Shown: positions 1 through 64,000 of the stretch, in pieces
Position numbering within the stretch: the stretch's first letter is position 1
How the letters are laid out: every line of letters starts with the position of its first letter
Assembly (NCBI GenBank): GCA_033065855.1
Contig: JAVXUO010001984.1
Location: 21,001-85,000 of the forward strand
Source: Escallonia rubra
Lineage: Eukaryota; Streptophyta; Magnoliopsida; Escalloniales; Escalloniaceae
DNA: 64,000 nucleotides
Reading direction: 5' to 3'
Program-made: the position numbers and the translations under genes
The notes under the pieces: model-generated
The model's input: only the letters and a program-made list of their open reading frames with translations
Database searches by the model: none
What the model was told of the DNA's origin: nothing

Positions 1-195
1 TTTAATTAGGATCTGTTTTAATTACTTCTATTGTATTCCTTTACAGGTTTCCTATGTGCTGATCCCTCGCATCAGTAAGTTGACCATCTTTTAGGAAATA
101 AATCAAATGAATATCAAAAACCACAATGATAGATTTTGGCGGAAAATGATATCGTTAATTACAAACAAGGTTTGTAATTAACGATAAATTTGATC
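1..195 (+). pseudogene. LRK10L pseudogene A, 5' fragment (intron and small exon)
   Basis: This is the part of receptor-kinase pseudogene A upstream of the copia insertion. It aligns by eye with 47034-47240 in pseudogene E. A pyrimidine stretch and AG at 45-46 precede a small exon (47-74), which ends before a GTAAGT donor. In E the equivalent exon is 47080-47112, 33 nt against 28 here, so a small deletion has shifted the frame. The extracellular GUB_WAK exon would lie to the left of the window. The fragment ends at the TGATC target site used by the copia element. The gene continues at 7504. Confidence 0.7.
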
Positions 196-603
196 TGTTA
201 ATAAATTGGGTCAATGGACCCATTATCCGCCCACTAACAGATAATGTGTATTTGTTAGTCTGGATAATTACAGTTAATTAGAAGATATTTATTTCCTAAG
301 TGTTTGAGGTAAAGTCAGTCTCTAATTGTATCTCTATATAAAGGCTAGAGATATCCCAATAAGTCAGAAGTCATAGCAATAATCCCTCTCTATATAGCAC
401 TCTCTCTAGAGCAATCACCAAGCTGGATTTGGTTCGTGGACGAAGAATTCGACTCTAGTAGCCGTTTTCGTACCTGCGAAAAAGATCAAGCGTGTTGGAG
501 GCTCGTAACAACAAGGATCCTACGTCGGAATTTTCGGAGACTTCGTACGGTATGTTTCCGAACCCATTACGTTATGTGGTAAGCACATTAAATCGTTTCA
601 ACA
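196..603 (+). repeat. 5' LTR of copia element
   Basis: The 408-bp repeat starts TGTTAATAAATTGGG and ends CATTTCAACA-like (TTTCAACA). It matches 7094-7503. It contains a TATA-like TCTATATAAAGGC at about 331-343, which is the likely promoter of the element. Confidence 0.93.
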
Positions 604-604
604 T

Positions 605-616
605 TGGTATCAGAGC
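605..616 (+). other. Primer-binding site (initiator-Met tRNA)
   Basis: TGGTATCAGAGC lies two bases after the 5' LTR. This is the standard plant copia primer site, complementary to the 3' end of initiator-Met tRNA. Confidence 0.9.
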
Positions 617-2436
617 ATGATTACTTGTTGATTCGCCTTTAACATGCTAGAATAAGTAACGTGCATGTTGCGATTTTTTCCGGATACATGAACGAGACCC
701 ATTACAAAAATTCAAAATTTATTGAGCATGTTTTCTGAAAAATAATTATATGTTTTTGTTCTCCTATGGTTGAGAATGAACTTCATAAAATTTCGTGATT
801 ATTGGATGCATGATTTGTGAAAAATCACGATTTTAATTTTCATGAAAACTGTGTTTTTTTCGATTTTTGGGACTCAAATTCGGAGCATGATATTTAGTTT
901 TTATCATGATCGGTTGGTAGATAATTAATCTATGTCGCATAAGCTTTCCAACGATATATCGTACGCATTATTTGGCTTAAAAACGAGAGAGATATGGCCT
1001 TCGAAAGTTGGCATCGCGACATGGCGGCGCTGGAAAAATTAGGTTTTTCCTACGAAGAAGATGAACAGTATTTCACGCGAATCACGCGCTCAAGCCGAGC
1101 CGCAGACGCGCGACACGCGCCAAGCCGAGCCGTACACGTGGGCCACGCGCCAGCCAGCCGAGGGTGCTGCACTCACGCGCGCCACGCGCGAAGGACCACG
1201 CGCCGCACGCGTGCACAAGCGCCAGCAAGGCAGCGGACACGCGTCCACGCGCGCGTGCTTCACACGCCCTGCCAGAGTCCCCTGGATGCTGCCCCACTCG
1301 CACGGTGGCGCGTGGAGGCGCGTGAGGGATATGTTTTGGTCGGTGTTTGTCACCGCCGGCGAGTGAAGCTCCAGATTGGCCCAGAAAGTTTTTTTCTATG
1401 GTATTAAAGTTACCTTTGTACCCTTTATATGTATTCTGTTTAATTTTTAAACGATTTTTTCTAAAGAAATTAGTCTTAGAAATTTTTGTTTTGATGCAAA
1501 CATAATTTTTCTTTAAATCCAGAGGGTATATTAGAGTCAAATTGACTGTTTGTCATATTTTAAGAATTTATCTCTCGATTTTGGGTCATTTGTGAGTATT
1601 TTTGTGGTACTTTTATGGTTCCCAAAAATACGAATAATGCGTAAATATTATTTTTTGCACTTCGTGAGTAGCAATAAATATTTTTGGAGAGTTATATGAC
1701 ATAGATAAATTATGTCTAATTTGTTACATGCTTGCCTTGATTTGTGTTATGGTTTAAATATGGCTTTTTAAACCAATTTTTTCAAGGCCTAGTCACCCGT
1801 TTTCCTTGGAAGGAGAATGTGGCATATTCATCCATTTTATTACCCTTTAACTTGTTATTTGAGCATGCTAGTTTTAGGTTAAATGGATGGATATTAGATT
1901 GGCATTCTAAAGAAACTTATGTTTAATGTGTTTACTCTTGTTTTAAGAAAATTCTTTTGAGAATAATGTGTTGTGCGGCATCTCCATTTGTTTTATTGGA
2001 GTAGTTTGTAATAGGATTTTCAAAGATGTTGTATTCTATTATTTCCCTGTATATTTCAAGAAAGCCTTGTACGGGGATGTAATTTCGCACGCACATTATT
2101 CAAGCCAGAATTTTCTTAGCATAAGTTATTAGAATGCCAATAGGGTTCAATGGAGTCCTTGCACACTTTGTTGTATGGTGCAATTTTTATATTGTTCTAA
2201 ATTATCATGTGGATGATTTATTACATTGTGGCTTATATGATGATGAAATTTATTGCGAAAAATTACTTGAAAAATATTTTTCCCAACTCACATACATGGG
2301 AGATGATTACGAGCTTAGCAGATTTTCGATTTCATGATGTGAGGAAGGATTATGTTTTTCATTTGAATTTTTTGAAATAAATAGAAGGATGTATAATTAA
2401 TGTCTTTTCCTTGCACAATCTAATGTAGTGAATATA
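617..2436 (+). other. Long untranslated leader of copia element, with CpG-dense block
   Basis: About 1.8 kb lies between the primer site and gag. No recognisable protein is present. Residues 1075-1335 are strikingly GC- and CpG-rich, built from repeated CACGCGC/ACGCGC words, while both sides are AT-rich. The open frames there (for example 994-1407) are Arg/Ala/His-rich on both strands and look like composition artefacts. Confidence 0.7.
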
Positions 2437-3200
2437 ATGGCCACCAAGAATGTCATAGCTGATCTCGTTAAGGGTGAGAAACTTAACGGAGATAATTATG
2501 ACGTTTGGCACAAAAAGATGAAATTCATGCTGAACGAACAAGAGCTCGAGGAGCACTTGACCAAGGAGATGGTCGTGCCAACTGAGGCGCAACCCCTAAG
2601 AGACCACACTGCCTACCAGAAGTGGAATTAGAAAGATCGTAGTGCGCGCTACACCTTGTTGAGCAGCTTGCAAAATGATCTAATTGGGCAGTATGATGAA
2701 CTTCCAACTTGCAAAGCTTTATGGGAGCAGCTCAAGTTCTCTTTTGGTGGAACCTCAACTACGCGGCTTCGTAGCCTAGTGATCAAGTTTGAGGAGTACA
2801 CAAAAGACCCTAAGCATACCATGAGTGAGCATCTAAGGGTGATGTCCAATATGATTGGTAAGCTGAGGGATGCTGGACATGCGCTCACAGATGAGCAGCA
2901 AGTCAGAGCTGTCATAAGGTCCTTTCCTGCCTCATGGGCCAATATGAAACAGATATTGACCCACAGTGAAAACATCAAGAACTTTTCTAATGTTTCACAG
3001 CATGTCATCCTTGAAGCCGAAACTCGAGACGCTGACAAGACCCTAACTTATGTCGCCCAAGAGGGACCGCGCAATGCAAATGGCAAGCGCCGAAGACAAA
3101 GTAAGAAAGGTGAGGCTAGCACTTCTGCACCAAAGGAAGGGAAAATAAAGAAACGCAAGGGGGTTCACGCAATGCAAATGGCAAGCGCTGAGGTTTTTCC
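2437..3200 (+). pseudogene. copia gag (capsid) remnant
   Basis: The frame opens at ATG 2437 and reads a copia gag N-terminus (LVKGEKLNGDNYDVWHKKM), followed by the UBN2/retrotransposon capsid core. An in-frame TAG at 2629-2631 interrupts it, and the same frame resumes at once with KDRSARYTLLSS. It continues through SEHLRVMSNMIGKLRDAGH and VIRSFPASW to about 3160. A direct repeat (GCAATGCAAATGGCAAGCGC at about 3073 and 3171) sits where the CCHC zinc knuckle and protease should be. These are missing, which suggests deletion between short repeats. The product would be a truncated, non-functional capsid. Confidence 0.88.
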
Positions 3201-3339
3201 TTTATTTTTAGGGGTAATAAGTTGGACATCTTTTTGGATTATGTTTTGTTCGGACATGGTTTTCGCATGGATAATCTTTTTTCAATTGGATTTAATTTAT
3301 TCTCAGTCCTCTTATTCTTATGTTGTGAATGATGATATT

Positions 3340-4331
3340 ATGAATGATTCTACCACCTGGCATGCGAGGCTGGGCCACATAGGCCAAGATATAATGACTC
3401 GTTTGGCTAGATAAGGCTTTTTGGGCCCACTCGCAAGAGTCAATCTATGAACATGTGAGGCTTGTTTGGCTGGTAAAGCATGCATGAAGCCTTTTGGAAA
3501 GGCTGTGAGAGCAACTCAACCACTTGAGCTAGTTCACTCTGACATATGTGGACCTATAAGTGTAAAGGCACGCCATGGCGCCTCTTATTTCCTTACACTA
3601 ATAGACGATTATACGCGATATGGTTATGTGTATCTGATATCTCACCGCTATGAAGCTTTGGACTGTTTCAAACGCTTTGTAGCAGAGGTTGAGAATCAGA
3701 AAGAGAAGAATTTAAAAACTCTTCGCATTGACCGGGGACACGAATATTTGTTAGATCACTTCAAGAAGTTCTGTGAGGAAAAGGGGATACGCAGACAACT
3801 TACTATTCCTAATACTCCACAACAAAATAGTGTTGCGGAAAGAAGGAATAGAACATTGTTAGACATGGTTAGGTCTATGATGGCGCAAGCAAACCTTTCA
3901 ATATCTTTTTGGGGGATGCCTTTTTTACTGCAGCCTATATACTTAATCGTGTGCCTTCACAGTCAGTTAAATCAACCCCTTATGAGCTTTGGAATGGCCA
4001 AAAGCCAAATTTGGATAACTTGCACCCATGGGGCTCAACAGGTTATGTTCACAGCATTTCTCATAAGTATGAGAAACTAGGGCCTAGAGCAAAGAAGAGT
4101 ATCTTTCTAAGGTATTCTGAAAACTCTAAAGGCTATGTGATGTATGGTGAACATCCAAATGTTGGAAGGATTGAAATAGAGTCTCGCGATGTTGATTTCA
4201 TTAAGAGTGATTTTCCTAGCATTAGAGACGCGAGTAAGAATCTTGACCTCTATGAGTTAGAGGAGGTTGAACCCTCATTTACCATCTCCAAGCGAAGGTG
4301 GGAAATTAGTTCCTCGTCCTGTTGTCGCTGA
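3340..4331 (+). pseudogene. copia integrase remnant
   Basis: Pre-integrase HHCC residues are visible (WHARLGHIGQD, then CEACLAGK), with two stops between them at about 3412 and 3448. The catalytic core follows: HSDICGPI (first Asp), LIDDYTRYGY, RIDRGHEYL and the Glu in AERRNRTLLDM. A frameshift at about 3912-3916 moves the reading to frame 3, where the C-terminal part continues (AAYILNRVPSQ, STPYELWNG) to 4331. The usual copia DRGGEY is DRGHEY here. The gene is clearly inactive. Confidence 0.88.
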
Positions 4332-4518
4332 AGATAGTGTAAGTGACCTTCAAACTAGTGGGAGTATCCCAGACAGTGGGAGCACACCATAAGGACCATT
4401 AGGTCAACAAGATTCTCAACTGCGTAGAGGTGCACGAGGAAGAGTTCCACGTCGTCGTTTTGAGATTGACGGAGAAATTCTTATATGCACTCCAAATGAT
4501 GAAGACGAGCCTACTTCT

Positions 4519-6022
4519 GTGGAAGAAGCCTTATCTTCGTCTGCTAGTAATGAATGGATGGCTGCAATGAAGGATGAGTTGAGCTCAATGGAAAAGAATC
4601 AGGTATGGGAGTTGATTGACCTTCCGCTAGGGCGCAAGACTATTGGAAACAAGTGGGTTTTAAAAGTCAAGCGCAAGGCAGATGGGTCAATTGACAAGTA
4701 TAAGGCACGTCTTGTGGCGAAAGGCTATACCCAACTGCGGGGTGTGGACTATGAAGACACTTTCTCCCCAATGGTGAGATTTGCTTCAATTCGCCTGATC
4801 CTAGCTATTGTCGCCCAGCAGGATTTAGAACTTTTTCATATGGATGTTAAGACTGCGTTTCTCAATTGAGAACTAGACGAAGAGATTTATATGGCTCAAC
4901 CCGAGGGTTTTGAAGTCAAAGGACATGAGCGCAAAGTTTGCCGTCTCAAACGTTCTATATATGGTCTCAAACAATCGTCTAGGCAGTGGTACTTTAGGTT
5001 TCATCATGCCATTACCTCTATAGGTTTTGAAATGATTGAACAAGACCATTGCATTTACGTAAAACGATCCAAGAAAAATATTCTAATCCTTTCTTTGTAT
5101 GTGGATGACATTCTTATAGCTGGGAATGACATGAGTTCTATTGTCGCCACTAAGCAGTGGCTATCCTCAACTTTTGAGATGAAGGACATGGGAGAAGCTA
5201 ATTATGTGCTCGGGGTTAAAATCGTACGTGATCGTTCAAAGAGACTTCTCGGTTTGTCTCAAGAGACATACATCAAGAAAGTCATTGAACGATTTCGTAT
5301 GCATAACTCAAAACCCATAGACACTCCAATGGACAAGGCGTGTACTTTAACAACAGACCAATGCCCAAAGAATGATGAGGAAAAGAATCGGATGTCCAAG
5401 GTGCCTTACGCGGCTGCAGTAGGAAGTCTGATGTACGCTATGCTGTGTACGCGTCCAGACATCTGCTATGCCGTTGGACTGGTGAGTCGTTATCAGAGTA
5501 ATCCTGGACCCGCTCATTGGGATACGGTGAAGAGGATCCTTCGATACCTGCGTGGAACCGCTTATCTCGTCTTGTGTTATCATGGTGGAGACTTGAGACT
5601 GAGAGGATTGGGGCGCTGATAGAGATAAGCGTATATCCACTTCAGGTGGAAATATCTCTTGGTGCAGCAAGAAAAAGTCTTGCATCGCCCTATCCACGAT
5701 GGAGTCGGAGTATGTTGCTTGTTCAGCAGCAGTCCAAGAAACTGTTTGGTTGAGGTCATTTTTACAGGCTCTAGGGGTTATAGCTCATCTAAATGAGGCT
5801 GTCGCTGTTCACTGTGAAAATACAGCTGCCCTAGATTTTGTAAAGGACCCCAAATATCATGCATAGGCTTTCTTTATCACTTCATTAGAACTTTAGTTGC
5901 GCAAGGAGAGGTGTCCATGAAGCATATACCTACTGGCAGAATGGTGGCTGATCCTTTGACCAAGCCCATTGCTAGAGCTACTTTCCTTTCTCACATTAGG
6001 AGTATGGGACTCCGTAGGTTTT
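4519..6022 (+). pseudogene. copia reverse transcriptase and RNase H remnant
   Basis: RT begins at MEEALSSSASNEW and shows KARLVAKGYTQ, HMDVKTAFLN, then a TGA at 4867-4869 in place of the Gly codon of the FLNGELDEEIYM-type motif. It resumes at 4870 with YGLKQSSRQW and the catalytic YVDDILIAGND (about 5098-5130), then KPIDTPMD and TRPDICYAVG. RNase H is frameshifted after about 5600, but its conserved segments remain in other frames up to LRSMGLRRF just before 6022. The copia gene order (integrase before RT) is clear. Confidence 0.9.
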
Positions 6023-7093
6023 GATATGTTTATGGCATTTTATGTACTTGACATTTATTATATTAAATTTTCGTTTCTTGATTTGAGTTTATTTTGGAAT
6101 GAATGGATAACCTTTGTGATTACATATGCATCCTTATTAAGAGTGTCATCAGGCTCGAATTGACCCACTCACACGGGTAATTCACCTTGGGGCTAAGATA
6201 GCGAGCAAGATGAGACATAATCGTCTTAGGCGCCAAGTGGGTGAATAAGATGATACAGTTTGTAATGCAAACATGTCGCCTTAGTTGGAGCTAAGATGAG
6301 ACCTAAAAATGAGTATCTCCACAACTCTATGTAGCCTGTTTATAGCCTAATGTAAGATTTCAGGCAGGCACTATGAGAGTGACTGGTCTGAACAAATCAG
6401 GTTAGGCGCTTGTACAGCGACTAGACTCAGATTCGTATGGCGTATTTTATACATTTATGTGCACGCCCTTGCGGGTTACGCCATAGCATGCAAATCATAC
6501 TGCATGTGCTAAATGCAGACCGACAGTGGGAGTGCTGAATGAATCCCTGCTTCGTCACTGTGTGAGCCATTTGGATCGAAATACTTTTGATCCTATGTAG
6601 TACCCTTCTCACCTTAGACTATGTCATGAAGATGATACTCAATGTCGCTACTTTAGCATGTACCCTTGGATCATGGATGATGCGGTCTCGCGGGGCATGT
6701 CTAGGAAAGCGGTTGGGTCTAATTGGAATGACATGAGGGCTTTGGGAAGAAAGTTCAATATTACACCATGTTGTGTGATTCATAGCCCGGGCGACTTTGT
6801 CGATTTTCGTTTCGATATGAGTCATGAATACATAACATATGAGAGGTTTAACACTGCTCATTATGAGGGATTTGAGAGTGTTTAATCTGGTGTAGTTGAA
6901 CTATCTGGGGTACATACGAGATAATTTTGAAGTGTTGTATTGTGTTAGTTGGTGATAACTTAATACAATACTCCTCAACTGGACATCCTTTCTCGTAGGT
7001 CGCACGTTCCATTTCCTGTATGAGGAGATTAGTGGACGAGAGATAAAGAGGGACTGTACGATTTATTTGCCCTGTGTGTGGGCGAGTGGGAGC
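6023..7093 (+). other. 3' non-coding region of copia element, with polypurine tract
   Basis: About 1.07 kb lies between the end of pol and the 3' LTR. No supported gene is present. The frames at 6658-6885 and on the minus strand match nothing recognised. It ends with GGCGAGTGGGAGC (7081-7093), the likely polypurine tract directly before the LTR. Confidence 0.7.
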
Positions 7094-7503
7094 TGTTAAT
7101 AAATTGGGTCAATGGACCCATTATCCGCCCACTAACAGATAATGTGTATTTGTTAGTCTGGATAATTACAGTTAATTAGAAGATCTTTATCTCCTAAGTG
7201 TTTGAGGTAAAGTCAGTCTCTAATTGTATCTCTATATAAAGGCTAGAGATATCCCAATAAGTAAGAAGTGATAGCAATAATTTCTCTCTCTATAGCACTC
7301 TCTCTAGAGCAATCACCAAGCTCTAGGATTTGGTTCGTGGACGAAGAACCGACTCTAGTAGCCATTTTCGTACCTGCGAAAAAGATCAAGTGTGTTGGAG
7401 GCTCGTAACAACAAGGATCCTACGACGGAATTTTTGGAGATTTCGTACGGTATGTTTCCGAACCCATTACGTTATGTGGTAAGCGCATTAAATCATTTCA
7501 ACA
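7094..7503 (+). repeat. 3' LTR of copia element
   Basis: The 410-bp repeat matches 196-603 with about 16 substitutions and small indels (for example a 3-bp insertion at about 7326). It ends in CA, directly followed by the TGATC duplication. Confidence 0.93.
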
Positions 7504-8697
7504 TGATCATTCATCGTACTTTTGGCGGAAAATGAATATCCCATAAATTTGATCATTCATCGTACTTTTCTCACACAGCACTATACATTGGACCAAGAAT
7601 TTTATTTGGGATTCCATGCACACTTGTGTATTTAATCTACAAATTTCGGAGAAGGCATTTGTCTGTGTTTGACATGATTGAAGGTTACTTACAAAGTTCA
7701 AGTGACCCCTCAAGCCTATTAGGTACTCTTACTCTGAAATTAGAGAGATGACCAAAGGTTTCAAGGACAAATTGCGTGGAGGAGGTTGTAGTTCAGTCTG
7801 CAACGGAAAGCTCCGTGGTAATCGTCTTGTAGCCGTAAAGTTATTAGCCATGCCAAAAGCTAATGGACAAGAATTGATCAATGACGTGGCAACAATTGGA
7901 TGAATTCATCATGTCAATGTGGTACATTTAAATTGGGCTTTGTGCAGAGAGATCCAAGTGCGCTCTCGTATACGAGTACATGCCAAACGGGTCCGTGGAG
8001 AAGTACATTATTTCTCGAGAGGCCATATCTCATTAAGCTGGGAGAGAAAGTCTGAAATCGTACTTGGAGTAGCTCGAGGCATTGAGTACTTGCACCGAGG
8101 CTGTGACATTCAAAATCTACACTTCGGTATAAAGCCACACAACATTCTTCTGAAGTGAACTTCATTCCTAAAGTTTCAGACTTTGGACTTGCAAAGTTGC
8201 ACCCAACTGATAGCAGTATTGTGACCTTCACTGCAGCTCGAGGAACAATTGAATATGTAGCTCCAGAGTCGATTAACAGAAGCATTGGAGGTGTGTCATA
8301 GTACTTATAGCTTTGGAAAGCTGCTGATGGAAATGCCAGCACAAAAAAGGACTTGATTGCAACTGAGGACTGTAGCCAGTACTTTCCTTATTGGGTCAAT
8401 GATCGTTTCAAGAAAGGTAAGGACGTTGAAATGGGAGATAGCACGGATGATGAAAAGATCACAAGGAAAATGACCTTAGTTGCGCAATGGTGCATACAGA
8501 TGAATCCAGTGGAGCGTCCTTCAATGACCAAAGTACGGGAAACGCTAGAAGGTGAAGTCGAACTCCTGCAGTTGCCCCCGGAGCCTCTTCAGTTGCCTCA
8601 AGGTACATCCATTCTTCATGAGCAAGCATCCAGCAGAGACTCATCGGAGTCGGTAGCATTGTTGTGCACTAACTCTTTTAAGTTAGCAACCTTTTAA
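7504..8697 (+). pseudogene. LRK10L receptor kinase pseudogene A, membrane-kinase exon
   Basis: This continues the gene cut at 195. An 18-bp repeat (GATCATTCATCGTACTTT, 7505 and 7550) sits at its start. A transmembrane stretch (about RILFGIPCTLVYLIYK, 7597-7645) and the juxtamembrane [17 protein letters not shown] follow. The kinase is then broken. A frameshift lies after 7697, the glycine loop is altered, and a TGA at 7901-7903 replaces the Arg codon before IHHVNVV, with another frameshift after it. The catalytic Asp of HFDIKPHN is Gly (GGT at 8126-8128), and a stop follows at about 8156. The last part (8353-8697) is open and encodes the C-lobe (TLVAQWCIQMNPVERPSMTKV). The TGA and its following frameshift are shared with pseudogene E. 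Confidence 0.85.
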
Positions 8698-9990
8698 ATT
8701 GCTGTAGATTGATATGTCAACATAAACAAACTTGGATCGTTGTTGATCTAGCTCTGTCATACTATAAGTCTATTTTCTAGTGCAGTGTCCCACTGTCTTT
8801 GCATCAGCTAAATGTTCAGTATGGTAGTAGAAGTTTGAAATAACTAATTTCAGCCTAAATTGAGTGTAGAAATTTTGAACGCACTTCCTTACGAGAAATT
8901 AAACTTTCTTCAAAGTTGGATGCAAAAGCAATTTGAGATGCACCAATGAGTCTTGTATGGACATCATTAGTTCTTGCCTAACCTACGGTTATGTCTACAT
9001 ACCCTGTCACTAAGGGGTTTCCAGGCTGGTGCCCCATAAGGACTATATTTTTGGTGCATCATGTGTGGTCTCGAAATATTCTTATTTTCAATATTTTGGG
9101 TGGCAAGCAATAATGGCTATGGTAAATGTCCCCTAAGGCTAAGAGGTTGAAGACCCCATTGACAGTGTAAGGGGACATTTACTGTCACAAGAGTACGTAG
9201 TTATGGTTTTGAAGAGCCCCTATTGGGCGTGTGAGGATTCAAAGTCGATCTAGTAGGATTCGACTCTCTAATATAAAGTTTTGGTAGCAACCACCAACGT
9301 GTTACTCTGAATCCTTTTCATGAATTTTCTGATGTGAGTTGATTGACTTGTTTACAGCTATGAATTCAGTGATCTTGAGTCATCAGAGGTAAGTGTTCGA
9401 CAAAATGCCTTCTGAACTCAGTTATTCAAAACTTTAAAAATAAGAAAAAAGAAAAGCCATCGACTTCTTGTAATACATTTGGGAGTGTGAAATTATATGC
9501 AACAGATGGTAGTTATCCTCCATTACTGTAACAGGAAACATTAAGATATTTCATGGAAAGCTGACCGTCTACATAAAAAATCATCGCATTATGGTGCAAT
9601 CTAAACTAATGCCTCGCAGGCCTTTTCTAGGAGTAACAAAGATCCTAATATCGGCTTGGATGCAGGTGACAGACCAATCATGATTGCTTTATCTAAGCTC
9701 CATCATGGTTCTATTCTCTAAATGTTTGGAAGTGGCTTTTACTATTCCTATTCAACATAAAAGATCAAATCTTATTTAAAGATATACTCCGTATTAGTTT
9801 CAAGAAACCATCATAATTTAGGAGATTCCTCAAGGGGCAAAGGTTGCATAGTCTTCAGGTCATACGAGTCCTGTTTTAAGTAGTGCTACTATGAATATAT
9901 TGCAGTAACAAAGTACAATGATTTTGAACACATCTGAAGTACTGAAACCATTTACAGGGATCTAGACATCATTATAAATCTTCGGGAGTA
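8698..9990 (+). other. 3' flank of pseudogene A, duplicated at the E locus
   Basis: No gene is seen. The stretch aligns with 48345-48681, 56395-57368 and 59235-59305, the flank of pseudogene E, minus the MULE and solo LTR inserted there. Positions 9050-9062 are the empty site of that MULE, and 9909-9913 (CAAAG) is the empty site of the solo LTR. Confidence 0.75.
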
Positions 9991-10960
9991 AATGATATTC
10001 CTTGGAGGTGGCCAATGGTTCAAAGACACTAATTATTGACAAAATACTGGTTCTTTTATGAATTGCTGCCTATCTTTGCATTGGCAAACTTAGCTCGGAG
10101 ATGACTGCCAAATCTTGTTGAAGAGCTCAGCCACGTGTGCTTGCATTCAGTGGCGGAATCCGGATTTCATTCCAGAAGGTACAAAAAATATATCGTAATC
10201 ACTAATTTTTTTATAAGTAAAATAATACACATAAATTGAGTGCAATTTCCGATAATACACAAAAAAAACATACTCAAAAGGATCCAAAATGTTTATTAAG
10301 TTTCATGAGAGTCACTAAAGACTCTTCGCGGTATAAAAAAAGCGAATACAAAAAAACCATTTAAGTGTTTACAAACGAAAGCACTAAATATGTCAATATA
10401 TATCTCAAGTTCTCAGCACAACATCAGATACCTAACAATTAACAAACTTACAAACAACGAAGCATCAATTTGAAAGCCGTAATTAGAACTTGCCGGTTAA
10501 TAGTCCTCATGCTCTTTTATGATAACCCCTAATTTTAAAATCCTAATTAAAACCCGAAACTTTAACCGTAAAAGAGGAGGCTGAAAAAACTACTTATTTT
10601 CCAAGAATTGGAACCCAACATCAAATTTCTAATTTGAGATGAAAACACATAATGCCAATAACGAAACAGCTCCCAAGAAATGAAATCCAACACAAGAGAG
10701 TACATTTTAAAGTCCCGATTTTAGAACTAAATAACCAAACAAGCTCAAGATCCAGCATGAATATCTTGAATAAATCAACAAGAAACATAGATTTACGCAA
10801 TTAGGAATTATGAATTGCTTATGCAACAAATCAGGAATTTAGGAAAGCAATTAAGAAAGCTAATAATGCGTACCTCAAAGTCAAAAGGCAAAGGACTCGT
10901 TATAGATTTAAGCCGTTAAATCAAAATCAGCTGTCACAAGAGATAATTAACTGCAAGCAC
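9991..10960. other. Intergenic sequence, no gene seen
   Basis: AT-rich, with only short open frames. Near 10149 a GTGGCGGAATCCGG motif, typical of degenerate plant repeats, starts a tract (to about 10900) with no coding signal. I could not classify it. Confidence 0.4.
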
Positions 10961-12296
10961 TCGCGGTGAATCGATGCACTCTCTTTTTACCTAAAACTAC
11001 AAGAACAACAATGACTTAACCTTAATCTTAATAGTTACCACAATCTTAATTATGGCAAACTTAATTGTAAAATCTCTCTCATATCGTGCCTTTTTTCTTA
11101 TGACATGCAATAAATAGAGCAAGTGAAGCAGCACAATTGGTAGTGAATGGAGGCTTTCTTTTTTTATCCGTCTTTATAAGAGCCACAATGACCCCTCTTT
11201 CTGAAGAAGGTCGAAAATTGCATTGGCCATGAAAAATTCATTTTATTTAGTCTTCTTCATATAGTTGTAACTATCTCTATTGTATTAATTACCTTTTAGA
11301 CAAATCAGATAAATCCACTATTTTGATGTGATCCTTATTGTTTGGGAATAATTATTTAACCTTTACTCATCCACTTTCAATACAAAAAGAAGAAGAAAAA
11401 GATAAATATATACTATCTAGTCATTTTACTGAGATAAAAAATAATTTATTTAGAAAGGTACCAGTACTAGAATGAAGTTCTACATGCCTTTAGATGAAGC
11501 TACAATTTTTCACATAACAGTGCATTCAATCTCCTTTGTTTATCATTATTATGGCTTAAGCATATTAAAGGGTAATCAATTAGTGTGATTATGACTGTGA
11601 TAAAAAAATATAACTTGGAGAGTCGTCACTTGAAATTTTTTATGGTGGAGAGCATAAAGAGGAGTCGTGATCTCCTGTTAATTATCACTTGAAGAGGCGT
11701 CACATGGAATTTTTTATGGCGTAGAGCATACAAAAAGAAGAGACAACGAAGTCATGTAAGAGTTCAAGCCGTAAATACTCCTTTGGGAAGGGAAGTTCGA
11801 ACTTGTAAGTAAGCACATTAAATAATAGCATGCTAACGAGCATACCGTTGATAAATATCGTCAATTAGGACACAATAGAGTCATATTCCCTCAATTCCAT
11901 TATATTTTTTCTGTTGACTTTTTACGGATTCTTAGGATATATGTGCGCTTATAAACATTGATTTTTCTCATTAGTTTTTTCCTAACTTTACTTGTAAAAA
12001 TGATACTTGATTGATCTATATTCAAGTCCAACTGAATGGTTATATTTACCAAAGTCTATTTAAAATTTCGAAAAAATATGAAAAGGAAGACAAAATGGAA
12101 TGGGAGGAGCACTTAAATTTTGTTATAACATGAAAAGCTACGCGGGCCTTAGCCTATATGACGTGGTGGCCCATTCATGGGCTCATTCCTCATGGTTGAA
12201 GTGTTGAGCCCTGTCAATTGACCGTAATTTTTCTTTCGGCTGTGATTAGTCTTTACCGTTTGATGCTGAGCCCAATTTACATTTGTCTTTCATCAG
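10961..12296 (+). repeat. Intergenic block, unit 1 of 3 (upstream of ATL exon)
   Basis: This block recurs at 26880-28075 and 61580-62855. Shared landmarks are a TATGACATGCAATAAATAGAG-like stretch, AGCACAATTGGTGGTGAATGG-like sequence, GGCGTAGAGCATACAAAAAG and the terminal AACATGAAAAGCTACGCGGGCC. It has no coding potential. Together with the ATL exon that follows, it marks a segmental duplication. It may hold the intron or upstream region of the ATL gene. Confidence 0.75.
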
Positions 12297-12667
12297 GACT
12301 TTCAAGGAGCGCTCTGATATGCCATAACAGTTGGAGCTGGGGTACCAACTCTCTTGTGTGCTGTTTGACTTTTTGCTTCGTTTGTGGTAGGGTCAAAGCC
12401 TACAACAGGGGAGGCAGAGGCCACTCCATCTCTGACTTTTCATCCATTGTGGCTCCTCAGCCCACCCTTGTCATGGGCCTTGATGGGCCTACCATAGAGT
12501 CGTATCCGAAAACAATCCTCGGTGAGAGCCGGCGCCTGCCCAAGCCCGACGACAATACTTTGCCCGATATGCTTGTCTGAGTACCCGAGTGTCGGCATTG
12601 CTTCCATGCAGATTGCATCAACAAATGACTTCGCCTGAATGCTACCTGTCCGGTTTGCCGGAACCAC
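12297..12667 (+). pseudogene. ATL20-22-like RING-H2 E3 ligase, C-terminal exon (pseudogene)
   Basis: After an acceptor-like TTTCATCAG (12288-12296) the exon encodes a membrane segment, then [19 protein letters not shown] and [21 protein letters not shown], the linker typical of ATL20-22 proteins (GUB_WAK ectodomain, one membrane helix, RING-H2). The RING core is recognisable: CPICLSEY (about 12559-12582) and PECRHCFHADCINK, then LRLNATCPVCRN (to about 12663). Lesions include a frameshift and TGA in the membrane segment (about 12366), a frameshift before CPIC, loss of about 10 residues between CLSEY and PEC, and TGA in place of the Trp after INK. The exon runs into a 21-nt C tract. In the family, intact members are membrane ubiquitin ligases. 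This copy is dead. Confidence 0.82.
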
Positions 12668-12687
12668 CCCCCCCCCCCCCCCCCCCC
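12667..12687 (+). repeat. Homopolymer C tract (21 nt)
   Basis: An uninterrupted run of 21 C at the end of the RING exon. True length is uncertain in any assembly. Confidence 0.8.
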
Positions 12688-13040
12688 GCCTGATCAACGC
12701 CTCTTCAGATCTCGTAGGGTTTTCTTTATTTCGTCCTTTCCTTTTGTTGTTCAGTTTTGATCAAGTTCTAGTAATACTGAAATTGTAGCGAAACTTTGTA
12801 AGATAAGTTGATTCTCCACACTGTATAAAATTTTCAGCACCGAAATGCTCGTCCATTGCGTGGATTTTATGGCTTGTGTCACTAGTACATTCCTTAGCAA
12901 CAAATTAATACTTGGACAAAAGTTTGAACGTGCAGCCCTTGTTAAGTAGCCCTGTTAAGTAACAATAAAGCAACTCAACATACTAGAAGTCAATGTCACA
13001 TCGAGGATGAATTCAATATCCGAAATGTCTTCATCTCAAC
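12688..13040. other. 3' flank of ATL pseudogene (multi-copy)
   Basis: No gene. The segment with TTCTAGTAATACTGAAATTGTAGCG recurs at 19325 and, diverged, at 63095. It ends in TCAAC (13036-13040), the target site of the next element. Confidence 0.6.
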
Positions 13041-13981
13041 TGTTGGAAAATATTCCATAACATGTATTTTATTAGCAAGCTTACAATAATAACGAGACTT
13101 AAGAATAGCAAAAAATAATAATAATAAAACAATTACCTCTCAATTATGTGAGTACGAAAAATACGTTTACCTTAACGCTCCATAATTCATTACATTGCTT
13201 TTACCAAATGTGGCGGTCGATGGTCCAAAGGATTTACCTTGAATACCTTATAAAATAAGTTGTTAAACTGGGTTGAGGCGCGGACTAGGTCGCTCTCTTT
13301 AAGACGGTTCGCGCCCCTACGGAATGTACCGGTGCAATAGGTTCCAACGCGCCGCCTCCAGGATACAACAGCCCAGCTCTTTTTCTGCTGTAACTTCTCT
13401 CAGTTTGCACTACCGGAGAAGCAGAAGCTTCACACAACACCTTACTTTGCCCCCAATGAAAACAAATATTGCAAAAATATATATCTCCAATAAAGAGACA
13501 TAACTTAAACTCAACATGAAAGAGGACATAATATAATCCCCATACAGCATAAGAATCTTGAGACACAAGGTCATGAAAATGGGTGCATATGAATGATTTC
13601 GGAGCTTGGCAGGTTAAACCAAAGCAAAAGCTCTCTATCCTCCTCTTTTTCAAGGCATACAATCATGCCCATATATATAGTCTGAATCATATCTAATGAG
13701 CATGAAAGGTTACAAAAGTATTTACATTCGCATTGAAAGAGAGGGGTGTTAAAATCTATTTATGACCAAACTTGTAACTGAAAATATGATGGATATTAAA
13801 TCCAAATAATTGAAAATTTTAGTAACCGAAGATATCAAATAATGATCAAAATTATAACTGGTTCAACTTCATTATCATGCTAGAAATGAGTTTGGTTGAA
13901 ATTCATTTTGTGTAACACTCTTTTTGTCTAACTGTGACTAAAATGGGGATTAATATTTTTATTAAAATACAAATACCAACA
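13041..13981 (-). repeat. 3' LTR (left) of LARD-like element
   Basis: 941 bp, starting TGTTGGAAAATATTCC and ending ACAAATACCAACA on the plus strand. Nearly identical to 17623-18563. The 125-aa open frame inside (13285-13662, minus) is identical in both LTRs simply because they are copies. It matches no family I recognise. Confidence 0.93.
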
Positions 13982-16900
13982 ATCCCCCACTTATTTTAAT
14001 AAAAATAAAGATATGGCATAGTAGGGCAAAGTTAGAACATCATGCATCATGAAAGTGGCACTGCCTTGAAACCTTCACTTAGTGTTTCAGCAATTCCCGT
14101 GCTAGAGTCAAAGTGGCTCAGCCTTGAAACGATGACTTCTTGAGGGCACGTGGAATTGCGTCACACGCATGACATTCCAGGTGTTCTCGACCAAGCTTCT
14201 CAAGCCAGCACGTTATGGCCATGTGCTTTATCCCAGCTTTCACGAGTGCTCTAGAGAATTAGCCCAATTCTCATAGGAAGCGGCCCCACTTCCACACTCG
14301 TATAGGTGAGTCTATCAAGGATGCTCTCGTAACTAATACATCCCACCCGTATGGGCTATAGAGCTCATTAAGAGATTATAAAGAATCTCAACCTCCAATA
14401 TCGTTACGAGAAACATGTACTTACACCATAGGGAGGGACAATATGTCATGAGACAAGAATAGTACATGTATAACCACAAGCCACTCTATAATTTGTTGGT
14501 CTCCTTGCCTAGTTCTTGGGATCTCCAGTCCCTAGGAGGTTGTATCCTTATAGGTGACTTATACAATTTTGGGCTAAAGTCCCATCCCCCTTGATGTACA
14601 TCAGACCATTGCCTCTAGCTAGAGTTTGAACATTCACAAAAAACCTTCACAATGGTCCGATCACAGGGTGGTATTTATTCTTACCAAAGGGCAAACATTA
14701 TCAAATTACCAATCTGTGCCTTTCCACGATAATCACTGCCATCAAATTAGGGATCCCACAATTATCGAGGAAACTCTTTTATAGTCCCATGAAATATCAT
14801 CATATAAATTTATTTGGGACATATATCAAAGCAAAATTGTAGTCGCAAGGACAGCGACAAAATTGTAGTCACAAGGACAACGACCATTGATTAGAATCTG
14901 GTCCATTTCAAAACTTGCCAGAAACTTCAATGTGTATTATATTCCCTCATGATAGCCAATAGGCTTTGTCATAGTTTTGGTAGTCAGTAGCCTCGCTACT
15001 AGGAATCACAATGACATGTGACCAGTAGCCTTCCACTAGGAACTACCCTTTCAATCGGTGGCCGATAGGCTTTTACCTACTAGGAACCACTTTTAGAAAA
15101 TTCCCTTTCCTCAAAATCACAAAAACATTTTATGCAGCCATGAAAAATTCCACATATAGAGGTCTTTCTCTTTCCCCTTTGTTTTGTTTCATAGTACTTG
15201 ACTCTACATGATGTCAAATAATCCATGAACTAGTCAATCTCCTCTAAAGAAAACTCATTTTGTTGCTTTCTATAATCTCAAAAATATTAAAGCCTTGAAC
15301 ATCATGAACTTTGCCTAAGGCCAAGCTTTGCAGCAGCACATATCATGTTCCTAGAGAAGATTCAATCTTTTTAAAATCCATATGTCAACCCAAAAACATG
15401 TAGAACATATAATTGAAACAAATTAATGTTTTCAAAACTTTAGAGTGGTACAATACTAGCAAAAGTGCTAGATCACTTTCCCAATCAAAAGAGTGGTGTT
15501 TAAAATGCATATGAAGTCAGTACAAAGTTTTTCTTTTTCTTCTCTCTTTTCATTTATTTATTTATTGTGTCAAATGTTGAGCTAACAAGCTCATTTTGTG
15601 GCCAACAAAACTTATATGGTGTAATCTATGCAACATATCCATGTCTTTGTACATACCTCATACTTTATGTCCAAGTAGTCTAACCGAAGTGAAACTTGCA
15701 TTCTCAACAGCAAGACTATGCCAGCTAGATCAAGAGAATGAAAGGCAAGTCCACGATGCCCATTTTCTCCCTCTTTGTGAACGATCCCATTCAAACTGGA
15801 ATCGTGTTGAGATTACCAAAGGTAGGCCATGAAATGCTTCCTTTAACCAATAGATGATAACTCCACATGACACTAGTTGATCCAATGGTCATCATACGTA
15901 TAGAATTTATAGAGACAGTTAAAACAATATGCATTGAAAATATTAGATTACCAAAATGTATAAAATGCAAAATATTGCACATGTTTGTCGTTTCATGCCT
16001 AGACGACAAATTAGACCAAAGGCATCAACTTCATGAATACCATATAGTTTACAAACTTGAGAACCAACTCTTTTAGTAGCTTTTCAGTTTTCAATTCTGA
16101 TAATCAAAATTCTACACAAATATCTACTTTAGTAAAGTACTACCAAAACATTAATTTTCTCTCAGAATATATTATGGTTTATGGTGCCATGAAAAGTAGA
16201 GCGAAACAAAATTTTCAAAAACCTTGATCTTTTCAAAAGGCCGAATCTTACACCAAGTTCAGTAACTCAACTTCCAAGAATAAATTTTCATAGTGCTTTC
16301 TGGGTTGCCATCTTATCTCAGCTTTTATAATGGCTTTGTTTTGAAAAATCTTTACTAGCTGAATTCTCGTACCTTTTCCAAAAACTTGACAAATTATTTC
16401 CAATCTTCACAAGGAACTGCCTTCTATGAGATCTCAAAACTTTTGAGATCCTCAAGCTTTGAGACGTTCCACATTTACTAGATTTTTACAAGGCTTAATT
16501 AGTAAAAATCTGGGCCTATGTCATAAAGATTTCCTTTAAAAAATTAAAGTGCAAACGCAGTTAAAATTCACTCACAAGAAACCATAGGTACGGCAGGAAA
16601 TTCACATTAAGACCATCATTATCTAAGTGAATACTTACTTACATGCATGTATATATATAGGATGCATTTTTATGCAACCCTACTGCAAATGCGAAGGGCA
16701 AAAGGCGGCCAGGAACCTTTATATACATTTAAAAATAAAATTCCACTCATGAAAGTTTTTAGCAAGAACATGTGATATCATACTAGACCTCCATTTCAAC
16801 AGATTGCTTTTGTGACCTCTCAAAGCTAATTAAAATTCTAAGCGCAAATTTTTTTTTTTTTTTTACTTCGTAAAGTATACCACATGCTGATTGTAAAATT

Positions 16901-17622
16901 AACTCCAAAGTAAGAAATTGTATCATGTTTTAAGCACCGTCAAATATATTTCTTTCAAACACATTCTAATGGCTCACGGTCACAAGCAAGGCACTTCAAG
17001 CTTTGAAAAACATTAACCAACATGCAATGGCAATTTCAGACTAGCTAGTGATATAATGGATCTGGACTAAAGATTCATTAACTCATGTGTGTCATGAGAT
17101 TTCCTCTTAAATTTGTGAAGCCAACTAGACCATATCATAAAAATGAATATAGTCTATGAGATTTATTGAAGGATTTTCAGGCCCTTACTGTTGTATTTCC
17201 TTTCTCCATGTGCTTCTATTCTCTAGCCCTTAAGTTCATCAGACTCTATCCTCGTTACATAAACTCTATCCTCAAACTCTATCCTTTAGGAAAATAAAGT
17301 CCTTTTTCACAATATAGTTGTCAACTATTCAATCTAAAAGGATTGCCAATCATGATGCCCCCACTATTTCCAATATCCATTGCATCAGAAGATTATATAT
17401 GTGCAATGCAGTGCAAGTAAGAAACTTACTTGAAAGTGTTACGTGAGTAACACAAAATTCATACCAAACTTCGTATGTGGCTGGACTTTCTATGCTATGC
17501 TCCAATGTCTCTTTCGCCGTGTAACTTGCCGCCAAAAAATCCAGCCCCAAGGCTTCAAATCTCGGTCATTTTCATACTCATAAGAAGAGCAAGAATTATT
17601 AATGTACGCACCGTCTTAAAAT
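13982..17622 (-). other. Non-coding interior of LARD-like element
   Basis: No open frame above about 75 codons and no recognisable retroelement domain. Short tandem repeats occur at 14831-14885 (a 27-bp unit with AAAATTGTAGTC, twice) and in the AGTAGCC/ACTAGGAA-rich stretch at about 14980-15090. Microsatellite-like runs of T lie near 16851-16864. Confidence 0.75.
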
Positions 17623-18563
17623 TGTTGGAAAATATTCCATAACATGTATTTTATTAGCAAGCTTACTATAATAACGAGACTTAAGAATAGCAAAAAATAA
17701 TAATAATAAAACAATTACCTCTGAATTTTGTGAGTACGAAAAATACGTTTACCTTAACGCTCCATAATTCATTACATTGCTTTTACCAAATGTGGCGGTC
17801 GATGGTCCAAAGGATTTACCTTGAATACCTTATAAAATAAGTTGTTAAACTGGGTTGAGGCGCGGACTAGGTCGCTCTCTTTAAGACGGTTCGCGCCCCT
17901 ACGGAATGTACCGGTGCAATAGGTTCCAACGCGCCGCCTCCAGGATACAACAGCCCAGCTCTTTTTCTGCTGTAACTTCTCTCAGTTTGCACTACCGGAG
18001 AAGCAGAAGCTTCACACAACACCTTACTTTGCCCCCAATGAAAACAAATATTGCAAAAATATATATCTCCAATAAAGAGACATAACTTAAACTCAACATG
18101 AAAGAGGACATAATATAATCCCCATACAGCATAAGAATCTTGAGACACAAGGTCATGAAAATGGGTGCATATGAATGATTTCGGAGCTTGGCAGGTTAAA
18201 CCAAAGCAAAAGCTCTCTATCCTCCTCTTTTTCAAGGCATACAATCATGCCCATATATATAGTCTGAATCATATCTAATGAGCATGAAAGGTTACAAAAG
18301 TATTTACATTCGCATTGAAAGAGAGGGGTGTTAAAATCTATTTATGACCAAACTTGTAACTGAAAATATGATGGATATTAAATCCAAATAATTGAAAATT
18401 TTAGTAACCGAAGATATCAAATAATGATCAAAATTATAACTGGTTCAACTTCATTATCATGCTAGAAATGAGTTTGGTTGAAATTCATTTTGTGTAACAC
18501 TCTTTTTGTCTAACTGTGACTAAAATGGGGATTAATATTTTTATTAAAATACAAATACCAACA
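17623..18563 (-). repeat. 5' LTR (right) of LARD-like element
   Basis: 941 bp, the pair of 13041-13981. It is followed by the TCAAC target duplication. Confidence 0.93.
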
Positions 18564-19039
18564 TCAACTACATTATTATGGAGGTTGAATCAGTCATAAA
18601 GCAATTGTGGCTAGTAACAAAGTCTTAAACCAGTAGCAAGTTGTCTAGGAAAGAAATTCAAGGGATGACTAGAGTAACCTCCCAAACACCAAAGTCGTCT
18701 CTATTAGGATCACCTCTATGCCTCATAATTTGGCATACTGGTGCTGGTCAACAAGCTACATTTCTTCGATCTTGATTCTCAGTAATTCGAGTCATGGAAG
18801 CACTTACCATGTCACCAGTGCTACTTGTTACAACAATCCTTCAATGTTTCACAAGATTTTTCATTAACATTTAGCAGTACGAATGCTCCATTTCCTTAAA
18901 AGTTACGTTTATTTACTATCTCCAAAATTTGTTTAAATTTATTGAAATACTGAATTCAGGTATTATACACAACTTATTGAATTCATCAAACTTATATAAA
19001 AGATCTAACACAATTACATACAAGAAAAAAATCGAAGTT
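18564..19039. other. Flanking sequence, no gene seen
   Basis: This is downstream sequence of the ATL/kinase unit, similar to 19600-19830 and 63390-63710 (ACATTTCTTC.AT..GGATT..CAGTA). It leads into the 3' end of a minus-strand kinase remnant. Confidence 0.5.
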
Positions 19040-19325
19040 ACGGCCCTATTCTGCTTCAGAAATAATTGGTAACTCGTTATCAAGAGCTTTTACAAGCTTC
19101 GTAGAATCAAACGGATTCGGCGGCATGCTTAGTGTGTCTGCTTTCCCCTACAACAGTTTTCATTGAAGGGCGACTTATAGGGTACCATTGAATACATCAT
19201 AGCCCTATGATGGTAAGCCTTTTTACTATCGGGCCATGTTCCTCTTTTTCAGTTTTTATCCCTAACTCTTCTTCTTGACATAAACGGTTATACAATCATT
19301 CTGAGAAGTATGCTTGGCTAGTGTT
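19040..19325 (-). pseudogene. LRK10L kinase C-terminal remnant
   Basis: Read on the minus strand, this matches the end of the kinase at 20633-21001: a YFSE/YNRL segment, EEHGPIVKRLTIIGL, CIQWYPISRPSMKTV and the C-terminal ALDNELPIISEAE. A stop replaces the Trp before CIQWYP, and the segment between SMKTV and the C-terminal tail is deleted or shifted. Only the last roughly 95 residues remain. It ends sharply at about 19323 against the block that also follows the ATL exon at 12770. Confidence 0.75.
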
Positions 19326-20629
19326 CTAGTAATACTGAAATTGTAGCGAAAGTTTGTAAGATAAGTTAATATTCCAAACTGTATAAATTTCCAGCATCGA
19401 AATGTTCGTCCATTGTATGGTTTCTATGGCTTGTGTCACTACTCACTAGTACATTCCTTAGCGACAAATTAATATTTCGACAAAAGTTTGAAGGTAAGTA
19501 ACAACAGAGCGACCAAAATTGCTTAAAGACTGCTAGAACTAACAGACAACTAATGTCACATTATGGATGAGTTCAATGTCCAAAATGTCTTTAGCTCAAC
19601 TGCAAGTTGTCTATTAGAAAAGAGTTTCAAGGGAGGACCACAAAAGTCATCCTATTAGGACCATAAAAATGCTGGTGCTAAGTTACATTTCTTCGATCTG
19701 GATTATCAGTAGCCGAACAAAAATCCACAAGTCAAGTCATGAAAGCACCCATCATGTCACTTGTGCTACTTGCTGTAGCAATCCTTAAATGCTTAGCAAG
19801 ATTTTTTCATTAACATTTACAAGATCAGACCCAAAAAATCTAATCAACAGAAATAAAAAGTGATAAAAAAAAATTGACGGAAAGCATAAAAAACTTCAGA
19901 AGATTTAAGTTTACATAATATATTATTTATATAATTATATAATTTTACCATTCATAGTGATTTATTTAACTTTATAAGGTTAGTCAACAACAAATTACTA
20001 ATCTAGCATGAAAAAAGTTTAACGCTTACATGTAAATATGTACTGTTATTGTGATACTTAATTATACAAGGACAATAATGCATGTACAAGTTAAAATATT
20101 GTAAGAATTTAAATTGAAAGAAAATTAACCTTAAAGATCTAAAGAATTGGAATTTGAAAAAAAAATAAAGATGGAGCAAGGAAAAAAGAAAGACATAGGT
20201 TATGGCAGCCCATTGCTCAAAAAATAAAAAATATAGCAAAAAGAAACACTGATACATTAATAGTATTTACAATATAGTGACATTTTCGTAAATATTTTAA
20301 ATATAATTTTTTACTATTTAAAAAACAAAAAGTTTTCAAATTTTGGGGGTGGCCTTGCCCTCCCCACCCCCCCCCCCCGCGCCGGGGGGGGGGGGGGGGG
20401 GGTCATGCATCAAGTCCGCCTCTGAACTGATGCTCCCTTTCGTTAAAAGTTTTGTTCATTTACTATCTTCATGTTCTATTTAAATTTATCAAAATATTGT
20501 ATTCATATACACGTACACAACTTATTGAATTCATCAAAGTTGCTCCTTTGTTTAGCTTGACACTTTCAAGCTTATATAAAAGGTCTAACACAACTTCAGA
20601 CCGGAAAAAACCAATGTTATGCCCTATTC
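19326..20629. other. Intergenic sequence between kinase remnants
   Basis: No gene seen. 19326-19830 repeats the 12770-13040/18564-18860 flank. 19850-20430 is an AT-rich repeat-like stretch ending in TCAAGTCCGCCTCTGAACTGA, whose reverse complement carries the CAGAGGCGGA motif seen at the ends of many plant repeats. A C/G tract lies at 20367-20402. Confidence 0.5.
20367..20402. repeat. C12-GCGCC-G19 self-complementary tract
   Basis: Twelve C, then GCGCC, then nineteen G. It could form a long G:C hairpin or quadruplex. It could also mark a local assembly or sequencing artefact. Confidence 0.7.
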
Positions 20630-21315
20630 TGCTTAAAAAATGATCGGTAACTCATTATCAAGAACTCTTGCAGGTTTCGTAGAATCAAAAGGATTTGGCG
20701 GCATGCTTAGAGTGTCTCCTTTCCCTTCTAACATTTGGACCACAATCTTCATGGAAGGGCGACCCATAGGGTACCACTGAATGCACCATAGCCCTATGAT
20801 GGTAAGCCTTTTCGCTATCAGGCCATGTTCCTCTTCATCAGCTTTGATCCATAGCTCTTCTCCTTCACATAAACGGTTATACACCCATTCTGGGAAGTAA
20901 GCTTGGCTACCGTTCTGCACCGTGGCATCAGTGTTCTTCCTTCCACCAACCATTTCAAGCAACATCATTCCAAAGCTATATATATCTGATTTATACGACA
21001 CATTCCCAAAGTTCGAGAAAATACTTCAGGAGCAATGTAGCCCATGGTCCTTCTAGCGGCGGTCATGGATAACATGCTTTGTTCCTTTGAGCACAACTTT
21101 GCCAGACCAAAATCCGCAACCTTTGGATTAAAATTGTGATCCAACAAGATATTATGGGGCTTAATATCAAAATGGAGTATACGATGATCACACCTTTTAT
21201 GAAGATACTCAATGCCTTTGGCTATGCCTAGAGCAATATCTTGTAGCTTCTCCCAGCCAAGGGTTTTGCTGTTTCGATTTTCAAAAAATATGCACCGAAG
21301 AAATCCCACCAATCT
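20630..21315 (-). pseudogene. LRK10L receptor kinase remnant (C-lobe only)
   Basis: The minus strand encodes most of a kinase C-lobe: [21 protein letters not shown], the non-RD catalytic loop [20 protein letters not shown], and [11 protein letters not shown] one-base deletion at about 21003 then shifts the frame. The rest is [38 protein letters not shown] and a C-terminal DNELPII. The N-lobe (glycine loop, VAVK Lys), the membrane segment and the GUB_WAK exon are missing. At about 21305 the sequence changes abruptly to a segment that also follows the ATL fragment at 60825, so this looks like a rearrangement junction. Confidence 0.83.
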
Positions 21316-21812
21316 TGTCATTCCTCTTATTTAAATGGAATGTTCTCTAATGAAGTCTAATTCCTTGGACAATCTAGGTGCCAGGAAGTTGCCGAAGACT
21401 GCCGCTTTATCTGAGGACTCTTTCTCCTAATCTTTTTCTAATTTGTTTTATGAACATCTGACTGTATTCCCAAAAAAATATGAAATGGAATCTCTAACTA
21501 CGTGTTGTAAAACTAGGTTATTTCTTGTGCGACATGCATAGATTGAAGCTCCAAGAACCACATCTAATTTCAATTAATCTACTTCAGGATTCAGATAAAC
21601 CTACCATAGTTAATTCTGGCAAAAGAAGAGGTTAAAGCTATCCATAAATTGGAGGCTTGGAGCCATCCCTGTCCCCATATAGTTGTAGCTATCATATTAT
21701 GTTATACTAGCATAGTACCTGAGCAGTACTTGGTAAGCTAAATTATAATATCTCAAAAATCAATTATATAGGATTCATTCATAAGTCATATGAATGTACA
21801 ATATAGATACTA
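21305..21812. repeat. Duplicated intergenic segment (copy of 60825-61320)
   Basis: This begins CAATCTTGTCATTCC and runs, with few differences, through the sequence also present at 60832-61320. No coding potential. It is the host of the MULE that follows. The equivalent uninterrupted position in the other copy is about 61320. Confidence 0.75.
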
Positions 21813-22046
21813 GGGCAAATATCAAAACTATACCCTCAAGTTTACATTTGATACAGCTTTAATACTCAAGTTTGAAGATGCGCCAAAGAAGTACCCAACT
21901 TTGAAATAATGTACCATATCAGTACATTGGCTGAACGAAGTCAGATGACGTTAGAAAGTCAGAGGTAAGACTGTCATTATAAAAAAAAAAATAAAGAAAG
22001 GAATAAACCCTTCCAAGTGGCCATGTGGGCAGTTTTGACAGAATTA

Positions 22047-22074
22047 CTCTCTCTCTCTCTCTCTCTCTCTCTCT
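22047..22074 (+). repeat. (CT)n microsatellite
   Basis: An uninterrupted CT run immediately left of the CACTA terminus. Confidence 0.85.
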
Positions 22075-23024
22075 TCACTACAAGAAAAAAGGCTTTTAGC
22101 GACGGACATTTCCGTCGCTAAAAACCCTAAATCCGTCGCCAAAGACTTTTAGCGACGGACACCCCGTCGCTAAAAGTCCGTTGCCAAAAACCCCGTTGCT
22201 AAAAGATTAGCGACGGAAATATGTGATCCGTCGGGATTATTTACTTTTAGCGACGGAATTTTCCGTCGCTAAAAGTATTTTCTATATTTTTCATAATTTC
22301 TGAGTTTCTGGAGAATTTTTTTGAAAAACTATTAGCGACGGAAATTAATTCCGTCACTAAAAGTCCGTCGAAAAAGATTTTAGCGACATTTGTTCCGTCG
22401 CTAAAATTCTATCTCTAAAAACATTTACTAATCTAGAGGACTTTTAGTGATGGAATTCTAATTTCCGTCGCTGAAAGCTTGTCTTTAAAAATTTTGCTAG
22501 TCTGTTGCAAGACTTTTAACGACAGAATTTCGTCGCTAAAAAAGTGAAAAAAGGCTTTTTTAATTTTAATTTTTCTTGTTTTTTAAAAACCCAAACCTGT
22601 TTCAGACAATCCGACAATAATTTATTTCTTTAAACTAGCATTCATCTTTTACTAAATTTCAAGTAACATAAATAAGATTTACTGTCATATATTCCACCAA
22701 CTAACACTTAATACTTTAACTACCAAAATTACATGTTCACCAAAAATATAATATAAAAGCTAGCGATCACATCTACAAATCCCAATAACAAAATTACAAG
22801 TTTCATTAAAACTAAAAACAAAATATAAACCAGATGCCCAGTGTAAAAGTAAAGAAATCGTGGAACCCATTCAAGTCGGGAACAGTTCATTGGAGGTTGC
22901 AATTCCTAAGACTCCTGCATGGTTGAGTGCAATTGCATTTGAGATTATAAATATGCAAGTTCAGAAATAGGCAATAGCAACAGACAATCATCAACAAAAT
23001 AAAAATAGAAAATGTGATTCTACC

Positions 23025-24383
23025 TCACTGTTCTTTTCGAGTGGGCTTTGCTGGTTTACTCACATGGCTGAGGAAGATCAATACTAGGGGAATAATGGTT
23101 CCGATGTAATGTATGCTCCCGTATGCCGCAAGCGTTTCACACAAGCTCAATACCTGAGATGGATGAAAAGAAGTATTAGAATTTCACCTTCGCTTTTAGG
23201 CCGCAAGCAAGCACACACGCAGGCGAGCACACATAGGCAAGCAAACACATACGGAAGCCCACAAGCATGCAGGCACACACGCGTGCACGCGAGCACACAT
23301 ACACAGAGACTAACCATGAATCCAACACAGGAGTAGTTCAGAACCAGAAGCGTGTAAGCAAAGTTCAAAAACACCAGCGACTTCTTAACTAGAGCCATAC
23401 TCGGGGGAAAAGCTTGCTGTCAATAGCTGTTGACAAATGAACGCAATAGGGTTGAGCAATCAAAGAAATGTTTAACCATCTGAGTAAGTCATACTACAGA
23501 GACCGAGTTTGTTACCTCTTAAACCAGCGATCATAACAGTTGATTGTACAAAGAATATGATGTACCTAGGATATAATCCCTATCATATCATGAAACAAAC
23601 AAGATAGTTAAGTTGCAAAGAGTATAGATCAATGCCAGCATCAATAAGCATAAATGATTTCAACAGTATCCTCTTTTTAAGGAGAAAAGAAAACCTTCAA
23701 AACATTTTTAGTCCTTAAACACGTGATACACACAAAATAAAGCCCATTGTGACATTTTACTATAATGAAGGGTTGAACACTGTCAGGATGTTTTGTAAGA
23801 GTTATGAATAATGGGTACCAAAACTGGTAATAAAATTGACAAAGGTCATGCAACTAATGTTATGGGTAGCCTCAGCGAGAAAGTAAGGGCTTGCAACGAC
23901 ACCGAAAATGATCCAAAATTACATTATCATCTTCCACAAACACTTCCAAGGGCATGCATGTGCAAGGACAAGTTCAATCAGCCTAGAGAACAATAACTCA
24001 CACAGTTCTTAACTTGTATAACTCGCAATATATCTTTACCAGAGTATGAGATAAAAAAATAATAGCCACAATATGCGCTACTTTTTCCCGATGGAAAACT
24101 AAAAGCATGCAAGGTAACTTCTAATGCAGCTGCTACAAGAGCAACAATTGGTAACTTCAATAAATCTCCATGCCACCATTGACTACGGTTTTAGCTATTA
24201 TTGCACAAGGAATGGATCAATTAATACACCAGATCAAAGCAGGGATTTGACAACATATTACTTAAAAGAACTTTCTGCAAAAGTTGTTTAAACTTACATG
24301 CCAAACAGCACTGACAGTCTGTGTTGCCAGCAACTGAAAGAAACCAGGTTTCTTTCCACTTTGAATAAGCCTCTCATAAACAT
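23025..24383 (-). pseudogene. Captured MBOAT lysophospholipid acyltransferase (LPCAT-like) 3' exons
   Basis: Four exons with splice signals are visible on the minus strand. 24298-24383 encodes VYERLIQSGKKPGFFQLLA, then TQTVSAVWH. 23516-23579 encodes GLYPRYIIFFVQSTVMIAGLR in 21 codons plus one base. 23315-23426 contains the region ending MALVKKSLVFLNFAYTLLV and LNYSCVGFM. 23025-23153 encodes VLSLCETLAAYGS and YIGTIIPLVLIFLSH, then a Lys-rich tail and a stop. This matches the C-terminus of plant MBOAT lysophospholipid acyltransferases (the Arabidopsis LPLAT/LPCAT type), including the conserved WHG-type His at the exon junction. Such enzymes reacylate lysophospholipids in the ER. In the third exon a TGA replaces the Trp of the YRWQQ-type motif and the phase is off, so the copy is not translatable. 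Introns are retained, so capture was at the DNA level. Confidence 0.87.
23195..23305. repeat. CA-rich low-complexity tract in captured intron
   Basis: Degenerate GCAAGCACACACGCAGGCGAGCACAC-type words. It lies in the intron between the last two acyltransferase exons, where both strands stay open by composition only. Confidence 0.6.
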
Positions 24384-25364
24384 CTAGAAGAACAAGAAAG
24401 TATTAGAAATTTTTCTTGAATCATCACATTCTTCATTCATAACAGCCACCTCGTGTGACCTTAGCAGTTTCTGACCAACTAGTGAGCTCCCTTGCCTTAT
24501 CAATAGATAATGCCCAGTTAATCAGGACAAGTGCACATAGACTGTGTTCTCAAGTCAAATGACGAAATCCATCTCACTAAAACAATTCCAATTTCAGTGC
24601 AAAGTAAATTGAAGTTTCCAGTTATCTGGCAAGTTGTGCTATGGAGATACCTCTACATTATGTAAAAATGTGGTAGAAGTCACCTGTGCTAACATACATG
24701 TTTTTTTAATTTAGAGTCTAAAATTCATCAAGAGTCTACCAAACATGTTTTTTTCATTCCCTAACCTTTTCTCTCAAAGGTTTCGTCCAACTTCTCTTTA
24801 TACATGCTGTAAGAACATCATTCATGCTCCGTGTACACTACAAATCCCTTGGCAATATAAGTTGATTCACTACTTTTTTCCTACCGGGATTTCTCGTGCA
24901 TTGTAAGACCAAAATCAGAGCCATGAAAAAATGTTAGATAATGTAATTCGCAGAAGATTAGATAGATAATCTTCGAAAATAAAATGAAAAATTTCAGAGA
25001 CAGAAGGAGAGAGAGCAAAACAGTCAATTACATCAACCAATCGAGAGCGAGACCGAAAGGGAGAGTGACATACCTGGGAGACATACGAGAATGCAGGCCG
25101 ATACATGAGGTGGAGGAGCTTACGGCGGTGCGTGGTGATCTGCAATTTGAGGGAGATCAGAGAGTGAATTAGGGATTTTGGGTAAGATGGCGGTGCTGTG
25201 TCGGCGAACGGTAGAGCCGGCGAGGTGCGGCAGTGAGTTGGGTGTGTGGGAGGTGAGTGGTTACGATTTAGGGCTAGAGAGAGAGAGAGAGAGAATAGGG
25301 GGAATGGTGTGAGCGGCGGGGAGAAAAGAACGAAAGGGTAGGGTTTTTTAATTTTAAGGACTTT
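24384..25364 (-). other. Upstream part of CACTA cargo, identity uncertain
   Basis: The acyltransferase exons upstream of the VYERL exon are not found. On the minus strand, 24440-24545 has a short open stretch with NWALSIDKARELTSWSE. At 25000-25170 there is a possible exon (HRRKLLHLMYRPAFSYVSQ) between an AG and a GT. Farther on, a CT-rich tract (about 25272-25300) resembles a plant 5' leader. These could be fragments of one or more other captured genes or a promoter. I do not recognise them. Confidence 0.35.
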
Positions 25365-26581
25365 TAACGACGGATTTATTCCGTCGGAAAAAGTCCGTCG
25401 GTAAAAATCATTTTCAAATTTTTTTGGCAAAAGAGAAAAAAGGGAGAAAATTGAAAATAAAAATTAGCGACGGAATATTCCGTCGGTAAAAGTCCGTCGC
25501 TAAAGATCTTTACCGACGAAAAATCCCTCGAAAAATGTTTTTTAACAACGGACCTTTACCCACGGATGATCCGTCGGTAAAAGTGACTTTTAGCGACGGA
25601 TTCAAATCCGTCGCTAAAAGTCCGTCGGAAAAAATTGTTTTTCTTGTAGTGTTTCTTCTTTAATTTACACCCACACAAACACCCCCCCCCGCCCCCACAA
25701 TACTGTCACACACGCACACAACCCCCACACACACTGGGGTAGATGGATGGGAGGGGGAAAATGAGGAAAGAAGATCAGCGGCGAGACAGCGCTAGAGAGC
25801 AAGAACAGAAGATCGACCGGCAAATCGCCACGGTGAGGTAGATCGGTTGTGCCACTATTTTCAGGCAGAGTAACTGTGACGTTGGAGTCTCGATCGGCGC
25901 AACATTGAGAACTGGCACCATTGCTACTGATCATGGTTCGACAGCGTGACGAAGGCAGAGATAGGGGCGGTGATGGCAGCGGCAGGTACTGATGATTGTC
26001 ACGGTCGATGATTGTCGACGGTGAGGCAGTAAGGCGACGGGGATGCTATTTGTCGTGGTAGTAAGGGCGCCGATTGGCGCGGTGGTGGTGACACGCAGTG
26101 ATCAATGGCGTTGTTAGGCAATGGCAGTAGTGATGGTGGTCTGGTGGTTTTGGTTAGTGACGGTGGTAATGGGGATGATGGGTAACAGGTATTAGGTTTG
26201 TGACGGCTGTGTTGGTTTTATGATGGCGGTGTTAGGCAATGGTGGTGGTCTGGTGGTTTTGGTGGGTGATGGTGGTAATGGGGATTATAGTCGCGTGGGG
26301 TGGGGGGGTGGGGGAAGGAAAGAGATAGAGATAGAGATTTTATTATTATTATTATTAAATTAAGGAAGACAAAAAAATCGAACGAATGTGATTTTAAGGT
26401 ATCATTTTTTCATAATGCCGGTTTTGTCTCTCTAACTTTCTAACAGCATCCATCTTCCATCAGCCGATGTACTGATTTGGTACGTTATTTTAAAATTTGG
26501 TACTTCATTGGTTCACCTTCAAACTTGGGTATTAAAGTTGTACATAGTGTAAACTTGAGGGTACAATTTTGAGATTTGTCC

Positions 26582-28075
26582 TAAATATTAATAGATATTT
26601 GATTCTAATTAGGTTCAGACGAATATATCTATGTATTGGCAACATATACAAATAAATGGTAGTATTATACCAACAATGATAATGTCATAACCTTGATAGG
26701 TACCATTATATTAGTTATGACAGATTTAACCATAATAATCTCCCTTGTATCATGCATTATTCTTATGAGTATTATACTACCAATGATAATGTCATAACCT
26801 TAATAGGTACCATAATATTAGTTATGACAAATTTAACCGTAATAATCTCCCTCATATCATGCATTATTCTTATGACATGCATTAACTTTTTACCTATGAC
26901 CACAAGAGCAACAATGACTTAATCTTAATAGTTACCATAATATTAATTATGGCAAACTTAATTGTAAAATCTCTCTCATATCATGTCTTTTTCTTATGAC
27001 ATGCAATAAATAGAGCAAGTGAAGCAGCACAATTGGTGGTGAATGGAGGCTCTCTTTTTATTCGTCTCTATAAGAGCCACAATGACACCTCCTTCTGAAG
27101 AGGGTCAAAAATTGCGTTGACTATAAAAAAATTCATTTTATATAGTCTTCTACATATAGCTGTAACTATCTCTATAGTATTTAACTACCTTTTAGACAAA
27201 TCTGATAAATCCACTATTTTGCTGTGATCCTTGTTGTTTGGGAATAATTAATTAAGCTTTACTCATCCACTTTCGGTACAAAAGGGAGAAGAAAAAGATA
27301 AATATATACTTTCTAGTCATTTTACTGAGATAAAAAATAATTTATTTAGAAAGGTACCAGTACTAGAATGAAGTTCTACATGCCTTTAGATGAAGCTACA
27401 ATTTTTCACATAACAATGCATTCAATCTCCTTAGTTTGTCATTGTTATGCTTTAAGCATATTAAAGGCTAATCAATTAGTGTGATTATGACTGTGATAAA
27501 AGGTTATAACTTGGAGAGTCATCACGGAAAATTTTAAGGTATAGAGCATACAAAAAGAAGAGTCGTGATTACCACTTGGAGAGTTGTCACATGAAAAATT
27601 TTATGGCGTAGAGCATACAAAAAGAAGAGACAAAGAAGTCACGTAAGATTTTAAGCCATAAATACTCTTTTGGGGAGGGAAGTTGGAACTTGCAAGCAAG
27701 CACATTAAAGGATAGCATGCTAACGAGCATACCATTGATAATTATCGTCAATTAGGACACAATAGAGTCATACTCCCTTAGTTCCCTTAAATTTTTTCTT
27801 TTGACTTTTTACGGATTCTTAGGGTATATGTAGCGCTTAAAAACACTGATTTTTTCATTGCCTTTTTACCTAAATTGACTTGCAAAAATGATACTTGCTT
27901 GATCTATGATTGCTATTAAAGTCCAATTGAATGTTTATATGTACCAAAGTCTCTCTAAGATCCCGAAAAAATATGAAAGGGAAGACATAATGGAACGGGA
28001 GGAGCACTTAAATTTTGTTATAACATGAAAAGCTACACGGGCCTTAGCCTACACGACATGGTGGCCCATTGCCCT
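26582..28075 (+). repeat. Intergenic block, unit 2 of 3
   Basis: Matches 61320-62750 throughout and 10961-12190 in its second half. An internal tandem duplication (about 26690-26870, TAATGTCATAACCTTRATAGG) is visible. The ATL exon that follows the other two copies is absent here. The block joins directly to a CCTTATTTTTTTCCTTCC stretch. No coding potential. Confidence 0.75.
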
Positions 28076-28124
28076 TATTTTTTTCCTTCCTTTCCTCTAC
28101 TTGTTTAGTTTTGGTCAAGTTCTA

Positions 28125-29328
28125 GTTAGGGGTGCAACTTAGACGGGTTGGGTTGAATTGGGTTTTAACCCAACCCAAAAAAACCCAATATTTTAAAAGT
28201 CCATCTCAACCCAACCCAACTTGGGTTTTTTTGTAAAAAAAGCCCAACCCAACCCAACCCAACCCAAGTAAAAATACTACGGGTCCGGTTTCAACCTAAA
28301 CAAACCCAAGTGCAATTAACATCGTTAAATCTTTTGTTTTTTATTTTACAAAATAATCATCAACTCGTTTTATTATCTAAAGACTAGCATGACTCGCATT
28401 TGACTTATACGATATACTTTATTTTTGATAAATGAAAAGTTTGATTTATTTGGTCAAAGATGAAAAAACAAACAAAAAAAAAAATTCTACATAAAAAAAA
28501 AAGAAGAAAAAGCAAAAGGAGAAGAACACAAGGCAACAAAAGAAAGAAAAAGAAGTCTGAAGAGAAAACAGAAGAAACCAAGAAAGAAGGAGAAAAAAGG
28601 TCTTGAAAAGAAAATAAAAGCAGAAGAGAAAGAAGGCAGCAGGTGGCGCAAAGAAGAGAAAAGAAGACGGCGGCAGAAGAATTTAAGCATCGCGACAAAA
28701 GGCGAAGGCACACCGGCGACTGCCTCAGAGAACACTGGAAGGTGACGCCGGCAGATGGGTAAATCAGATCTGAAAAAAAATGAGTTACGGTGGATGCCGA
28801 CGACGGCGAGGTGACCGGTTTTAGGATCAACAATAGATGCGACGGCCAAGAGCGGTGGTAGCTATGGCCACCGACAGCTACGGCGTATCCCAGCGACAAG
28901 TGAACGACGACGCCGATCTCGATTTGGGGTACATTCAAACGTCGCCAAAATTTGCCTAGGAAAAAAAATCTATTTCTACAAATTCATTGTTTCGTTGGTG
29001 TTTGTGAGAAGTATGGGAGCACATGGATGTCTTTGGGTACAGTTGCGTTGCGAGTTGTCGATGGTGAAATAAAGCAACGGCATGCCGCAGACTGATCATA
29101 CCACTGTGTCTTTGGGAGGGTGAAAATGAGGAGACCACTGTGTCTTCGCTGGAGAAGCAGGAGCGGACTGTCGGGGAACCCTAGAAAATGATTTGGGCAA
29201 AATTGGCTACGCCTCAGCCGATTGTCGAGGAAGGAGAGAAATCAGAGAATGAAGGGAGATTCGTTAACTTGTTAGGATGGGTTAGCTTGGTTTTAATGGG
29301 TTTGACCCAATTTAATTCATATAAACAT
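28125..29328. repeat. Unclassified repeat with CCCAA pentamers and purine-rich tract
   Basis: Starts TAGGGGTGCAACTTAGACGGG and is rich in CCCAA/GGGTT words (28140-28270), a pattern common at ends of plant hAT-like and related elements. A matching right terminus was not found. 28465-28680 is strongly purine-rich (AAAGAAGAAA words), which creates the Phe/Ser-rich minus-strand frames. They match nothing known. No gene is called. Confidence 0.45.
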
Positions 29329-29329
29329 T

Positions 29330-29482
29330 AGGGTGAATTGCACTAAACCCCCTGAGATTTACACCCGAGTCTCACAAAGGACCCTAAAGTTTCAATTTCA
29401 ACAACTAACACCCCAACTTTGCATTTTCGATCCAATTGGACCCAAAATCGATTTTCCATTACAAGAGCTGTGGATGGCCGTT
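29330..29482. mobile_element. MULE-type terminal sequence abutting a receptor-kinase exon
   Basis: AGGGTGAATTGCACTAAACCCCCTGAG at 29330 resembles the common plant MULE/MITE end, and its likely mates lie at 30836 and 31042 (CTCAGGGGACAGTTTTGTAATTAACCCT). It runs directly into the GUB_WAK exon at about 29483, in the place where the signal peptide should be. Confidence 0.5.
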
Positions 29483-32400
29483 CACCTAGTGCCAAGAGAA
29501 CTGGAAACCTGCAGCAAGAGTACTGCTCCCCTTCATCTTGCGGAACTATCGGCAATATCACATCCCCGTTCTGGTTAAGAGGCGATCGTCGTCGTTGCGG
29601 TGAACACTACTTGGAACTAGTTTGCGAGAACAATCGCACCGTAATGTACCTGGGCGCTGAAAAATACTACGTTGAAGACATCTCTTACAGATCGCCAATT
29701 AGAATACGTGTAATAGATGTCGGTCTGGACAATGATTTCTGCTCCATTCTTCGGGCTTCTTCTCGGAATCCCTGTACAGTTGTACGAGGCCACACGTATG
29801 GGTCTCTTAACGTGGATGGGTATCTTAACGTGGATGGGCCGACAAGATTAATATATTTTGTGACGTGTCCATCCCCAGTTGATTCTCCCAACTATGTGAA
29901 TTTTCCAGTTGCACTCCCCAGAGCTATTTTTATGCTGTAGTTGATACATTGAGTGATCTAAGCATTATCCATGACACGTGCAACGTCAGCCTAGCCTATC
30001 CCTATCCCTACCTTGGGGATGTTGATTTCAGCAACCTCTCTATTTCTTCTGTGCACCAGCAGTTGATACGCGGGTTTGAAATGTCTTGGTATTATGGTAA
30101 CTATCGTCTTCCGTTTAAAGAGAGGTATGTTATATGGAGGTGTCAAATAAATATCATCACTGCGTAATTCTTCAAGTTCCAAATGAAATGTTGTTGGTTA
30201 TATTAAATTTAAACCTCATGGAAATATCTTCAAGTTCCAAATGAGAATTGACATATATTTTCATGCCAAAAAGTTGACTTTAAATTTAAACATCATGGAA
30301 ATATCTGTCAATTCTCATCCCATCTCCCTTTCTCTATGTTTTTAAATTTAAATTGAGAATAATAAATGAAAGTTGACTTTAAATTTGAAATTGAAAATCG
30401 TAAATCAAAAATATATAATTCATAAATAAAGATCTTTCAAAAATAATTTACAAAGTGATATGACTTCATTTATAAAAATATTTTACATTGATTAAAATTA
30501 AATCCTAATATGATGATACATTGATTAAATAAAGTTTTATAAGGTGTAGAATTTAATTTCTACTTACATGTGATAAACTACAATTATGGCAACAATAGTT
30601 ACAATTTTTTTAAATGGAAAGGGAGATGAGGTGAAAATTGACAGATATTCACATGCCAAAAAGCATGCGCGCATTACATACGGATTTAACGTCCAATTTT
30701 AAATGAAAATCTAATTTTGGACTCGTTTGCGATATTTTTGTCAAGGTCAGGGAACATTATTGCAAAAGTTGAAAACACTGGGAGCGATTTGCAAAAATGT
30801 GTAAACTCAGGGGACAGTTTTGTATTTAACACTATGCGAAATGACAGATCTACCCATGCCAAAATGGCATGTGCACAGCACATGCTGACTTAACGTCCGA
30901 ATTTAGACGGCCATCCAATTTTGGAGCTGTTTGCAATGGTTTTGTCAACCTCAGGGGACAATATTACAAAAGTTGTAAACACGGGAAGCAAAGTGCAAAA
31001 ACGTGTAAACCTCAGGGGACAGTTTTGTAATTAACCCTACTTTAAATGAAGTCCTAATGGGTTACTGTATTATTATTAGCTATATAAAAATCTATGTTTC
31101 GAATTGCATAAGACTTACTAAATTTAGACGTTTCCTATTCTTGCAAATCTAATTACTCATTCATATATTGCATAGATATCGTCTGATTTTCGAGACGTTT
31201 GATCGAAACAAGTTCCTATTTAAACGATGAAATCATGCATAAATACGCCAGTTATGTAAACTATGCGCTATATTCATGTTTAGCATGTAAGTTGCAAGAT
31301 GTACTTCGGAAAATTAGTAAATCTTACTCGTACAAAAGAGTGTTGATTAATGGGGACATGCCAAAAAATAGCAGGTGCAAGTTTTCCCACTCTGAGATTG
31401 CACCAAACTTGAATTTTGCTATAAGCCAGAATCTTGTGGAGTACTGTCAACCATCCATATTGCACCATATAATTAACAGATAATTGACACCTCTTTAGAT
31501 CTATAATGATCACATGCTTCCAAAATCTTAAAAAAAGAGCATTCATCTCAATGTGGTCTAATGCGTGCTTTGTCTTTGATTTTATTGCGAAGGAGGATAC
31601 CTCGTAGGAAGGACTTCGATCGGGATAGTATGCTTGATTCTGGTTCTTGTGTACAGATATAGAAGAAGACACTTGTCGATGGATGACAGTATTGAAAGCT
31701 TCCTTCAGGGTCACAATAATTTTATGCCGATTAGGTACTCTTATTCAGAGATAAAACAAATGACAAAATGTTTCAATGATAAATTAGGTGAAGGAGGGTA
31801 TGGATCGGTGTTTAAAGCAAAACTTCGGAGTGGCCGTTTTGTAGCAGTAAAATTGTTGGGGAAGTCAAAAGCTAGTGGACAGGATTTTATCAGCGAAGTT
31901 GGCACAATTGGAAGGATTCATCATGTCAATGTGGTTCAACTGATTGGATTTTGTGCAGAGGGATCAAAACGAGCTCTTGTGTACGAGTTCATGCCTAATG
32001 CTTCTCTTGATAAGTTTATTTTCTCCGGGGGAGAGAAGAAGACCCCTTTAAGCTGGGACACAATATATGAAATTGCTCTTGGAGTGGCTCGAGGGATTGA
32101 GTACCTGCATAGAGGATGTGACATGCAAATTCTGCATTTTGATATCAAACCCCACAATATTCTTTTGGATGAAAATTTTGTCCCAAAAGTTTCAGACTTT
32201 GGACTCGCAAAATTGTACTCGACAGATGCTAGTATTGTATCTCTCACTGCAGCACGGGGAACGTTAAGATATATTGCCCCCGAATTATTTTACAAATATA
32301 TCGGTGGTGTCTCATTTAAGGCTGATGTGTACAGCTTTGGCATGCTGTTGATGGAAATGGTGGGTAGAAGGAAAAATGTGAACGCATGTGCAGACCACTC

Positions 32401-32707
32401 AAGTAAGATATACTTCCCATCATGGATTTATGATCGCATTGAACAAGGAGGGGACATGGAGTTAGGAAATGTCTCTGAAGATGTTGGAAAGCTCGCGAGG
32501 AAGATGACCTTGGTTGCGCTATGGTGCATACAGATGAAGCCTATGGATCGTCCGTCCATGAGCAAAGTCATGGGCATGCTTGAAGGGGAAGTCGGATTGC
32601 TGCAGATTCCTCCTAAACCAACTTTTTATCCTCAGGAGGTTTCCGTTGCGGAGGATCATGGAATATCATCTTCTTCATCCGATATCGACATAAGCATAAC
32701 TAACTGA
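29483..32707 (+). pseudogene. LRK10L receptor kinase pseudogene B (kinase exon intact)
   Basis: Exon 1 (29483-30124) encodes a GUB_WAK ectodomain starting at CSPSSCGTIGN. It has no ATG or signal peptide, because the 5' end is replaced by MULE-like sequence. A one-base deletion at about 29901 shifts the frame and gives TAG at 29938. The correct reading continues in another frame (VHQQLIRGFEMSWYY) to the GTATGT donor. The 47-nt second exon of gene C is not found. The membrane-kinase exon (31596-32707) is fully open. It has [33 protein letters not shown], the non-RD loop [20 protein letters not shown] and DVYSFG. The kinase is about 90% identical to gene C by eye. A protein from the kinase exon alone is possible but unsupported. 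Confidence 0.85.
30170..31045. mobile_element. Transposon-derived intron sequence with repeated MULE-like ends
   Basis: Two tandem copies of a related end are present. The first runs about 30680-30836 and ends TTTTGTATTTAACACT. The second runs about 30885-31042 and ends TTTTGTAATTAACCCT. Both carry CTCAGGGGACAGTTTTGT. An inverted repeat with ATTGACATATATTTTCATG and its partner lies at 30243-30330. They replace the region where gene C has its small exon. No open frame. Confidence 0.5.
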
Positions 32708-33777
32708 ACTCTTGGAATAGTGTTGTGTCAAGTTTTTTAGTATGTACTTTCAATCACATAAATTTCATATCCTCTTTGCACACCAAAATAAAAGTAAATT
32801 AGCTTCTACTTTCTTATGGAGGAGGTGTAGCTTTATTATTATAGTGGAAAATTCCTTTAACAAAGTTTTCTAGCAACGTAACTGCAACTCTTCTATCTTT
32901 CACACCTGATATGCTTTGGCATCCCTGTAAACAGATTTAGATGGATCATGCTTGAAATACCCTGAATCAAGTCTAATATCTTCTCTTTCACGTACGAGGA
33001 AATGATCACTTCCATATGAAGATATTTGAGGAGTTCATGTATTAGATTGTGATTTATGATATTGTTGTACCCAACTAATTTGGTTTGAAGAAAATCGGGA
33101 AACTCATATTGAAGGTGGTGGCCGACATATTGGGAATTGGTAGTGGTGAAGGACTTCGAGAGGACTGTTGACGGTAATGTTTGTCATGGCATGTCGAGTT
33201 TCAGCAACTCAATGACAAAACATCTGCATGGGTTTCTTGCAATCACGTCACCAAAATTCAAAGAAATGGTAAATTATTTGATCCTGGGAGTGCGTGCAAT
33301 TGGAGTTGTTTCATAAAAAGCTGATGCTAACTAAATTTTTCTCGGAAGAAGGAAAAAGTTGAGTGCATTAGGGAATAATTCGAACTAGGTTTACTTTTTG
33401 TTGTCTCTTCGTGGGCTTAAGGTGGCTCTAGTTGTTACATTTCACTACTTATCGCCCTTACCTAGCAACCACGTTGAAGTGGAACTTTGAATTTGCATGT
33501 CGTCGTGCTTCTGTATTTTTCCAGATCTAGATTGCTTGATTGCCATTACATTTGCGATCTTCTGTATCAAGTTTGTGGAATTATAGTTGAGGATCTCTGA
33601 GGTTCACTAGATTCAATAAGCTTTAAAACTGCTTCTACTACTTGATATGACCGAGTAGAATTATATTTATGTTTAGACCATCGATGACTGACATGCTAAG
33701 AAATCAGTAATACATTTGCATTCTCAATCAAAGTCACGTAAGCTCGCTAAAGCAACCATCTAGGAACCATACATCTA
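32708..33777 (+). other. 3' flank of pseudogene B
   Basis: No gene. 33180-33777 is homologous to 43375-43980 downstream of gene C (for example TTTGATCCTGGGAGTGCGTG). B and C are therefore tandem duplicates including their flanks. Homology stops at 33777. Confidence 0.7.
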
Positions 33778-33849
33778 ATGGTTAGTTTTTCGATGCCTAC
33801 TTGATGCACATTATCAACATCTTGGGCACATTCATGATTACAACAAGTT

Positions 33850-34699
33850 GTTATACACACAAATTTCATGTCTAAACTGTGAGATAAGAAATAATGCACA
33901 AAATTCATTTAATAATTTTTAAATTAAGGGTTACACAACTCTGTGATTTATACAAGAAATAAATTTAAATCCTCTGATTCGATCTCCAGTTTGTTCACGA
34001 TCCAAGAAATAGCTTGATCTTGAAACGTGGATTTGGCTTCTTCAATCTTTGTTGTTGAAAGATCGTCGAAATGATGCTTGATCGAGAGCTTCAAGACTTT
34101 ATCCCAAACAAGTACGGCGATCCTTGCTTGTAGAATCACTGATGTTAAAGGCGGATTTCTCTTCGATTTGAGGCGAAAGAGAAACCGATTTTCGTGATTT
34201 AAAAGTATTCGATTAAAGAACGGCGGCACTGTATTAGTGCATATTGTTCTTCAAATGAAGCACAACCTGAGAGATGACAGCATTTTGGTGGAGCTTAGGC
34301 TTTGATCACGAAGACCCTGTGTGTCTTTCTTCTCTATCTCAAGCCCTCTATTTATAGGCAAGATGGTAGGATTAAGTTTAGAAAACTCGTGATTTGGTGC
34401 TTTGACTTTTAATTAAAGGAATTTTTGTCCCTCTTAATTCATTCTAGATCAATTAAATTAATTTCTTTTCATTTAATCTCTTTCAGTTAAACTTGACTTA
34501 TTTGAATTTTCTGATAAAAAGACTATGGGTTGGACTAAGAATTTTTATTTGGACTAGTCCTTCCAATTTGTCTTTGCGCTCGTTGTCTTGTTTGGCTCAA
34601 TGTCAGCATCTAGGTTCGCATTTCTAGCAGCGTTGAATATTTAAGCGGTCATTAATCATTTGCATTATTAACCAGCACAAAAAATTTGTTGTCTACAGT
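33850..34699 (-). mobile_element. LTR-like sequence (possible solo LTR), minus strand
   Basis: On the minus strand it starts TGTAGACAACAAATTTTTTG (34680-34699), a start seen in plant LTRs. It carries a TATA box, CTATAAATAGAGGG (about 34349-34362), followed by an AG-rich leader-like stretch. The right side abuts a GUB_WAK exon fragment at 34700. I could not find the other terminus or a target duplication with certainty. The minus frame at 33948-34229 is not a recognised protein. Confidence 0.45.
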
Positions 34700-34965
34700 G
34701 GCGAAAGTTAGAATCGTCTCCAGAGATAACAAAGCCCATTTTTTTTATGAACCGTCCATATCCGGTGAATCCTTCTCATTTTGTAGATACTGCTCGTTGC
34801 ATCAATGGTTCTTATGCTATGGGTGGCCACTCAAATGAATCAGATGTGAGAGATTTGTGATGTACAGGGCTAATGGCTTTGACATCATTGTAAATTAAGG
34901 ATGTTGATCACAATGTTACGTATTTAAACATTCACAGTGCGTTGGTACATTATTTTGAGCTTAAA
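34700..34965 (+). pseudogene. GUB_WAK ectodomain exon fragment
   Basis: Aligns by eye with 46229-46510 of pseudogene E: GTGGCGA, a TTTTATGA segment, then TCAGATGTGAGAGAT and GGTGCTGACATC-like sequence. Frame is lost by several indels. It is the remnant of another LRK10L-type gene whose kinase part is gone. Confidence 0.6.
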
Positions 34966-34984
34966 TGATTTTTGTGTTTAAAAT

Positions 34985-35709
34985 CATTTAAACACCCTAG
35001 AGCATTTGTTTGTTTCCTTTCAAAGATTCTTGTATTCCTCTCCTGCCATATGCCATATACTGTTGTAGCCACAATAAGTTTCCCAAGCTTGGCTTTAAAA
35101 CTTTTAATTTCCCTTTGAATTGCTATGCCACAGAAGAGCTAAATTGTTCCCATGACTGGCAGTTGGGTTGTACATGTATCTTTCCTAAGGCAATGTGCCA
35201 GATTTCTGCTGCAAAGGGGCATTGAGTGAATAAATGATCCTCAGTTTCAACATTCCTTAGATACATTACACATTGATCATCTTGTGTGACTTTCCATGCT
35301 TTCAACTTAGCTTTAGTCCCGAGTCCTCATTTGCATAATATCCATAGCATGATTGCACATCTAGGTATATTACCTGTGAACCATATGAGCTTCCATATGG
35401 ACTCATAACTACCATGTCTTCTTAAGGCATCTCATGCTGATTTGATAGTAAACTGTCCATTGCTGGTCAAGCTCCAATTGGTTTGATCAGATACCCCTCT
35501 ATTTGGTGGTTGCAGGTTGGACAACAGAGAGTGTATTGTTCTTAGCTCCCTTGATCTATTCAACAGTGGTCTCCATACCTCTCCTTGGATAATATCACAT
35601 ACCATTGCATCTTCCTGTAGTCCAGAGTCATAAACAGCCCTTTGTCCAAACTGTTCAATCAAGGTATTCTCATTAAGCCATATGTCCTTCCACAGCCAAG
35701 TATTCTTCC
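34985..35709 (-). mobile_element. LINE (non-LTR retrotransposon) 3' fragment, zf-RVT region
   Basis: The minus strand reads the C-terminal part of a plant LINE polyprotein: NTWLWKDIWLNENTLIEQF, GEVWRPLLNRSRELRTI, SLTSNGQFTIKSAW, then the zinc-binding reverse-transcriptase motif C.MYLRNVETEDHLFTQCPF followed by EIW, and near the end VYGIWQERNTRIFERK. One or two stops interrupt it. The 5' part is missing. The fragment is cut at 35709-35720 by the LTR of the next copia element. Confidence 0.8.
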
Positions 35710-35720
35710 GATCTCCCCCT

Positions 35721-36111
35721 TGTTGAACTCAATAACAATACAAGTTGTAATACTCTCAAAAGGTATGAAAATACACTCAGTAATCAAAAGCTCACAACAC
35801 AATTTGCTTCGAAGAATGCACACTTTATTCAGTCCAGTAACCAGCCTTATATAGGCTTACAAACAAGGAAGACAGTTTCCTCCCACAAACTCCATGACTC
35901 CACTAACTAGGTCCAACTAAATCACTAACATATAGGAAAAACAAACTAACAAACAGAAAATATTTCATGGCTAAAAAGTAGCAACAAACTTGATAATGGT
36001 TAAACCCACTAACATAACTAACAATTAAAGAGAAACTAAATCTGGACTGACTTGGTCAAGCCTTGAATCATCCTTCTAGAAGCTATCAGGTTGGTGTTGC
36101 AAACTTTAACG
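35721..36111 (-). repeat. 3' LTR of second copia element
   Basis: On the minus strand it starts CGTTAAAGTTTGCAAC (ancestral TG mutated to CG) directly after the purine tract and ends GAGTTCAACA. A TATA box, CCTATATAAGGC, lies at about 35850-35861. Confidence 0.75.
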
Positions 36112-38010
36112 CTCCCCCACAACACCAGCTCTTGTTTTCTTCACCATGCCAAGCTGATGACAAAAACTTTCCACCTTGTTGACGCTTACACCTTTTGTGA
36201 ACAAAACTGCTACTTGGTCCTCTGTCTTAATCTGCTGCAACCCAATTTCTTCTTGCAGAACTTTTTCCCTGATAAAATGATAATGCACTTCCACATGTTT
36301 AGTTCTTGCATGAAAAACGGGATTCTCTGCCAAACGTATTGCCGACAAGTTGTCACAATACAAGGGAATTGCATAGCCTATGGGTTGATGTAGATCCTTC
36401 ATAAATTGTATAAGCCAAGTGCTCTCTTGGGCTGCCATTGCTGCTGCTCAGTACTCCGCTTCCGTTGTTGACAACGACACAGTCGGTTGCCTTTTACTGC
36501 ACCAGGAGATTGCTCCTGTTCCAAGCTTAAACACATACCCAGTAGTTGAGCGACGAGTATCGTGATCTCCTGCGTAATCAGCATCACAATAACCAACAAG
36601 CTTGTAATCTCCACCTTTCTTGTAAAAGATACCATAATCAATCGTACACCTTACATATCTCTGCATTCACAGAACAACATCCATATGAGGTTTCTTTGGA
36701 TTTTGCATATACCGACTCATAACACCAACTGCATAAGAGATATCAGGTCGAGTCAATGTTAAGTAGATTAGACTATCTACCAATTGTCGATACATTGTTG
36801 CATCTTCCAAATCCTTTCCTACATGTGCACATATTTTGGCATTTGGCTCTATAGGTATCGAAATTGGCTTGCACCGTGGCATTCCGAACTTCTTCAACAA
36901 ATCTTTGGAATACTTTTGCTGATGAAGAAATATTCCTTCTTGAGTATGATCAATCTCTAGACCAAGAAAGTGTTTGAGTTGTCCAAGTTCTTTCATTTGA
37001 AAGCGAACTAAGAGATTCTTCTTTGTTCGGAGAATTTCTTCTTCACAATCACCTGTTATGATTAAATAATCCACGTACAGTAGCACAATAGCTAGCTTCC
37101 GTTCATTGATTTTGAAAAACAAACTAGAATCTACAGGTGTCACCAAATAACCACTTTGAATTAGAAATTCACCAATCTTACCATACCAGCCCTTGGTGCA
37201 TGCTTTAATCCGTAGAGCGCCTTCCGCAGCTTACACACATATTTAGGGTGACCTTGATTCTGAAAACCCATTGGCTGAATCATGTAGATCTCCCGATCTA
37301 GCTCCCCATGCAAAAATGCATTCTTCACGTCCATCTGCCACATGTTCCGGTCTTTACTAGCTGCAAATGCAAGTAAAACTCGCACTGTTGTAAGCTTTAC
37401 AACTGGACTAAATGTTTTTTCATAGTCTAGTCCATATTGTTGACTGAACCCTCGAGCCACCAATCTAGCTTTGTACCCCTCAATTGATCCATCTGTGCGA
37501 CACTTTATTTTATAAACCCATTTGCAAGAAATAGGTTTCACATCTCTTGGCTTTGCCACGAGCTCCCAAGTCTGACTTCGTTCTAATGCAGCAATTTCTT
37601 CTTCCATAGCTTTAATCCACATAGAATCTTGAAATGCCTCTTCAAACGTCTCAGGTTCAACGACTTCTTCTGCTATGGCAGCGATGGCATATTAATTTGG
37701 GATTTGTCTTTCGAACTCTTGTAGATCTTCTGGGTTGTAATTGCTAAGTTGGTACTTCTGTTTCACTAGGTTCACCTTCTTCACTTGGTCCTTGATACAC
37801 ACCAGTTTGCCAAGGATTCTGAGCTAAGGTATTCGAGTCTTGTAATATCTCCTCTTCTGAGGACCACCATGAAGACGCTTCATCGAACACCATATTTCGA
37901 GATGTATAGCACCTTCCATTTGTTGGATTAGAACATTTCCACCCTTTTCTTTGGCTGTCATATCCCACAAAGTATGTAGGCTGGTTTGAAGGATATTTAC
38001 GGAATAACAA
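36112..38010 (-). pseudogene. copia integrase C-terminus, RT and RNase H remnant
   Basis: The integrase tail (FRKYPSNQPTYFVGYDSQRK) lies near 38000. RT starts with the MWIKAMEEEIAALERSQTWE segment and shows YKARLVARGFSQ, MDVKNAFLHGELDREIYM and YGLKHAPR. A frameshift follows at about 37165. The catalytic motif reads [10 protein letters not shown] instead of YVDDL, a loss of the second catalytic Asp. RNase H follows with [11 protein letters not shown], a stop, [27 protein letters not shown], a stop, and CDNLSAIRLAENPVFHART. It is inactive. Confidence 0.87.
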
Positions 38011-38015
38011 ATTTA

Positions 38016-38806
38016 TGTGAGGGTATTATTGGCTAAAAAATGATTTACAAGATTTGAGACTTTTAGAAGTACTATAGATTATCTTATAGAAAAGAAAATA
38101 CAAAGAAAATTGAGATTCTGGAATTATCTTGTATCAAATGACACCCAGATTATAAAGTAATTACCTCTAATGACACTGTAATTTAAACCACCGCCCTCCC
38201 TTCCAAGAATAAATAGATACATATATGATACTATAAGTTATTAGAGACAAGAAAAATAAATGAACACTTTATAAGAAGTGAAAGGAGATAATCATAATTA
38301 AACAATTGACGTCCTGAAAAACTGTCTTCCATTAATTACCTTTAGCCACAGGCCGCGCTCCTCAGTGACAAATTAATTGGCCAACACTTGATTTTTTTGA
38401 CAAAGATAACAAAAGTCACCGAAAGCAGAAGAAAAGGTAGAGTTGTAACAATAATTTTGTAGATGCACCGAAAAGATACGAGTTGTAACAATAATTAAAA
38501 ACCACTAAAACCGTAACAACGTGGTTCTGTCACAACAAAGAAAAAGGAAGGTCTGTGCTTCAAGTCAATGATGTATGGTCTTCATAAACTGAAGGGGCAG
38601 GTCGTTGGAAGGTGTGTGCTTCAAGTCAGTGAAGTCTGCGGCGTGAAGAATGGGTTTGGATGAGCTACTGCATGGAAATTTCTAATTGAGCCAAGCGTTT
38701 AGAAGGGCTTTATGTAGCATGTACAATGAGCTCCCCACCATTTTAATCTCTCGTTACCAGGCATATGCAAAATCAAAACAGAAACAGCACGTACTGAGAG
38801 TGATCG
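38016..38806 (+). promoter_or_regulatory. Upstream region of gene C
   Basis: No other gene. AT-rich with a duplicated GGTGTGTGCTTCAAGTCA-like motif (about 38551 and 38609). A clear TATA box is not evident close to the ATG. The probable leader is 38690-38806. Confidence 0.35.
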
Positions 38807-41800
38807 ATGTTAAGAGCAAGACTAGCTGTTGTTGTTGGCCTCATGGCCCTTGTGTGCACTCTACTTCTTGATACCCCTAGTGCCAATAGAACTGGGAACC
38901 CGCAGGAGTACTGCTCCCCTTCATCTTGCGGAAATATTGGCAATATCATGTTCCCGTTTCACTTAAGAGGCGATCATCGTCATTGCGGTAAACGCTACTT
39001 TGAGCTTGTTTGCGAGAACAATCGCACCGTAATGTACCTGGGCGCCGCTGAGAAATACTATGTCAAAGACATCTCCTACATAAGGCGAGCAATACAGCTA
39101 GTAGATGTCCGTCTGGACAAAGATTTCTGCTCCATTTCTCGTCTTTCCTTTTTGAATTCCTATCCATTTGGAGGAATTGGAACATTTGGAAAGCCGTATC
39201 TTCAACTGAATACGTCGGCTTACAAGGAAGATTTAACTTTTGCTACTTGTCCATTCCCAGTTGATTCTCCCTTATATGTGAATCTTTCCACTTGCGCTTC
39301 CCAGAGCTACTTTTATGCTGTATTTGGGCCATATGTCTATGACGAGTGGTGCAGTCTCAACTTTACGTATCCTTATCCTTACCCGGTCAGCAACCTCTCT
39401 ATTTCTTCTGTGCACCACGAGTTGATACGTGGGTTTGAAATGATTTGGTATTTTAATCTTTATCCTTCGTTTGCTGTGAGGTATGTTATACATCTGGTGT
39501 CAAATTAATATCATCACTGCGTAATTCTTCAAGTTCGTAATGATTTTGGTCATTAATGTTCACGATGATAAAAGTTAAAGTCTAGAGTACCCTTATGACT
39601 TTGTTCATCTTGTTCGCAGGGTTGATGAAATTCTTAGTGGCAATAAAGAAATTGGCTTCCTTTTCGGTAATGGTCATTCTTTTATTCTTCTTTACTTGCT
39701 TTGAGCTAAAGTTTATGTAGTTTTGCTTTTGCTGATTGGCTATCACACCGAGTTATTGCATTCTCCGCGACCCTTGTGAGGTTTAAATAACTTTTATTAC
39801 CTCTTTAGACTAATTTGTTAGCTTGTGTCAGCCTAGAAACTCGTGCCGAGCACAGCACGACCGTCTAATCAATAGCCATCTATTTTATAAGCTTTTTATT
39901 GAGCGATTTATGTTGAATAAATTTTGGCTCCTACCCCAGTTGTAGGAATCTTCATCCAACCCCATGTATAGTGACAATTAATAGTTGCTAAATGTTTCAA
40001 GCGACTTTTCTTCTAACACTTTCAGTAACAATTATTAGCAATACTTTTTTAGCCTCACTAAATAAAAACAACTAGAAACATTTAGAGACAATTGATTGTC
40101 GCTATATAAGGGGTAGGAGGAAGATTCCTCCAACCGGAGTTGCAATCAATTTTTTTCTGTTTGAGTTTTCATGGCTATTTCATCATCAAAGATAGTCACA
40201 TTTATCTTTAAAGGAGTCAACTTCTTTTTAACATATTAAATTAACTCTTTTTGATAAAATATCAATAAACAATATCTTTATGCTTATAGTTATTTTTGAT
40301 TTGGTAGCCATATAGAGGAACAAAAATTTGAAGTTAATTTAGTACTCAAAAGAGAAAAAAAGTGGACTCCACTAGTAAAAGTATGCGGATAATATATTGA
40401 GATAAATTTTCTATTGCGTAAGACATTTTTATTGTGCTAGTGTAAGTATCTTTTATGTTTTCTATACCATATAGTTTATAAAATTTAACCAACACGACTA
40501 ATTAAAAAACGTTGTGGTGACACTTCTAGAAGCATATAGAATCCACCAATAGAAGTATACAGATAAAATAGTAAGATCTTCACCTTATTGCATGGCACAA
40601 AAATATAAGGTTTAAAAACTTTAATCAACATGACTAAATATGATAGCTCCAAACTTCGTAGTAAGCAACTTGTTGAACAAAATTTAGGGCTAATGCCAAG
40701 TATATATCATAAAGTATCACCCGTTACAGCTTAAATACCCAACTTTTTAAAGTACCAAATCTGTACCTAAAGTACTATTTTTGAACCAGATCAGTCATGT
40801 CGCTACGAGAAGGTGGAAGCTATTAAAAGGTCCAGAGGTATAATTGTCGTTTATCAAAAAAAGTTCATAAAACAAATTCACGTGACCATGTTTTCCTACT
40901 TAATTGGTCCACACACACGTATATATGTATACGCGCGCACGTGTGTGTTGTTGTAAGTATAATACATTTATCTCAATAGCGACACTTTTATATTTAGTAT
41001 ATAGTATTTATAAATTCTATTTCACATAAAAAAATAAACCAAAGAAAAATATTAGTCCATATTCGATTGCAATAAGCTTTGTAAAATTATATAAAAAAGA
41101 AATTTTTTACTAGTTGTTAGGATCCTATAAAAAAACAAATAATCGGTCTATATTCGATTATAATAAGCTTTGTAAGAATACATAAAAAGAAAAAAAAAAC
41201 TACAATTTGAAGGTTATAGATTTTCTCAAATATACTAAAAAAAATTAGATTAATCGTATCATCTTTTTTCCAAATATAAATTTTGAAATGTTTTCTAAAT
41301 TTTATATATGCGATACAACCACTTTGTTGGTCGTGAGGTCTTATCTAGCATAACTGACATATAATTCGTTTACTAAAAGTCTAAAACTATATATTGTATA
41401 ATTCATTTTAGAAATAAGGACCCTATCCATATTTAATTGTGAGATCAATTTTTTTTGTTTTAAATCTCATATGCTATTATTTTTATTTTTTTTGAATCTA
41501 TGGACTTTTGTTTTCATAGTAGACAATATTTTCTTGGTCGTGCGGTCTTATCTAAAAAAACTGACCTATAATCTGTTCACATAATATATATGTCTATAAG
41601 TTCTCTATCACAATGGAAGCATGATTTGATGGTATGTCGCGCAAAGAAACTATCGTTAAGTTTCATTGCATTTCTCGCTTCGCTTATTATGTTTTTTATA
41701 TAGATATATGGTCTAATTTTGGAGACATTTGATGGAAATAGTTATGTAAATGATGAAATCATGCATGATTATCTCAGTTATGTAAACGATGCTATATACA

Positions 41801-43228
41801 TGTTTAGCATGTAATTTGCAAGATGTACATCGGAAAATTCGTAAATCTTACTCATACAAAAGAGTGTTGATAATAGGAACATGGCGAACAATAGCAGGTG
41901 AAAGTTTTTCCTACTGGGAGAGTGCACCAAACTTGATTCTTTGTTATAAGCTTAAGTCTCATAGAGTACTGTCAACCATCCATACTAAACCATATAACGG
42001 ATAAGTCACACCTCTTTGGACATGTAATTATCACATGCTTTCAAAACATTAAAAGGAAACATTCACCTCATATGTGGTCTAATCCATGCCTTGTCTTTGA
42101 TTTTATTGCGAAGCAGTATACCTGATAGTAAGGACTTCAATCGGGATAGTCTGTTTGGTTCTGGTTCTATTATACAGATATCGAAGAAGACAGTTGTCAA
42201 TGGATGATAGCATTGAAAGCTTCCTTCAGGCTCACAATAACTTTAGGCCGATTAGGTACTCTTATTCAGAGATAAAGCAGATGACAAAATGTTTTAATGA
42301 TAAGTTAGGTGAAGGAGGGTATGGTTTGGTGTTTAAAGCAAAACTTCGGAGTGGCCGTTTAGTAGCAGTAAAATTGTTGGGGAAGTCAAAAGCTAGTGGA
42401 CAGGATTTCATCAGCGAAGTTGGCACAATAGGAAGGATTCATCATGTCAATGTGGTGCAACTAATTGGATTTTGTGCAGAGGGATCAAAACGAGCTCTTG
42501 TGTACGAGTTCATGCCAAATGCTTCTCTTGATAAGTTTATTTTCTCCAGGGGAGAGAAGAAGAACCTTTTAAGCTGGGACACAATATACGCGATTGGTCT
42601 TGGAGTGGCTCGAGGGATTGAATACTTGCATAGAGGATGTGATAGGCAAATTCTGCATTTTGATATCAAACCCCACAATATTCTTTTGGATGAAAATTTT
42701 GCCCCAAAACTTTCAGACTTTGGACTTGCCAAATTGTACTCAACAGATGATAGTATTGTATCTCTCACGGCAGCACGGGGAACATTAGGATATATTGCCC
42801 CTGTGTTGTTTTACAAATCTATTGGTGGTGTCTCATATAAGGCTGATGTGTACAGCTTCGGCATGCTGTTGATGGAAATGGTGGGGAGAAGGAAAAATGT
42901 GAGCGCATATGCAGACCACTCAAGTAAGATATACTTCCCATCGTGGATTTATGATCGCATTCAACAAGGAGGGGACATGGAGTTAGGAAATGTCTCTGAA
43001 GATGTTGGAAAGCTTGCGAGGAAGATGACCTTGGTTGCACTATGGTGCATACAGATGAAGCCTGTGGATCGTCCGTCTATGAGCAAAGTCCTGGACATGC
43101 TTCAAGGGGAAGTCGGATTGCTGAAGATTCCTCCTAAACCAACTTTTCATCCGCAGGAGGTTTCTGTTGCGGAGCATCATGGAATATCATCTTCTTCATC
43201 CGACATCGACATAAGCATAACTAGCTGA
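38807..43228 (+). CDS. LRK10L-type receptor-like kinase, gene C (three exons, predicted intact)
   Basis: Exons 38807-39480, 39620-39666 and 42117-43228 join with consistent phase and GT...AG borders into 610 residues. Residues 1-26 are a signal peptide. A GUB_WAK galacturonan-binding-type ectodomain follows from [11 protein letters not shown], Cys-rich and with several N-glycosylation sites. A membrane helix lies at about 241-263 ([19 protein letters not shown]). The kinase has GEGGYG (305-310), the VAVK Lys (326), the helix-C Glu (341), a non-RD catalytic loop HFD (421-423) and DFG (441-443). The APE motif is APV: GTG at 42803-42805 where its paralogue B has GAA. Kinases of this family sit in the plasma membrane, and some act in immunity (Lr10 type). 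The Glu loss may weaken the fold or the activity. It is the only open gene of the cluster. The splice model is my inference. Confidence 0.78.
39921..40150. mobile_element. Foldback MITE in intron 2 of gene C
   Basis: An inverted repeat: left CCAGTTGTAGGAATCTTC with GTGACAATTAATAGTTGC, right GAAGATTCCTCCAACCGG with GACAATTGATTGTCGC. The arms are about 80-90 bp around a short AT-rich loop. No coding capacity. Confidence 0.6.
40151..42116 (+). other. Remainder of intron 2 of gene C
   Basis: No exon found. About 40688 (AGGGCTAATGCCAAGTATATATC) starts a stretch resembling the TIR family of the MULE at 21813, but no partner is seen. 41650-42116 is homologous to 31160-31595 of pseudogene B, including the region before the kinase exon. 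Confidence 0.5.
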
Positions 43229-43985
43229 ACTCTTGGAATAATTTTGCGCTAAGTTCTTACTAGGTACTTTTAATTGCATAAGTTACATGTCCTCTTAAAC
43301 ACCAATATAACAGTAAAGTAGCATCTACTTTATTATACATGAGGTGTAGCTTTATTATTATAATCGAATGTGGTAGTGTCTGCTGTGGGAAGTCGAGCTT
43401 TAGTAACTCAATGAGAACATCATCAGCATAGGTTTCTCGCAATCAAGTGGCCAAAATCCGAACGAATGGTGAAGGATTTGATCCTGGGAGTGCGTGCAAT
43501 TGGAGTTTTTCATATAAAGCTGATGCTAATTGATTTTTTTTAAGAAGAAGGAGAAACTTGAGTGTGTTAGGGATAATCCAAACTAGGTTTACTTTCTGGT
43601 CTCTTCATGGACTTAAGGAGGCTAATTGGTATATTTCAATACTTATCTCCCTTACCTGGCAACCACGTTGAAGTGGAACTTTGAACATTGAATTTGCATG
43701 CCGTCATGCTCTGTGTTTCTCCATATCTACATTGCTTGATTGCCATTATATTTGCAATCTTCTGTATCAAGTTTGTGGAATTATAGTTGATGACATCTGA
43801 GGTTCACCAGATATAATAAGCTTCGAAGCAGCTTCTACTACTTGATATGATGCGGTTAGATTACATTTATTTTTAGACCATCGATGAATGACATGCCAAG
43901 AAATTACTAATACGTTTGCATCCTTAATCAAAGTTCCGTAAGCTCGCGAAGTCAGCCATCTAGGAACCATATATCTAATTGTGCA
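43229..43985 (+). other. 3' flank of gene C
   Basis: No gene. Homologous to 32708-33777 downstream of pseudogene B, which has about 300 bp extra between 32860 and 33180. Confidence 0.65.
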
Positions 43986-44089
43986 GGTTGGAAGTGCGAA
44001 AGTTTTCGGTGCATATAAGCATATTGACAACTTTACTTTGGCCTTATTACTCTAGACTGCCAGCTCTTGTTGAAGAGGTCTTTCGGGTG

Positions 44090-45180
44090 TACCCGCTTTT
44101 TATATCTGTTGCTTTCGTAGCATCAGAAAGATTTGGGAGCATGGTCCAACTCTCTCCAATGCCGGCATAAGAATTTCTAGTATCGTTAAACACCGATCTA
44201 CTGGAAACCACCAAATTAGCATCTCCATCTTCCTCAATCCAGTCACTTGTGTATCCGTTCTGGAAAAATAAACTCGACTAATATTGACCGTCCGACCAAT
44301 GTTCTTACTGCCTCCTACCATTTTCGGTAAATAACCTCCTACCATTTCAAGCAGTAACATTACAAAACTATAAACATCCGACTTGCATGAAAGTTTCTTG
44401 ATATTTCTAGATACCGCTTCAGGTGCAATATAGCCCATGGTCTCCCTAGCCATAGTAATGCGGACATCACTTTTCTCCTTGGAGCACAACTTTGCCGGAC
44501 CAAAAACAGTGGTCTTTGGAATGAAGATGTGATCTAACAAGATATTATTAGAACCAAAAAAAAAAAATCTAACAAGATATTATTGGGTATAATATCAAAA
44601 TGGAGGATACTTTGATCCCACCCCTGATAAAATTATTCAATTCCCCTGGCTATGCTTAATGAAATGCCTTGAATCTTTGCCATCCAAGGCTAGTGTTCTT
44701 ACAACTCAGCCGAAAATATGAACTTTCTAGTGATTCATCGGGTAGGAACTCATCAGAGCTCGTTGAAATCAATCAGCGAAAAAGCCAACCAAAAGAAACC
44801 AAATTGACATGGCGAATCCTGCTAATTGTTCCAACTTCACTAATAAATTCTTCCCCATCTCCCTTGGAATTGTTGAGGACCTTAACGACAGCAAAAAATT
44901 CACCAGAAAGCTACCCTCTGTACACTGTTCCATCACGTCCTTGGCCTACTTTCTCACCGAACTGATTAGTGACTTCTAATATTAGCATAGGAGTATCTTG
45001 TAGGCTTTAGAGCTCTGTATTCCTCTATGACTTTCCATCTTTACTTGATTTTCCTCTATGGCTTTAGAGCTCTTGTAGACTCCTATTTGATTCGAGCTGT
45101 AGACATGGTAGACTGCCATAACTACTACAATCAGAGACAAGAAACCCAAGATCACGACTGTTGACGTAATTTAGCAAGTC
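44090..45180 (-). pseudogene. LRK10L receptor kinase pseudogene D (membrane and kinase)
   Basis: On the minus strand, a membrane segment (VVILGFLSLIVVVMAVYHVY, about 45105-45164) and the juxtamembrane YRALKPTRYSYANI lead into a kinase with an altered glycine loop (VGQGRDGTVYRG). Then come [13 protein letters not shown], a catalytic loop HFDIIPNN, GPAKLC (DFG lost) and MGYIAPEAVSR, then SDVYSFVMLLLEMVGG. Stops and frameshifts are frequent. There is a small tandem duplication of CCTCCTACCATTT (44334 and nearby) and an 18-nt A-rich insertion at 44550-44567. The C-terminus is degenerate. No ectodomain exon was found upstream. It lies head-to-head with pseudogene E. Confidence 0.8.
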
Positions 45181-45757
45181 ATAAACCCTGTATCGCTGAT
45201 AATAACATATAATATCCAAAAAGAATAGTATGAATATGAAGTGGAAGAAGAAGATTGTCATTTTCAGGACCTACTGACATTGCTGCGCTAGTTCGTTAGC
45301 AGGTAACAGAGAATATAGAGGCAAGTTAGTGATTTGGATTTGGACTTGGTTGAATTCCAAAGAGTGATAGTCCGAAAATATGTGCAGCTTGCATATAATT
45401 CTCGCAGAAAAAATGTGCAGCTTGCATATATATCACGGAGAGTTGAATTTGTGTAGGCATATTTGTTTTAGCTTTGACTGAATAATAATCTTCAAAATCT
45501 TTTATGACAATATCTGCAAGCAATGGAGAAAAAGACTACTCAACAGACTTTTGTAAACATTCCCTTTTTAATTGGTAGTCAGATACATTCAGTCATCTTC
45601 CAGTTCTTTATAAAGATAAATAAGAATGTGTCATATTATAGGTAAGAGACTGATCCAGATAGCATCTAATGTAAATTTGCTGACAGTCAAGTGTATCATC
45701 AATGCCAATTGTCAATCGTTAGAAAGCTATAAACAAAGCGTATCATCATTTGAGGTT
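45181..45757. other. Divergent intergenic region between D and E
   Basis: No gene. A short direct repeat (TGTGCAGCTTGCATATA) occurs at 45382 and 45415. It contains the upstream region of E on the plus strand and of D on the minus strand. Confidence 0.5.
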
Positions 45758-45765
45758 TATATAAA
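45758..45765 (+). promoter_or_regulatory. TATA box of pseudogene E
   Basis: TATATAAA, 80 bp before the ATG at 45845, a good distance for a plant promoter with a leader of about 50 nt. Confidence 0.6.
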
Positions 45766-45844
45766 ACCAGATTTTGGGCAATCCTAATCCAAGCTCTATC
45801 TCTTTACAAACTCACGCACACAGACAACACAAACATCCACAAGC

Positions 45845-48344
45845 ATGTTCAGAAGAAAGCTCCTTCATGCATGGTTAGGTGTAGTCTTCATAGTGCAGGC
45901 CTACTTTTCTCAGATTTCTAGTGGAGAAAAGAATTGTGGCTGTGGCCCATCTTCTTGTGGCAGCATACATAATATAAGCTGCCCTTTCCGATTAAAAGGC
46001 AACCCTGAGAACTGTGGAGACAGCAGATATGAGCCTGCTTGTGAAGACAATATTACAGTGATAAACTTGTATTCCCATAGGTACTACGTGCAAGAAATCA
46101 ATTATAGCAACGTCATGATCCGTCTTGTTGATGTCAATGTCAAAAAGATGGAGTGCTTCTTGGTTCCTCACAATTTGGCCAGTGACAACTTTGTTCCCGG
46201 AGATCCATACAGCATATACAATTATAAAAAGTGGCGAGAAGGCGAGCTCTTTTCCGAACTTACTAAGCCGATAACTTTTATGAGCTAACCATATACGCCA
46301 GTGGATTCTTCTCAGGATGTGGACACAGCTGCTCCTTGTACTTTATCCTCCTTCAAAAGAAGCCATTGTTATGTTAAGTTTGGCCACTTGAATTCATCAG
46401 ATGTGAGAGATTGGTGCAATGTAGACCTAATGGTGCTGACATCCTGGCCACATAAGGATGATGACAACGTTTCTTTCCCAGTCATCCGCAGTGCCTTGTT
46501 ATATGATTTTCACTGCCAAAACTGCGCTGGCTACTATTACTTTGACTATACCAATAGGAAAAGCGCTTGTCAATCAAGTCCGTCCTTAACACTACATGGT
46601 AAGCCTAAAGAAACTGGAAATTATAATTTTTTCCCTCTTTATTCTGAATAGTGAATAAGAGTTGAAAACTTTTGCATTGGGAATCTTGGATTGTCTGCAA
46701 AGGTACTCAACCTGTAAGTGGGATAAATTGCAATGAGAATCTTGGCTTCGGTTCTAAAGTACGTGCAGTAGAGATTCCATTTAAACCAAGATAAATAAGA
46801 AAGAAGGCAATCTGCCTTGGATTAGGCCTATTATCTTCTAAGTGTAGTTCTCTGATGTTTCTACTTTCCACTATGCAGACTACCTGGTCCTCATCTTTTA
46901 TTGTGAGTATTCCTTTCTCAAATCTTGTCATCTGTTTCCTCCACAAGAATATTTTCTTTGGGCCTCGTTGATGCAATTTTGGAGTTGCATCCTCAAAACA
47001 CAGCAGTTCACATGATTTTTTATTTTTTTTTCATTTAATTAGGATCTGTTTTAATTACTTTTGCTGTGTTCCTTTACAGGTCTCAATAACTATGTGCTGG
47101 CCCCTGGCATCAGTAAGTCGACCATCTTTTAGAAAAACATCAAAAACTGAAATGACAAATTTTGGGAGAAAATAATATCGTTAATTGCAAACAAGGGTTT
47201 GTACCATATGAATTATCTACTATCATCTACCATAAAATTGATCATTCACCGTAATTTTCTCACACAACACTGAACATTGGAGCAAGAATTGTGTTTCGGA
47301 GAAGGCATTTGTCTATGTTTGACATGATTGAAGGTTACTTACAAAGTCAAGGTTACCTCAAGCCTATTAGGTACTCTTACTCTGAAATTAGAAAGATGAC
47401 CAAAGGTTTCAAGGACAAAATGGGTGAAGGAGGTTATGGTTCAGTCTGCAAAGGAAAGCTCCGCAGTAACCGTCTTGTAGCCGTAAAGTTATTAGCCATG
47501 CCAAAAGCTAATGGACAAGAATTGATCAATGACGTCGCAACAATTGGATGAATTCATCATGTCAATGTGGTACATTTAAATTGGGTTTTGTGCAGAGAGA
47601 TCCAAGCGTGCTCTCGTATACGAGTACATGCCAAACGGGTCCGTGGAGAAGTACATTATTTCTCGAGAGGCCATATCTCATTAAGTTGGGAGAGAAAACT
47701 TGGAGTACTTGCATCCGAGGCTGTGACATCCAAAATCTACACTTCGATATAAAGCCACAGAACATTCTTCTGGATGACAACTTCATTCCTAAAGTTTTTG
47801 ACTTTGGGCTTGCAAAGTTGCACCCAACTGATAACGGTATTTTGACTTTCACTGCAGCTCGGGGAACAATTGAATATGTAGCTCCAGAGTTGATTAACAG
47901 AAGCATTCGAGGTGTGTCATATAAGGCTGATGCTTATAGCTTTGGAATGCTGCTGATGGAAATGCTAGCACAAAAAAGGACTTGATTGCAACTGAGGAGG
48001 ACTGTAGCCAGTACTTTCCTTATTGGATCTATGATCGTTTCAAGAAAGGTAAGGACGTTAAAATGGGAGATAGCACGGATGATGAAAAGATCACAAGGAA
48101 AATGACCTTAGTTGCGCAATGGTGCATACAGATGAATCCAGTGGAGCGTCCTTCAATGACCAAAGTATGGGAAACGCTAGAAGGTGAAGTCGAACTCCTG
48201 CAGTTGCCCCCGGAGCCTCTTCAGTTGTCTCAAGGTACATCCATTCTTCAGGAGCAAACATCCAGCAGAGACTCGTCGGAGTCAGTAGCATTGTTGTGCA
48301 CTAACTCTTTTAAGTCAGCAACCTTAGAAATTGCTGTAGATTGA
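45845..48344 (+). pseudogene. LRK10L receptor kinase pseudogene E
   Basis: Exon 1 (45845-46598) encodes a signal peptide, a GUB_WAK ectodomain (CGPSSCGSIHNISCPF, YEPACEDN) and HCQNCAGYYYF. It is interrupted by TAA at 46286-46288 and ends at a GT donor. Exon 2 is 47080-47112. In the third exon (from about 47285) about 39 nt of the membrane segment present in copy A are deleted. The kinase starts well ([30 protein letters not shown]). It then has TGA at 47549-47551 and a frameshift. It resumes at [15 protein letters not shown] and APELI, and a last frameshift near 47985 precedes the C-lobe end (TLVAQWCIQMNPVERPSM). It shares the TGA and the next frameshift with copy A. Confidence 0.87.
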
Positions 48345-48681
48345 TATGTCAACAGAAACAAATTTGGATCGTTGTTGATCTAGCTCTGTCATACTATAAG
48401 TCCATTTTCTACTGCACTGTCCCACTGTCTTTGCACCAGCTAAATGTTCAGTATGGTAGTAGAAGTTTGAAATAACTAATTTCAGCCTAAATTGAGCATA
48501 GAAATTTTGGACGCACTTCCTTCCTGACGAGAAATTAAACTTTCTTCAAAGTTGGATGCAAAGGCAGTTGGAGATGCACCAATGAGTCCTGTATGGACAT
48601 CATTAGTTCTTGCCTAACCTACGGTTATGTCTACCCTGTCACCAAGGGGGCTCCAGGCGTGCTCCATAAGGACAATATTTT
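48345..48681 (+). other. 3' flank of pseudogene E up to the MULE
   Basis: No gene. Homologous to 8698-9055. Ends with CAATATTTT (48673-48681), the 9-bp target duplication of the MULE. Confidence 0.75.
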
Positions 48682-50351
48682 GGGAAAATTATAAAAAAAA
48701 ATGGGTTTTCTAGTTAAATATTTGGGGTTGATGGGGGTTTTTTGGAGAAATTGTGAAAAGAGGGGGTCAAAGTTTGAAATCTCTGAAAAGTGGGATGGGT
48801 TGAAAAAAAATGGTTTTTTTTAACCTCACTATTTCCCCATCCCCAAAATACCACTCCCTCCTTCCTTCCCCAATTACTTCTTCCACCTTCTCTCCCCGCA
48901 TTATCCCACTGTACTGCCCATTTCTGGCAGGCATTTCAACGAACAATGGAGACGCACAAGACCCGGTGCTTGAATAAGCGGTAACCAGACGGCCAGTATC
49001 ATGGCACGTAAGTGCCACCAGGCCTAAAAGTCAGTGACGTGAAAACTGGCTCACTGGGATGCCTCAAAAAATAGGTGAAATGTGGGGCTGTTTGGGAAAT
49101 CTAAGAAAGAGATTGGTCGAAGACCATGACAAACATGAACTTCCAACTTGGCTTGATTGTAATTCTTTATCCCACATCTTCTTCTTCCATGCTTGATATT
49201 CCTTGTGGCTCGTTAGTGCCTCTATCCTCCCTCAAAGCTCGTGTAATTGTTCTGTAAATTTCAGTTGAAGTTGCTGTAAAAGCTTTTCGGTTCAAAGTTG
49301 ATTCCTGAAACATAAATGTAAATTCAAGAGGCTGAAAAGAGGAGGAGGAGGATATGCATTGTGGCTATCTTCGAGTATTGCAGGATGATGCAACTGATGG
49401 GGGGACTGGTGAACTTTACAAAATTGAAGATATTGATAATACCACAGCCGTAAGGGTGATTCTTGGCACTCCAATAGCTGTGCTATGGACGCACCATAGA
49501 GCAAGATCACAACGCGCTGTAGCAAGAAAGGTTATGGAGTAGTGTATGTAGTTCATGTATACGTAGTTTCCATCGAGGGCAAGGGCACTTGTATTCCAAC
49601 ATTAAATTAATAATAATCCTAGTTTTCGAGTAGTGAATGCATTCTGGGTTACAGCTCAAAGAGTGTGTTTTCTCAAGTTACGTGATGTCGCTGTACACGC
49701 AAGAAAGACAATAATTTCGGTGATTCTTCTCTTGGATGCAACAGTAATTTTTGCGTACAGTACTTGCGTGTTTTTCTGCAGAAATGGACTTGTGTTGCCC
49801 AACGCGAACGCCGGTTTGGTTTTGTGTCTGCTAAACCACAACAACGTCAATTAAATGCCATTCGAAAATGTCGTATGCATCGCGCAAACGACCTACGGTA
49901 TTAGTAAACGCAACAATGATGCCATCAATATTACGCCGTGCAAATAACGTTGTTCCAGCAACTGTCTTACACACATATGAGTGTTTACTGGCAACCCGCT
50001 AATAATATTTTTTAACGGATACATAAAAATCCCAAGCATGGTTACATAGACAAAAAGTTACAGTTACACATATTGATCACATCATGTTTAGGTGAGAGTG
50101 GGCGCCAGTTGGAAAATGGGGAGCACAGTAAATGTTTCCAACCCCCTTGGCAAGAATGCTCATCAAAATGTAGGATGTTGACGACCATCAATAATCCCAA
50201 CCCCTTTGGCAATGTTCCTCTTAGCCCATGATTTCCGCACGGTCATCCCACGTATGTAGTGCTCCCACCCAGAAGAAATGGAGCTGGGCTCCGCCCCGTA
50301 AGTTTTGCATAAATTGACTTGCGCATCCGCACAATCCGACGAGCAGATTTG

Positions 50352-50411
50352 CAGAAACCGACTGGTTTTTTTTGCAGAATACGACTGGTGTTTTTGCAGA
50401 AACCGACTGGT
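50352..50411 (+). repeat. Minisatellite, 3 units (left arm)
   Basis: Three units of GCAGAAACCGACTGGTGTTTT type. Confidence 0.75.
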
Positions 50412-50773
50412 GCCACCACGATCCGTTTGCGTCTACACTTCCGCTTCCTTAGAAAATTCACGCTAAACACATCAACCACCCCGCATTGGACTCCTCATGG
50501 CCGAAACAACCACGATAAAATGGGGTGATAAGATGCGCCCTAGCGGAGAGGTTACGTAATTTCATAAAACCGAGTTCGCTTACTAGCGGGGGACACTGAC
50601 AGCCCTCAGTGAACACGAGAGGTGCAAGGGCAATGTGTTTGCGTGGGGCCCGCAAGGGCATCCCACATATGTAGTGGTCCCGCCGAGATCGATTTACTTG
50701 CGGAGCCCGGGCACCAAATGCTAAGTTTTGCATAAATTGACTTGCGCATCCGCACAATCCGACGAGCACATTT

Positions 50774-50900
50774 GCAGAAACCGACTGGTGGTTTTGCAGA
50801 AACCGACTGGTGTTTTTACAGAAACCGACTGGTGTTTTCGCAAACACCGACTGGTGTTTTCGCAAACACCGACTGGTGTTTTCGCACAAATCGACTGGTG
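50774..50900 (+). repeat. Minisatellite, 6 units (left arm)
   Basis: Six units of 21-22 bp, consensus GCAGAAACCGACTGGTGTTTT. CCGACTGGTG is nearly invariant and the GCAGAAA/GCAAACA part varies. Confidence 0.85.
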
Positions 50901-50925
50901 CCACCACGATCCATTTACGCCTACA

Positions 50926-53900
50926 CATCAACCACCCCGCATCGGACTCCTCTTGTCCAGTTTACATAGTCACGTAAGCATGTCAATATATTTTGAAACA
51001 GGTAAAATCAGAAGTGCAATGGTGTTATGCTTTAGCCCCGTGAATGCCCCATCGTTCAGGGGCTCTCACAAATGTAACATTGGCATGTTAACCCTCCGGA
51101 AGAACGGTCATTTAGTCCACAACTGCACTGTTGGGGGCTGTCAACACAGGTGCCTAATTGGCGCCGAAGGTGGCAGAACCAGTGTACTATAGCCGCCTCT
51201 CAATAGATAAGAGCCCACAGTTCCTTGGTTGTAGTTCAACACTGAACCGCCCGGGCCGGGTTAACTATGGAAGGCACCAATTACTAATATTTAGAAGGAT
51301 CGTTAACATGCTACCCATGCGTAGAACAAAAGACAAATATGTTGCAATGTACAGAGTTGAAATTCATAAGCTGTATGCAATCGCTGTAACTTGATTCATA
51401 CGTTATTATTATTATGTGCACCCTGTCTACCTTTACGCTAGAGTTGTCGTGCATCTTTACGATTATTTTCCATTGCTTTATGTAATTGATATTAAATTCT
51501 TCCAAAGTGCTTTTTGGGTACGAAAAGGATAGTCCTTTTTCAATATTGTTGCGAGGTGTCTTGAATGAGGTAAGCGGTCATTGGTATCAGTTGGTGAGTT
51601 ACATAGCCTTGAATGGATATGAACCGAGTTATTCTGCACATACCTTAGAGATTATACGAGTATATGCGTAGGATGTGGATCAATAATGGTTACCCATGAT
51701 AGGGGTCGGGATGGTAATTAATTGTTCAAGCACGTGATATGGTATCTGATAAGACACCCAGATGAGAGTAGTGGACCTTATAAGTATGATGTTGGACGGC
51801 AGGAGTGTGCTTTGAATCATTTATTCGAAGTAAACCTAATATTGCAAAGCTGCCATTATAGACAGGGGTTTTGGTTGGGCTTCATGAATTGGAAGACATG
51901 CGTCTTTTTCTGGTTATGCTTTGTTTTTCAAGTCGTTTTTGTTTTCGTTGTATGTGACAACGTCACTTAGTGGCTATTTTCAGTTTTCACTCTCTTTACT
52001 GTGGACGAATAATGACTCTGGAAATTTGACACCATTTTCCTGATTCAAGCTTCCACTTTTTACAGGTTGTGGGCGTGGATTATAAATATCGATGTAAATC
52101 TTGAAAACTTTTTGAAGCTGGCCTAATTTTATTATGGGTCACACTGAAGGGGTACAAAGGAGGTCTTCAACCGATCGAGAAGCATGGCAACAATAGCAAG
52201 CTGATTGGGTGCGAAAGGCTCGAGTAGATAGGAGTATATGGTATAGCAGCCGGTGTTGCCCTGGATCTTGATCCGGCTTTTGCAAACTTGCTTTGGTGTA
52301 CATATTGCACCAGTTTTGCTACTTTGAAACTTATTCAATATTTTTTGTGGAATTATGGTAATTGTTCACGCTGACCTCGCCCCTGCATAGCATCTCTTGT
52401 TTTCAAGCATTTGCTCATGGAATAAGCCGGTGTCTACACATGGTCTCCTATTTTCAAGCATCGTCTCGCATATGTAAATCTCTTGTGGCTACACATGAGA
52501 TCATCTTCGTTACCAGGCTGTTTTATAGCACCTACGTACCTCGCTTCTAGCTCTGTACTGTGGTCCCCATTTAAGCGTTTCGGTTCACTTACATTAAGAT
52601 TCTTGCTAATCTTCCTGGGTGTTGATGCTTAGGTAACCACGCTTGGAGTTTTGAAGAACCCATCAACATTAGAGGTATCGTCTCGTTTGACAGTAAACAT
52701 TCTTATGTTTGTAAGGCGGTCACTGGAACAACGTTATTGGCATGGCATGGCATCGTTTGACAGTAATACTCGATGTTCTCTTTCGCGGTTTCACTCTTGC
52801 AATTAGTTGGATCAAGCAAGGCTCAATTGATAAATACCGTAACTTTAGATGCTACCAGATAATGAAAGGTATGAAATGTACACGAAACAGAGCATTTGTT
52901 TCAGCATATTTACAAATAATTGAACACGCAGAAAAACGTATAAAGTCTATAGACCCTTAATGTTGCTTGCATCCATGATGTAAGTCCGAACATGAATGGC
53001 TGACACCACCCAATCAATGTCCTTTTAGATTGCACTAAGATATTGCTTTGCTTCTAGCTTATAGAATCAACCTCACGCCTATGCATACAATACAAGTCCT
53101 GGTGCACAATATTTCAAGTCCTAAAGTACCGAATCTTGTCATTTTGTGCAATAAAGCCTGACTACGTACTGTGCCTATGCATTGTTTGTATTTCTATCCA
53201 TATACAACTTTGTCTCTAGCTTCTGGTTGGCAGACTTGTTTCAATGGGTTTTGTGGTGGTGTGCAATAATGCAAGTTAACATCATCTGCTAAGGTTCTTC
53301 TCAGGTTGTGTGACTCTTCACCATTGTGTCATTCAACAGCATCTTTTGGGGTCAAGAAAAAAATCACCTATGACTCGGCTACAATACGCGGGCGATATTG
53401 GGTTCTGTTTTTCGACTTTTTTCGTTACATAACATTGTGTTACCTATTGATGCTTCAATATTCAATCTTGTTTATCTTCATACGACCCCTTTGGACGTCA
53501 TGGTTAATATCGAACAACGTTATTTCGTAATAAAACTGATCATTTGTGGGTCTATCTCATTTTGTATGTCTAATTTAAACAGTGTGAGCGAGAACATTAC
53601 AGGTTTAAAAAGGTGTGTGACCACAGCTTAAATAACATCACTCCATTTCCTACTTCAATTGTATTCAAGAAGAAATTGTAGTTCTTAGCCAACTCTTCTA
53701 TTGATGAGGGTCGTGTCTGACCACGCCCTCAATAGAAGGCAAAGCCAAACTCGAATACTGGACAACGCTGTTGATAGCCATTTGTTCAAATGCATGCACG
53801 TTCATGGTTGCAACCGTTATCTACTTACCAAATGGGGAACTAGTTTTGCACAGGGAATTCAGGCGGTGGTTTTGAAAAGCGTTTGCAAGACATCTCGTGT

Positions 53901-54147
53901 TTCCTGAAGGGGAAATAGTCTATTCACATATATTAGTACTAGGTTGGCTTAATTGGCCTGAATAGGGTAAGTTGGTACACTTCCACTATTGCCAGAAACC
54001 CAGACAATGGATGTTACAGTTTTTTTCGGTTTGTGTTACTATTCATTCACATGTCATGTGCCCAAAAAAATTCATCCAGACAATGGAAGTGCTCGTCTAG
54101 TTTACGTGCGAATATTGGGGTCCCATGAACAACAAGGAAGCGGAAGT
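50926..54147. other. Unique core of the MULE, no recognised gene
   Basis: About 3.2 kb of sequence seen once in the window. The longest open frames are about 70-155 codons (for example 50728-51192 and 51722-51970), and none shows a transposase, zinc-finger or host-domain signature I recognise. It could be a decayed transposase, captured host DNA with introns, or plain non-coding filler. Confidence 0.5.
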
Positions 54148-54171
54148 GTAGGCGCAAACGGATCGTGGTGG

Positions 54172-54306
54172 CACCAGTCGGTTTGTGCGAAAACAACAGT
54201 CAATTTCTGCGAAAACACCAATCGGTTTCTGCAAAAACACCAGTCGGTTTCTGCAAAACCACCAGTCGGTTTCTGCAAAACCACCAGTCGATTTCTGCAA
54301 ACGTGC
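54172..54306 (-). repeat. Minisatellite, 6 units (right arm)
   Basis: Inverted copy of 50774-50900: CACCAGTCGGTTTCTGCAAAA-type units. Unit sequences differ between the arms. Confidence 0.85.
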
Positions 54307-54659
54307 TCGTCGGGTTATGCGGATGCGCAAGTCAATTTATGCAAAAGTTAGCATATGGAGCCCGGGGCCCGCAAGAAAAACGATCTCGGGGGGACCACTA
54401 CATATGTGGGATGCCCTTGCGGGCCCCACGCAAACAAATTGCCCTTGCACCTCTCGTGTTCACTAAGGGCTGTCAGTGTCCCCCGCTAGTATGCGAACTC
54501 GGTTTATGAAATTACGTAACATCTCCGCTAGGGCGCATCTTATCATCCCGTTTCATCGTGGTTGTTTCGGCCATGAGGAGTCCGATGCGGGGTGGTTGAT
54601 GTGTTTAGCGTGAATTTTCTAAGGAAGCGGAAGTGTAGACGCAAACGGATGGTGGTGGC

Positions 54660-54722
54660 ACCAGTCGGTTTATGCAAAAACACTAGTCGGTTTCTGCAAA
54701 ACCACCAGTCGGTTTCTGCAAA
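54660..54722 (-). repeat. Minisatellite, 3 units (right arm)
   Basis: Inverted copy of the 50352-50411 array. Confidence 0.75.
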
Positions 54723-56394
54723 TGTGCTCGTTGGATTGTGCGGATGCGCAAGTCAATTTATGCAAAACTTACGGGGCGGAGCCCAGCTCCATTTCTTCTG
54801 GGTGGGAGCACTACATACATGGGATGACCGTGCGGAAATCACGGGCTAAGAGGAACATTGCCAACGGGGTTGGGATTATTGATGGTTGTCAACATGTTAC
54901 ATTTTGATGAGCATTCTTGCCAAGGGGGTTGGAAGCATTTACTGTGCTCCCCATTTTCCAACTGGCGCCCACTCTCACCTAAACATGATGTGATCAATCT
55001 GTGTAACTGTAACTTTTTGTCTATGTAACCATGCTTGGGATTTTTATGTATCCGTTAAAAAATATTATTAGCGGGTTGCCAGTAAACACTCATATGTGTG
55101 TAAGACAGTTGCTGGAACAACGTTATTTGCACGGCGTAATATTGATGGCATCATTGTTGCGTTTACTAATACCGTAGGTCGTTTGCGCGATGCATACGAC
55201 ATTTGCGAATGGCATTTAATCGACGTTGTTGTGGTTTAGCAGACACAAAACCAAACCGGCGTTCGCGTTGGGCAACACAAGTCCATTTCTGCAGAAAAAC
55301 ACGCAAGTACTGTACGCAAAAATTACTGTTGCATCCAAGAGAAGAATCACCGAAATTATTGTCTTTATTGCGTGTACCGCGACATGACGTAACTTGAGAA
55401 AACTATCTTTTTGAGCTGTATCCCGGAATGCATTCACTACTCGAAAACTAGGATTATTATTAATTTAATGTTGGAATACAAGTGCCCTTGCCCTCGATGG
55501 AAACTACGTATACATGAACTACATACACTACTCCATAACCTTTCTTGCTACAGCGCGTTGTGATCTTGCTCTATGGTGCGTCCATAGCACAGCTATTGGA
55601 GTGCCAAGAATCACCCTTACGGCTGTGGTATTATCAATATCTTCAATTTTGTAAAGTTCACCGGTCCCCCCATCAGTTGCATCATCCTGCAATACTCGAA
55701 GATAGCCACAATGCATATCCTCCTCCTCCTCTTTTTAGCCTCTTGAATTTACATTTATGTTTCAGGAATCAACTTTGAACCGAAAAGCTTTTACAGCAAC
55801 TTCAACTGAAATTTACAGAACAATTACACGAGCTTTGAGGGAGGATAGAGGCACTAACGAGCCACAAGGAATATCAAGCATGGAAGAAGATGTGGGATAA
55901 AGAATTACAATCAAGCCAAGTTGGAAGTTCATGTTTGTCATGGTCTTCGACCAATCTCTTTCTTAGATTTCCCAAACAGCCCCACATTTCACCTATTTTT
56001 TGAGGCATCCCAGTGAGCCAGTTTTCACGTCACTGACTTTTAGGCCTGGTGGCACTTACGTGCCATGATACTGGCCGTCTGGTTACCGCTTATTCAAGCA
56101 CCGGGTCTTGTGCGTCTCCATTGTTCGCTGAAATGCCTGCCAGAAATGGGCAGTACAGTGGGATAATGCGGGGGGAGAAGGTGGAAGAAGTAATTGGGGA
56201 AGGAAGAAGGGAGGGGTATTTTGGGGAAGGGAAAATAATGAGGTTAAAAAAAACCATTTTTTTTCAACCCATCCCACTTTTCAGAATTTTTAAACTTTGA
56301 CCCCCTCTTTTCACAATTTCTCCAAAAAAAAAAACCATCAACCCCAAATATTTAACTAAAAAAACCATTTTTTTATAATTTTCCCCAATATTTT

Positions 56395-57363
56395 AGGTGA
56401 ACAATAATTTGCATCATATGTGGTCTTGAAATAATCTTATTTTTAATATGTTGGGTGGCAAGGGCTAATGGCTATGGTAAATGTCCCCTAAGAGGTTGAA
56501 GACCCCATATTGACCGTGTAAGGGGACATTTACTGTCACAAGACTGTAGTTTTGGTTTTGAAGTGCCCCTATTGACCGTGTGAGGATTCAAAGTCGATCT
56601 ACTGGGATTCGACACTCTAATATAAAGTTTCGGTAGCAACTACCTACATGTTACTCTGAATCATATTCATGAATTTTTTGATGTGAGTTGATTGACTTGT
56701 TTGCAACTATGAATTCAGTGATATTGAGTCATCAGAGGTAAGTGCTTGACAAAATCCCTTCTGAACTCAGTTATTCAGAAAAAAAAGAGAAAGAAAGCCA
56801 CCGACTTCTTGTAATAGGTTTGGGAGTGTGAAATTGTATGCAACAGATGGTACTTATCCTCCCATACTATAACAGGAAACATTGAGGTGTTTAACAGAAA
56901 GCTGATCTCAGGTAAGTGGCTGGAAGCCACATTTAAGTTCTTTTGGTGGTTATGACCGTTTAAATAAACGAAAGGATGCAAAAAATCATCGCATTATGGA
57001 GCAATCCGACTAAAGCCTCCCAGGCCTTCTCTAGGAGCAACAGAGATCCCAGCCGAGGCTCTCGGCTGTACTTCTGTACTTCTGTTGGATGGAGGTGACC
57101 TGTACTTCTGTATTTTATCCAATCATGATTGCTTTATCTAAGTTCCATCATGGTTCTACTCTCTAAATGTTTGTGCAATGGCTTTTACTAATTCCTATTC
57201 AACATAAAAGATCAAAACTTAATTAAAGAGAGACGGTATATTAGTTTCAAGAAACCATCATAATTTAGGAGATTCCTCAAGGGCCAAAGGTTGCATTGTT
57301 GCATAGTCTTCGGGTCATCTGAGTCCTGTTTTAAGTAGTGCTCATATGGATATATTGCAGTAA
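56395..57363 (+). other. 3' flank of pseudogene E, continued
   Basis: No gene. Resumes the homology with 9056-9908 after the MULE. Confidence 0.75.
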
Positions 57364-57368
57364 CAAAG

Positions 57369-59229
57369 TGTTCCCAACCTATTCTGATCGCATCACAGGG
57401 CCCGTTAAGGGACCCATTTTGCGCGACATATCTCCCATTCGCCAGTCAATTATTCAACGCCATCAGCCGGTCAAAGTGCATCTTCCTTCGAACATTCACA
57501 GGCAATCACTTTTTTTGTCGCCAACGTAGCAACGTTAGCGGCGCGAACACTTGGAAGAACGCAAGTCCCTTGAGGGGGTCGGCCACCTCCCTGAGAAGGG
57601 GGTCGGCCACCTCCTATTCAAAGGGGGGTCGGCCACCCTTGTCTTGGGGGGGAGGGCTGCTGACCCCTATGGCATCTTACTCAACGCACTATTAACAGTG
57701 CTCACTCACCACCAGTGATCGCATGACGCTCGTTGTCGCCCGCGCGCCGTCGTCGCAACAACCGTCACTCGCGGCCTCGCATTGTCATCTGGGTACCATC
57801 TCCGCGACGACTATCACATGCACGCTCTCTAACACTCGTCGCCGTGCCCATGCGTTGCGCCACTTTCGTGGCGTCCCCGGGCACCAGACATCGTCCCGTG
57901 ACACTCGTCGCCGCTCTCGTGCGCCATTCTCATGATATGTGCCCCGGCACCAGGTATTGTCTCGCAACGGTAGTCGCCTCGCCCATGCGCCACAATCATG
58001 TTACGTGCTTCCGGGGGGCTCCGCTCGTAGTGCTCCGACACGAGGACCCCTTGCAGCGGGATAGACTTGTTACCACAAAGTCAGCGTCGCCACGGGATGG
58101 GCTCATTACCATAAAGTCATCGCCGTCATCATTCCGAGGGGCTTCGCTCGTAGTGCTCCGGCACGAGGACCCCTCGCAGTGGGATAGGCTTGTTACCACA
58201 AAGTCATCGCCTCCACCAGATGGGATCATTACCACAAAGCCATCGTCGTCATCATTCCTGGGGGGCTCCGCTTGTAGTGCTCCGGCATGAGGACCCCTTG
58301 CAGCGGGATGGACTCGTTACCACAAAGTCATCGCCGACATCATTCCGGGGGGCTCCGCTCGTAGTGCTTCGGCACGAAGACCCCTCGTAGCGGGATGGAC
58401 TCGTTACCACAAAGCCATCTCCGTCTGGGATGACTTGGGTGACTCTAAGCACTGAGCTGCAATCATGTCCGCTCATGTTACCGTTGATCGTCGACACCAC
58501 CAGGACAATGACCCACTGGTCACTCCGGGACGGGAGCAGGTCTTTGGAGGGCATCGCGCCTAGTTCGCCTGGCAGTTGGCTACAGGGTCAACCCTCACCA
58601 CTGTCAGGTTCTTTGCGTGTCTCTTGACGCACCTTGTGGGATTCAGTAAGGGCTTGGACCGGTGGCTAGGGCAATGGGTTTACTCTGACCATGCTACCGC
58701 GGTGTGGTCAGTCTTCTCAGACAGGCCGAGAGTTACTGCAAGGGCAGGGCATTGTGAATTTGGGAACCGTCAGTCCTACAGAGAACCGATATTTGTGAAC
58801 CCTCTGGTGACCTATCACTCCCAGGGGATGACACGTGTCAGCTGATGACACATGCATACTTTTCCCTATAAATAGTGGACTTTGGAGCTCATTTGAAGAG
58901 ACTCTCTCTCATTTGGCATTTTCACTTTCTCTCTCTAAAAACCTATTCTCTCTGGAATTCTAGTGAGAGAAATACATTTGGACTTCTAATATCAGACCAT
59001 TAACGTTGCACGCCTGACTTGGACCTTGACTTGGACTGTCGACTGTCGGTCCTGTTCGTCGTCACCCTGTCTGCGCAGCGCTGCCAGCCCTCGCGGCCTG
59101 TCTGGAGAGCCTTGCTCTTTGCTCTTACTCTGCCCTCACTTTCTTTCACTTTACATACTTAGAAGTTGACTCGGATTGCAGCCTTTGTGGCACATTCACG
59201 TAGTTACGAACCCGCTTTCTTTGGCATCA
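57369..59229 (+). mobile_element. Solo LTR (1.86 kb)
   Basis: Starts TGTTCCCAACC and ends TTTGGCATCA, flanked by CAAAG (57364-57368 and 59230-59234). The paralogous locus has a single CAAAG (9909-9913). There is no second LTR and no internal region, so it is a solo LTR left by recombination. A TATA box, CTATAAATAG (58866-58875), is followed by a CTCTCTCTC-rich start of transcript. Its length, high GC content and internal repeats resemble large Ty3/gypsy LTRs, but the superfamily is an inference. The open frames inside (57733-58290 and others) are compositional. Confidence 0.85.
58011..58424 (+). repeat. Tandem repeat in solo LTR, 4 units
   Basis: Four units start at about 58011, 58133, 58256 and 58343. 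Each has GGGGCTCCGCTCGTAGTGCT, then GGACCCCT, GCAGCGGGAT and GTTACCACAAAG. The first two units are about 122 bp, and the last two lack a roughly 35-bp second GGGAT..CATTACC segment. Confidence 0.8.
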
Positions 59230-59234
59230 CAAAG

Positions 59235-59452
59235 TATAATGATTTTGAACAAATCTGAAGTACTCAAACCATTTACAGGGATCTAAACATCATTATAAAC
59301 TGTGAATAGCAAATTAAAGCCCTATAATCCTAACAGAAAGATAACCAATACTCAATCTAAGAAAAGGGGAGAACTTCACCTGCCACCAAATAATTCTTTG
59401 TTGCACCTGCCAAAACAAAAATGTTATTAGGTTTTTTCTTTAGGGTAAATTA
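59235..59452 (+). other. Flank between solo LTR and TIR element
   Basis: The first about 70 bp complete the homology with the A flank (to about 9985). The rest is unique, with no gene. Confidence 0.5.
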
Positions 59453-60392
59453 CACTAAACACCCCTGAGGTTTTACATAATTACACTCCACTACCGCTAT
59501 CTTTAAAAATTACACTCCGACCCCCCGAGGTTTGTACCTGCATTACACACAACTACACACATTTAACAGCAGACCCAACTTCGTGAAAAGATTTCCTGAC
59601 ACATTACTTTATGCAATTTTCATACCCAAAATACCCCCCCTTTGTCCTTTACTCACTTGTGTGGTTTTTCAAAATTTCAGTCAACTCCACAAACTTTAAG
59701 TGAATTAGGGGGTTTAATTTAGCTAGTTCAGGATTCAATTAGCTCATTTCATGGTTCAATTAGTTCAATTTAGGGTTCGGTTAGATTAGGGCATTCAATT
59801 TAGGATTTAATTAGGATTCAATTACTTCAATTTAGGGTTCAATTAGGAGGTTCAATAAGTTTAATTTAGGATTCGGTTGGATTAGGGCATTCAATTTAGG
59901 GTTCAATTAGGGGTTCAACTAGTTAATTTAAGGTTCGATTCGATTAAAGCATTCAATTTAGGGTTTAATTAGAGTTTTATTACTTCAATTTAGGGTTCCG
60001 TTGAATTAGGACATTCAATTTAGAGTTCAATTAGGGGGTTCAATAAGTTCAATTTAGGGTTCCGTTGGATTAGAACAGTCAATTTAGGGTTCAATTAGTT
60101 TAATTTAGGGTTTAATTACTTTAATTTAGGGTTCAATTATTTGTTTTAAGTGAATTAGGGCGTTCAATTAGGGCATTCAATTTGAATTAGGGTATTCCCT
60201 CCAATAATTCCCAAAAACAATTTATCATTTCAAAATTTCAAGAAAACTGTCTTAAGAGCATTCATGTCTTTTCGCATTGCACCATTAACACCGTAAGAGA
60301 AAAAGTTACTTTTTGAACTGAGTTTAATTTTTAAAGATAGCAGTAGTGGAGTATAATTACGTAAAATCTCAGGGTGTTTAGTGTAATTTATC
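59453..60392. mobile_element. Small TIR element (MULE-like MITE) with minisatellite core
   Basis: Inverted ends of about 75 bp. The left begins GGGTAAATTACACTAAACAC and carries CACTCCACTACCGCTATC. The right, on the minus strand, begins GGATAAATTACACTAAACAC and carries ACTCCACTACTGCTATC. Flanks are T-rich on both sides, so the target duplication cannot be fixed. The interior is a degenerate minisatellite. No open frame of interest. Confidence 0.72.
59740..60190 (+). repeat. Degenerate TTCAATTTAGGG minisatellite
   Basis: Many imperfect units of TTCAATTTAGGG and TTCAATTAGGG, with GTTGGATTAGG variants. The telomere-like word TTTAGGG appears often, but always inside the longer unit. Confidence 0.8.
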
Positions 60393-60513
60393 CTTTTTCT
60401 AATGAACTCTGTAATTTTAGAGGCCAAGATGCTATCACTGTAGTTAGGGCCTCTCACTTCCCTGTGCTAGGTCATGGTTCGAGCCTTTTTTTCATCCCCA
60501 ACCCACCCTCCTC
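60393..60513. other. Spacer
   Basis: Short spacer between the TIR element and the minus-strand ATL fragment. Nothing supported. Confidence 0.4.
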
Positions 60514-60822
60514 CTAAAACACCCAAAAAGAGAACGATGTTTCAGCTTTCCTTGGATACCAGCAGACCTCTTGTGCAGTACAATTGTACAAGGCATAGTC
60601 AGTCATGTAACTGGATAGGAAATGAGATGTTTGACCGGATTTGAAAGGAGATGCGGATAAGTTCATGTTCCAAAGCTGTTTAGGAAGACAGCCATTTGGA
60701 TCTATACCTGGATCACTTGAAATTATAATCAATCCTCCTGACTACTCACTCACCGAAAAGGGCAATTCAAGTACAGTTTGGTTCTTGTTGTCGCATGATA
60801 GCTTGAACCCCGGGTAGCCACA
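60514..60822 (-). pseudogene. ATL20-22-like GUB_WAK ectodomain exon fragment
   Basis: The minus strand reads [20 protein letters not shown] followed by PFSV, the typical ATL20-22 ectodomain start. After a stop (TAG) it continues with IISSDPGIDPNGCLPKQLWN, LNLSASPFK-like sequence and YALYNCTAQEVCWYP. This matches the GUB_WAK part of RING-H2 proteins rather than of the kinases here. The N-terminal signal peptide and the membrane/RING exon are missing on this strand. It breaks at 60823 into the segment also found at 21305. Confidence 0.78.
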
Positions 60823-60824
60823 CC

Positions 60825-61320
60825 TTTCCAATCTTGTCATTCCCCTTATTTAGATGGAATGTTCTCTAATGATGTCTAATTCCTTGGACAGTCTAGGTGC
60901 CAGGCAGTTGTCGAAGGCTGCCGCTTTATCTGAGGACTCTTTCTCCTAATCTTTTGCTAATTTGTTTTATGAACATCTGACTGTATTCCCAGAAAAATAT
61001 GAAATGGAATCTCTAACTACGTGTTGTAAAAATAGGTTATTTCTTGTACGACATGCATAGATTGAAGCTCCAAGAATCATATCTAATTTCAATTAATCTA
61101 CTTCAGTATTCAGATAAACCTATCATAGTTAATTCTGGCAAAAGAATAGGCTAAAGCTATCCATAAATCGGAGGCTTGGAGCCATCCCTGTCCCCATATA
61201 GCTGTAGCTGTCATATTATGTTATATACTAGCATAGTACCGCCGTGCTCGGTAAGCTAAAACATAGTATCTCAAAAATCAGTTGTAAGGGATTCAAAAGT
61301 AATTCATATGAACGTAAATA
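60825..61320. repeat. Duplicated intergenic segment (copy of 21305-21812)
   Basis: Starts TTTCCAATCTTGTCATTCC and aligns with 21305-21812. Position about 61320 is the empty site of the MULE inserted in the other copy. Confidence 0.75.
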
Positions 61321-62859
61321 TAGATATTAATAGATGGTTGATTCTAACTAGGTTCAGAAGAATATATCTACGTACTGGCAACAGATACAAAGAAATGGTA
61401 ATAATATACTAACAATGATAATGACGTAACCTTGATAGGTACCATAATATTAGTTATGACAAATTTAACCATAATAATCTCCCTCATATCATGCATTATT
61501 CTTATGACACGCATTAACATAGAACAAATGAAGCAGCACTAACGGTGAATGGAGGCTCTCTCTTTTTTACCTATGTCTACAAGAGCAACAGTAACTTAAC
61601 CTTATTCCTAGTAGTTACCATAATATTAATTATGGCAAACTTAATTATAAAATCTCTATCATATCATGCATTTTTCTTATGACATGCAATAAATAGAGCA
61701 AGTGAAGCAGCACAATTGGTGGTGAACGGAGGCTTTCTCTTTTTACCCGTGTCTATAAGAACCAAAATGACACCTCCTTCTGAAGAGGGTTGAAAATTGT
61801 GTTGACCATGAAAAATTCATCTTATATAGTCTTCTACATATAGCTGTAACTATCTCTATAGTATTTAACTACTTTTAGACGAATCAAATAAACCCACTAT
61901 TTTGCTGTGATCTGTATTCTTTGGGAATAATTAATTGAGCTCTACTCATCCACTTTCGGTACAAAAAGAAGAAGAAAAAGATAAATTTATACTTTCTAGT
62001 CATTTACTGAGATAAAAAATTTATTTAAAAAAGGTACCACTACTAAAATGAAGTTCTACACGCCTTTAGATGAAGCTAATTTTTTTTTACATAACAATGC
62101 ATTCAATCTCCTTGGTTTGTCATTAATATGCTATAAGCATATTAAAGGGTAATCAATTAGTGTGATTGTGACTGTCATCAAAGGTTATACCTTAGAGAGT
62201 CATCACTAGGAAACGTTTAAGGTGTAGAGCATACAAAAAAAAAGAGTCATGATCTCTTGATAATTACCACTTGAAGAGTCATCCGATGAAATTTTTTATG
62301 GCGTAGAGCATACAAAAAGAAAAGACAAAGAAGCCATGTAAAAGTTTAAGCCATAAATACTCCTTTGGGGAGGGAAGTTCGAACTTGTAAGCAAGCACAT
62401 TAGAGGATAGCATGCTAATGAGCAAACCGTTGATAATTATGGTCAATCAGGATACAATAGAGTCATACTTCCTCAATTCCGTTAAATTTTTTCTTTTGAC
62501 TTTTTACGGATTCTTAAGATATATGCAACGCTAATAAACACTGATTTTTTCATGGCCTTTTTACCCAAATTGACTTGCAAAAACGATACTTGCTTGATCG
62601 ATCTATGATTGCTATTAAAGTCTAATTGAACGTTTATATGTACCATAGTCTCTCTAAGATCCCGAAAACATAGGAAAGGGAAGTCGTAATGGAATGGGAG
62701 GAGCACTTAAATTTTGTTATAACATGAAAAGCTACGCGGGCCCTGGGCTCATTCCTCATGGTTGAAGTGTCAATTGACCGTAATTTTTCTTTCGGCTGTG
62801 ATTAGTCTTCAATCTTCATCGTTTAATGCCGAGCCCAATTGCCATTTTCTTATCTTCAG
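61321..62859 (+). repeat. Intergenic block, unit 3 of 3
   Basis: Aligns with 26582-28075, and its second half with 10961-12296. It ends in TTATCTTCAG, the acceptor of the next exon. No coding potential. Confidence 0.75.
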
Positions 62860-63030
62860 GACTTTCAAGGAGCGCTCGATGCCATAACAGTTGGAGCTGG
62901 GGTACCCACTCTCCTTTGTGTTGTTGGGCTTTTTTGCTTCGTTTGTGGTAGGGTCAAAGCCTACAACAGGGGAGGCAGAGGCCACTCCATCTCTGACTTT
63001 TCATCCATTGTGGCTCCTCAGCCTCGTAGC
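62860..63030 (+). pseudogene. ATL20-22-like membrane exon, truncated before the RING
   Basis: Reads [20 protein letters not shown] and [16 protein letters not shown], then [14 protein letters not shown], all in frame. This is the membrane helix and linker of an ATL20-22 protein and is better preserved than at 12297. It breaks at about 63030 into an 18-nt T run, so the RING-H2 domain is absent. Confidence 0.78.
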
Positions 63031-63713
63031 ATTTTTTTTTTTTTTTTTATCTTTTTGTTTCTTCCTTTCCTTTACTTGTTCAGTTTTGGTCAAATTCTTA
63101 TAACACTGAAATTGTATCGAAAATTTCTAAGATAGTTGATTCTCCGATTGTATAAATTTCCAGCACCTAAATGCTAGTCCATCCTTGGTTTCTATGACTT
63201 TTGTCACTCGTACATTCCTTAGCGACAAACTGATATTTCGACAATAGTTTAAACGTGAGTAACAATAAAGCAACTAAAATGCTTAAAGGACGTGCTATAA
63301 CTAGAAGACAAGGTCACATCGTGGATGACTTCAATGTCCGACATGTCTTGAGCTCAACTGCATAATTAAGGGCATGCAAGTTGTATCAGTCATCTATCTG
63401 CATAATTAAGACAATGCTGGTGCTGGTCCACAAGCTACATTTCTTCTATGTGGATTCTCAGTACCTGGTTTAGCGGCAAAACTCCACAAGTAACATTTTT
63501 CCATGAACATTTAGCCGCAGTAATGCTCCGTTTCATTAAAAGTTACTTTTATTTACTACCTTCAAATTCTGTTTAAATTTATCAAAATACTGAATTCATG
63601 TATTATACACAACTTATTGAATTCATCAAAGTTATCCCTTTATTCTGCTTGATAGTTTTAAGCTTACATAAAAGGTTTAACACAACTACATATAGGAAAA
63701 AATCGAAGTTACG
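63031..63713. other. Flank between ATL fragment and minus-strand kinase
   Basis: No gene. Similar to 12720-13040, 18590-19040 and 19326-20629 (CACTGAAATTGTATCGAAAA and the AACTTATTGAATTCATCAAA stretch). Confidence 0.55.
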
Positions 63714-64000
63714 ACCCTATTCTGCTTCAGCAATGATTGGTAACTCATTATCAAGAGCTCTTGCATGCTTTGTAGAATCAAATGGATTTGGCGGCATGCT
63801 TAGAGTGTCTCCTTTCCCTTCCAACATTTGGACCACAGTTTTCATAGAAGGGCGACCCATAGGGTACCACTGAATGCACCATAGCCCCACAACGGTAAGC
63901 CTTTTGGCTATCAGGCCATGTTCCTCTTCTTCAGCTTTGATCCCTAGCTCTTCTCCTTCACATAAACGGTTATACACCCATTCTGGGAAGTATACTTGGC
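63714..64000 (-). CDS. LRK10L kinase C-terminus, partial (runs off window)
   Basis: The minus strand is open from the window edge to the stop at 63714-63716. It encodes QVYFPEWVYNRLCEGEELG, EEHGLIAKRLTVVGLWCIQW, YPMGRPSMKTVVQMLEGKGD and the tail ALDNELPIIAEAE. It is the third copy of the kinase end seen at 19040 and 20630, and the only one of the three without a lesion in the part seen. Whether the rest of the gene is intact lies outside the window. Confidence 0.7.

Follow-up and report, generated by a model that had tools for sequence, protein, structure and literature searches.

An LPLAT Gene Fragment in a Pack-CACTA Element of Escallonia rubra: Probable Capture by Gap Repair

Introduction

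A stretch of 64,000 nucleotides from Escallonia rubra (contig JAVXUO010001984.1, positions 21,001 to 85,000), hereafter the window, carries four exons of a lysophospholipid acyltransferase (LPLAT) gene between the ends of a CACTA transposon. How did part of a host gene come to lie inside a mobile element, and what became of it there? The question bears on two rival models for the pick-up of genes by DNA transposons, namely the fusion of neighbouring elements and gap filling. Here the donor gene, the loaded element and the unloaded element survive in one genome, so that the breakpoints can be read directly. The reading that we consider very likely as a whole is that of a Pack-CACTA family that captured its cargo by gap repair, is moved in trans by a TNP2 transposase, exists as methylated copies and carries neutrally decaying exons.

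Results

The Element and Its Copies

The terminal inverted repeats open with CACTA, and the exact ends, flanked by CTT and TTT, fall where the initial annotation had recognized canonical CACTA ends (Table 1). The subterminal repeats are short and present in both orientations, a feature of the CACTA (CMC/EnSpm) superfamily. The TTT on the right is probably a former CTT altered by a C>T change; two copies of the surrounding repeat (L049 and L051) read CTTCTTTAATT at this point. A host gene fragment sits between the terminal repeats and transposase is absent, as defines a Pack-CACTA; the window element is thus a further case of an already known type of event.

Table 1. Features of the element in the window (positions of the window; strand "." where none applies)
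Feature	Position	Strand	Details
Older repeat hosting the CACTA insertion	21812..26590	.	inverted ends of ~180 bp; limits approximate
Left target-site duplication (TSD)	22073..22075	.	CTT
Non-autonomous CACTA (Pack-CACTA) element	22076..25651	.	3576 bp, without a transposase-sized ORF
Left terminal inverted repeat	22076..22111	+	36 bp, 81%; first 14 bp perfect
Left arm	22076..23008	.	common to LPLAT-free relatives L024, L025, L027 (alignment)
Left subterminal repeats	22093..22542	.	TTTTAGCGACGGA / TCCGTCGCTAAAA, families D1, D2, D4
Captured block	23009..24651	-	= C2065:26899-28725; 16 bp past stop codon to ~122 bp into intron 4
Left capture junction	23009..23013	.	5-bp microhomology AAAAT, in donor and LPLAT-free relatives
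Captured exon 8	23025..23153	-	129 nt vs 141 in donor; 12-bp in-frame deletion, stop kept
Captured exon 7	23315..23426	-	112 nt vs 119 in donor; 7-bp deletion, frameshift
Captured exon 6	23516..23579	-	64 nt, open, missense changes
Captured exon 5	24298..24383	-	86 nt, donor-identical; conserved AVWH motif at its end
Right capture junction	24640..24651	.	TATGGAGATACC; relatives TATGGAAGACC; ACC exact at switch, TATGGA also in common
Right arm	24652..25651	.	common to LPLAT-free relatives L024, L026 (alignment)
Right subterminal repeats	25361..25639	.	repeat analysis
Right terminal inverted repeat	25616..25651	-	36-bp arm, 81% complementary to left
Right TSD	25652..25654	.	TTT; one mismatch vs left CTT

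Copies matching the block were found on 18 contigs besides that of the donor, and the loaded copies fall into two subfamilies, A and B. Among the nine copies examined for TSDs, six have perfect 3-bp duplications (L011, L012, L013, L015, L016 and L017) and three have mismatched ones (the window copy, L014 and L018). When the flanks of complete copies were compared, only those of L011 and L013 matched each other; these common flanks make the two either a single insertion or parts of a segment that was duplicated. If the locus were instead a decayed LPLAT gene whose CACTA-like ends arose by chance, and no mobile unit, this would account for the presence of the exons and for nothing further, but the same arms and breakpoints recur with TSDs at many places, and two of the four fetched copies of the older repeat lack the insertion and align straight through its site. 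We accordingly give this reading a negligible probability.

As to the source of mobility, TNP2 (PF02992) is abundant in the genome, with at least 150 matches (150 of 2228 first-look candidates scored). A 761-aa TNP2 element at C244, of which only one end was seen, is a candidate partner, since this end resembles that of the window family (78% over 158 bp).

The Captured Block and Its Donor Gene

The captured block corresponds to a single collinear stretch of 1827 bp of the donor, comprising exons 5–8, introns 5–7 and part of intron 4. The donor is one intact eight-exon gene of the host genome (C2065:26915-31631, minus strand) coding for a protein of 465 aa, which matches Pfam MBOAT (E=2.1e-68, 231.6 bits) and has LPCAT3 as its best match among solved structures (E=5.2e-33). 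Thus, it is predicted to be a plant lysophospholipid acyltransferase of the MBOAT family. In a search of the genome with the donor protein (47/47 candidates scored), its exons 1–4 gave matches at the donor locus only, and all 41 matches listed are the donor or element-carrying contigs; this protein search yielded no second LPLAT gene as a candidate donor. A search with the MBOAT family additionally returned matches at C1194 and C969, neither of which came up with the donor protein. The donor reading frame is intact after the capture, and the donor differs from every element copy at 6/410 exon sites and 62/1343 non-exon sites. On these comparisons, the low exon divergence and intact frame are as expected for a working gene.

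Most of the initial annotation's account of the exons holds against this donor. Its four pairs of exon coordinates are consistent with the gene model of the donor, and its assignment of the translations to MBOAT enzymes is supported by the Pfam match of window exons 5–6 (E=5.3e-14, 52.7 bits, cut-off 27). The retained introns that it had described are introns 5–7, collinear with the donor, which rules out a processed retrocopy, and its interpretation as transduplication of host DNA is confirmed by a single intact parent gene in the same genome. The ordinary LPCAT gene that the locus itself might have been lies elsewhere, at C2065. The last exon is indeed open to its stop, despite a 12-bp deletion seen, among the full-length copies aligned, in the window copy only. 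For the third exon in reading order, exon 7, the claimed phase error stands, in the form of the 7-bp deletion; the claimed TGA is obtained by carrying the original frame through the deletion, whereas in the spliced reading the frameshift leads to a stop after 12 codons of the exon. The window copy of exon 7 also carries an additional G>A change.

Capture Junctions

The site of capture is uninterrupted in four LPLAT-free relatives, and the arm breakpoints in these relatives show that the capture replaced 24–32 bp of the element. Short homologies between donor and relatives lie at both junctions; on the right, the exact homology at the switch is just 3 bp within an imperfect 12-bp match. Microhomologies of at least 5 bp are expected by chance in 0.6% of cases, and those of at least 3 bp in 6%. 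Both breakpoints (7900 and 9726 of L009) are common to five of the seven aligned elements, namely the window copy, L012, L014, L015 and L017, which span both subfamilies; in L016 and in L018, one end of the block is missing.

These breakpoints lead us to infer gap repair, and the mechanism may be envisaged as follows. First, a member of a CACTA family that included LPLAT-free members would have suffered a break inside the element. Second, gap repair by template switching would have copied the LPLAT block into this break. Third, with a TNP2-type transposase providing mobility in trans, the loaded copies would have multiplied to many places and been methylated as transposon DNA. The alternative is that two neighbouring CACTA copies flanking the LPLAT exons fused and were mobilized jointly after complementary end deletions, as has been proposed for Pack-CACTA in Arabidopsis (PMC13317346 and PMC8903248). 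A CACTA-like terminus does lie today ~3.5 kb upstream of the donor gene (position 16188 of L009+L010), but CACTA-like ends of the window family are common in the genome, so that a terminus near the donor says little. Further, independent truncations falling within 30 bp of each other have a probability of ~1–2% under a uniform model, and microhomology at both junctions speaks against fusion. The small replacement together with the microhomologies thus favours template-switch gap repair, and we regard neighbour fusion as unlikely.

An unrooted tree of the arms separates A from a group made up of subfamily B and the LPLAT-free copies (support 0.996); were the root placed on A, the LPLAT-free copies would have lost the block. 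Its gain is favoured because the 24 bp are found solely in LPLAT-free copies. A host donor was also sought for the 1 kb of sequence between the arms of one LPLAT-free relative (20/20 candidates scored); the matches are mostly on known element-carrying contigs, with C2897 and C1642 in addition.

Decay of the Captured Exons

Before selection and mutations were counted, we removed L013 and L047 (blocks identical to L011 and L022, respectively), L044 (4/611 from L043) and L021 (9/307 from L020). Changes inside the elements comprise 43 non-synonymous and 18 synonymous ones (p = 0.56), and no purifying selection on the captured exons inside elements was detected in these counts. In the pooled copies, whose coverage is unequal, exons are more variable than non-exon sites (60/410 vs 123/1343, p = 0.002); with equal coverage, this excess is smaller and non-significant in both subfamily A (exons 22/390 vs introns 56/1231, p = 0.41) and subfamily B (24/315 vs 23/448, p = 0.17). 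We infer that the captured exons decay neutrally, having no coding function. The exon 5 stretch of L015 and L018 is 96% identical to the window copy, compared to about 82–85% elsewhere; neither constraint nor a second capture as its cause is supported by the common breakpoints and the neutral counts.

Conversely, the captured exons might be used in chimeric transcripts and kept by selection. The acceptor AG of exons 5–8 and the donor GT of exons 5–7 are preserved in the window copy, and PMC1947982 describes CACTA-borne fragments spliced into host transcripts in soybean. However, exon variation at least equals intron variation at equal coverage, the frameshifting deletion of exon 7 is shared by each of the five full-length copies of subfamily A that were aligned, and exon 6 is missing from all five subfamily B loci aligned (L015–L019), making such use very improbable.

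C>T changes in the copies amount to 18/62 in CG, 28/137 in CHG and 36/489 in CHH contexts, against 36/1047 for T>C. Kinase paralogues used as a control display no CHG excess (CHG 5/145, a small count, vs CHH 23/684), but a CG excess is present in control gene paralogues too (17/116), so that it is not transposon-specific. The CHG excess is therefore the sole C>T feature separating the element copies from control genes, and it fits transposon-type methylation. Among the 68 fixed donor/element differences, the transition directions are balanced (22 vs 20), indicating that the bias arose no earlier than the radiation of the copies.

Possible Effects on the Donor Gene

The captured block could instead act as a regulatory decoy, a source of small RNAs silencing the donor in trans. 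Across the 18 fetched sequences there are 223 exact 21-mers of the donor CDS, spanning 342/410 captured coding bases; the window copy has 113 of them, and a control with reversed sequence has 0. The CHG-type C>T bias is compatible with this, and a review (PMC13317346) treats the captured sequences of maize Helitrons, Pack-MULEs and Sirevirus elements as siRNA reservoirs. Yet the donor has the intact frame and low exon divergence of a working gene, and the CHG bias reflects methylation, which does not require trans-acting small RNA. Silencing of the donor is possible by sequence, and speculative; as an account of the block we consider it improbable. A wider proposition, which we hold only tentatively, is that an internal break was repaired via microhomologies with 1.8 kb copied, that Pack-CACTAs can form in this way too, and that methylated copies with such 21-mers could feed small RNAs against a single-copy membrane-lipid gene. 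Because the parent gene is single-copy, the case permits a clean test of whether it is affected by its captured exons via small RNA.

Comparison with Known Systems

Among the listed titles and abstract openings of open-licence PMC papers, we found no report of CACTA capture of an acyltransferase gene, and in part of these searches acyltransferase terms were absent from every paper listed. What is new here are the LPLAT-free relatives with an uninterrupted site, the 24–32-bp replacement and the junction microhomologies. As described in PMC8903248 and PMC13317346, the Pack-CACTAs of Arabidopsis, rice and maize are likewise non-autonomous, with CACTA ends, a 3-bp TSD, captured genic DNA and low copy number. 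The window family differs from them, as there described, in that insert-free relatives survive, its breakpoints suggest gap filling and not neighbour fusion, and one gene is the only donor recognized. The soybean CACTA Tgm-Express1 similarly keeps host gene fragments as exons and introns, but, according to PMC1947982, holds five unrelated gene fragments and lies in intron 2 of F3H, whereas the window element has one recognized block and lies inside another repeat. Animal Pack-TIRs attributed to gap filling share breakpoint microhomology and have a likewise small gap inside the element, with a median of 4.6% of its size, according to PMC8277862, which calls the capture question in plant Pack-MULEs worth exploring. 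While those animal elements are mostly single copy, the plant CACTA described here has a gap of <1% of the window element length and then multiplied.

The element, its captured exons and their donor

We found that the block at 23009-24651 of the window's CACTA element is collinear with C2065:26899-28725 on a host-genome contig bearing an intact lysophospholipid acyltransferase (LPLAT) gene. The block extends from 16 bp past the stop codon to about 122 bp into intron 4, with exons 5-8 and introns 5-7, and in the window copy the captured exons keep their splice sites. In line with the initial annotation's view of a CACTA transposon with four acquired LPLAT exons, we class the element as a Pack-CACTA. 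Exons 5-6 of this copy, translated alone, score 52.7 bits against MBOAT (cut-off 27). Captured exon 5 matches the donor exactly and closes with an AVWH motif, which aligns with AIWH of LPCAT3 and whose histidine is presumably catalytic.

The CACTA element, its donor gene and the distribution of the captured block
Feature	Location	Strand	Details
CACTA element	window 22076-25651		5' end CACTACAAGAAAAA; other end its reverse complement
Donor LPLAT gene	C2065:26915-31631	minus	intact, 8 exons, 465 aa; from translation and GT-AG sites
Subfamily A	window, C1162, C1005, C279, C1235		five full-length copies
Block fragments	C144 (three pieces), C3107, C1886, C382
Subfamily B or B fragments	C2015, C1411, C3079, C1789, C1927, C2475, C2554, C2729, C742

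With the element as genome query, matches on C2065 were restricted to its inner part. Donor exon 3 has two candidate acceptors, 3 bp apart; the protein searches used the 465-aa model. This protein is an MBOAT (E=2.1e-68), with LPCAT3 as its top solved-structure match (E=5.2e-33). Searched against the whole genome, it gave 41 matches (47 of 47 candidates scored): exons 1-4 were matched at C2065 only, and the remaining matches lay there or on contigs bearing element copies. C1194 and C969 were recovered in an MBOAT family search of the genome and were absent from the donor-protein search.

The element's subterminal repeats, of the TTTTAGCGACGGA type, are dense. Its flanking triplets are CTT (left) and TTT (right); among nine copies examined, the triplets are perfect in six (L011, L012, L013, L015, L016, L017) and imperfect in the window copy, L014 and L018. 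L011 and L013, with flanks 98-99.5% alike, are a single insertion or a duplicated segment. When the window flanks were joined without the element, the alignment crossed the junction in two of the four retrieved copies of the repeat that surrounds the element (L052, 76.7% over 764 columns; L049, 72.1% over 548 columns) and stopped at about the junction in L050 and L051. Both L049 and L051 have CTTCTTTAATT in place of the window's TTTCTTCTTTAATTT, which fits an original CTT target whose right-hand duplicate afterwards underwent C>T.

This high-copy repeat (window 21812-22075 and 25652 to about 26590) has ends formed by inverted copies of about 180 bp and is perhaps Mutator-like. Stretches near the element (20514-21295, 21309-21812) are found again on C2367 and in a more distant part of C2963. 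Elsewhere, Pfam assigns GUB_WAK_bind or protein kinase domains to a cluster of ORFs at window 29356-48000, which we take to be LRK10L-like, and ORFs at 2632-5619 and 36667-37691 resemble, by eye, pieces of Copia-type retrotransposon polyproteins.

Copies, subfamilies and mobility

A genome census with the captured block gave 40 matches (23 of 23 candidates scored), on 18 contigs besides the donor. C279/C1005 and C382/C1886 are duplicated segments, and C2729/C742, with matching scores, may be another such pair. Of seven elements aligned, five, drawn from both subfamilies, have both capture breakpoints in common, and one end is missing from each of L016 and L018; this pattern points to a single capture event. 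Exon 6 and its surroundings are gone from all five aligned B loci (L015-L019). The loaded copy L014 (C1235) carries about 2.4 kb of foreign sequence near element position 2780, probably a nested insertion. Across 1642 block sites, the window copy shows 18 differences from L012 and 105 from the donor. If plant DNA changes at around 7e-9 per site per year, these differences would translate very roughly into 0.8 and 4-5 million years, respectively, with methylated DNA mutating faster.

No transposase-sized ORF was found in the element (22076-25651). TNP2 transposases are abundant in the host genome, with at least 150 matches listed (150 of 2228 candidates scored). Dozens of those listed share one score (E=1.6e-84), mostly as 761-aa open frames, suggesting the recent spread of one CACTA family. 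One 761-aa TNP2 protein, on C244, has Transpos_assoc and DUF4218 domains and lies close to a similar CACTA terminus; it or a relative may drive the element's family. On the same contig (L048 and L026), the terminus by this ORF adjoins the right-hand portion of an LPLAT-free member of the element's family, the two being apparently nested.

Decay of the captured exons and potential small RNAs

Changes inside the elements comprise 43 non-synonymous and 18 synonymous, where 26% would be expected to be synonymous (p=0.56); thus, purifying selection is not detectable in the captured exons there. Exon variability equals or exceeds intron variability at equal copy coverage. When the donor base is treated as the ancestral state, derived C>T changes affect 18/62 CG, 28/137 CHG and 36/489 CHH sites (CG+CHG vs CHH, p=4e-8), and T>C 36/1047. 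Unpolarised counts from six non-independent copy pairs were 43/522, 44/920 and 61/3838 (CG, CHG, CHH) in the block, an about threefold CHG excess over CHH, and 64/1458, 67/1112 and 108/4253 in the arms. The single control pair, two paralogous receptor-kinase exons of the window, gave 17/116, 5/145 and 23/684. Since this control also has a CG excess, only the CHG excess over CHH appears to set the elements apart from genes. CHG methylation is a transposon mark. Transitions among the 68 fixed donor/element differences are balanced (22 vs 20), so the C>T bias postdates the spread of the copies.

The donor coding sequence has 223 exact 21-mers found in 18 retrieved sequences that represent 16 of the 18 copy-bearing contigs (a count leaving out L013 of C1005, and C742), which cover 342 of 410 captured coding bases; the window copy holds 113. 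The reversed-sequence control gave no exact donor 21-mers. Donor silencing by element-derived small RNAs, a speculation of the initial annotation, is possible on this sequence identity.

Mechanism of capture

Four LPLAT-free copies that share the element's arms (L024, two in L025, L027) read straight across the capture site, in the order AAAATAGAAAAT, 24 bp, TATGGAAGACC, right arm, with TATGGAAGACT for TATGGAAGACC in one of the two L025 copies. The left arm of loaded elements joins the donor at AAAAT, common to both, while on the right donor sequence continues through TATGGAGATACC before the arm, with ACC exact at the switch and TATGGA common just before. Random junctions of these sequences have at least 5 bp of homology in 0.6% of trials and at least 3 bp in 6%. 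Given the junction positions in LPLAT-free and loaded copies, the capture replaced 24 to 32 bp, <1% of the window element's length. Under neighbour fusion, a model proposed for Pack-CACTA capture in passages of PMC13317346 and PMC8903248, the two truncation points would be independent and fall within 30 bp of each other in 1-2% of cases (uniform model). Template-switching gap filling within the element, with the donor LPLAT gene as template, fits better; a passage of PMC8277862 infers such gap filling for animal Pack-TIRs from small internal gaps and microhomology.

In an unrooted arm tree of 16 sequences (L020, with no usable stretch, was left out), A, B and the LPLAT-free copies separate (support: B plus LPLAT-free vs A, 0.996; LPLAT-free, 0.865; B, 0.999). 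Were the tree rooted on the A branch, the LPLAT-free state would represent a loss. We infer a gain of the block instead, since loaded elements lack 24 bp that all the LPLAT-free copies have in common at the site. Captures of this kind are already known: a soybean CACTA element described in PMC1947982 likewise captured gene sequence with exons and introns retained. Less usual here is the survival of the state without the insert.
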